Positions 1-37,913 of a stretch of DNA of 37,913 nucleotides are shown one piece after another. The notes beneath the pieces are model-generated. The model was not told the DNA's origin. It worked only from the letters and a program-made list of their open reading frames with translations, and made no database searches. The position numbers and the translations under genes were made by a program. Numbering within the stretch: position 1 is the first letter of the stretch; each line of letters opens with the position of its first letter. The stretch comes from Methanoregula sp. (lineage in GTDB: Archaea > Halobacteriota > Methanomicrobia > Methanomicrobiales > Methanospirillaceae): positions 1-37,913 of the forward strand of contig JAKLGZ010000007.1 of the NCBI GenBank assembly GCA_022710385.1, given 5' to 3'.

Positions 1-116
1 CCTGCAATAAACAGTAACAGTGCCACTATGGCCAGGATTGTGATGGAAATTGCGAGATACCCTTGGGATGCATCCATGGAAAACAGGTACATGCACGGAT
101 ATTTTATTTCTTCCAT
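1..116 (-). CDS. Membrane protein, N-terminal part only
   Basis: The reading frame runs off the left edge of the window. From the ATG at 116 it encodes a short polar head followed by a strongly hydrophobic stretch (YLAISITILAIVALLLFIAG) that should be an N-terminal membrane anchor or signal. Two other in-frame ATGs, at 92 and 77, are equally possible starts; none has a clear ribosome binding site. The product cannot be identified from about 38 residues. Confidence 0.45.
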   Translation of the reverse strand, partial: MEEIKYPCMYLFSMDASQGYLAISITILAIVALLLFIA

Positions 117-273
117 GAATTTTCGATAGTTATGGACAATCGGGAACTATTCCTTAATCAATAGTATTTGAAATCTAAAATTTCAGGTGCAAAGAAGGAC
201 TGATCATCCCGGCATTGCCACGAAGACAGTTCGTACTTTTTTCCCAGATTTGAAAGTATCCCATTTCTCCCCC

Positions 274-1449
274 TCATATCATAAGGAATCCGTCCGGTAC
301 AAGACTGGTGGCGAGCATGACCATGTTGATCTCCTGGTGCTCTGTCCAGGTTCCAGCCCCCTGGTTGTCCTCATCAAGCCAGAACAGCTCTATCTCCTCT
401 GCGAGAGGCATATATTTCCTGAGCTCCGCAACCTTCAGGTGCAGGGAATCCTTCGTTCCAAACACAGCCGGGTACCCTTCAATCATTCCGGATAACTCTT
501 CGAGCCCTTTCATCCCGATCGAGAGCCCGAGTTCCCGGAAGGCGAGGCGGTATCCGGCAGGCAGCTGCAGGAGCCTGCTCCTCTTCACTGTCCGCATTCC
601 CTGGAGGGCTGACTCTGTGACACTCTCCAGCAAATCCGGGTGAGCAAATCCACCCTGCACCATCAGTTGTGCAATCCGTGAGGCATCGAAAAGGAGGCCC
701 CCGATGCCGAGGGGATCATCCGTCGCCCAGTCCTGCATCCGGCACATCTCTTCCATCTCCGCAATCTCCGTGAATAGGTTTACCTTTGGCGATGGTTGCT
801 GGAAAGATTCCAGCGTCATCTGGAGCTCACGGTAGGTGACCAACCCATCGATGGGATCGTGCAGGCCCATGGAGGAGACCTGGGGATGGGACAGATCGAC
901 ACTCATCTTCCAGAACATACGTTTCCGACCTCCAGAGGGTGGAAGGTAGGTGAATCGGGCATGGGCCGTCTTTGCTAATTCCAGCGCCCACCGGGTATAC
1001 TGCGGATCCCCATACATCCGGCTTACACGGTTGAGGGCATGCATCCATTTTGTCAGGTAGTGGTAGTACTGCCCATCCCGGTCCCATTCGAGCCGCTCAT
1101 CGAACGGTTCGCCCGACATGCGTTCGTTCAGTTTTTTCCCAATCCGGAGGCCCCCAATGGTCGGATGCAGTTCGCCCTGCTGCTCATGCAGGCCGCTGAT
1201 CCAGCCTTTCCGAGGGTCGTCTTCACGGTGCCGGCCGAGGACATGGTGCACCTGGTCGACAAGGCGCAATGCAAGGTCCCTGTATGCTGCATCATTTGTC
1301 CGGTGATACAGTTCAAGGTAGTTGCATACCGCAAACGCATCCGTCCACAGGTATCGTCGCGGAGACGGAGAAGGAGGATCAAGCCCTGTCATGCGGGCAA
1401 ACTCCTGCATGATCCCGTGGACAAGGGAAATAGGATCGTGTTTGGTCAT
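274..1449 (-). CDS. Predicted alpha/alpha-toroid (six-hairpin glycosidase-like) protein
   Basis: A 391-residue soluble protein. The start at 1449 (MTKHDPISLVHG) was chosen because the frame upstream of it overlaps the acetyltransferase gene and reads as low-complexity basic sequence. Regularly spaced helical segments with aromatic and acidic residues (YLWTDAFAVCNYLELYHR near residue 35; YYHYLTKWMHALNRVSRMYG; RWALELAKTAHARFTY) resemble (alpha/alpha)6-barrel sugar enzymes such as N-acylglucosamine 2-epimerase-type folds. That is a fold impression, not a demonstrated activity, and no catalytic residues can be assigned. It lies 73 bases downstream of a GNAT gene on the same strand, so the two are probably co-transcribed. 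Confidence 0.7.
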   Translation of the reverse strand: MTKHDPISLVHGIMQEFARMTGLDPPSPSPRRYLWTDAFAVCNYLELYHRTNDAAYRDLALRLVDQVHHVLGRHREDDPRKGWISGLHEQQGELHPTIGGLRIGKKLNERMSGEPFDERLEWDRDGQYYHYLTKWMHALNRVSRMYGDPQYTRWALELAKTAHARFTYLPPSGGRKRMFWKMSVDLSHPQVSSMGLHDPIDGLVTYRELQMTLESFQQPSPKVNLFTEIAEMEEMCRMQDWATDDPLGIGGLLFDASRIAQLMVQGGFAHPDLLESVTESALQGMRTVKRSRLLQLPAGYRLAFRELGLSIGMKGLEELSGMIEGYPAVFGTKDSLHLKVAELRKYMPLAEEIELFWLDEDNQGAGTWTEHQEINMVMLATSLVPDGFLMI

Positions 1450-1522
1450 TCTATCGCCTTGTTGTACAATGAGCAAAAATTCTTTTCTTCCCCTCTGATG
1501 TCTTTTTTCAGGGTCCCGTGAG

Positions 1523-2155
1523 CTATTCCCCCTGGACAACCGGGGGCCTGACCATTCCGGTATGCAGAATCCCTGATCCCGGAAGGCTGACCTGTTCGAC
1601 AACGGTAAACCCAAAGTGCTCGTACAGACCGATGTTCTTCTCGTTCTGAGTATTCAGATAGCAGGCTATCTGCTTCCTGTCCATCCAGTCAAGCATGGGC
1701 CGGATCAGCTTCCCTCCATATCCTTTTCCGTGGAGGCGAGGATCAACACCGATGAAGAAGAGGTAGCAATGGGAGATGGGAAGATGCTTCTTATGATAGA
1801 CATCGACCTCTTCTGCAAAGGCAAGAAGCCGTTTCATGGCGTCCTTCGAAAGCCCTTTCTGCAGCGCCATCCCCCCTGACCGCATCGCCCTCCAGAACGT
1901 CACCTCCGACCGGTTCGAGGGAAGCCAGACGGCAACTCCCTCAAGGGTGGGGGATGTGGCATACACCCGGCCATAGTTCAGGCCGTAACGGAGGTGGAAT
2001 TCGAAGATGTTCCTTCCCTCCTCTCTCCTGGTAGTGTCGTCAGGGAGGACATACGTCAGTTTGGCATCGTTGAAGAATGCTTCAACGAGCATTTCGCTTG
2101 CCGGTCCGATCTGTTCTTTCGAAAGACGGATAATAGCCCCAGGTTGTTCAACCAT
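1523..2155 (-). CDS. GNAT-family N-acetyltransferase
   Basis: A 210-residue acetyltransferase of the GNAT superfamily, which transfers an acetyl group from acetyl-CoA to an amine. The acetyl-CoA-binding motif A is visible at residues 137-151 (VDPRLHGKGYGGKLI), preceded by the expected hydrophobic strand (CYLFFIG). The C-terminal motif (NEKNIGLYEHFGF, 171-183) is typical of the fold. The ATG at 2155 has a GAAGGG ribosome binding site. The substrate cannot be told from the sequence. It is the first gene of a probable two-gene operon with the toroid protein and is divergent from the B3/B4 gene. Confidence 0.88.
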   Translation of the reverse strand: MVEQPGAIIRLSKEQIGPASEMLVEAFFNDAKLTYVLPDDTTRREEGRNIFEFHLRYGLNYGRVYATSPTLEGVAVWLPSNRSEVTFWRAMRSGGMALQKGLSKDAMKRLLAFAEEVDVYHKKHLPISHCYLFFIGVDPRLHGKGYGGKLIRPMLDWMDRKQIACYLNTQNEKNIGLYEHFGFTVVEQVSLPGSGILHTGMVRPPVVQGE

Positions 2156-2253
2156 ATTCCCTTCACGAAAAGAAAATAGCGAGCTTTGGTATATGATTCC
2201 TCCGGCACCATTCCTTTAACGTGAGGGTGATTCAATCCCTACTCAAGGATACC

Positions 2254-2931
2254 ATGAAGTTCAGCCAGGAAGTTCTGGATGCATTCCCGGGGATCGGTGT
2301 GGCCGAAGGGAATATCCGGTCTGTGCAGATTGCCCATGAGAGTGCCGGGCTGGAAACACTAAAACGGGAGACCATCCAGGAGGTAAAATCCCGCTATACC
2401 CTGGAGCAGGTGAAGGACGATCCAGTATTCAGAGCGTACAGGGACTTTTTCTGGAGTGTCGGGGTAGACCCGACCAAGACCAGGCCGGCATCCGAAGCCC
2501 TGGTAAGAAGGATCCTTTCAGGTGGGAAACTCCCGAGGATCAATACTGCCGTTGACTCCTACAACCTGGCATCTGCCCGCTCCGGGTTGCCAATCGCAGC
2601 ATTCGATTCTGATGCCCTGACAGGGGATCTGACGCTCCGGTTCGCCAATAACGGGGAATCTTTCCTTGGTATCGGAATGGAGAAGCAGGTAGTGCTTCAG
2701 AAGAACCAGGTCATCATGACCGACGAAAAACAGATCGTCGCGATCTACCCGTACCGTGATTCCGATACGACCAAGGTGACCGCGGAAACACGGAATATCC
2801 GGATCATCACCTGCGGGGTGCCTGGGATCGGGCGGGAACTGGTTTCCGGGGCATTCGACCTTTGTGCCAAGTACCTGGAGAAATATACCGGCGGGATGTC
2901 TAAAGGTGCAGAGATATTCCCAAAGAAATGA
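2254..2931 (+). CDS. B3/B4 tRNA-binding domain protein
   Basis: A 225-residue stand-alone protein related to the B3/B4 (editing-type) domain of phenylalanyl-tRNA synthetase beta chain. Supporting features are the N-terminal FPGIGVAEG strand, the central VGVDPTKTRPASEALVRRIL segment and LPRINTAVDSYNLAS, all typical of the family. Such proteins are thought to hydrolyse or bind mis-acylated tRNA or free aminoacyl compounds, but function is not established. The ATG at 2254 aligns best with family N termini and has AAGGA four bases upstream. An in-frame GTG at 2221 lies about 27 bases after a TATA-like box (2189-2198) and is an alternative leaderless start that would add 11 residues. Confidence 0.85.
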   Translation: MKFSQEVLDAFPGIGVAEGNIRSVQIAHESAGLETLKRETIQEVKSRYTLEQVKDDPVFRAYRDFFWSVGVDPTKTRPASEALVRRILSGGKLPRINTAVDSYNLASARSGLPIAAFDSDALTGDLTLRFANNGESFLGIGMEKQVVLQKNQVIMTDEKQIVAIYPYRDSDTTKVTAETRNIRIITCGVPGIGRELVSGAFDLCAKYLEKYTGGMSKGAEIFPKK

Positions 2932-3041
2932 TTCTGATACCGGGGCAGGATAATCATGTATTTCTGGCTTTCACCGCTAAAAATTCATGAAAAACGTCTG
3001 GGGGAGGACACCCCAACCATGGGGCATCCGCATCAGGCTTT

Positions 3042-3479
3042 TCACCCTTTTATGAGCCCTTTTGCAAACGTCCGGGCTCTACCCAGGTCCTGCTCATCGG
3101 GGTGTCCCTTGTTCGCCCACGTCAATCCCAGCAGGCCGGCTGCACCGGGGCACCGGAATTCTCCTACGACCCGGGCTCCTTTCCCCGCCAGCAGCTCTTT
3201 CATGGGCTTTTCATACTTTTCATCAGGGCTCCCTGCCGTCGAGAAGACGAACATGTCCTTCTCCAGCCGGGGGATTTTCTCGAGGAGCTTATACAGGTCC
3301 TTGTGGTATTTGCCGGCGTAGATACCGGAACCGATACCGATCAGGTCGTATCCCGTGAGATCTTCCGGCTTTGCCTCTTCCACTTTCTTGAGGGTCGCGT
3401 TCACGGCTTCGGCCATCGCTTTCGCGACCTTCTCGGTATTCATCTTGCTGTAAGATTTGTAAATGATGAGGGTATTCAT
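3042..3479 (-). CDS. Flavodoxin domain protein
   Basis: A 145-residue flavodoxin-like protein that should bind FMN and carry electrons or reduce quinone-type substrates. It opens with the first beta strand and phosphate loop (TLIIYKSYSKMNTEKVAKAM), continues with GYDLIGIGSGIYAGKYH and has the third-strand motif DMFVFSTAGSP. The phosphate loop is less Ser/Thr-rich than in classical flavodoxins, as in the protoporphyrinogen-oxidase/flavodoxin_5-type family. Start 3479 is preferred over the longer frame, whose N terminus has no flavodoxin character. GAGATAAC precedes the ATG. It is convergent with the B3/B4 gene. Confidence 0.85.
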   Translation of the reverse strand: MNTLIIYKSYSKMNTEKVAKAMAEAVNATLKKVEEAKPEDLTGYDLIGIGSGIYAGKYHKDLYKLLEKIPRLEKDMFVFSTAGSPDEKYEKPMKELLAGKGARVVGEFRCPGAAGLLGLTWANKGHPDEQDLGRARTFAKGLIKG

Positions 3480-3739
3480 GCTGTTATCTCTTCGATAGAT
3501 GGCATAAAGGTGATTGTGAAGAGTCCTGCTGCCGGTCTCAGCGAGAGGTATCCTGATAACGACCGCGGTCTGCAGGGGACTGGTGAGATGATGATTCTCG
3601 GAGCATGCTCCCTGCTTTCCCGGACACGGCGAATCTGGCACCATGATTCAGACCGATGCAATGATAGGCATCGATTCTTCAGAACAACGTGCCCTTGGTT
3701 TCAATAGTACAGACGTGGACCCGCTATGACACACTTCTA

Positions 3740-3769
3740 TTTATATTCTATAGCGCTATAGACTATAGC
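3740..3769 (+). promoter_or_regulatory. vapB promoter with palindromic operator
   Basis: A TATA-like box (TTTATATT, 3740-3747) is followed at once by a perfect 14-base palindrome CTATAGCGCTATAG (3748-3761) and a third CTATAG half-site (3763-3768) ending just before the ATG at 3770. The TATA box lies about 25 bases from that ATG, so the transcript should start at or very near the start codon (leaderless). A ribbon-helix-helix antitoxin bound to the palindrome would block the initiation site, giving autoregulation; that last step is inference. Confidence 0.65.
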
Positions 3770-4108
3770 ATGCAAAAGGGAACGGAAAAGGCTCCTCCTC
3801 CCAACAAAGTGAAGAGGTCAGGAAACACCCAGCAGCAGCCAGGAGATGGTTCCACCAGCCGGACGGGTCTTCTCCCGACTCCCGGGCGAATGGAGTTTTC
3901 GGACAGGACCACCATCCAGATTTCCAAGGATACCAAGAGAGACCTTGACAGGATAAAACGAGAATCCGGAGGGAAGACCTACGATGATGCCATCCGGTTC
4001 CTGCTCGATGAGAGGAGAAGGCTCCGCCCTTCAACATTCGGGCTTCTCTCCGGTGCAGGACCGTTTGTCCGGGACGAGGAGGAGGATTCTCATCGGATTC
4101 GTCCTTGA
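3770..4108 (+). CDS. vapB: VapB-type ribbon-helix-helix antitoxin
   Basis: A 112-residue antitoxin. The DNA-binding ribbon-helix-helix core begins near residue 46 (RTTIQISKDTKRDLDRIK, then GKTYDDAIRFLLDERR). The acidic C-terminal tail (VRDEEEDSHRI) would wrap and block the partner toxin. The first 40 residues are Pro/Gln-rich, probably disordered, and unusual for the family. ATG 3770 is preferred because the TATA box sits about 25 bases upstream; the ATG at 3890 would give only the conserved core. The gene overlaps the downstream PIN-domain toxin gene, as usual for a type II toxin-antitoxin operon. Confidence 0.78.
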   Translation: MQKGTEKAPPPNKVKRSGNTQQQPGDGSTSRTGLLPTPGRMEFSDRTTIQISKDTKRDLDRIKRESGGKTYDDAIRFLLDERRRLRPSTFGLLSGAGPFVRDEEEDSHRIRP

Positions 4109-4466
4109 TACCTGGGTCTGGGTGGAATACTGGCGGGGAAATATGGCCGTGAGACCCTGGGTCGAGGAGCAGGGTCCTCTCTTCAGCTCGACAATCACCT
4201 TTGCAGAAACGGCAAGGTATTTTACAATCCAAGGGATCGATCCGGCTACCCTCCTCCACTGCCTGGACGATATCCGTACACGAAGTACGGTCCTTCCGTT
4301 AGATGAGCAACTTGCCATCTTTGCAGGACACCTGAAGAACCGCGAAGTGGAGGGAATCGCCGATGCGATCGTCCTTGCTACTGCCCGGGCAGGTGGCCAC
4401 CAGGTCGTGACCGGGGACCCGCACTTCCGTGATGTGGAGGATGCGGTATACCTGGGCAAGGAGTGA
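4065..4466 (+). CDS. vapC: VapC-type PIN-domain ribonuclease toxin
   Basis: A PIN-domain toxin of about 133 residues that should cleave RNA with Mg2+ at four acidic residues. All four are visible: D15 in FVLDTWVW, E48 in TFAETARYF, D100 in IADAIVLATA and D118 in TGDPHF. It is probably active and kept in check by VapB. The start is unclear. Homologous PIN proteins begin just before ILIGFVLDT, where no ATG exists. The TTG at 4065 follows AGGA by four bases; GTG 4053 and ATG 4008 are longer options. A strong GGAGG at 4081-4085 sits upstream of a non-standard ATC (4092). The gene overlaps vapB by about 44 bases. Confidence 0.8.
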   Translation: MSGTRRRILIGFVLDTWVWVEYWRGNMAVRPWVEEQGPLFSSTITFAETARYFTIQGIDPATLLHCLDDIRTRSTVLPLDEQLAIFAGHLKNREVEGIADAIVLATARAGGHQVVTGDPHFRDVEDAVYLGKE

Positions 4467-4606
4467 GGGATGTTACCGCGTACCGTCCGGTAACGATCCG
4501 ACCATCGATGCGGATGTCCGGACGGGTACGACCCCCGAGGCAGAATGACTCACCCCACCAGGTATCCCATCAAGCCTCGGGGGGATCAAGGGAGGGGGCC
4601 CCTGCT

Positions 4607-4729
4607 GACACGCCTGGCATTGCCGGAGAACTTGCGGAGAAGATGGGAATGCACAAGACTACCCTGCTTGAGCACATCCATAAAGCGGAGAAGCGGCTGA
4701 TCGGGCATATCCTCGCACAAGGTGCGTAA
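4607..4729 (+). pseudogene. HTH_10 (bacterio-opsin-activator type) DNA-binding domain fragment
   Basis: The C-terminal 40 residues of a short frame (open from a GTG at 4463 to the stop at 4729) read GELAEKMGMHKTTLLEHIHK followed by AEKRLIGHIL. This matches the helix-turn-helix end of HTH_10 regulators, which is common in haloarchaea and methanogens. The upstream part of the frame (Pro/Arg/Ser-rich) has no family resemblance, and the sensory domains of a full-length regulator are absent. It is most likely the surviving 3' end of a decayed regulator gene. A short functional HTH peptide is less likely. Confidence 0.5.
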
Positions 4730-4749
4730 GCGACCCGATCAATCGTCCT

Positions 4750-5472
4750 TCATATTCCTATCCCAACCATCGGGCCGTATACGATGACAATATAGTACAC
4801 TCCCACAATGATGAACACGGCAGCGACTGCCCACTTGATCCACTTCTCGTTCTTCTGTACCGCAGTCATCATCCCAGAAACCCGGTTCACCCCCGAGACG
4901 AGCACGAGTGAGATGATGATGACCGGAAGGGCGGTCGCGATGCCAAAGACCGCCGGGACGAAGATCGCATCCCCTGTCTTCAATGCAATCGGGATGAGCA
5001 TCCCGAAGAACAGGACCGCGGCGAACGGGCAGAGGGCAAGGGCGAAGATGACCCCGAGAAGAAAGCCCCCAAGGTATCCCTTTTCCCCAAGATAGAGCTC
5101 GATCTTCTGCAGCCATCCCTGGCCTCCGATGGAGGGGATGTCCACAATCTCCAGCATCAGGATCCCCATGATGACAAGGAAGGGCCCGATCAGTTTCTCC
5201 CCGTATTCCTGGAGGAAGAGAGAGATAGACTGGATATTCAGTCCTGCATAGACGATCAGGGCGGTGAGGCCGATATAGGCAACCATCCGTCCCAGGGCAT
5301 AGAGGGTCCCTACGAGGAGCGTGTGTCTGCTGTCCCCAATCTTCTTTGAGATGAACGCAATGGCCGTGATGTTTGTGGCGAGAGGGCAGGGGGAGAAGGT
5401 CATCACCAGTCCGATGAAGAACGCCGCGACCAGGGGGATGCCACTGGTCCCCAGCGCCTCCATGCTGCCCAT
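4750..5472 (-). CDS. arsG: ArsG-family CcdA-like membrane permease
   Basis: A 240-residue integral membrane protein with six hydrophobic segments and the two-fold repeated layout of the CcdA/DsbD transmembrane domain. Each half carries a Cys-Pro motif: C29 in TFSPCPLATN and C148 in ALALCPFAAV. These pass reducing equivalents across the membrane in CcdA relatives. The ArsG branch was described as an efflux permease for aromatic arsenicals alongside the nitroreductase-type protein ArsF. Its neighbour eight bases upstream is exactly an ArsF-type lipoprotein, which supports this branch over plain CcdA. It could either export organoarsenicals or deliver electrons to ArsF. It is the last gene of the arsenic operon; start 5472, alternative 5463. 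Confidence 0.82.
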   Translation of the reverse strand: MGSMEALGTSGIPLVAAFFIGLVMTFSPCPLATNITAIAFISKKIGDSRHTLLVGTLYALGRMVAYIGLTALIVYAGLNIQSISLFLQEYGEKLIGPFLVIMGILMLEIVDIPSIGGQGWLQKIELYLGEKGYLGGFLLGVIFALALCPFAAVLFFGMLIPIALKTGDAIFVPAVFGIATALPVIIISLVLVSGVNRVSGMMTAVQKNEKWIKWAVAAVFIIVGVYYIVIVYGPMVGIGI

Positions 5473-5480
5473 GAAATCGA

Positions 5481-5957
5481 TCAGGAGAAGTCACCTGCCA
5501 TTCGCTTCTCGATCACACCTTTGAGGTAGGCCAGATACGCCTCCTTGTCCCCGATCTTGTACCAGACATTGACATTCTCCTCTTTATGGAACCCGTCCTT
5601 GTCGTAGACACCGATCCAGAGCGAGGATCCTGTCGGCCCATACTGGTCCACCAGCGCCTTGTTCTCCGGTTCTTCGATATTGATGTGGCCGAATACCACC
5701 CTCCCGGATTCCAGTTCCGGGGCGAAGTAGGTCTTCACGGTATCCTCGGCATACGCCCCGACGGTTCGGCAGGAGTAGCATTGCTGGGTCCGGTGGAAGT
5801 GGTAGACTTCCACTTTCTGGACAGCCCCGGGGGTTGTCATTATCTGGCTTTCGTTCGTCGCGGCCGGAGCGGTGCATCCTGCTCCAAGGGCTGCCAGCGT
5901 TACGAGCAGCAGGAGTATTCCCAGGACTACAATTCGTCGCTTCATAATCTCATTCAT
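5481..5957 (-). CDS. arsF: ArsF-family thioredoxin-like lipoprotein
   Basis: A 158-residue exported thioredoxin-fold protein. MNEIMKRR is followed by a hydrophobic signal and a lipobox ending at C28 (LGAGC), so it is probably anchored on the outer face of the membrane. A CxxC redox pair, C60/C63 (HRTQQCYSCRTVG), heads the domain, and the rest (GHINIEEPENKALVDQYG) fits the ArsF family named for nitrophenyl/aromatic arsenical reduction. The start has a strong GGAGGT site and overlaps the end of the DGC gene. ArsG directly downstream, with paired cysteines, is the likely electron source. The actual substrate is inferred from family and context only. Confidence 0.82.
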   Translation of the reverse strand: MNEIMKRRIVVLGILLLLVTLAALGAGCTAPAATNESQIMTTPGAVQKVEVYHFHRTQQCYSCRTVGAYAEDTVKTYFAPELESGRVVFGHINIEEPENKALVDQYGPTGSSLWIGVYDKDGFHKEENVNVWYKIGDKEAYLAYLKGVIEKRMAGDFS

Positions 5958-6366
5958 CATTCTTACCTCCACTCTTCCTGATCGTCCGGACGACTGCCTG
6001 GCAGAGACATTCGATCTCATCGTAGCGCGGCTCTTCCATCCCTCGCTTGGTGATCCCTTCTCTCGTCGCGATGAGATAGGCATCCGGGATCTTCCCGATC
6101 AGGTCCATCCTCTTCTTTGCACAGCATTCCTCGCAGCCGTCCACTGCGATGAGGCATTCGTCCCCGGTCAATTCCTTCTCCAGGGACCGCGTGAGGGAAG
6201 TGAGCCTCACATGACGGGAAACAAGGACGGGATGACGGCATCGGAGCGAGTTCCCTGCCATCGTGGTGAGCTGCCCGGTATGCGAGATCCCGGAGCAGGT
6301 CAGGAGGAGGACCGGCCGGTCATCCAGGTCCAGGCTGGATCCCCTGACGAAGTCTGGCTCAGCCAC
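5950..6366 (-). CDS. DGC-domain putative zinc-binding protein (first copy)
   Basis: A 138-residue Cys-rich protein of the DGC family, named for a conserved Asp-Gly-Cys. D76-G77-C78 lies in VDGCEECC, with further cysteines at 24, 43, 71, 81, 82, 120 and 122, enough for a metal or metalloid site. Family function is unknown; members recur in arsenic and selenium gene clusters of anaerobes. The start is a GTG at 6366, six bases after the upstream gene's stop. A second, divergent DGC gene sits in the same operon at 8768-9190, so the pair may form a heterodimer or have different substrates. Confidence 0.78.
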   Translation of the reverse strand: MAEPDFVRGSSLDLDDRPVLLLTCSGISHTGQLTTMAGNSLRCRHPVLVSRHVRLTSLTRSLEKELTGDECLIAVDGCEECCAKKRMDLIGKIPDAYLIATREGITKRGMEEPRYDEIECLCQAVVRTIRKSGGKNDE

Positions 6367-6372
6367 AGTGGT

Positions 6373-7149
6373 TCAGCCCTTCAGTTTCTGGTAGAGAGCG
6401 GGGAGGCGTCTCCGGTACATCTCCCTGATCGCCGGTTCATCCTCACCGAGAGGCCGAACCGGGACGAGGTCCATGACCTGCTCGGGGGTGAGATGGGACC
6501 ACATCATAGTCTGCACGGTCCCCTCGGCCATCTTCCGGACTGCATCGGCAGCCCGTTCCGGGGAGAGCCCGAACGAGACCGCGATCTGCTCGAGTTCATA
6601 GAGCTGGAACCAGAGGCAGGTCGGCCCCATTGCGGAGATCACCGCGTAGGCCTCCAGGTCCTGCTCGGGGACGTCGATGTACCGGCCGAGGGATTCCAGG
6701 AGGGTTCCCACCATCGCAAGGTCCCCTGTTGTGATCTCCCCCGAGAAGGTAACCGGGGTATATCCGCTCAGTACCATGGACGGGGCATTCGGGATCATCC
6801 TGACGATCCGGTCGAATCCCCCGAGCATCCCGGAGATCTGGGCGATGGTCAGCTTGGGCATGAGCGAGATGACGATGGCATCGGGTTTGAGTGCCGGGGC
6901 AATCACACCGAGCACCTTCCCTGCGTCCGGGGGATGGACTGCGATGATGACAAGGTCCTGGCCGGCTGCAAGGGCGTTCTGGTCCTGTAGTACGGTCACC
7001 CCTGGAAATTCTGCGGTTATCTGGTCAAGTGCCCCTCTGCTGGGGTCGCTGACAATGATGTTCTCCGGGAGAAGGCCCGCCTCCCTCCATCCGTGCAGGA
7101 GGATGCGGATTACCCGCCCTCCCCCGATACATCCGATTGATTCGTTCAT
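6373..7149 (-). CDS. Pyrroline-5-carboxylate-reductase-like NAD(P)/F420 oxidoreductase
   Basis: A 258-residue soluble dehydrogenase. A Rossmann dinucleotide motif opens it (IGCIGGGRV, residues 5-13), followed by DLVIIAVHPPDAGKVLG and the P5CR-type RMIPNAPSMVLSGYTP segment. The C-terminal helical domain (ISAMGPTCLWFQLYELEQIA) matches the dimerisation/active-site region of P5CR and related F420-dependent reductases. Proline synthesis is not a likely role here: it sits inside a ten-gene arsenic operon, seven bases from DUF2703 and six from a DGC gene. It may reduce an arsenic-containing or other small organic substrate, which would be new; this is inference from context. Confidence 0.75.
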   Translation of the reverse strand: MNESIGCIGGGRVIRILLHGWREAGLLPENIIVSDPSRGALDQITAEFPGVTVLQDQNALAAGQDLVIIAVHPPDAGKVLGVIAPALKPDAIVISLMPKLTIAQISGMLGGFDRIVRMIPNAPSMVLSGYTPVTFSGEITTGDLAMVGTLLESLGRYIDVPEQDLEAYAVISAMGPTCLWFQLYELEQIAVSFGLSPERAADAVRKMAEGTVQTMMWSHLTPEQVMDLVPVRPLGEDEPAIREMYRRRLPALYQKLKG

Positions 7150-7156
7150 GACGGGT

Positions 7157-7600
7157 TCACTCGCATTTCATATCCGGGCCGCAATCGCAGCCACAACTGC
7201 ATGGGGTCTCCCACGATTCAACGACCCCGATAATCACCCGCTTCAGCAGATCGGGGGGGATTGCCTCGTAGCGTTCCTCACCGATATCGATCGCACGGCA
7301 CTCTGCTTCATCCTGCCCCGTGATGCAGGCACAGGAGCAGCAGGGGGTCTGTACCACCCGGGCATCCGACAGGTACTCCTCCAGGGGAACACCGTTGATC
7401 AGGACCTGGTTTGACTCTTCAATCTGTGAGTCGGGGAGTATTGTTTCCCTGAATCGGGCGGTAATATTCTTCTGTCTGAAATAGGGCTGGAGGTCTTCGA
7501 GCACGTCCATTATGGCCCCGACGGTCAGGCTGCAGCGTTCGCAGGTGCCGGTGACGGTGGTGCCGATGTGTTTCCATTCAATGATAAGATTGCGTTTCAT
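7157..7600 (-). CDS. DUF2703 Cys-rich protein
   Basis: A 147-residue DUF2703 protein with many cysteines in clusters: TCERCS near the N terminus, [12 protein letters not shown] in the middle, and a Cys-rich tail ([14 protein letters not shown]). The first part, with IEWKHIG and a thioredoxin-like GVPLEEYL segment, looks like a thioredoxin-fold relative. Clustered cysteines suggest binding of As(III) or another soft metal, possibly as a chaperone handing it to Acr3. The ATG at 7600 overlaps the acr3 stop (ATGA) and has AAGGA eight bases upstream; 7609 is an alternative. Confidence 0.78.
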
Positions 7601-8778
7601 CTGAACCATCCTTGTGTCCGGAGACAGATTTTTACCAGGAGGAGCATGGTCGGGACTTCGATCAGGACTCCCACCACGGTCGCAAGGGCTGCCCCTGAAG
7701 CTATCCCGAAGAGGATCGTGGCCGTGGCGATGGCGACCTCGAAGTGGTTCGAGGCCCCGATCATCGCCGAGGGTGCGGCATCCTCATAGGTGAGGTGGAT
7801 TTTCTTCGCGAGGAAATACCCGATCGTGAAGATGAGCATCGTCTGGAGGAAGAGGGGGATTGCGATCCAGACGATCGTCAGCGGCTGGGAGAGGATTACC
7901 TCCCCTTTGAAGGTGAAGAGGAGGACCAGTGTCGAAAGTAAGGCGATGATGGTGACCGGGGTCAGGTAGTGGACGAACTTCCGGTTGAACCACTCCTCGC
8001 CCTTCGCCCTAATGATCAGTCTTCTCGAAATATACCCGGCTACAAGCGGGAGAGCTACATAGACCGCTATCGAGAGGGCAAGCGCCTGCCAGGGGACCGG
8101 GAGCTGGCCGATCCCGAGCAGGAAGCCCCCGAGCGGTCCGTACAAGAGGAGCATGGTGAGCGAGTTGATGGCTACCATCACGAGGGTGTGCCCGTCGTTG
8201 CCCTTCGCCAGGTATCCCCATACCAGGACCATGGCGGTGCACGGAGCGATCCCAAGAAGGATGCACCCGGCTAGGTAGCTCCGCCAGAGCGGGATTTCCA
8301 ACATCTTGATGCCATCCACCATGACCACGGTCCCGTCCCCGTAGGGCGCTCCAACCGGGAGGTCCAGGCCGAAGGGCATCTTTACGAGGTCAACTGCCTC
8401 CGGCCCGATGAACCCGATGAAGACATAGCCGAGGAAGAAGAGGGCGATGGCATACATGGTGAAGGGCTTGATGGCCCAGTTGACAAACAGGGTGAGGGCG
8501 ACTGGCTTGATGTTCTTCCCAGCCTTCAGGACTTCCGCAAAGTCGATCTTCACCATGATGGGGTACATCATGAAGAAGAGGGCGATGGCGATGGGGAGGG
8601 AGATGATCGGGGCTTCGCCCGAGTAGATGGCAAGGGAATCGAGGTAGCGTGCAAGCTCCGGGGCGTAGTTCCCAAGCAGGATGCCGATCCCGATGCAGAG
8701 GAGGACCCATACCGTCAGGTACCGTTCGAACCAGCCGAGGCCTTTTGGTTCCTTCGTGACGCAGGACTCACCGGGCAT
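7597..8778 (-). CDS. acr3: ACR3-family arsenite efflux permease
   Basis: A 393-residue membrane protein with about ten transmembrane helices, the usual size for Acr3. It expels arsenite (and in some members antimonite) using the membrane potential. The diagnostic segment [20 protein letters not shown] contains the conserved cysteine of helix 4, and [18 protein letters not shown] is the conserved late-helix segment. The ATG at 8778 follows GGGGAG and overlaps the upstream DGC gene by 11 bases. It is the central transporter of the operon and the best evidence that the whole locus handles arsenic. Confidence 0.95.
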
Positions 8779-9190
8779 GGGTCTCCCCGGGTCTTCCCCT
8801 TCCTTCCCAGGCAGCAGAGACGACGAGTTCCACCTCGTCTTCGGTGAAGTTCTTCTCGTACAACTTGTCGATTCCGAGACCGGTGATCACGATATGCTGG
8901 GCCGGGGTCACTCCCTGGGCATTGGCTATCTTCGCCCCGCATGTCATGGGGCAGCCATCGATGAGCACCACCTCATCGGCCTCAGCAATACGCTTTTTCA
9001 GACCCGGATCCCCGGATCCCAGGAGTGCGATGCATGTCGCCACGCCATACCCTTCTTCCCCGAGATGGAGGGCAGCCGCGTTGGAGATAAGACCGACGTT
9101 CGCCGTCCCTGCACAGGGAAAGATGATCCGTCTCTTCCCACCAGCGAGTGCCGAGGTGTCACCGCATGCACACTCTGGTCTTGACGCCAT
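8768..9190 (-). CDS. DGC-domain putative zinc-binding protein (second copy)
   Basis: A 140-residue DGC-family protein with Asp-Gly-Cys in [12 protein letters not shown], an N-terminal CACGD and [17 protein letters not shown], the canonical start of the family. Cysteines in all three places could form a metal or metalloid site. It is much closer to the family consensus than the copy at 5950-6366. It sits between the redox thioredoxin-like gene and acr3, overlapping the latter. AAGGGATGAG precedes the ATG at 9190. Function is unknown; a role as As/Se-responsive carrier is inference. Confidence 0.82.
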
Positions 9191-9193
9191 GGC

Positions 9194-9427
9194 TCATCCC
9201 TTCAGGATCTCCTTGAGTTCTTTTATATCTGCGACCCGGCCTGAGACTTTCATCTCCCCATCGACCGCAAGGGCTGGTGTGAGCATGACTCCGCGGGTGA
9301 TGATCTCGCTGATGTCGTCGACCTTCACAATCTCTGCAGTGATGCCAAGTTCCTTTACGGCAATCTCAACGTTCTTGAACAGCCGCTTGCATTTCATGCA
9401 GCCGGTACCGAGCACTTCGATCTTCAT
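9194..9427 (-). CDS. Small redox-active thioredoxin-family protein
   Basis: A 77-residue thioredoxin/glutaredoxin-fold protein of the short archaeal type, which lacks the extra N-terminal elements of full thioredoxin. It has the C10-x-x-C13 pair in GTGCMKCK and the cis-proline loop LTPALAVDG. Such proteins commonly accompany ArsP-type permeases and probably pass electrons or hold the metalloid. The ATG at 9427 gives the family-typical MKIEVLG start; a GTG at 9436 overlapping the preceding stop is an alternative. Confidence 0.88.
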   Translation of the reverse strand: MKIEVLGTGCMKCKRLFKNVEIAVKELGITAEIVKVDDISEIITRGVMLTPALAVDGEMKVSGRVADIKELKEILKG

Positions 9428-9432
9428 ATGAT

Positions 9433-9696
9433 TCACCCACCCTTATACTTCTGATATTCCTGTAAAAGCGCGATCCGGTATTTCTCTTCTGCTGATGCAG
9501 GGATATAATTGTAGATCTTCAATCTCTTCAGGAGTTCTCTCCCGGTTTCCTTTTCGTCCGGAAGTTCCATCTCCCTCACTTCGGCAAGGATATGATCGAG
9601 CATGCTGATCCCGACCACGATACCCCCAACATCGACCTGCCGGATACGACGGAGGGCTTCCGCCTCGCAGCAGGGCTTCTCATCCACTGGTGCCAC
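9433..9696 (-). CDS. Small conserved protein overlapping the permease gene
   Basis: An 87-residue frame starting at GTG 9696 inside the last codons of the permease gene (17-base overlap, different frame) and ending directly at the thioredoxin-like gene. Its sequence is protein-like: an N-terminal Cys pair (EKPCCEAEALRRIRQV), VGGIVVGISMLDHILAEVREM and a basic, Tyr-rich C terminus (IYNYIPASAEEKYRIALLQ). I do not recognise a named family with certainty. The translational overlap and the position suggest an accessory subunit of the permease, or a regulator. A second GTG at 9687 is an alternative start. Confidence 0.68.
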   Translation of the reverse strand: MAPVDEKPCCEAEALRRIRQVDVGGIVVGISMLDHILAEVREMELPDEKETGRELLKRLKIYNYIPASAEEKYRIALLQEYQKYKGG

Positions 9697-10783
9697 ATCC
9701 CGGGATCCCGAGGTACGGGAAGTAGTTGCCGAACACGAACCCGGCGAAGGTCGAGAAGCCGACCACCAGGAGAGCAAACACCAGCGTCTTTTTTCCTCCC
9801 ATGATGCGGTACAAGACGAGCAGACTTGGGAGACTGACCGCGGGCCCTGCGAGGAGGAGGGATAGGGCCGGACCGCCAGCCATGACCCCCGAGGTGTATC
9901 CGAACGTGCCACCGATGATGGGGACCTCGAGGAGCGTGGGCATATAGAGGAGGGCGCCGACCACTGATGCCAGGAGGCAGGCCCCGAGCGAGTTGTCACC
10001 GAAGAACGGTTTGAAGGTCTCTGGCGGGAGGAAGAAGGCAATGATGCCCACTATGAATGTCCCGGCAATGAGGATCGGGAAGATCTTCTTGGTGAGGTCC
10101 CAGATCTCGTATCCCCACTCGGTTACTTCGTCGCGCTCGAAGTAGTAGATGAGCAGCAGGGCGACTCCCAGGGTCAGGACATACACGATCGAGAGACGGA
10201 CAGAGAATGGAATGAGCCCGGAAGCTCCGATCACCAGGATGAGCACAAGGAAGACAAAGAAGAGAGGTACCACCCATTTCGGCCGGGTGGATTCTTCGCT
10301 GCCGGCCACAAACCCCTTGCCCGCTGCGGTCACGGCCTCATCGTAAGACTGGAAGATGGTGGCCATGAGGAGGCCGATGGCAATCGACATGGTGATGGCG
10401 AAAAATGCCCGGGCAAACCCGATGTCCCATCCAAGAACGCTGGCAGTATAGATGATGGCGAGGATGTTGATGGCAGGCCCTGCATAGAGGAAGGTGGTGG
10501 CAGGACCGATCCCGCTCCCTTTCTTCAGGATGCCGGCAAACATCGGCAGGATGGTGCAGGAGCAGACGGCAAGGACGACTCCGGAGACAGATGCAACCCC
10601 GTAACTGACGGACTTTTTGGCATCAGGGCTGAAGTACTTCAGGATCGCCTCTTTCTTGATGAAGACCGCGATCGCACCTGCGATAAAGAAGGCAGGGACG
10701 AGGCAGGTGATGACGTGGGCAGCAAGATACTCGATGACTGCGTTCAGCCCGGAGAGCAGTGCTCCGGTGATGGCATCGGTCAT
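9680..10783 (-). CDS. arsP: ArsP/DUF318-type permease
   Basis: A 367-residue membrane protein with eight or more hydrophobic segments in two halves, belonging to the permease family that includes ArsP, an exporter of trivalent organoarsenicals. The conserved CSC motif is visible in VLAVCSCTILPMF, followed by GPATTFLYAGPAINILAI. The second half repeats the pattern with LLEVPIIGGTFGYTSGVMAGGPAL. The start at 10783 has a full AAGGAGGTGA ribosome binding site. It is the first gene of the minus-strand operon, directly downstream of the divergent arsR promoter region, so it should be induced by arsenic. Substrate (organic arsenic or another metalloid) is inferred. Confidence 0.85.
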   Translation of the reverse strand: MTDAITGALLSGLNAVIEYLAAHVITCLVPAFFIAGAIAVFIKKEAILKYFSPDAKKSVSYGVASVSGVVLAVCSCTILPMFAGILKKGSGIGPATTFLYAGPAINILAIIYTASVLGWDIGFARAFFAITMSIAIGLLMATIFQSYDEAVTAAGKGFVAGSEESTRPKWVVPLFFVFLVLILVIGASGLIPFSVRLSIVYVLTLGVALLLIYYFERDEVTEWGYEIWDLTKKIFPILIAGTFIVGIIAFFLPPETFKPFFGDNSLGACLLASVVGALLYMPTLLEVPIIGGTFGYTSGVMAGGPALSLLLAGPAVSLPSLLVLYRIMGGKKTLVFALLVVGFSTFAGFVFGNYFPYLGIPGCGTSG

Positions 10784-10854
10784 GGTTGTTCACCTCCTTC
10801 AGCAGGTTCGAGGAACAGGGGATGGTGGAGATGCATTCATATCCTTCTCGACAA

Positions 10855-10917
10855 AATATTTCAACTATAATTGAAATATTGTGAGACATAAAACTTCTGA
10901 TAGGAATCATTCAGAAG
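10855..10917. promoter_or_regulatory. Two dyads in the divergent ars promoter region (likely ArsR operator)
   Basis: A perfect inverted repeat with 10-base arms (AATATTTCAA, 10855-10864; TTGAAATATT, 10871-10880; 6-base spacer) and a second with 7-base arms (CTTCTGA, 10894-10900; TCAGAAG, 10911-10917) lie between arsP and arsR. A TATA-like stretch for the minus strand (10887-10895) lies between them, so a protein bound at the first dyad would cover the arsP transcription start. A related half-site (AATTTGAAAT, 10976-10985) overlaps the arsR start codon, consistent with autoregulation. Confidence 0.6.
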
Positions 10918-10983
10918 GAACGACCGGACAACCAGGTGCGGATGAACAGTTTATGAGATTAGAGTAATTTATAGTAATTTGAA

Positions 10984-11403
10984 ATGTCCAGGCAGGTATC
11001 ACGCTCCCGAATGGCTCGAAAGGATGTCGATGACCTCTCCATTCCCCAGGAGATTGCCGACTCGCTCTGTTCCTGTGGCGGAGTGGAGGGACTTGTCGAC
11101 CAGATCCCTTCCGACCAAATGTTTGAACAGATGCAGGGGTGGTACAAGGCCTGTGCCGATCCGGTCCGTTTGAAGATCCTCTCCCTTCTCATGGTCCAGC
11201 CGCTCTGCGTCTGCGTGATCAAAGCAGTCGTCAGGATGGCCGACTCCAAATTGTCGTACCATCTGAATATCCTGAAGAAGGCCGGGATGATCGAAGGGGA
11301 GCAACAAGGGCAGTATATCATTTACCAGATCACCCCCCGTGCAAAGGTGTTCATGGAGAAGGAGGTGAAACGGTATGAGTCTGAAAAAGCCAGAGACGAA
11401 TAA
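10984..11403 (+). CDS. arsR: ArsR-family arsenic-responsive repressor
   Basis: A 139-residue winged-helix repressor. Residues 50-130 contain the ArsR fold (ADPVRLKILSLLM, then DSKLSYHLNILKKAGMI). The C75-V-C77 motif in QPLCVCVIKAV is at the place of the classical As(III)-binding CxC of helix alpha-3, and an extra N-terminal C29-S-C31 plus C57 may add ligands. Binding of arsenite should release the operator dyads upstream. It faces away from the ten-gene ars operon and starts the plus-strand operon with cupin and ABC genes. ATG 10984 lies about 30 bases after TTTATGA, so the transcript may be nearly leaderless; ATG 11011 is an alternative. Confidence 0.92.
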   Translation: MSRQVSRSRMARKDVDDLSIPQEIADSLCSCGGVEGLVDQIPSDQMFEQMQGWYKACADPVRLKILSLLMVQPLCVCVIKAVVRMADSKLSYHLNILKKAGMIEGEQQGQYIIYQITPRAKVFMEKEVKRYESEKARDE

Positions 11404-11728
11404 GAATTGCGGGACCATGACAGCCAGCAGTGTGGATCTCCTAAACGTAGCTGAGTGCTCACCGGATACCCCTGTGAAAAAAGATCTCATCAAAATGAGC
11501 GGATCGAACATCGTCCTCGTCTGCCTTGAGACCGGTCAGGAGATCCCTCCCCATCCGGAACCATATGCCGTGGTATTTGTTGTTCTCCAAGGGGAGGGGA
11601 TCATCACTGCCGGGAGTGCCAGGCATCCCGTGAAACCCCTGCACCTTGTTTCGGTGCGAAAGGATGAGAACCGGGGGATCCGATGCGACCAGCGGATGGT
11701 GCTCCTTGGCATCCGGGATGATGTCTGA
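11375..11728 (+). CDS. Cupin-domain protein
   Basis: A 117-residue protein with a small cupin barrel: HPEPYAVVFVVLQGEGIITAG, cut by the family motif G(x)5-type turns, then HPVKPLHLVSV. Only part of the usual two-His metal motif is obvious, so it may be a sensor or a non-enzymatic binder. The start overlaps arsR by 29 bases and is fixed by a strong AAGGAGGTGA site six bases upstream. It therefore appears translationally coupled to arsR and is followed 12 bases later by the ABC transporter genes. Confidence 0.75.
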   Translation: MSLKKPETNKNCGTMTASSVDLLNVAECSPDTPVKKDLIKMSGSNIVLVCLETGQEIPPHPEPYAVVFVVLQGEGIITAGSARHPVKPLHLVSVRKDENRGIRCDQRMVLLGIRDDV

Positions 11729-11740
11729 GGGGATATCCGG

Positions 11741-12670
11741 ATGCCTGACGCAATTGTGGTCGCTGATCTGACCAAGGTTTTCGGCTCTACGGTGGCTGTC
11801 GACCATGTCTCGTTCTTGGTGAAGGAAGGGGAGATCTTCGGCTTCCTTGGCCCGAACGGTGCCGGAAAGACCACCACCACCAGGATGCTGACAGGGGTTA
11901 TTCCTCCTGATTCCGGTTCTGCAATGATTCTCGGCCATGATATACAGCGCGAACCGGTACTGGCCAAACAGGGATTCGGCGTCGTGCCCGAGACCTCGAA
12001 TGCCTATACCGACCTTACCGCCTGGCAGAACCTGATGCTGATGGGGGAACTGTATGGGATTTCCCCAGTCCGTGTATCGGAACGGGCTTCCGAACTTCTC
12101 ACGGTGCTGGGCCTTTTTGAGCGGAAGGACCAGAAGGTCCAGGCCTATTCGAAGGGGATGAAGCAGCGGCTCATCCTTGCGATGGCCCTCCTCCACGAGC
12201 CCCGGCTCCTCTTCCTGGATGAGCCCACGAGTGGTCTCGATGTCCAGAGTACCCAGATGATCCTCTCCCTACTCCGGGACCTGAACCGGGCGGGGACGAC
12301 TATCTTCCTGACCACCCACAACATGGAGGAGGCAAACCGGCTTTGCAATCGGGTCGGAATCATCAGGAGTGGGAAGATAGTTGCACTTGACGCCCCGGAA
12401 AAACTGAAGGCGGCAATTGACCGTCTCCACCGGATTGAGGTGAGTTTCGACCGGGAGATCCCGGCAGATGCACTTGCCCGGCTTCCCGGAGTGGTGAGTG
12501 CAGACCGAACCGGGGACAAGTGGCAGATCACCACCGAGAACCATGATGCGGTCATCAGGCTTCTCGTTCAGTTCAGCCGGGAACAGGGTGCAGCGATCGT
12601 CACCCTTAATACCCTCGCACCCTCGCTTGACGATGCATTTCTCCGGCTGACCCGGGAGGCATCGCCATGA
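11741..12670 (+). CDS. ABC transporter ATP-binding protein
   Basis: A 309-residue ABC-2-type exporter ATPase. Walker A GPNGAGKT (37-44), signature YSKGMKQR (136-143), Walker B LLFLDEP (D160/E161) and the switch histidine (TTHNMEEA) are all intact. The C-terminal 90 residues form the accessory domain typical of drug or Na+ exporter ATPases. It is 12 bases after the cupin gene and overlaps the permease gene by ATGA, so the two form one transporter. Substrate unknown; transcription from the arsR promoter suggests a link to arsenic or to stress it causes. Confidence 0.95.
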   Translation: MPDAIVVADLTKVFGSTVAVDHVSFLVKEGEIFGFLGPNGAGKTTTTRMLTGVIPPDSGSAMILGHDIQREPVLAKQGFGVVPETSNAYTDLTAWQNLMLMGELYGISPVRVSERASELLTVLGLFERKDQKVQAYSKGMKQRLILAMALLHEPRLLFLDEPTSGLDVQSTQMILSLLRDLNRAGTTIFLTTHNMEEANRLCNRVGIIRSGKIVALDAPEKLKAAIDRLHRIEVSFDREIPADALARLPGVVSADRTGDKWQITTENHDAVIRLLVQFSREQGAAIVTLNTLAPSLDDAFLRLTREASP

Positions 12671-13422
12671 ACCCGGCAGGATTCCCTGAACAGGTCCGGA
12701 GAGCATGGGCGATTGCCAAGAAAGACATTTGTATCTATTACATCAAGGGTCCGGTGCTCATCTTCGGGATATTCATGCCGGTCTTCCTGTTCCTCGCGTT
12801 CCTGATGGGGAGCCGGCAGCTCCCGCTTGCATTGCTGGTATCGGGACTGGTCGGGATGGCGCTCTTTTTCACAGCCACGGCAGTATCCCCCGCTATCTTT
12901 CCCTGGGAGGGGCAGGCAAAGACCCTTGAGCGGCTCGCATCGTGCCCGATCACGGTCGAGGCTATTGTCTTCGGTGACATGATTGCCTCCACCCTCTTTG
13001 GCATCGGGATCACGCTCATCACCGTTATCATCGGGCTAGTACTCGGCCTCTCGCTCCTGCACGCGGTCACGCTGGGTGCCGGTATCCTGCTCGCCGCATG
13101 CTGCTTCTCTGCAATCGGGATGCTGCTTGCAGTCCCCCCCACCAACACCCCATCGAACATCATGATGCTCTCGTCATTAATCAAGTTCCCGCTGGTCTTC
13201 ATCTCGGGCATCTTCATTCCTCTCGAACAGATGCCTCCCTGGGGAATGGCACTCGCAGTCTGCTCTCCCCTGACCTACTTTACTGACCTTGTGCGGTACT
13301 CCTTCACCGGGACGAATTATTTCCCTGTTCCCGGGGATATCGCGGCGCTTGGCATGTTCACTGTTGTATTCACTGCAGGCACGATGTTTTTGCACAAGCG
13401 GACGATGCCGAGGAGGATGTAG
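12667..13422 (+). CDS. ABC-2-type transporter permease
   Basis: A 251-residue permease with six hydrophobic segments, the standard ABC-2 layout. The conserved FPLVFISGIFIPLEQMPPW stretch before the last helices is the family's signature, ending with SPLTYFTDLVRYSFTG. It pairs with the ATPase encoded directly upstream (ATGA overlap), probably as a homodimer. It is the last gene of the arsR operon; a basic tail (HKRTMPRRM) ends the protein. Confidence 0.93.
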   Translation: MNPAGFPEQVRRAWAIAKKDICIYYIKGPVLIFGIFMPVFLFLAFLMGSRQLPLALLVSGLVGMALFFTATAVSPAIFPWEGQAKTLERLASCPITVEAIVFGDMIASTLFGIGITLITVIIGLVLGLSLLHAVTLGAGILLAACCFSAIGMLLAVPPTNTPSNIMMLSSLIKFPLVFISGIFIPLEQMPPWGMALAVCSPLTYFTDLVRYSFTGTNYFPVPGDIAALGMFTVVFTAGTMFLHKRTMPRRM

Positions 13423-14155
13423 ATTCAGTCTAGATAGTCTTGCTTATTGGATCCGCCGTTCATACCGGGAAACCGTGATGTTTTCACTATTTTTTTGACG
13501 TCACACCATGCTCGCTCCGGTTGTCGTTCTGCTCCTCCATTCGTCCGGTGCTCTCTCCTCCCTCCACTCTCATCGTGTGCCTGTTTTTCAGATCGCTCCT
13601 GGTCCTGATGACAGCCATGCTCGCTCGCTTCGTTCACTTCGCATCGCCTGCTCCCCCTCGCTCCTCACACCATGCTTCGCATCGTGCTTGTCGCTGTGTT
13701 TTGTATAGCCACTGACGCTCAGTGACTCGCAGCGCTCGACCTCGTGCTGATGCATTCGTTTACCGGCGCTGCTTGGGCTGCTGTGGCCACCCAATTCTCA
13801 GGCCTCTCGTCGCTTCCAGGGCGCACTGCTACCCCTTTCGCTCCTAGCCCTGGTGGGACGGCTTGGAGGAGGCAATGAGTGGGATGGATGCAGTGGGCAC
13901 AATTTACATTAGACCTTCTGAATGATCTCATTGAAGGTATTCTGTTGGAAATGTCGTTTGAGGACAATTGTTTCGACCGATAACAATCTTCCCTATCATG
14001 ACATTATTGTGAATTGAAAGGTCATGACAGGACCACTCCCAGTCTTGAAAAATCTCTTCACATACTTTTTTTATTTTAAGTAATAGGCATTCACGACCAC
14101 AAACCACTTGGCACCTTGCGTGCCACCTTTTCTGCACTACGTTCAGGTTTCTGAA
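13423..14155. other. Gene-poor region
   Basis: No convincing gene lies in these 730 bases. The stretch 13500-13870 is rich in GCTCGCT/CGCTTCG-type words and gives only low-complexity Ser/His/Cys/Arg-rich translations in every frame. Small hairpins are present: CACTGA/TCAGTG at 13710-13724 and TGGCAC/GTGCCA at 14109-14125. An AT-rich block (about 14064-14085) could hold the promoter of the following rsgA gene. It may be a degraded gene or an unannotated RNA; nothing decides this. Confidence 0.4.
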
Positions 14156-15253
14156 ATGAACAAATCCGATTCCGGATGCGGAGAGGCGCATTCCTATACC
14201 CTGAAACAGCTTGGGTGGACAGAAGAACATACGCAGGCATTTCTAAAATATACCGGACCCTATGTACCTGGTCGCGTGGTCTGCCGGCAAAAAACCGTCT
14301 GGGATGTTTTTATCGATGGGGGATCTGTAACGGCCGGGATCTCCGGAGCCCTGCGAAAGGTCGGCCGATTTCCCGCAGTGGGCGATTTTATCGTGCTGCT
14401 CCACCAGCCGGAAGCTGGCTCCTCCACGATCGTTGATATCCTGCCGCAGAAATCTGTATTCACACGGGGAGCTTCCGGAAAAGAAGGCACAGAGCAGGTC
14501 ATTGCAGCCAACATCGATATTGTATTTATTGTCACGGCAGCCGGCCATGATCTCAACGCACGGAGGATCGAACGGTACCTTACCATCGCCCATGCGTCTG
14601 GTGCAAAACCGGTAATCGTGATTAATAAATCCGATCTTGCGGATGACCCTGCAGTGCTCACTGATGAAATTATCCCGGTCGCATCCGGTATTCCGGTTAT
14701 CCCCGTGAGTGCCATCAGTGGTTATGGGATCTCCCGGCTCGAACCGTTCCTTACCTTCGGCACAACGATCGTACTCATCGGTTCATCCGGTGTCGGCAAG
14801 TCCACGTTGATCAACAGGCTGCTCGACCGACCTGTCCAGGAAACCTCCATTATCCGCGACTATGACGGGAAAGGCCGGCATACAACAACCGTACGGCAGC
14901 TCTTCGTTATGAAGAGCGGGGCACTCATGATCGATAATCCCGGGCTCCGGGAGGTTGGCATTGGCACGGCATCAGCCGGCATTGCCGAAACATTTCCGGA
15001 TATGTTAAAACTTGCAACCAGATGCCGGTTCTCGGACTGCCAGCACGAGCAGGAGCCGGGCTGTGCCGTGCTGGAGGCAGTGAGGAACGGGACACTTTCT
15101 TTATCACGATTGGAAAATTATCACCGCCTCGTGCGGGAACTTACCTTCGAGCACGAGAAAGCCGAGATAGGGCTGGTACGGTCTGAACGAAAGCGGTGGA
15201 AAGAGATCACGAAATTCGCAAAGGAGATCAAAAAGGGAAAGGGGGATTTTTAA
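14156..15253 (+). CDS. rsgA: RsgA-type ribosome-maturation GTPase
   Basis: A 365-residue circularly permuted GTPase of the RsgA/YjeQ family. Motifs come in the family's order: G4 NKSD (157-160), G1 GSSGVGKST (209-217) and G3 DNPG (260-263). An N-terminal OB-fold-like domain (about 35-95) and a C-terminal zinc knuckle (C290, C295, H297, C303) are present. In bacteria RsgA checks late maturation of the 30S subunit. The family is mainly bacterial, so presence here suggests an old transfer retained in some methanogens. The start at 14156 follows AGGTTTCTGAA; the longer frame adds 16 residues without family resemblance. Confidence 0.92.
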   Translation: MNKSDSGCGEAHSYTLKQLGWTEEHTQAFLKYTGPYVPGRVVCRQKTVWDVFIDGGSVTAGISGALRKVGRFPAVGDFIVLLHQPEAGSSTIVDILPQKSVFTRGASGKEGTEQVIAANIDIVFIVTAAGHDLNARRIERYLTIAHASGAKPVIVINKSDLADDPAVLTDEIIPVASGIPVIPVSAISGYGISRLEPFLTFGTTIVLIGSSGVGKSTLINRLLDRPVQETSIIRDYDGKGRHTTTVRQLFVMKSGALMIDNPGLREVGIGTASAGIAETFPDMLKLATRCRFSDCQHEQEPGCAVLEAVRNGTLSLSRLENYHRLVRELTFEHEKAEIGLVRSERKRWKEITKFAKEIKKGKGDF

Positions 15254-15324
15254 CGAACCAAATAAATTTGATTCTGCAGGGTATCCCGGATCGGGCGGTA
15301 CCGAACGGATTACCCATCCTATTA

Positions 15325-15888
15325 TCAGACCCTCCCATACGTCCCTGTCAGCTGCCCGGTTGCGAGGACGTGGTTCTCCATGGCCTTTCGGAGCGTGGCG
15401 GCATCCACCGTCCCGGAAGAATCCACAGAATCATCCAGTGCCCACATGGTCAGAATATAGCGATGGGTACCGCCGAAGGGCGGGCAGGGGCCGGCATATG
15501 CCGCTTTCCGGGCACTATTTACCCCCTGCAGCTCCCCACCCGGCACTTCACGTCCCGGAGGGATACCTGCAGGAAGCTCTCTCATCTCGCCGGGAATATT
15601 GTAAAGAACCCAGTGGGTGTAGGTCCCGATCGGGGCATCGGGATCGTCAAGAATCAGGGCAAAACTCCGGGTGCCTTCCGGGACATTGCTCCATGAGAGA
15701 GGGGGTGATAGTTCCTCCCCGTCACAGGTATACAGGACCGGGATGGTTCCGTTTGCAGGGAATGCATCGGACGTGAGGACCAGAGTAGGGGGGCCTGGTT
15801 CTGCAGGGGGAGGTGTCGGTGAGGTGCACCCGGCGAGGAGGAGCGGGACGGTGAGGATGGTGAGGAGGAGGAGGAGTGTGATTCGCAT
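15325..15888 (-). CDS. PEBP-family lipoprotein (YbhB/YbcL-like)
   Basis: A 187-residue phosphatidylethanolamine-binding-protein-like lipoprotein. A signal peptide ends in a lipobox with C21 (PLLLAGC), followed by a Pro-rich linker. The PEBP core shows the ligand-site motifs PPLSW, ILDDPDAP, THWVLYNIP and GPCPPFGGTHRY. Such proteins bind small anionic ligands or inhibit proteases; the ligand is unknown here. ATG 15888 is chosen because the signal peptide starts there. It is convergent with rsgA. Confidence 0.9.
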   Translation of the reverse strand: MRITLLLLLTILTVPLLLAGCTSPTPPPAEPGPPTLVLTSDAFPANGTIPVLYTCDGEELSPPLSWSNVPEGTRSFALILDDPDAPIGTYTHWVLYNIPGEMRELPAGIPPGREVPGGELQGVNSARKAAYAGPCPPFGGTHRYILTMWALDDSVDSSGTVDAATLRKAMENHVLATGQLTGTYGRV

Positions 15889-15980
15889 GAATTGGGATTG
15901 GATGAAGCAAGACAATAAAGGGATCTCACTATTGTGATACATGGTACATTGAATAAAAGCGGGGATTACGGCCTCTACAC

Positions 15981-16316
15981 TTATTTCATTGCCCTGTTGT
16001 AACTCGCTTCGATGAAGGGGATGAACCGCTCGATATCTGCACTATCCTGGATCCTGATGAGCACCCACTTTTTTATCACCCTTCCGTGAGCGACGAAATA
16101 CTCTGCATCAGTACCTGAAAGGAGGGCTTCTTTCTCCTCATCGTCGAGTTGTGACAGGATAATTCCACCATTCACCAGCATCGCAAAGATCGTTCCCCTG
16201 ACCGAGTAGGTGGGAGAGCCAAACATCTTCTTCTTTGTTACTTCCGGCCATCGTAACAGAATCTCCTCAAACGTCTCTCTCAGGTGCTGCGATTCGGATT
16301 CAGAGTAATAGGGCAT
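15981..16316 (-). CDS. TfoX N-terminal domain protein
   Basis: A 111-residue single-domain protein matching the TfoX N-terminal domain: KKMFGSPTYSVRGTIFAML near residue 30, then a long polar stretch and GRVIKKWVLIRI. In gamma-proteobacteria TfoX controls competence, but the stand-alone N domain in archaea has no known role. The ATG at 16316 has a GAGGAG site. It lies 92 bases upstream of the PEBP gene on the same strand. Confidence 0.8.
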   Translation of the reverse strand: MPYYSESESQHLRETFEEILLRWPEVTKKKMFGSPTYSVRGTIFAMLVNGGIILSQLDDEEKEALLSGTDAEYFVAHGRVIKKWVLIRIQDSADIERFIPFIEASYNRAMK

Positions 16317-16373
16317 AGGGCTCCTCGTGATATTCGAAGATTAAATCTATCATCAAAGTATTGAAGAAAAAAG

Positions 16374-16381
16374 ATATAAAT
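16374..16381 (+). promoter_or_regulatory. TATA box of the DUF1059 gene
   Basis: ATATAAAT lies about 35-42 bases before the ATG at 16416, which would put the transcript start near 16405 and leave a leader of about ten bases. A purine-rich AAAAG precedes the ATG. Confidence 0.5.
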
Positions 16382-16415
16382 AGGCACAGGATAATGTCCC
16401 AGCTGGTGCTAAAAG

Positions 16416-16580
16416 ATGCCATCGTTTAAATGCATTGCCAAGAACTGTCCATTCGAGGCCTCTGCTCCCACCGAAGCAGAACTGATGAAAAAAATCGTCG
16501 AGCACGCAAAAACCGTCCATAAGATGGACCCCATGCCACCGGACATCCTGGCCAAGGTGAAGGCAGCAATCAAACCGTAA
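16416..16580 (+). CDS. DUF1059 small protein
   Basis: A 54-residue protein with the DUF1059 pattern: a Cys pair (FKCIAKNCPFEA, a zinc-finger-like half), a helix ELMKKIVEHAKTVH supplying two histidines, and a final helix DILAKVKAAIKP. The CxxxxC...HxxxxxH arrangement could bind zinc. Function is unknown; these mini-proteins are common in methanogens and halophiles. It has its own TATA box upstream and a likely terminator downstream. Confidence 0.82.
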   Translation: MPSFKCIAKNCPFEASAPTEAELMKKIVEHAKTVHKMDPMPPDILAKVKAAIKP

Positions 16581-16631
16581 CCGAAGGGTTCAGATCTCAT
16601 CTCGTTCACGTCAGATTCCTCCGAGATTGTG

Positions 16632-16680
16632 GGGATCAAGGGTTCGGGAAGGCAGTGATCCCTGAGCCGGGGATTTTTTA
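16632..16680 (+). terminator. Likely terminator after the DUF1059 gene
   Basis: Inverted repeat GGGATCA (16632-16638) and TGATCCC (16656-16662) followed by GATTTTTTAATTTTT from 16672. A T-run of this kind ends archaeal transcripts even with a weak hairpin. Confidence 0.5.
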
Positions 16681-16802
16681 ATTTTTAAGCATCTGTTACA
16701 TTGTCATCGATTCTCCAGAGATTTTTCAATATTTTTTCTTAGGTAAAACAATCCTGAAATATACCCTCAATGTGCTCAACACCTGTCAATTATCTTCAAA
16801 AA

Positions 16803-16818
16803 GGGCACTTGGGGCACC
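16803..16818 (+). repeat. Imperfect pair of GGGGCAC iteron-like units
   Basis: GGGCACTTGGGGCACC holds two adjacent copies of the (T)GGGGCAC word found in the large inverted repeat beside the primase (18590-18696), one of them one base short. An AT-rich stretch follows, as at the other site. It may mark the other boundary or a second protein-binding site of the same integrated element. Confidence 0.4.
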
Positions 16819-16838
16819 TGTCGTATATTTTCAGATTC

Positions 16839-16878
16839 TTTTTAAAAAAAAACCGCCGGGGGAAGTGTTCACTTCCCC
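16839..16878 (-). terminator. Strong terminator for the minus-strand pair
   Basis: A perfect 9-base stem (GGGGAAGTG, 16859-16867; CACTTCCCC, 16870-16878) overlaps the end of the 47-residue gene. Read on the minus strand it is followed by GGCGG and nine T residues. This is a textbook hairpin plus T-run. Confidence 0.75.
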
Positions 16879-17012
16879 TGCAGCGGTTCCTCGCCCATGT
16901 GGTCGAGCACCCGGTCCCACATGACCAGGAGACCGGGGATCACCACGTAGGCGAGCAGTCCTGCACCGAGGAACATCCCGGTGATCAGCACCTCATTCTC
17001 CACGACGATCAC
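16869..17012 (-). CDS. 47-residue single-span membrane protein
   Basis: A small gene starting at GTG 17012, overlapping the stop of the preceding gene (GTGA). It encodes one hydrophobic helix (ITGMFLGAGLLAYVVIPGLL) and a charged tail (WDRVLDHMGEEPLQGK). It reads as a genuine small membrane protein and ends in a strong terminator. Pairing with the 132-residue protein upstream and with replication genes of the same element suggests a virion, conjugation or plasmid-partner role, but I do not recognise the family. GTG 17003 is an alternative start. Confidence 0.6.
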   Translation of the reverse strand: MIVVENEVLITGMFLGAGLLAYVVIPGLLVMWDRVLDHMGEEPLQGK

Positions 17013-17408
17013 GCCAGGGCCGGAACGGTGTCTGCCCAGGTCTCCACCCTGGTCCGGATGGCATCGTCCGAGTAGGAGGAGATCCGTACCTGGTCGCGGG
17101 CGAAGGTGACATAGTACACCTCGCCGTTGGCGTCGTGACACTTGAGCGGCCACGGTCACGGACCGTGCGGTCAATGTTCCGACGGTGTTTGCTTCGATGT
17201 CCTCAAAGAGGATGTAGGCGGTGTAGGCCTCACGGGACTTCGCCACCGGGTCCTGGGGGACATCGCCGTAGGTGTAGGCGGTGCAGTTCCACGGGTTGTT
17301 CGTGATCACGCCGTCAACGATGGTGGCAAACGCAGTCACATTTGCGATCGGTGCTGCCAGTTCCCTGACAGCGGTCTTGGTTATACTGGTCTGGACAAAG
17401 TCAGCCAT
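17009..17408 (-). pseudogene. Frameshifted gene of about 132 residues, unknown family
   Basis: From ATG 17408 the frame reads MADFVQTSITKTAVRELAAP and on to GTLTARSVT, then loses sense near 17150. In the next frame the protein resumes as WPLKCHDANGEVYYVTFARD and ends DTVPALA at 17009. Removing one base near 17145-17155 restores a continuous protein of about 132 residues. The total of 400 bases is one more than a whole number of codons, which fits. The downstream 47-residue gene overlaps the restored stop, as in an intact operon. The break may be a true mutation, programmed frameshifting or a sequencing error. Sheet-rich, Thr/Val-rich composition resembles structural proteins, but no family is recognised. 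Confidence 0.65.
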
Positions 17409-17720
17409 GTTCTTTCTTTCCTGCCCATGGGTCTGGCCCAGAGGCAATCATCTATTGGACGGGATTGATCTTAGCGTTTCAGCCGTTTTTCAGTCGGGAC
17501 GTGCTGCATCTTTATTCGGCGGAACGGGAATGGGAACGGGTCCGGATTTTCGAACGGCGGAGATGAGTGGTTCTGCCTGAGGTACTGTTCACGGCCGGGG
17601 AACCATCAGGATGTCCAACGATCTCTTGAGGTAGGGTGAGTGCCGCCCACATGATAGTGAGAACAAGGAGAGATCTTCCCTCCACAAAATTGACCTATTA
17701 TTGTTCGTAGAAATGAGCAT

Positions 17721-17740
17721 ATGTTCAAATATTTGAACAT
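17721..17740. promoter_or_regulatory. Perfect 20-base palindrome, likely operator
   Basis: ATGTTCAAAT followed by its exact reverse complement ATTTGAACAT (17721-17740). Its last two bases are the first two of the ATG (17739) of a broken winged-helix regulator gene, so it is placed where an autoregulator would bind. The TTCAAAT/TTGAA core is close to the half-site of the ars dyad at 10855-10880. Confidence 0.65.
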
Positions 17741-17990
17741 GCCTCTGGCTTAATCCTTTGAAGTACTGGTATTTCTGGGGCGACACTTCTGTCACCGTGT
17801 TTATGTTTGGGAGATTGCAAAAACACTCTCGATCAGTGTCGGCGGTCCAAGTACCTCTCTGACCTCTCTACGGGAGATGGGTCTCGTCCTCTGTGAACAG
17901 CGGAGGAGTCTCACCGGAAGGCAGGGGACGAGAAGGGACGGGAAGACGGGAATTGGTTTTCACGATGTAATTCTACGTCTTGAAATCCAG
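17739..17990 (+). pseudogene. Winged-helix transcription regulator, broken by a stop codon
   Basis: From ATG 17739 the frame reads MPLA, then a TAA at 17751-17753, and continues in the same frame as FEVLVFLGRHFCHRVYVWEI with the helix-turn-helix-like segment AKTLSISVGGPSTSLTSLRE and MGLVLCEQRR. This is the usual order of a winged-helix MarR/ArsR-type regulator. Only one in-frame stop separates start and domain, so the gene died recently, or starts at a non-standard codon after the stop. Past about 17990 the frame has no family character. The perfect palindrome at the start codon and the MNT gene downstream suggest it once controlled the toxin-antitoxin pair. Confidence 0.45.
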
Positions 17991-18061
17991 CGAGGGTCTT
18001 TTCAGCTCTCCCAGGGAGGAATCCTTTTAATAACAGTATTCCCACTATCTGTTCAGGATAC

Positions 18062-18361
18062 ATGGCGGAACCTGATATTTATCAGCTCATCCAGGCAAAG
18101 AGAGATGAAATTAACCGTCTTGCACAAAAGTACGGTGCTTCCCATATCCGGATTTTTGGATCGGTTGCCCGCCACACTGCTGATGAAAAAAGTGATATCG
18201 ATTTTCTTGTCGAGCTGGAGCCGGGCAGAACGTTGTTTGATCTTGGCGGGCTTGCCTATGATCTTGAAAAACTTCTGGGCAGGCCGGTCGATGTCTGCAC
18301 GGTACATCTGCTCCGCGAACAGATCCGTACGCGGGTCGTCTCCGAAGCGGTCCCGTTATGA
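18062..18361 (+). CDS. mntA: MNT-type nucleotidyltransferase (MntA antitoxin-like)
   Basis: A 99-residue minimal nucleotidyltransferase. The catalytic GS (33-34) in RIFGSVARHTADEKSDIDF, the metal-binding D45/D47 and a third acid D77 (RPVDVC) are all present. In MNT-HEPN systems such proteins AMPylate and silence the HEPN ribonuclease toxin. Its stop overlaps the ATG (ATGA, 18358) of exactly such a partner, which is broken here. A TTTTAATAA box about 30 bases upstream gives a short leader. Confidence 0.88.
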   Translation: MAEPDIYQLIQAKRDEINRLAQKYGASHIRIFGSVARHTADEKSDIDFLVELEPGRTLFDLGGLAYDLEKLLGRPVDVCTVHLLREQIRTRVVSEAVPL

Positions 18362-18455
18362 GAGACGATCCAATTTCCGGAGAATGAAGAAAGCAGTCTC
18401 TCGTGAAGGAGGTGTTTTGGATGAGACCGAGCCTTGGACGACAGGTTCAGGTTGA
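18358..18455 (+). pseudogene. HEPN toxin gene remnant
   Basis: ATG 18358 overlaps the mntA stop and begins MRDDPIS, the typical start of HEPN partner proteins (MRDDxxY), but the frame ends after nine codons. A one- or two-base shift continues as NFRRMKKAVS, also HEPN-like, and then turns into unrelated sequence ending at 18455. The remaining 100-residue HEPN domain with its RxxxxH motif is missing. Identification rests on a short N terminus and on context. Confidence 0.5.
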
Positions 18456-18589
18456 CTGGGGTAAAGGTGGATCTGTGTACATGGATGGGGAGGACAGAAG
18501 ACGTTCCTGTTTGCCCAGATCGTCGTCACTTCTGCACAACGTATCTTTGAACGAGTAAACCGGTAAACCCGAAGATGGAGACTATTCAA

Positions 18590-18696
18590 CTGGGGCACAT
18601 GGGGCACATTCATCCCTGGTTCCAGGACTTTTTGTATCTTTTTTTCTGGGGAAGATATCTTTGAAAAAAGAGGTAGATGTGCCCCATGTGCCCCAG
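18590..18696. repeat. Iteron-like inverted repeat, candidate replication origin
   Basis: CTGGGGCACATGGGGCACAT (18590-18609) recurs as its exact reverse complement at 18677-18696, around a 67-base AT-rich spacer with several T-runs. Each arm is itself a tandem pair of the 9-base unit TGGGGCACA, so there are four units, two in each direction. It abuts the end of the primase-helicase gene (stop at 18700). Iterons around an AT-rich unwinding region beside a primase gene are what a plasmid or provirus origin looks like. A regulatory or termination role is the alternative. Confidence 0.6.
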
Positions 18697-18699
18697 ACC

Positions 18700-21141
18700 T
18701 CAGCTGCCGGCGAATCCGAGGAAGGGCTCCTGCACCGGGTCCCGCTGATCACAGGCGTCGCGTTCCTCTTCGGTCTTCCACCGTATCCCGGACCAGAACC
18801 GTTCACCTCCGGACTTCACACTCCTGATGTTGTGTGATTTCAGGATGGTCGCATATCTCCGTGGGGCTATGGGATGCCGGATCCCCTCTTCCTCGCACCA
18901 TTTTTCAAACAGCTCCCGGAACGCCGAGCGTGCGATCATTCTCCCGGGCTCAAAGGCACATTCGGTGGCAAGGAAGTAGCTGACTGTATCGCTGACCGTC
19001 CGGTAGTTCCCGGTGGCTACGGAGACTTTCCGGGGCTTGACCAGCCGGTTCCCGCAGGAAAAATAGCGCTGTAACCCTTCGAGGCACCAGTTCAGGATGC
19101 CCGGTCCCTCGGCGATCAGCTTCTTCTCGATCTCAGGGTCCCGTTTCTCTTCAGGGATCTGGACGGTGAAGGGGACCATCCAGATCCGCCGCCAGATCCC
19201 TTCATCGGTCCCCCGGATCACCGGTTCATGGTTGGTGGTGAGCCAGATCTTCGCGGTCGGGGTGAACTCGAATTCATTCTCATAGAGCCTCCGGACGGTG
19301 ATGGCATACTCCCCGGTCAGCTGCTTGATGATGGACTCGGCCAGGCGGGCACCGTCCTCTCCTTCACTGGCGGTCGCCATCCGTGCCCCGGCTATCCGGG
19401 CGAGGTCAGACCGGATCCCTTCGCACCGGTGGACCATGAGCGATTCGGCGGCGATATTGACGGCATAGTCGCCAAGGATCGCGGCGAGGACTTCGATGGT
19501 CTTTGACTTCCCGTTCTTGCCTTTTCCAAACAGGATGAAAAGGAGCTGTTCGGGGTTCGCCTGCAGGAGTGAGTACCCGCACATGGCCTGGAAGCCGCTG
19601 ATGTACTCTGAATCCTGGTCAAAGATCAGGTCGAGATGGGCTTTCCACTGCGGGCATTCGGCGGAAGGATCGTAGGCGACGCCGCAGCTCCGGGTCAGCA
19701 GGTCCTCTCGTTGGTGTTCCCGGAAGGTGAGGGTATCGAGCTCGAGGGTGCCGTTCCGGCAGTTCAGGAGGTATTCCCGGGCATCAAAGGCGTCGAGTTC
19801 GACTGCCGCAAGCGGGGTGGCCGATTCGATCATGGCTTTTCGTGTCCGGAGGTTCTCTGAGGTGATCGCCCACCGGGCAAGGGCTTTTGTCTGGTCTGGG
19901 GTTGGTGCATCGCGGCTTTCATCGTAGATGCTCCGGGCCACCCGGGTTGCCAGGAGATACATCCGGTTCGAAGTGTCCTTCTCCCAGAGTGCGCCGTTCC
20001 AGATATACCAGGAAGCGTTCGTCGAACAATACCGGATGTCGTCACCAAACCGGGCAACGAGCCGTTCTCCATTGCCGGCATCGGTCAGGGCGTAGTCCCG
20101 GGGAGGGGGAGAAATTTTCTCCCGATCCGCATACGCCGGTTCATGCATCCTCCGGAGTTCCTGCCACCGCTGCCGTCCTCCTCCGCACCCGGCATGGTGG
20201 CAGCCGGCGTGGATGGCGCCGTTCTCGAACTGGATGAGAAACGCCCCGTCCTGGTGGGCGGTGGTGAAGGGGCATTCCTCGAGGGTAAAGAGCCGGCCTC
20301 CTTTCCAGGACTTCCTGGCGCTGACCCTGATGCCGTGCTCCCGGAGCCATGCGTCGAGGTCGAGGGGAGCCTGGGAGTCGTCGTAGATTGTTGTCTTCGG
20401 GGATCGTTTTTCGGGCGGTTTTTGACCTGCTCCCTTTGCAGCGAGCTCTTTCAGGAGTGGTATCGGCACGATGCCTGTTTCGTCTGGGACAGCGATGATC
20501 CGGGACCTCCGGTGGGGTCGATCGGCGGTGGGATCCCCTTTCCGGGAGACGGTGCCGTAGAGCTTCCAGATCCGGGCTGCATTCGAGACGGCGGTGTCGA
20601 TGGTGCAGGTGCTGTCGTTGAAACGCTCTGCAAGGGCAGCGAGGCACCGCTGGACGAGGTCCCGGCTGGTCTCGTCGTTTGGAAGGTCGATCCGGTAGAG
20701 GAGGTGGGCACCGTTCCCGGAGTCTGCCCGGACCGGCTCCGGGAAGCCCTGGTCGTTGAGCCACCCGGCGACCAGTTCTGCTTTCTCCAGGGCCTTTGCG
20801 TGTTCCTCGTCGGTTGATGAGACGCCGCCGGGCCGGACCGGGTCGATGTCCACCGGGAACCACCGCCTCCGGATGATGTCGGCATCCGCGGTGGTGGAGT
20901 CTTTCCGCGAGAGGTGCATCTTCACCCGGTTCGACCGCCGGGCGAGCAGGGCCGGGTTCAGCTCGTTCAGGGTGATATAGATACCGTGGACGGTAGACAG
21001 GTCCAGGAGATCGGCCGATGCTGCAAGGAGGCGGGGATCATCAAAATACCCGCTGTGGGTCCCGTCCTCGGCGATGGCCCGGATCTCGACCACGCCGCCC
21101 GGAGCGGCAAGCAGCCGGACGGCCTGTTCTCTCTCATCCAT
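18700..21141 (-). CDS. Phage/plasmid primase-helicase, P4 family
   Basis: An 813-residue replication protein. The N-terminal half is an archaeo-eukaryotic-type primase: metal-binding VDID (97-100), SGNGAHLLY (141-149) and NAARIWKLYGTVSRKGD (187-203). A Cys/His cluster HAGCHHAGCGGG near 311-322 is a zinc-binding element. The C-terminal half is a D5/SF3-type helicase: Walker A FGKGKNGKSKT (538-548) and TTNHEPVIRGTDEGIWRR near 635. It initiates and unwinds DNA for plasmid, provirus or satellite replication. ATG 21141 overlaps the previous gene by eight bases. It is full length and apparently intact, next to a candidate origin. Confidence 0.92.
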   Translation of the reverse strand: MDEREQAVRLLAAPGGVVEIRAIAEDGTHSGYFDDPRLLAASADLLDLSTVHGIYITLNELNPALLARRSNRVKMHLSRKDSTTADADIIRRRWFPVDIDPVRPGGVSSTDEEHAKALEKAELVAGWLNDQGFPEPVRADSGNGAHLLYRIDLPNDETSRDLVQRCLAALAERFNDSTCTIDTAVSNAARIWKLYGTVSRKGDPTADRPHRRSRIIAVPDETGIVPIPLLKELAAKGAGQKPPEKRSPKTTIYDDSQAPLDLDAWLREHGIRVSARKSWKGGRLFTLEECPFTTAHQDGAFLIQFENGAIHAGCHHAGCGGGRQRWQELRRMHEPAYADREKISPPPRDYALTDAGNGERLVARFGDDIRYCSTNASWYIWNGALWEKDTSNRMYLLATRVARSIYDESRDAPTPDQTKALARWAITSENLRTRKAMIESATPLAAVELDAFDAREYLLNCRNGTLELDTLTFREHQREDLLTRSCGVAYDPSAECPQWKAHLDLIFDQDSEYISGFQAMCGYSLLQANPEQLLFILFGKGKNGKSKTIEVLAAILGDYAVNIAAESLMVHRCEGIRSDLARIAGARMATASEGEDGARLAESIIKQLTGEYAITVRRLYENEFEFTPTAKIWLTTNHEPVIRGTDEGIWRRIWMVPFTVQIPEEKRDPEIEKKLIAEGPGILNWCLEGLQRYFSCGNRLVKPRKVSVATGNYRTVSDTVSYFLATECAFEPGRMIARSAFRELFEKWCEEEGIRHPIAPRRYATILKSHNIRSVKSGGERFWSGIRWKTEEERDACDQRDPVQEPFLGFAGS

Positions 21142-21709
21142 GGGCAGCCACCTCACGGGATTCATCCCTGCCGGACTCGTTCCGATACTCGGGGGCATCC
21201 CTGACCGCCGGGTTGGTGCTGCTCCCCGGGAGTGCCCTGATCCCACGGGGGAGGATCTCGTAGCATCTCCATCCGTCTCCCCGTACGAGGATCCAGCACT
21301 CCTTCCTGGCCGATGACCCCGGTGAGAACGCCCTCATCCGGGCCAGTTCTTCCCCGAAATGGACAACGACCTGGTGTGCGGTGTTCAGTCTCTTGTGGCT
21401 CCGGCGGACCATCAGGACAAGCAGTTCGCCTTCACGGACGGCGAAGAGGTCCGGCGGGGGGTTTCGCCCATACCACAGGCTCACGTCCCATCCCTGTTCT
21501 TTCAGGAATCGCCGGGCCTCGTGCTCGGCAGCATTCCCCCACCGGTAGCGGTCGTCGCCACCGGGAGAGGGCTTCTTGTTCTGTCTCTCAGGCGACTCCT
21601 CCGTGATGCTTGGGAAGCGGTCACTGTCGGTTCGGGGTGCGGGACCGGAGGAGCCGGGTATTCCATCCGGCTCGGCCACCGCCTGTGTCGGTTCTTCTTC
21701 CTGGTTCAT
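21134..21709 (-). CDS. PD-(D/E)XK nuclease-like protein paired with the primase
   Basis: A 191-residue protein with a disordered, Pro/Ser/Glu-rich first 50 residues. Then comes a nuclease-fold core: GNAAEHEARRFLKEQGWDVS, a Pro-Asp motif (NPPPDLFAV) and the strand ELLVLMVRRSH where the catalytic (D/E)xK would sit. The motif is degenerate (VRR replaces ExK), so it may bind DNA without cutting, or resemble an archaeal Holliday-junction resolvase. It overlaps the primase start by eight bases, so both are translated together. The function as a replication accessory is inferred from that. Confidence 0.6.
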   Translation of the reverse strand: MNQEEEPTQAVAEPDGIPGSSGPAPRTDSDRFPSITEESPERQNKKPSPGGDDRYRWGNAAEHEARRFLKEQGWDVSLWYGRNPPPDLFAVREGELLVLMVRRSHKRLNTAHQVVVHFGEELARMRAFSPGSSARKECWILVRGDGWRCYEILPRGIRALPGSSTNPAVRDAPEYRNESGRDESREVAAHG

Positions 21710-21856
21710 GGGTTTTCACGTTTTTCCTTGTTTGTCAACAATGTCGGTCGGGAAGCAGCGCCCTGGCTGTTTCGTCTGGTTCTCTGGCTGGCGTTTCGGC
21801 TCGCGGAATCTGTTTTCCCTGGATCCTTTGGCAGCCCTTTCAGGCTGTTTCAGGTA

Positions 21857-22182
21857 TGTAAGCCGGTGCACCAGCCGTCAACGTTGGCGTGAGAAGAGGG
21901 GGATTGGTGCGTTGGATGAGAGTATGAGAATCATCCGGTTCGATGATCCCTGTTCAGGGTACTGCACGACCGGCGGGTTCCGTATGATCCCGGCCAGCCC
22001 TTCCACGATAAGGGTGGTCCGGACGACGAAGGTGGTGAGCACTCGTTGTAAAAACGGTGGAGCGCCCATCTTCCGCGCCGTTGCGGCCATTCTCGTCAGG
22101 AATTCCCGATTCATTGGTGCAGGAGTAAGATTTGCGTGATTGGATATCAATTTGACGGAACCGGGAGGTTAGGGGAATGAAA
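21857..22182 (+). repeat. 326-base island repeat, copy 1
   Basis: A 326-base direct repeat shared without gaps with copy 2 at 24191-24516 and in part with copy 3 at 29858-30040. It starts TGTAAGCCGGTGCACCAGCC and ends AGGTTAGGGGAATG. It contains the palindromes GGTGCACC and CAACGTTG near the left end. Several frames are open on both strands; a minus-strand one (MNREFLTRMAA...) is protein-like but not clearly conserved. There are no matching terminal inverted repeats and no transposase. It marks the left edge of the defence cassettes. Confidence 0.85.
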
Positions 22183-22242
22183 TATGGAAACTGAATGGCG
22201 TGCATGTAGAAGTCGTGTCACTTGAAGCAATGAGAGGGCTCA

Positions 22243-22380
22243 GGAAGTAAGTCGCCTCAACTACAGCAGGTCGCCGAAGCGAAAGCGAAAGAGAAGAGTT
22301 CGTATTTTATCTCGGTAACATCGGGGGGGTACGAGATTGAGTACGGGTTGATCAAGGGATCCGGGAAAGGGGGGGGTGAT
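22243..22380 (+). pseudogene. Fragment of a small EIEYGLxKG-family gene
   Basis: The frame reads PQLQQVAEAKAKEKSSYFIS and then GGYEIEYGLIKGSGKGG, with a stop upstream at about 22231-22233 and no good start codon. It is related to the C-terminal part of the 64-residue protein at 28246-28440 on the other strand (QIENAEGQQ..., GGFYEIEYGLMKG). The two look like remnants of one small gene family of unknown function. A strong terminator directly follows, which suggests this was the true end of a gene. Confidence 0.45.
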
Positions 22381-22396
22381 TCCCGGATCCTCTTTT
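22357..22396 (+). terminator. Strong hairpin terminator
   Basis: An 11-base perfect stem (GGATCCGGGAA, 22357-22367; TTCCCGGATCC, 22380-22390) with a G-rich loop, followed by TCTTTTT. It isolates the DUF488 cassette from upstream transcription. Confidence 0.75.
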
Positions 22397-22502
22397 TAAG
22401 TAGGAGGGGGTTTCTATCCATTGTGTCGAAAAGGAGTATTATTCATCTACTTTCACCCTGTATACTATCATATTTAAGCCTAAAATACAAGATTCAGGAT
22501 AA

Positions 22503-23327
22503 ATGGACATGATAACGAAGAATGAGAGGGCACTTCTTTACCTGTTATCAAGGACATCACATCTGACCAGGATGAAACTGGTAAAAATGATGTTTCTCAT
22601 CTCGAAGGAGCAGAGTCTTTATGACTTTGTACCCTATCAGTACGGCCCGTTCTCATTCAAGTTATATCAAGACCTTCGTCATCTCGAGCGTGAGGGGCAT
22701 CTCACTCAAGTTGATGACGAGGTGAAATATTGTGATCGGATATTTCCCCAACCCGATTCCTTCATTCGGACTGCAATTGATTCTTGTATTGACCGTTTTG
22801 GCAGTTGCCATGAAAAGGATCTCATCGACTACGTATACCGGGCACATCCCGAGATGACCATCTTTTCCACTATAAAGCGATTGGAAAAGTATAATCGGGA
22901 CGAAACTGGTATCGTCACCATCGGATATGAGGGAAGGAATATCGACCGGTTCCTCTCTCTTCTCATCGAAAATAAAGTTGGAAAACTCATCGATGTGAGA
23001 AAAAATCCGTTCAGCATGAAATACGGATTTTCGAAGAACCAGCTCTCGGGGGCACTTGAAAAATTGGGAATTTCTTACCTGCATTTTCCTGATTTAGGTA
23101 TCGACAGTTACAAGCGACAGAACCTGACGAATGCCGGTTATACCAGCCTCTTTCTTCATTATGCACAGGAGCTTGAAGAGAAACAAGACCATCTTGCCAG
23201 AATTATATCGCTATCAAAGATTGAAAAGGTAGCGCTGATGTGTTTTGAGGCTCAGGCATCCGATTGTCACCGGGGTGTCATCGCCCAGCGGTTCAGGGAT
23301 GAAGGGCTCTGTGTGACAGACCTATGA
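22503..23327 (+). CDS. SocA/Panacea-like domain fused to DUF488
   Basis: A 274-residue two-domain protein. Residues 1-115 (MKLVKMMFLISKE, then YDFVPYQYGPFSFKLYQDLR) resemble the N-terminal helical domain of SocA/Panacea-type antitoxins. Residues 136-274 are DUF488, with GYEG (141-144), DVRKNPFS (164-171) and the CFEA...CHR motif (247-256), whose two cysteines and histidine suggest a metal or catalytic site. DUF488 has no settled function, although it occurs in nucleic-acid and defence contexts. A TATA-like CATATTTAAG lies about 30 bases before the ATG. The stop overlaps the next gene by ATGA. Confidence 0.75.
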   Translation: MDMITKNERALLYLLSRTSHLTRMKLVKMMFLISKEQSLYDFVPYQYGPFSFKLYQDLRHLEREGHLTQVDDEVKYCDRIFPQPDSFIRTAIDSCIDRFGSCHEKDLIDYVYRAHPEMTIFSTIKRLEKYNRDETGIVTIGYEGRNIDRFLSLLIENKVGKLIDVRKNPFSMKYGFSKNQLSGALEKLGISYLHFPDLGIDSYKRQNLTNAGYTSLFLHYAQELEEKQDHLARIISLSKIEKVALMCFEAQASDCHRGVIAQRFRDEGLCVTDL

Positions 23328-24157
23328 CCTGGGTGAAAAAGAAGATCCTGGTAGCCGTGAAGGCCTACCCGGAGAAGAGCAAGAAACATGGGACCACGGT
23401 ATGCACTGCCGGGATTACCGATGATGGTGACTGGATCCGATTGTATCCCATGCCCTACTCGTCATTTCTCGGCACCAATAAGATCCATCGCTATGACTGG
23501 ATTGAAGTGGAGTGTAAAAAAGTTACAGATGAAAAATTAAACAGGAAGGAAAGTTACAGGGTTCGCGACGGTTCCGTGAGAATCATCGATCGATCGCTTT
23601 CAAAAGGAAAAATCCAGGGGAAAGTACCGTGGGCAGAGAGGAATGCGAGAATCCTGCCGAAACTTGACCCTTCACTTGAATACCTTGAAGAAAAATATCG
23701 TGAAGACAAAACATCTCTTGGTCTCATCAAACCCGTTGATGTGATGGATTTTTTCACCCGGGAGGAGCTCCTCCAACCACCGGAACCGAAGGAATTCCAA
23801 CGATCTCTCGATAACCAGATCATTCCCATTGTCGATACTATCCCTCACATCTTCGCCTATAAATTCACATGTTCCGGATGTCGCGAGGGGAAAACACATG
23901 ATATCATGTGTGAAGATTGGGAGTTGTTCGAATCCTACCGCTCATGGTGGAAGAACTATCCCGATGTAAAACTCCTGTGGATGAAGCTTCATGAGAAATT
24001 CTTCGATTTCATGAAGAAGAGCGATTTATACTTCTATATGGGTATGTACTCGCAAATGCCGACCTGGCTCATAATCGGGTTGTATTATCCTCCGAAGGAA
24101 ACGGTCATTCCTTTAGAAAAACCTGTCACCCTTCATAAGTGGTTAGGACAAGGTTGA
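23324..24157 (+). CDS. Unknown protein with Zn-knuckle, partner of the DUF488 fusion
   Basis: A 277-residue protein of no family I can name with certainty. The first 80 residues form a beta-rich domain (KILVAVKAYPEKSKKHG, then DWIRLYPMPYSSF) that recalls small RNA- or base-binding folds. C183-x2-C186-x5-H192-x3-C196 (FTCSGCREGKTHDIMCEDWE) looks like a zinc knuckle. The last third is aromatic-rich and probably helical. It begins at ATG 23324 inside the stop of the DUF488 gene, so the two are translated together and probably form one complex. The pair stands alone between copies 1 and 2 of the 326-base repeat. Confidence 0.75.
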   Translation: MTWVKKKILVAVKAYPEKSKKHGTTVCTAGITDDGDWIRLYPMPYSSFLGTNKIHRYDWIEVECKKVTDEKLNRKESYRVRDGSVRIIDRSLSKGKIQGKVPWAERNARILPKLDPSLEYLEEKYREDKTSLGLIKPVDVMDFFTREELLQPPEPKEFQRSLDNQIIPIVDTIPHIFAYKFTCSGCREGKTHDIMCEDWELFESYRSWWKNYPDVKLLWMKLHEKFFDFMKKSDLYFYMGMYSQMPTWLIIGLYYPPKETVIPLEKPVTLHKWLGQG

Positions 24158-24190
24158 CCCCTTTTCACCCTTCCTATTTCATCACTGGTT

Positions 24191-24516
24191 TGTAAGCCGG
24201 TGCACCAGCCATCAACGTTGGCGTGAGAAGAGGGGTATTGGTGTGTTGGATAACGGTGAGGGAAGCATCCGATTCGATTATCCCTGTTCAGGGTACTGCA
24301 TGACCGGCGGGTTCCGGATGATCCCGGCCAGCCCTTCCACGACAAGGGTGGTCCGGACGACGAAGGTGGTGAGCAATCTTTGTAAAAACGGTGGAGCGCC
24401 CCTCATCCGCGCCATTGCGGCCATTCTCGTCAGGAATTCCCGATTCATTGGTGCAGGAGTAAGATTTGCGTGATTGGATATCAATTTGAAGGAACCGGGA
24501 GGTTAGGGGAATGAAA
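24191..24516 (+). repeat. 326-base island repeat, copy 2
   Basis: Same length and orientation as copy 1 (21857-22182) with scattered substitutions, densest in the part around 24240-24275. It ends in AGGTTAGGGGAATGAAA. It separates the DUF488 cassette from the AT-rich ATPase-nuclease cassette. Confidence 0.85.
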
Positions 24517-24850
24517 AAAAGAGGAGGTCCATTCCACGGACCGAAGGGGGAGTCATCCTTCTCACTGCCTCTCCCTTGAGAGAAGAGGAGCCCGGCCCAG
24601 TGGGTGCGAGAGAGGGGATACTTGTCTATCCCACGGCGTGACGCAAGGGTGGGGGGAGTGGATATGAGTATCGCTGTGCATTTGGAGATCGTCCTATTCA
24701 AGGAAATCAGACCGATATGAGATGAGATAACTCTCTTTTATTCTATAGGTGGTGGATCCGAATTGCGATATGAGGCCTATTCATATGAAATAAAATAAAT
24801 TGTGGGCACAAATTTTAATCAAGTCCCTATTATCTATTTTAATAGAGGAA
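24517..24850. other. Intergenic stretch between repeat copy 2 and the ATPase gene
   Basis: No gene is supported. The first 150 bases are GC-rich with a small hairpin (GGTCC/GGACC, about 24527-24542). Composition turns AT-rich near 24720, where TTTTATTCTATAGG and CATATGAAATAAAATAAAT could provide the promoter of the ATPase gene. Confidence 0.4.
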
Positions 24851-26857
24851 ATGATGTCCGATAAAACCGTTCCAGATAATACTTTTATATATTCCTTATT
24901 AGACTCCTACATTAATGAGGCAAAAAAAGCCCCCAAACTCTTCAGAGATTTAGCAAAAGTAGAGCAATATATTGCTGAAAGTTATAAATCACGATCTTTT
25001 ATTGAAATTATCCAAAATGCTGATGATGCCGGCGCCTCAGAAATATTAGTTACTGAATACGAAGATGGATTATTAATAGCAAATAACGGGAAGCCATTCT
25101 CAGTTGATGATGTCGAAGCAATATGTCGAAGCGGATCTTCACAAAAAATTCGAGGAAAAACTATCGGTTATCGAGGAATTGGATTTAAATCGACTGCAAA
25201 TTTAGCAAAGTCGATATCAATCATAAGTGGCGACTTTCATTTTAATTTCAATAAAGAGAAAACGATCAAAAAATTAGCTGAGATAGGTATTGATGATGTC
25301 CCATTAATTCGAATTCCCCATATTATCTCTAACGATGATTATTTTAATATTAAAAAGAAGATCAGCCCCTATTTAAACAATTTTTCAACTTTTTTTCTAT
25401 TTACTGGTATTGATAATCGAGTCGTTACAGAGGAATTTGCAGATTTTGATTCTTCTTCACTGTTGTTTTTACGTAATATTGTTGAATTAACAATTTCTTT
25501 AGGAAATACTAAGCGTAAAATAATAATCGATAAGAAAAAGGAGAACTCATTTTTTTCATATAAAATTCAGGAAAATGATGAATCTAAACAGTGGCTTGTT
25601 ATTAATTCTGAACCAACAAAAATCGATACTATCGCCTTTAAATTAATGAATGATACAATTCTCCCTGCATCGATATCAGAATCTGTTATTCATGCCTTTA
25701 CTCCCACGAATGAATTTTCTGGAGCTTTTTTTAAAATAAATGGAGATTTTAGCACAGATCCTTCTAGAAAAACAATCGATTGTGATGAGATGAGTAATTC
25801 GTCATATACAAACGCAATTGATCTTTTAGGGTCAACATTGATAAAATGCCTCGAGGGGGATATTCAAATAAAAGGCATATTTTCTCCATTTGTCAATATA
25901 AAAGGAGTGGAAAATTCAAAATTTAAACGTTATTTCAAAAAGAGACTCAATAAATTATTTAATGAGAGAAAAATTCAATATAACAACCAAATTATTCAAA
26001 TTTCGAATTTTAGATTAAAACCAGAATGGCTTAATATTGATGATTATAACCAGGTTTGCCATTCTGGAATAGTTCCTCTTTCGCAAAAAACTATGGTTGA
26101 CTATCCAGAAATTACACAACTGTTCAAGGACTTTGATGTACAAGTATTATCACTAAATGATCTAATTGAACGATTAAACATCTCAGATTTGAAAAATACT
26201 GGATTGGCACAAATTTTTGCACGAATTATCAAACAATATTCGTTTGATTGGTCCGAAGATAAAATATCATCTGTCCAATCGCTACAATTATTCCCTGTAG
26301 ACACCCAGAGAAAAAGGATTACAGAATTATCCGATTATAATGATATAGACTCAGATTTTAGGGATTTTGTGTTAAAACTTGTAGATAAAAAAGATTTAGA
26401 CCAATTTTTATTCAAATTTAATAAATCTGGTCTAACAACACCCCCTCCTCATGATGGGACATCAAAACCCCCACGGAGAGCAATTATTAAATGGAAAAGA
26501 GCAGAAAAGAATGTTGAAGAATTCTTAAAATTATTTCCAACTATAATTTCAGTAAACGATGTCAGTCGAGTGAATATTGGTTATGATCTAGAAGTAATAT
26601 TTTCCAATTCTGATAAAATATATGTCGAAGTAAAATCATTAAAAAATTTTAATGAGCCATTTGGAATTACAAATAATGAATATGCTGAAGCTCATCGACG
26701 AGGTGATAGATATTATTTAGCTTTAATCGTGATGGAGCCAGAAATATTAATAAAATTTATTCAAAATCCTCTAAATATACTCCAATTTGATAGAATTTGT
26801 GAAAGATGGTCATGGAGATGTGAGGATTATAAAGATTATTTAACAGATAAAATATAA
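24851..26857 (+). CDS. Sacsin/HSP90-type ATPase fused to a DUF3883 nuclease domain
   Basis: A 668-residue AT-rich gene. The N-terminal GHKL ATPase shows E52 with QNADDAGA (55-62), NNGKPFS (78-84) and the lid motif GYRGIGFKS (107-115), as in sacsin-type proteins. The C-terminal domain (about 560-668) is DUF3883, a PD-(D/E)XK-like fold: GYDLEVIF supplies the Asp, and YVEVKS the ExK. The middle is unassigned. ATPase-DUF3883 proteins recur in defence islands and are thought to cut or sense invading DNA. ATG 24851/24854 follow GAGGAA; an upstream TTG frame is rejected. The downstream gene starts 25 bases later and is probably its partner. Confidence 0.85.
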   Translation: MMSDKTVPDNTFIYSLLDSYINEAKKAPKLFRDLAKVEQYIAESYKSRSFIEIIQNADDAGASEILVTEYEDGLLIANNGKPFSVDDVEAICRSGSSQKIRGKTIGYRGIGFKSTANLAKSISIISGDFHFNFNKEKTIKKLAEIGIDDVPLIRIPHIISNDDYFNIKKKISPYLNNFSTFFLFTGIDNRVVTEEFADFDSSSLLFLRNIVELTISLGNTKRKIIIDKKKENSFFSYKIQENDESKQWLVINSEPTKIDTIAFKLMNDTILPASISESVIHAFTPTNEFSGAFFKINGDFSTDPSRKTIDCDEMSNSSYTNAIDLLGSTLIKCLEGDIQIKGIFSPFVNIKGVENSKFKRYFKKRLNKLFNERKIQYNNQIIQISNFRLKPEWLNIDDYNQVCHSGIVPLSQKTMVDYPEITQLFKDFDVQVLSLNDLIERLNISDLKNTGLAQIFARIIKQYSFDWSEDKISSVQSLQLFPVDTQRKRITELSDYNDIDSDFRDFVLKLVDKKDLDQFLFKFNKSGLTTPPPHDGTSKPPRRAIIKWKRAEKNVEEFLKLFPTIISVNDVSRVNIGYDLEVIFSNSDKIYVEVKSLKNFNEPFGITNNEYAEAHRRGDRYYLALIVMEPEILIKFIQNPLNILQFDRICERWSWRCEDYKDYLTDKI

Positions 26858-26882
26858 ACCGGTATTTGTAATAATCATAATT

Positions 26883-27965
26883 ATGGCAGTTACTCTAATT
26901 TTCTACGAAAAACCAAAAACAGCCTCTAAACAAAGGGCAATTGAATTGGTATCCGACATACCTTATTTTTATAAAGATGGTAAATATATAATAAAATCCG
27001 AATATCTTACACCGCAATTTAAAAAGGCAGTATTATTAGCGGGTAATTGGAAAACAACTGAACTTATAATAAATGAGAAAGAGATAGATATCAAAGAATT
27101 TCAACGAATAGCCAGTTGTTTTAACGGTAGATTTTGTAACGGTATTTGTCATCTTTTTTTTGGAAGAATTTATAACGAGATTTCACATGCAATCAAGTGG
27201 GGAGGTGATTTGGATTACATAATGGATAGTATAAAAAATTGTCCATTTATTGTACACATTGAAAACGATAAATACAGATTTGACCGAGAAGTGTTCAATC
27301 AATATTTCTCTGATGCCAGTGATCTTTTACAATTTTGCGATTATTTCAATGAAGAGTCGACATTGGAAAAATTTAATGAAATTCCTGAACATTTCAAAAT
27401 TTCACCCCACGCCATCAATGATGATTATTTTGGTGATGCTGATGATTATGAGGAGGACTCCGATGACGATGAATCTAATAAAATTAAAAATCATGACACC
27501 AGTAATTTGGCAATTGACTATTGTATAAACAATTCAATAATATTTGCATGTACAACAAAAAAGAGCCAAGATAATATTATTTTTAAAATAAAACCCCTGT
27601 CATTTGAGCCGGTCGAATTATCTCAAATTGATAATCAAGATAAGATAGAAGATTTCGAAGAAAACGGATTTTTGTATTTATTGAAGTGTGAAATTATTAA
27701 CCTTTCCAAATCCGAGATTAGTTTCTATGATATTAAACGTACTTTAGTAATGGCCGACGAGGATGATTATATCTATACCATTTATTATGACTATCAATTA
27801 TATAATCACACAAAATTTAGTGAAAAAACCGGGTTAAATAAAACAGAAGAAACACATTTCCGGCCAAAAATGAAAAAAACTGTTATATTACCCGTCTTTC
27901 TACCAGATGACGAGAATCAGAAATATTACCTTGCTGTGATGGATGGGAAGATTAAGGAAGTATAA
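26883..27965 (+). CDS. Unknown protein, partner of the ATPase-DUF3883 protein
   Basis: A 360-residue AT-rich gene of unknown family. Residues 1-190 are mixed alpha/beta (VTLIFYEKPKTASKQRAIEL near the start). A highly acidic linker, rich in Asp/Glu (about 179-200), follows. The last 150 residues look like a beta-sandwich (FLYLLKCEIINLSKSEIS, then YTIYYDYQLYNH) similar to DUF4352-like immunoglobulin folds, but lack a lipobox or signal. Composition matches the upstream gene, 25 bases away, so both probably came together. A role as specificity or sensor subunit is inference. Confidence 0.7.
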   Translation: MAVTLIFYEKPKTASKQRAIELVSDIPYFYKDGKYIIKSEYLTPQFKKAVLLAGNWKTTELIINEKEIDIKEFQRIASCFNGRFCNGICHLFFGRIYNEISHAIKWGGDLDYIMDSIKNCPFIVHIENDKYRFDREVFNQYFSDASDLLQFCDYFNEESTLEKFNEIPEHFKISPHAINDDYFGDADDYEEDSDDDESNKIKNHDTSNLAIDYCINNSIIFACTTKKSQDNIIFKIKPLSFEPVELSQIDNQDKIEDFEENGFLYLLKCEIINLSKSEISFYDIKRTLVMADEDDYIYTIYYDYQLYNHTKFSEKTGLNKTEETHFRPKMKKTVILPVFLPDDENQKYYLAVMDGKIKEV

Positions 27966-28229
27966 ATATTCATATTTTGATCATACTCAACAGCAACATA
28001 AGAATGAAATGTATCGTCTATTTTTTAAAGGCTCTTACCTGTCCCAGCTCCTCCGACAGACAGTATTCACCCAAGAACAGAATTAGGTCATATACACGGA
28101 GATGAAGCGATACAAACCACGAACAACAAGGTGGCGTCTGGTAGCCACCACCAAGCCTTCCCTCGATATGCTCCACGAAGGCTGTCGCGGGGCAATCATA
28201 CATTCGACATAAAGGTAAAAAGGACGAAC
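27966..28229. other. Intergenic stretch with mixed composition
   Basis: No gene is supported. Composition changes from AT-rich to balanced near 28030. A small hairpin (GGTGGC/GCCACC, 28130-28149) is present. The minus strand has a 61-codon frame (28018-28203) with no family resemblance. This is the right edge of the ATPase cassette and probably residual host sequence. Confidence 0.35.
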
Positions 28230-28259
28230 GGAAACCAGGAGCTCCTTACTCCGGTTTCC
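28230..28259 (-). terminator. Terminator of the small minus-strand gene
   Basis: GGAAACC (28230-28236) and GGTTTCC (28253-28259) pair, and the minus strand continues with a CCTTTTTACCTTT run. It sits at the end of the gene at 28246-28440. Confidence 0.5.
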
Positions 28260-28440
28260 CAACTCCTAACCCCTTCATCAGGCCATACTCAATCTCGTAG
28301 AACCCTCCACCCCGATCCTCGAAGGTCAGGTAATAGTGACTGAGTTGTTGCCCTTCAGCATTCTCGATTTGCTTGAGCAGTCTCGCTTGGTTACTGGCAT
28401 CGTGTCCAGCCAGGACCCACCGCTTGATCTCCTCGTCCAT
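28246..28440 (-). CDS. Small protein of the EIEYGLxKG family
   Basis: A 64-residue protein (DEEIKRWVLAGHDASNQARL near the start; GGFYEIEYGLMKG near the end) followed by a terminator. It is more complete than the related fragment at 22243-22380 on the opposite strand, so one small family occurs twice in the island. I do not recognise a described family. It is balanced in base composition, unlike the AT-rich membrane gene upstream, so it may be a remnant of the original locus. Confidence 0.45.
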   Translation of the reverse strand: MDEEIKRWVLAGHDASNQARLLKQIENAEGQQLSHYYLTFEDRGGGFYEIEYGLMKGLGVGKPE

Positions 28441-28446
28441 CTTTCA

Positions 28447-28511
28447 GGACCGGGCAGGGACCGACACCAGCGGGACGGTGACTGAGTCCTCCTTCGGATA
28501 GAAGAAGGCAA
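28447..28511 (-). pseudogene. C-terminal fragment of an unknown gene
   Basis: Directly after the stop of the AT-rich membrane gene the minus strand reads (in another frame) VIAFFYPKEDSVTVPLVSVP and stops. This is protein-like and of the same base composition as the following small gene. It looks like the 3' end of an older gene cut off by insertion of the AT-rich cassette. Confidence 0.35.
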
Positions 28512-29441
28512 TCACTGCTCCGTTTCATTCTTAGCATCGATCTGCTGATTGTCAGACGAACTTTGAGGTTTCATTAGCATCATTGTCAGATGTGTAAAAA
28601 TCAAAGATAAGATTAATATTAGTCCTGCATTGAAGGGAATTAAAAAAATATTAGTGTTATAATTAAAAATATCAAAAACACCTCCAATAAATGGCAATAT
28701 TAGTATAATAAGAATTAAACTAAATGAAAATTTAAAAAGAGAGGATAACAAAGGACGAATTTTATTATAAATAATAGAACTTAAGAAATATCCCAAAACT
28801 ATTGGTATATATGCAAGCGATAGCAGTAAAAATAAAATTCCACTTCCGGTGAAAAAGGGGATATTCTGTTGAAATTGAATTACGGGGTCAAACCATGTGA
28901 TAATTAGAAGTAAAATTCCTACCGATCCCCAACCAAGAAAAATTTTTGTCCCAAAAGACGTAATATCTTCTCTTTGCCCTTTAAGGACATTTCGTATTAA
29001 TAAAATCAATCCCCAAAACATAAAATCAAACGACATTACAAACAGATATGAAGCTAAAAAATCTTCATGTAATGTGAATACCGTCATTATTTCTTCACCG
29101 GTAATGATACCAAAAATCAATGCGGCTGAAACAAAACCAAAAAAAGCTAATAATAATGCTAAAGGGATATATTTTTCAACACAATCTGGATTTTTTAGGT
29201 CACACTTAAACAATTCTGTTTTCTGAAAAAGAAGAAAAATTGAAGCAAATGCAAAACCTGCAAGAACTGCACTGATATTGGCAAAGATGCGTCCTGCTTC
29301 AATGGCATTAAAATATGGTCTATTTTGAGACGTTAAATTTGTAGATTCTTCATTTCCATCAAGAACATTCGCACCTTCGTTAATTCCAATAATTAGAAGT
29401 GAAAGTAGTATTATCAATGCTAGGAGTTTAAAGTGACCCAT
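28512..29441 (-). CDS. Multi-spanning membrane protein of unknown family
   Basis: A 309-residue integral membrane protein with about eight transmembrane helices (FKLLALIILLSLLIIGIN first, then IFANISAVLAGFAFASIFLL). A short extracytoplasmic or loop segment with Asn/Ser/Thr follows the first helix. The C-terminal tail is Gln/Ser-rich and polar. It is AT-rich and convergent with the ATPase-nuclease pair. It could be the membrane effector of a defence system, or an unrelated cargo; no functional motif is visible. Confidence 0.72.
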   Translation of the reverse strand: MGHFKLLALIILLSLLIIGINEGANVLDGNEESTNLTSQNRPYFNAIEAGRIFANISAVLAGFAFASIFLLFQKTELFKCDLKNPDCVEKYIPLALLLAFFGFVSAALIFGIITGEEIMTVFTLHEDFLASYLFVMSFDFMFWGLILLIRNVLKGQREDITSFGTKIFLGWGSVGILLLIITWFDPVIQFQQNIPFFTGSGILFLLLSLAYIPIVLGYFLSSIIYNKIRPLLSSLFKFSFSLILIILILPFIGGVFDIFNYNTNIFLIPFNAGLILILSLIFTHLTMMLMKPQSSSDNQQIDAKNETEQ

Positions 29442-29857
29442 AAATTTTAATTATCAACATAGGGAATAAAAAAATATTTTTAATTGTTATAGATTTGTAT
29501 TTTACCGACTGTCGGCAGTATGGCAGTGGTTGAATGAATCTACGGATTGATCCAGAACGAGCCAAGAGTGAAATAATTTCTTTTTTGAATTGTTTATGTC
29601 CTCTACTCAGAGGAGAGGTAACTCCATTGGATAACAGCCATTTTGTTTTAAAATATTAATGGGAGTAAAAATTTAATCACAACGGCAATACTGATTGTGA
29701 TGCTTATCCCAGATATTTCGATTTTCATATGAAAATAGTATAATTATAATATTATAAATTATTATTGAATGTTCTAATCACAACATCAAATAAGCATCAA
29801 CTGCCGCGTTTTGACAGGTGATCCTGAGTTGTGGGATCTGCCGACAACTTGACAGAG
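29442..29857. other. AT-rich intergenic stretch
   Basis: About 400 AT-rich bases between the membrane gene and the truncated repeat copy 3. No protein-coding or RNA gene is supported. The region left of the repeat junction (29450-29500) should hold the promoter of the membrane gene read on the minus strand. Confidence 0.4.
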
Positions 29858-30040
29858 CCCCTTCCACGATGAGGGTGGTCCGGACGACGAAGGTGGTGAG
29901 CACTCGTTGTAAAAACGGTGGAGCGCCCCTCATCCGCGCCATTGCGGCCAGTCTCGTCAGGAATTCCCGATTCATTGGTGCAGGAGTAAGATTTGCGTGA
30001 TTGGATATGAATTTGACGGAACCAGGAGGTTAGGGGAATG
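29858..30040 (+). repeat. 326-base island repeat, copy 3 (truncated)
   Basis: The right 183 bases of the repeat, beginning in CCCTTCCACGATGAGGG and ending AGGTTAGGGGAATG, same orientation as copies 1 and 2. The first 143 bases are replaced by AT-rich sequence. It precedes the endonuclease cassette by about 60 bases. Confidence 0.85.
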
Positions 30041-30102
30041 GAGCGGAATATGATTTCCTATCTTCCTAAACAAATATATCCCATCTAAATAATGATGCTA
30101 TT

Positions 30103-31332
30103 ATGGATAAGACGCTGTTAACGGAGAATATTATAGATCATTTGAAAAAAGCTCAGTTTAATAGCGAAAATCCATCTGATTTCGAAAGGGCAATCTCTGA
30201 TGCATTTCATTTTCTTGGATTTGAATCACAGCTTATTGGTGGGAGTGGAGACACGGATGTAATTTTAAACGCCAATATAGGAAAATTATCCTACAAAATC
30301 ACTGTTGATGGAAAGACAAGTAAGTCCGGAAAAATTAGCGATCGACAAATTGACTGGTTTTCTTTGAGAGATCATAAAAATAAAAATAAGGCAGATGCGA
30401 TCATAGTCGTTGGTCATGAATTTGCAGGGGGGAATCTCGAAACAAGGGCAAATGAAAATAACGTTGGACTTTTACAAGCTGAAAATCTTGTTCGTCTAAT
30501 TGATTCTCATGCAAAAAATCCGTTCTCATTAACGGAATTACGTGAGCTATTGATACAACGGGGTGACCTTTCTTCCGAAATAGATGATCTGATTCAACGA
30601 CATTCAGTGAGATGGGAATTCATTGGGCATATTCAAACACTTATCAATGAAATGCAAACAATTCAAGACGGGAAACTTGGATATTTCACCCTTCAAAGCC
30701 TCGTCGCAAGGGAAAAAATTGAAACCACAGAGATTGAGCCAGAGGAGATCGAATCAATAATTAATCTGTTACAATTGCCTTTCATTAATGCAATAGCTTT
30801 GTACTCTAAAGATCAATATATCCTTACGATAGGGACAGAAGATCTGTCCAATATATTCTATCAAATTGCAAAAACGATAAAAGGAAAACAAATTGACGCA
30901 CCAACAGAAGAAAAACATTTAAAAAACCTCACACAATCCGAATCCGTTAGAAAATTAGGATCGAAATACTATCAATGGGAAATCAGAAAATCATCGGTTG
31001 TTGCCTGGGCTAGACGAGAGCAACCATATATCCATCATTGCCCTGTTGAACATTTTAGAACGATAATTAGTACAATTCTATCCATTCTGTCTACTAACAA
31101 CGTTATTAGCGTTGAAGCCGTAAGCGAAGAACTTCATGGAAAAGACATAGGATTTGAAAGACTGTACAAGGGCAAACCGGAGGAATATAAAATTTTCATG
31201 GCCCTGGGAATTCTTGAAGTGGAAAATTTAATCAAATGGACTGGTGCAAAAAGACCAATTGAATATAGTCTTGCCGTCCCGATAGAAAAAATTCGGGAGT
31301 GGTGTGATTTAAAGATTAAAAAAATCGATTAA
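30103..31332 (+). CDS. Restriction-endonuclease-fold protein
   Basis: A 409-residue AT-rich gene. Residues 20-110 form a PD-(D/E)XK nuclease: E28 (DFERAISDAFHFLGFES), GGSGDTDVIL with D50/D52 and the strand KITVDGK (D69, K71). The remaining 300 residues, helix-rich, have no clear match and may recognise the target or a partner. A TATA-like AAATATATCC about 30 bases before the ATG suggests a short leader. The next gene follows after 19 bases with its own GAGGAAGAGAG site, so this looks like a two-gene defence cassette. Confidence 0.78.
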   Translation: MDKTLLTENIIDHLKKAQFNSENPSDFERAISDAFHFLGFESQLIGGSGDTDVILNANIGKLSYKITVDGKTSKSGKISDRQIDWFSLRDHKNKNKADAIIVVGHEFAGGNLETRANENNVGLLQAENLVRLIDSHAKNPFSLTELRELLIQRGDLSSEIDDLIQRHSVRWEFIGHIQTLINEMQTIQDGKLGYFTLQSLVAREKIETTEIEPEEIESIINLLQLPFINAIALYSKDQYILTIGTEDLSNIFYQIAKTIKGKQIDAPTEEKHLKNLTQSESVRKLGSKYYQWEIRKSSVVAWARREQPYIHHCPVEHFRTIISTILSILSTNNVISVEAVSEELHGKDIGFERLYKGKPEEYKIFMALGILEVENLIKWTGAKRPIEYSLAVPIEKIREWCDLKIKKID

Positions 31333-31351
31333 TAGATATTGAGGAAGAGAG

Positions 31352-31966
31352 ATGGATGAAGATATTTTCGAGGTATTCCTACAAAAAAATGGATTTCTTC
31401 TTGAGATTATCGGTATTTTTGCGGCAATATCAGTGCTTTTTTCGTCAAATATTTTAGATACTAATCAATATTTACAAGTCGTGAGTCTGGCGAGTCTCCT
31501 TGTTATATTGCTTTTATCAAGCATCGTAATATTAAATTTATTCAAATCTCTCCCCAAAATAGATTCAAAGATTATAGAGGGGAGTAAAACACAATTTCAA
31601 CACTTAAAGGATAGTTCTAAAATAGTTTCCTTTATGATTTTTGGTATTGCCTTGTTTTTAATAAATACGGGTATTCTTATCTATATTCTTACAACGCCTT
31701 CCATGAATGAATTTTTTTGGATTATTTTGAGTATGATAATTGCCGCCGTTTATATCATTGGATTTGTTTATCTCCCTATTCATGAGAGTTTATGTTCAAA
31801 TACGCTGAAAGGAAAAATTATTGCATCTTTGATCTATTTAGTTTTCATAATTCTCGTTATAGATTACCTGATTCATTATTTAACAAACAATCTGACCCCA
31901 TCAGTATTAATTGTAGGACTAATTTCAATCTATGGCATTTATGATGCATGGAAGGTTCGAAAATAA
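31352..31966 (+). CDS. Membrane protein, partner of the endonuclease-fold protein
   Basis: A 204-residue AT-rich membrane protein with about five to six hydrophobic segments (LEIIGIFAAISVLFSSNIL first; a pair near 35-65; a hairpin near 93-145; a pair near 160-195). A polar loop around residues 65-90 carries many Lys/Ser/Gln residues and probably faces the cytoplasm. It starts 19 bases after the nuclease gene. Nuclease plus membrane protein could place recognition at the membrane or couple nuclease activation to a pore; this is inference. Confidence 0.7.
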   Translation: MDEDIFEVFLQKNGFLLEIIGIFAAISVLFSSNILDTNQYLQVVSLASLLVILLLSSIVILNLFKSLPKIDSKIIEGSKTQFQHLKDSSKIVSFMIFGIALFLINTGILIYILTTPSMNEFFWIILSMIIAAVYIIGFVYLPIHESLCSNTLKGKIIASLIYLVFIILVIDYLIHYLTNNLTPSVLIVGLISIYGIYDAWKVRK

Positions 31967-32266
31967 TCCTTTTATCAATACCTCTTTTTTATCTAAGACT
32001 TTTTATTCTGATAGAAAAACAGCCTCCGGCACCTCAATCAAAAAATCACAGAAGAACAGTCATTAGTAAGGAATAAGAAGGGTAATTGCAGCGGGATACA
32101 GTTCCCGAGGACTCGCGTACCTCAATACCGCTTACTACGTGAGTCGATGAAAACTTGCTGGATTCGGAATGGTTCCAAGTATGTCACGACCGCTATAGCC
32201 AACGTTTCCGCAACATTATTCCCCTCCTGAAATAGTTATTATATTATCGAACATCGGGGGAACTGG
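31967..32266. other. Intergenic region before the type I restriction operon
   Basis: No gene is supported. An imperfect inverted repeat (GACTCGCGTA, 32110-32119; TACGTGAGTC, 32136-32145) is present. The stretch GTTATTATATTATCG about 20-35 bases before the hsdR start is the likely TATA region. Confidence 0.45.
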
Positions 32267-34567
32267 GTGGCAACCACTGATAAAGGATCACTAAGCGAAC
32301 GCGATATCTGCACCCAATTTATCACCCCCTCACTCCAAACCGCTGGCTGGAACCTGGCCACCCAGGTCCGTGAAGAAGTCAATATCACCAAAGGCCAGGT
32401 TTTGGTTCAGGGAGCAAAAGCGACTCGTGGTCGTCGAAAATTTGCAGATTATGTTCTCTATTACAAACAAAACATTCCCTTGGCGGTCATTGAAGCAAAA
32501 GACAACAACCACGATATTGGGGACGGAATGCAGCAGGCACTCGAATATGCCAATATGCTTGATGTTCCCTTCGTGTTTAGCTCGAACGGCGACGGATATC
32601 TCATGCATGATCGGACCCACTCCTCAACGAAGGTGGAGCGGGAACTTAGACTTGATGAATTCCCTTCACCAGACGTCCTCTGGCATCGCTATTGCGGATG
32701 GAGAGGATTGGGCGCCGATCAGACCCGATTCATAGGTCAGGATTACTATTTCGACAGCTCCGGCAAGATGCCCCGGTACTATCAGACTGCGGCGATTAAC
32801 CGGACTACTGAAGCGATTGTGAAGGGTCAGAACCGCATTCTCCTTGTCATGGCAACAGGAACCGGTAAGACATATACAGCGTTCCAAATCATCTGGCGAC
32901 TCTGGAAATCTGGCATGAAGAAGCGGATTCTCTTCCTTGCCGACAGGAACATCCTCGTTGATCAGGCACGGACAAATGATTTCAAACCGTTTGGAAACGC
33001 GATGACCAAGATTCAGAACCGGTCCGTGGATAAAAGCTATGAGGTCTATCTCGCTCTCTACCAGGCAGTCACCGGTGATGAAGAATGGAAAGATATCTAC
33101 AAGCAGTTCTCTCCTGATTTTTTCGACCTGGTTGTTGTTGATGAATGTCACCGGGGGAGTGCTGCTGAGGATTCAGCCTGGCGTGAAGTCCTGGAATACT
33201 TCTCCTCTGCGACCCAGATAGGGATGACCGCCACTCCAAAGGAGACGAAATATATCTCAAATATTCATTACTTCGGCGAGCCGGTCTATACCTATTCACT
33301 GAGACAAGGGATTGAAGACGGATTCCTTGCACCATTCCGGGTGATCCGGGTCGATATCGACAAGGATCTTGAAGGATGGCGTCCCGAACCTGGTCAACAT
33401 GATAAATACGGGAAAGTGATTGAGTACCGGGAGTATGACCGGAAAGACTACGACAGAGAGCTGGTGCTTGAGAAGCGTACAGAGCTTGTTGCCAGCCGAA
33501 TTGCAGATTTTCTCCGAGCGACGGACCCCTACGACAAGACGATTGTATTCTGTGAGAATATTAATCACGCCGAACGAATGCGCCAGACCCTTGTGAATGA
33601 ACTTCCGGAGTTTGTCGAAAAGAGCCATCGGTACATCATGCGGATCACCGGGGATTCTATCGACGGGAAGGCAGAACTTGATAATTTCATCATGCCGGAG
33701 AGCAGGTATCCAGTGATTGCCACCACTTCCCGGCTCCTTGGGACCGGAGTGGATGTCCAGACCTGCAAACTGATCGTCATCGACAAGAATATCGAGTCCA
33801 TGTCGGAATTCAAACAGATGATCGGAAGGGGCACCCGGATTAATGAGGACTTCGGGAAGAACTATTTCACCATCATGGATTTCCGGAAGGCTACGGAACA
33901 TTTCTCTGACCCGGACTGGGATGGCCCTCCACTTCCTGATGAGGATTTCCAGCCGGGGCATGAGCGTCCGGAGAGGAAGGAGTATCCAGAATCGGGCAGA
34001 AAACGATATGTCGTCAATGATGTCGAGGTATCCGTTGTTGCCGAGCGGGTCCAGTACTACGGGGCTGATGGCAGGCTCATTACCGAGTCCCTGAAGGATT
34101 ATACGAAGAAGGCGGTGAGCAAGCAATACGCATCCCTTGACCAGTTCTTTAAATTCTGGACAGATGCCGAGAGGAAAATGGCTATTGTGCAGGAGCTTGA
34201 AGAGCGAGGGGTCCTCTTTGAGGCACTCGCCGAGGAGGTCGGTGGGGAGTACGATCCCTTCGACCTCATCTGCCATGTCGTATTTGACCAGCCTCCGATA
34301 ACCCGGAAAGAGCGGGCCAATAAGGTCAAAAAAACCTCTTATTTTTCGCGGTACGGTGAGAAAGCACGAGCCGTGCTGACGGCCATTCTTGAGAAATATG
34401 CCGACGAAGGGCTCACAGATGTGGAGAGTCTCGAAGTGCTCAGGGTCGATCCCATCAGTAAGATCGGGACACCGGTCGAGATCCTGAACGATGTATTTCT
34501 CGGAAAGGACAACTACCTCTCAGCGATCCGGAGGCTTGAGACCTGCCTCTACACGGCTGAATGTTAA
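32267..34567 (+). CDS. hsdR: Type I restriction enzyme, R (motor and nuclease) subunit
   Basis: A 766-residue HsdR. The N-terminal nuclease shows D61 and E76-x-K78 in DYVLYYKQNIPLAVIEAKD. The superfamily-2 DNA translocase follows: Walker A MATGTGKT (195-202), DECH (292-295) and GMTATPKE. The C-terminal region (YFSRYGEKARAVLTAILEKY and following) matches the EcoEI/EcoAI-type (type IB) tail that docks onto HsdM-HsdS. The start is GTG 32267 after CGGGGGAA. All motifs are intact, so cutting should occur after ATP-driven translocation. It is the first gene of the operon, 51 bases before hsdM. Confidence 0.94.
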   Translation: MATTDKGSLSERDICTQFITPSLQTAGWNLATQVREEVNITKGQVLVQGAKATRGRRKFADYVLYYKQNIPLAVIEAKDNNHDIGDGMQQALEYANMLDVPFVFSSNGDGYLMHDRTHSSTKVERELRLDEFPSPDVLWHRYCGWRGLGADQTRFIGQDYYFDSSGKMPRYYQTAAINRTTEAIVKGQNRILLVMATGTGKTYTAFQIIWRLWKSGMKKRILFLADRNILVDQARTNDFKPFGNAMTKIQNRSVDKSYEVYLALYQAVTGDEEWKDIYKQFSPDFFDLVVVDECHRGSAAEDSAWREVLEYFSSATQIGMTATPKETKYISNIHYFGEPVYTYSLRQGIEDGFLAPFRVIRVDIDKDLEGWRPEPGQHDKYGKVIEYREYDRKDYDRELVLEKRTELVASRIADFLRATDPYDKTIVFCENINHAERMRQTLVNELPEFVEKSHRYIMRITGDSIDGKAELDNFIMPESRYPVIATTSRLLGTGVDVQTCKLIVIDKNIESMSEFKQMIGRGTRINEDFGKNYFTIMDFRKATEHFSDPDWDGPPLPDEDFQPGHERPERKEYPESGRKRYVVNDVEVSVVAERVQYYGADGRLITESLKDYTKKAVSKQYASLDQFFKFWTDAERKMAIVQELEERGVLFEALAEEVGGEYDPFDLICHVVFDQPPITRKERANKVKKTSYFSRYGEKARAVLTAILEKYADEGLTDVESLEVLRVDPISKIGTPVEILNDVFLGKDNYLSAIRRLETCLYTAEC

Positions 34568-34618
34568 ACATCTATGGTCTGTGAGCGCCTATCTGTCATC
34601 TAGAGCGGGAGGGCAACC

Positions 34619-36079
34619 GTGTCAATCAGCACAAAGATCAAGGCAATCCAGGATATCATGCGGAAGGACGCCGGTGTGGACGGCGATGCCCAGCGTATCA
34701 GCCAGATCGGCTGGATGTTGTTCCTGAAGATTTTTGACGACAGGGAACGCGAATACGAGCTCCTTGACGAGAAATACACCTCTCCAATCCCTGACCAGCT
34801 CCGATGGCGAAACTGGGCCGGAAACGAGGAGGGGATCACCGGGGATGCCCTGCTGGACTTCGTGAACAACAACCTCTTCCCGACCCTGAAGGAGCTCCAG
34901 CCGCCTCTCGGGGGTTCCGGTGTGGAGTATGTCATCCGCAATGTGTTTGCCGACTCCTACAACTACATGAAGAACGGGACACTGATCCGACAGGTGGCAA
35001 ATAAGATCAATGAGATCGACTTCAACAGTTCAAAAGACCGTCACCTGTTCGGCGAGATCTACGAGAAGATCCTCAAGGATCTGCAGAGCGCCGGGAACGC
35101 CGGTGAATACTACACGCCCCGGGCAGTAACCCAATTTATGGTGGATATGGTGAATCCCCAACTGGGAGAAGTCGTCCTCGATCCTGCCTGTGGAACTGGA
35201 GGATTCCTTACCTGCACGATTGACAACATCCGGTCGTCGCAGGTGAAGTCAGTGGAGGACGAGCAGCTCCTCCAGTCCTCGATCATCGGCATCGAGAAGA
35301 AACCGCTCCCCCACCTCCTTTGCACAACGAACATGATGCTCCACGCGATCGATGTACCGGTGCAAATCCGCCACGACAACGCCCTCGCCCGCCCCCTGCG
35401 GGATTACGGACCACGGGACCGGGTAGACGTGGTGGTCACCAATCCCCCCTTCGGTGGCATGGAAGAGGACGGCATCGAGAGTAACTTCCCCTCCCCGTTC
35501 CAGACCCGTGAGACGGCCGATTTATTCCTGGTCCTCCTCATGCACATCCTCAAGGACGGTGGACGTGCAGCGATTGTCCTCCCGGACGGAACGCTCTTCG
35601 GCGAAGGCGTAAAGAGCCGTATTAAGGAAAAGCTGCTGGCGGAATGCAACCTCAATACCATCGTGCGGCTGCCGAATGGAGTCTTCGCCCCGTATACCGG
35701 GATTAAAACGAACCTGCTCTTCTTCGAGAAAGGCACGCCGACGAAAGAAATCTGGTACTATGAGCATCCGTACCCCGAGGGATACAAGTCATACTCAAAG
35801 ACGAAGCCGATCCAGATAGAGGAGTTTGCACCGGAGAAGGACTGGTGGACGAACCGGACAGAGAACGAGCATGCCTGGCGGGTGTCCGTGGATCAGGTGA
35901 TGGAGAGCGGGTATAATCTCGATATCAAGAATCCAAATGTTGCCCCAGACGATCACGGGGATCCAGCCGAATTGATCCGCGAGTATGAGTGGATCCGGGC
36001 GGAGGCAGCAGCAGCCCGAGAGGCTTTGAAGCGGGAACTGATGGCCTCGCTCGGGACACCTTCAGAGAGAAAAGCATGA
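34619..36079 (+). CDS. hsdM: Type I restriction-modification, M (methyltransferase) subunit
   Basis: A 486-residue HsdM that methylates adenine (N6) within the target. The AdoMet-binding motif I DPACGTGGF (188-196) and catalytic motif IV NPPFGG (275-280) are intact, and GEYYTPRAVTQFMVDMV precedes motif I as usual. The start is a GTG at 34619 with a GGGAGGG site. The ATGA overlap with hsdS couples the two subunits. It protects host DNA and forms the core of the restriction complex. Confidence 0.95.
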   Translation: MSISTKIKAIQDIMRKDAGVDGDAQRISQIGWMLFLKIFDDREREYELLDEKYTSPIPDQLRWRNWAGNEEGITGDALLDFVNNNLFPTLKELQPPLGGSGVEYVIRNVFADSYNYMKNGTLIRQVANKINEIDFNSSKDRHLFGEIYEKILKDLQSAGNAGEYYTPRAVTQFMVDMVNPQLGEVVLDPACGTGGFLTCTIDNIRSSQVKSVEDEQLLQSSIIGIEKKPLPHLLCTTNMMLHAIDVPVQIRHDNALARPLRDYGPRDRVDVVVTNPPFGGMEEDGIESNFPSPFQTRETADLFLVLLMHILKDGGRAAIVLPDGTLFGEGVKSRIKEKLLAECNLNTIVRLPNGVFAPYTGIKTNLLFFEKGTPTKEIWYYEHPYPEGYKSYSKTKPIQIEEFAPEKDWWTNRTENEHAWRVSVDQVMESGYNLDIKNPNVAPDDHGDPAELIREYEWIRAEAAAAREALKRELMASLGTPSERKA

Positions 36080-37797
36080 GCACTGACCTTCTCTTCGAGC
36101 ATTTCGACACGTTCGCGACTGCACCAGATGGGATTGCACGTCTGCGGGAAATGATTTTACAGCTTGCGGTGCAGGGGAAACTTGGGACGCAGGATGAGAA
36201 TGATGAACCGGCGAGTGTGCTGCTGGAGAGACTAAAAAAATCAGAAAAAATAAACAAAAAATGTAAATCGACCAAAATTGATGAAAGCCAAGAGGAAGAT
36301 TTCCCTTATTTAATTCCAAAGAATTGGATTTGGATAAAATTTAATGAAATCGTTATCGATGTTCAATCCGGATTCGCTTGTGGTGAGAGAGATTCCCGTG
36401 GAATTGTTCAACTCCGAATGAATAACATTAATCCTCGAGGAGATTTTATTTGGGATAAAATATTACGAGTGCCATTTGATGAGGTCCTCAAACAGAAGTA
36501 TGAATTGAAAAGTGGGGATGTTGTTTTTAATAATACAAATAGTCTTGAACTAGTTGGAAAAAGTGGATTATTCAAAGGTTTCACTGAGCCAATTGTTTAT
36601 AGCAATCATTTCACACGATTAAGATTCGATGAAAGTAGCATTGATCCTGCCTATGTAACTATTTGGCTACATTACCAATGGAATTCAAAAATTTTTGAAA
36701 AAATTTGCAATAAATGGATCGGTCAGGCAGCGGTAAATGGCACCAAACTTCTAACTTTTTTATTCCCCCTCCCTCCAACTGCCGAACAGCACCGCATCGT
36801 TGAAAAAGTTGACCGGCTCATGTCCCTCTGCGATGAACTCGAAGTCAAGCAGCAGCGAAAGAGGGCGGGCTGCCTGAAACTTGGAAACGCGAGCCTTGCG
36901 GGATTGCAGAATGCGGAGAGCCCGGAGGAGTTCGAGCGGTTATGGGCGCAGGTGTGTGATGCGTTCGAATTGATCCTGGATTGCCCGGAGAATGTGGATA
37001 TACTAAGGCAGACGATTTTGCAGCTGGCAGTGCAGGGGCGGTTGGTGCGACAGGATCCAGATGATGAGCCGGGGATTACATTAATTGAAAAGATCAGGAG
37101 AGAGAGAAAGCAACAAGTGAAAGGTAGGAAAATCGAATTTCAACAACCACTAGCCTCTATAAAAGAAAAGAAAATAACATACTCAATACCCGCGACTTGG
37201 ATATGGATTAGATTAGGAGAGACCATAGAATCGATGGCAAATGGCATTTATAAACCCGAAATTTTCTATTCCAATGATGGCATTGCATGTCTTAGAATGT
37301 ACAATATTAATTCCGGAGAAATCAATTTCAAAAACTTAAAAAAGATGGAATTAACCGATCGCGAAATTGACCAATATCTTCTAAAAAAAGGCGACTTACT
37401 AGTTAATCGCGTTAATAGCAGGGAACTTGTTGGAAAAGCGGCAGTTATCCCAGATCTTCAAGAACCAATGATATTTGAAAGTAAAAATATTCGAGTACGC
37501 TTTAATAATCATTTGATTCTACCCGATTTTGTGAATATTTTATTTCAAACGAAAGACGTTTTGCAATCCTGGCAAGGGAAGGCCAAGCAAACCTGCGGTC
37601 AAGCTTCAGTCAGTCAGCCACAAATTGCTGAGATTTATACGCCCCTACCACCACTTGCAGAGCAGTATCGTATCGTAGAGAAAGTTAAAACAATGATGGT
37701 TTTGCTTGATAAATTGGAAAAACGATTGAAAGAAGGGTTTAATATTCAAAATCGCCTCGCAGAAGCATTTGTCATAGATATTGATTATTTAAATTAG
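36076..37797 (+). CDS. hsdS: Type I restriction-modification, S (specificity) subunit
   Basis: A 573-residue HsdS that chooses the bipartite DNA target. Two target-recognition domains, about residues 53-230 and 337-520, each follow a conserved lead (LQLAVQGKLGTQDENDEP and LQLAVQGRLVRQDPDDEP). Each ends in the conserved hinge LPPxAEQxRIVEKV. The two halves are internal repeats. The conserved parts are GC-rich like hsdM, whereas both recognition domains (about 36230-36770 and 37080-37640) are strongly AT-rich, so they were probably swapped in from elsewhere. ATG 36076 lies in the hsdM stop. Confidence 0.93.
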   Translation: MSTDLLFEHFDTFATAPDGIARLREMILQLAVQGKLGTQDENDEPASVLLERLKKSEKINKKCKSTKIDESQEEDFPYLIPKNWIWIKFNEIVIDVQSGFACGERDSRGIVQLRMNNINPRGDFIWDKILRVPFDEVLKQKYELKSGDVVFNNTNSLELVGKSGLFKGFTEPIVYSNHFTRLRFDESSIDPAYVTIWLHYQWNSKIFEKICNKWIGQAAVNGTKLLTFLFPLPPTAEQHRIVEKVDRLMSLCDELEVKQQRKRAGCLKLGNASLAGLQNAESPEEFERLWAQVCDAFELILDCPENVDILRQTILQLAVQGRLVRQDPDDEPGITLIEKIRRERKQQVKGRKIEFQQPLASIKEKKITYSIPATWIWIRLGETIESMANGIYKPEIFYSNDGIACLRMYNINSGEINFKNLKKMELTDREIDQYLLKKGDLLVNRVNSRELVGKAAVIPDLQEPMIFESKNIRVRFNNHLILPDFVNILFQTKDVLQSWQGKAKQTCGQASVSQPQIAEIYTPLPPLAEQYRIVEKVKTMMVLLDKLEKRLKEGFNIQNRLAEAFVIDIDYLN

Positions 37798-37913
37798 ATC
37801 GATTTGAGAATTTAGATATAATTTTCGATTCCGTATTTAACTTAGAAAAGTTAGCTGGATCAATCCCAAACCAATTTAGATTTTCACTATTAGTTTGCCT
37901 TTGCATGAGATAT
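37772..37913 (-). CDS. Possible 3' end of a convergent gene
   Basis: The minus strand is open from the right edge of the window to a TGA at 37774-37772, giving about 46 residues that look protein-like (MQRQTNSENLNWFGIDPANF, then SKLNTESKIIS). It overlaps the end of hsdS by 26 bases. It may be the C-terminal part of an AT-rich gene entering from the right, but so short a frame in AT-rich DNA can be chance. Confidence 0.3.
   Translation of the reverse strand, partial: YLMQRQTNSENLNWFGIDPANFSKLNTESKIISKFSNRSNLNNQYL

Follow-up and report, generated by a model that had tools for sequence, protein, structure and literature searches.

Locus 24851-27965 raises the question of whether a sacsin-type ATPase fused to a DUF3883 nuclease, and the protein encoded directly behind it, form one working unit, and what such a unit would do. 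The two genes lie in Methanoregula sp. on contig JAKLGZ010000007.1 (C165), the entire 37,913 nucleotides of which were analysed and are called the window here; the host genome is fragmented (1.7 Mb, 197 contigs, 74% complete). Both open reading frames are complete, lie on the forward strand and are separated by 25 nt. We consider it probable that they encode a compact two-component nuclease system directed against invaders (phages or plasmids), a VcSduA-like relative of Tiamat in which the partner is a dedicated subunit.

The first gene (24851-26857, + strand) encodes a compact Tiamat-like protein of 668 aa, a sacsin-type GHKL ATPase with a C-terminal DUF3883 nuclease. It starts with the ATG at 24851, an in-frame TTG at 24800 being an alternative, and its stop codon ends at 26857. 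The ATP-binding region comprises residues 41-128 (24971-25234, + strand) and is matched by Pfam SACS (2.7e-11) and by the NCBIfam model for the sacsin N-terminal ATP-binding domain (6e-21). The PD-(D/E)XK nuclease domain comprises residues 560-627 (26528-26731, + strand) and is matched by Pfam NOV_C/DUF3883 (6.4e-12; 45.8 bits against a curated cut-off of 22.1), with the D...ExK residues present. The initial annotation had described the ATPase and nuclease motifs as intact, and alignment bore this out: E52-x3-N56-x2-D59, G106-x-R108-G109-x-G111 and D579...E593-x-K595 are invariant in 12 aligned members, the relatives being 30-43% identical to the window protein. One nuance concerns GHKL motif II, where Asn replaces the usual Asp (N78-N-G80); N78 is invariant in the family, and nucleotide use could differ because of this exchange. 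The predicted nucleotide-driven nuclease, also proposed initially, is well supported by the conserved motifs, and the DNA sensing suggested along with it would be a putative function. DUF3883 has been named as a novel REase domain (PMC3710099). For one pair of related loci (L021/L022), dN/dS was estimated at ~0.13 for the ATPase and ~0.11 for its accessory gene (class B, see below), values that show purifying selection on both genes.

Relatives were gathered with the ATPase sequence alone as query. A one-genome-per-species scan yielded 14 loci, spread over Bacteroidota, Bacillota, Hydrogenedentota, Verrucomicrobiota and Nitrospirota, and two further loci were found on a Planococcus plasmid (L002) and on a phage contig (L031). 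A search of Bacilli, the class of L020, gave four more (L061-L064) after the accessory rule described below had been formed. The short family is rare and patchy, with 0 to 4 other genomes per sample of 395-399. Neither the 60 host relatives searched nor any other of 393 genomes sampled from the host phylum contained a full-length homologue.

Annotation of the surrounding genes shows a defence and mobile-element context. The window itself carries a candidate defence pair, PDC-M19A/B (22503-24157), and a Type I R-M set (32267-37797). At 30103-31966 lie a protein with an Mrr catalytic domain and, behind it, a small membrane protein that matches no family; the two are possibly another two-gene defence cassette. 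Among the relatives, Avs2 adjoins L019, and PDC-S37/Hhe-like and PDC-S26-like genes adjoin L020; further defence families are present among the 67 neighbours scanned. The phage copy (L031) lies shortly after tail and endolysin genes, and L002 is plasmid-borne. Such locations, on a plasmid, on a phage contig and in defence islands, together with the rare and patchy occurrence and the absence from the 60 host relatives, speak against a housekeeping DNA-repair or chaperone-type complex, a reading for which one could point to the chaperone and repair proteins among the relatives of sacsin and MutL (PMC3710099, PMC2292703) and which we regard as very improbable.

Composition was a less useful guide. 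The initial annotation had taken the matching AT-rich composition of the two genes (30.2% and 30.6% GC) as a sign of joint acquisition, but the neighbours at 28512-29441 and 30103-31966 are AT-rich as well, at 30-36% GC. Low GC marks an AT-rich block and not the ATPase-partner pair specifically, and composition as proof of joint acquisition was rejected because unrelated neighbours have the same composition. The neighbour at 28512-29441 (- strand) is an orphan multi-pass membrane protein in the same inter-repeat interval as the pair, with no family match in Pfam, PADLOC, NCBIfam or PHROGs. The left arm of the window carries an F420-dependent oxidoreductase-type gene, transporters and an RsgA-type GTPase.

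A repeat of ~300 bp is present three times in the host genome, always in this island (window 21853-22152, 24187-24486 and 29714-30013), where it flanks defence cassettes. Two copies are 93% identical, the third is ~95% identical over its 3' half, and a 93% match in one other genome of the genus ends at a contig edge. The repeat may be a mark of cassette boundaries or a source of misjoins. With repeats on both sides of the cassette, the cassette order is possibly affected by assembly; both genes of the pair lie inside one inter-repeat interval.

The partner (26883-27965, + strand) is a protein of 360 aa in three parts, all on the + strand: an N-terminal part (residues 1-179; 26883-27419), an acidic linker (residues 180-198; 27420-27476) and an Ig-like β-sandwich (residues 205-360; 27495-27962). 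Both of the features first recognised in it could be confirmed. The acidic linker is real, with 11 D/E among residues 181-200, and the C-terminal β-sandwich is predicted with confidence (block-mean pLDDT 74-95 over residues 205-360), while the N-terminal 200 aa are modelled at low confidence. That the partner belongs to no recognised family holds for the databases, there being no credible match in Pfam, NCBIfam, PADLOC or PHROGs; it does not hold for the fold, as the nearest Foldseek matches to the model are the DUF4352-type Ig sandwiches YxkC, YcdA and YjhA. On the stand-alone homologues described next, Pfam DUF4352 reaches 14-15 bits, under its curated cut-off of 25.9. According to the model, the resemblance of the C-terminus to DUF4352 is at fold level only. 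Solved relatives of DUF4352-type proteins include lipoproteins, whereas the window domain sits in a nuclease operon.

The partner has homologues of its residues 212-360 in stand-alone proteins of 152-155 aa (phmmer, E 1e-13 to 2e-19). Their genes come immediately after that of the orthologous ATPase in three Bacteroidota, namely Tamlana (L012), a Prolixibacteraceae genome (L013) and Subsaximicrobium (L014). These proteins of ~153 aa were termed class A, and the window partner was placed in the same class, as a member with an additional N-terminal part. The first copy begins 3-16 nt after the ATPase gene, and tandem diverged copies are present in L013 (two) and L014 (two). No class A protein was found in 395 further genomes from the order to which L012 belongs. 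Judged by homology, the conserved partner is the C-terminal domain only, and the N-terminus with the acidic linker is an addition seen solely in the window. This N-terminal addition had no relatives in any search, including those of plasmids, phages and viral_contigs. Scanning viral_contigs gave no match for the partner, for its N-terminus, for class A or for the first two-member ATPase alignment. Searches for the partner among plasmids and phages, and for accessories A and B among plasmids, were likewise negative. Because of its orphan N-terminus, the window partner may act otherwise than the stand-alone class A proteins.

Two other kinds of accessory were found beside short-form nucleases. 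Class B proteins (104-118 aa; L016, L017, L018 and L020-L023) are encoded upstream of the nuclease and are modelled as an Ig/FN3-like sandwich (pLDDT 90); L017 has a second, downstream copy fused to a HIRAN domain (E 4.7e-14). Class C proteins (L002, L019, L024 and L031) have ~210 aa and an acidic patch, are likewise encoded upstream, and overlap the nuclease gene in three of the four loci. The later-found loci fit the same rule, with class B domains in L061 and L064 (in the latter on both sides of the nuclease) and class C in L062 and L063. All 19 short-form loci whose required flanks are present (19 of 19) thus have an accessory of class A, B or C encoded in the same direction as the nuclease. 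L015 and L025 lie outside this count, since contig ends cut the side where class A would sit. In 11 whole genomes, all class A matches (5/5) and all class B matches (8/8) are at the ATPase locus.

Together with the class A genes beside orthologous ATPases, these whole-genome counts rule out chance adjacency of the pair and show the accessory-ATPase linkage to be exclusive. The initial annotation had joined the two genes into a set, with the partner expected to recur beside ATPase-DUF3883 homologues. Its C-terminal domain does so in L012, L013 and L014 and nowhere else in those genomes, and the linkage proved broader than had been proposed. In a maximum-likelihood ATPase tree, built from 19 rows of which two are short fragments and one (L014) is a composite of the two frames into which a frameshift divides the gene, accessory class needs two changes, the minimum; none of 200 shuffles was as low. 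The window ATPase groups with the class A loci with a support of 100/100. As far as sequence comparison goes, accessory class is shown to track the ATPase clade. Because the classes were defined on the first 15 loci, the unbiased test of this rule lies in the four later loci and the whole-genome counts. Profile comparisons gave no significant match between class A and class B, between either of these and a 165-aa Halosimplex gene (see below), between class A and the N-terminus of the L061 accessory, or between the partner N-terminus and class C; common descent of the accessory classes is therefore not claimed.

Several of these loci have irregular genes. The class C gene is broken into two reading frames in L019 (7354-7990) and in L063 (3488-4108); the position of the break differs between the two loci, and the nuclease ORF is intact in both. 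In L014 the nuclease (8010-10018) is broken by a frameshift, and both class A copies and a third gene are intact. In L061 (3664-4464) the class B domain is preceded, in the same protein, by an additional N-terminal domain with a β-rich-looking residue pattern.

Tight linkage and co-variation of accessory class with ATPase clade would also suit an antitoxin-like restraint, in which the nuclease is toxic by default and is freed once infection removes or disables the accessory. The upstream position of classes B and C, several of them overlapping the nuclease gene, is common in toxin-antitoxin pairs; class A, however, is encoded downstream, and the HIRAN fusion suits recognition better. For a strict antitoxin, a split class C gene beside an intact nuclease ORF, as in L019 and L063, should be lethal. 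We lean against a simple antitoxin on this account, sequencing error being a possible source of the splits, and consider the restraint reading unlikely.

Returning to the anti-invader nuclease with a dedicated subunit, its closest described relative is Tiamat, a one-gene system; Tiamat-type proteins appear in defence catalogues. All PADLOC TmtA profiles but one match the window protein, the best at 1.6e-55 over residues 4-469, with the best stretch at TmtA positions 4-493 of 1538, and a TmtA profile match was found in all 12 aligned members. The N-terminal sacsin/HSP90-like ATPase and the C-terminal DUF3883 nuclease are common to Tiamat and the window protein. Most TmtA profiles, however, have 1302-1782 aa, whereas the window protein has 668 aa and lacks the long middle region, and Tiamat is a single gene whereas the short family has an accessory gene at every one of the 19 loci that have the flanks needed. 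By homology the window protein is related to Tiamat, yet it is no Tiamat by length or gene count. This relation had been missed in the initial annotation, as had the exchange of accessory classes between clades. An Agrobacterium protein of 1406 aa has a TmtA match along most of its length (2.4e-280) and DUF3883 at its end. Of two relatives of intermediate length, the 810-aa Halosimplex protein has a small overlapping upstream gene (165 aa), and the 1006-aa Sulfuricurvum protein has an overlapping upstream gene with NERD and a topoisomerase-type zinc ribbon and is adjoined by a Qat system. No mechanism for Tiamat-type proteins was found in the literature searched.

L032-type operons, such as that of a relative of the host (L032:3-6670), divide the two modules between separate large proteins: a 1390-aa sacsin-type GHKL protein and, overlapping its start, a protein with DUF3883-like sequence. 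In the window both modules are joined in a single short protein, and the accessory is small. Giant GHKL proteins from related methanogens were also inspected, and were put aside as belonging to other systems.

We regard VcSduA as the best experimental analogue of the window nuclease. It joins a GHKL ATPase to a DUF4263 PD-(D/E)XK nuclease, is anti-phage in a manner that needs the ATPase and nuclease residues, and seems to act on the phage directly and spare the cell (PMC12137116); paraMORC3 proteins have a similar layout (PMC2292703). VcSduA, Shedu type I-D and paraMORC3 share with the window protein an N-terminal GHKL ATPase and a C-terminal PD-(D/E)XK nuclease. Their nuclease is DUF4263 and no accessory has been reported for them, whereas the window has DUF3883, assigned by Pfam to NOV_C and not to DUF4263, and an accessory; the feature set of paraMORC3 and Shedu type I-D also includes an S5 domain after the GHKL domain. 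The openly licensed literature searched yielded no paper dealing with the short DUF3883 family or with its accessories, and no report of phage or plasmid blocking by any short-family member.

For the window pair, we infer an ATP-driven dimer clamp in physical complex with a partner that has a sensor or licensing role. The sacsin-type GHKL module would form a dimer that closes when ATP binds, as in other GHKL clamps. The Ig-like β-sandwich of the partner would bind the ATPase protein and set when or where cutting happens, either as a sensor of some invader signal, be it a DNA structure, a DNA end or a phage product, or as a regulator of the clamp. The DUF3883 domains would then cut invader DNA; anti-phage activity is likewise putative. 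DNA is the presumed substrate, the sacsin family also including chaperone-like proteins.

The HIRAN fusion, the NERD/zinc-ribbon gene beside the Sulfuricurvum protein and the accessory duplication make us lean towards recognition of DNA or DNA ends. The fusion, this Sulfuricurvum-type arrangement and the tandem diverged accessories in L013 and L014 would equally suit a restriction-like enzyme, as would the direct action of VcSduA on phage with the cell spared (PMC12137116). The accessory would then be a substrate-recognition subunit reading a chemical or structural mark, and foreign DNA would be cut directly at entry, with no sensing of infection. We hold this reading as possible though short of even, since the set contains no methyltransferase, which leaves self/non-self discrimination unexplained, and neither sandwich has a demonstrated DNA-binding match.

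Starting again from the two-component defence nuclease, a wider and tentative proposal is that the short family is a modular immune family, with one ATP-driven nuclease core and clade-specific sensor subunits (two different Ig-like sandwiches, and the ~210-aa proteins as a third type) without detectable common origin. Each subunit would serve a different invader signal, and swap, duplication or fusion of the accessory would retarget the core. With accessory class and nuclease clade going together, cognate pairs are predicted to work and mismatched pairs to fail, which makes the sensor hypothesis directly testable. A Tiamat-like form of half size with a small dedicated partner is tractable, as ATPase clamp, nuclease and putative sensor are separable. 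Such a form would also give a β-sandwich of DUF4352 type a role in defence.

Extra operon genes with R-x4-H motifs (RNKVVH, RNLFVH) were observed at L012:10484-11242, L014:11025-11783 and L018:7019-7654. They recall HEPN RNases, without Pfam support, and the one in L018 sits between two class B copies.
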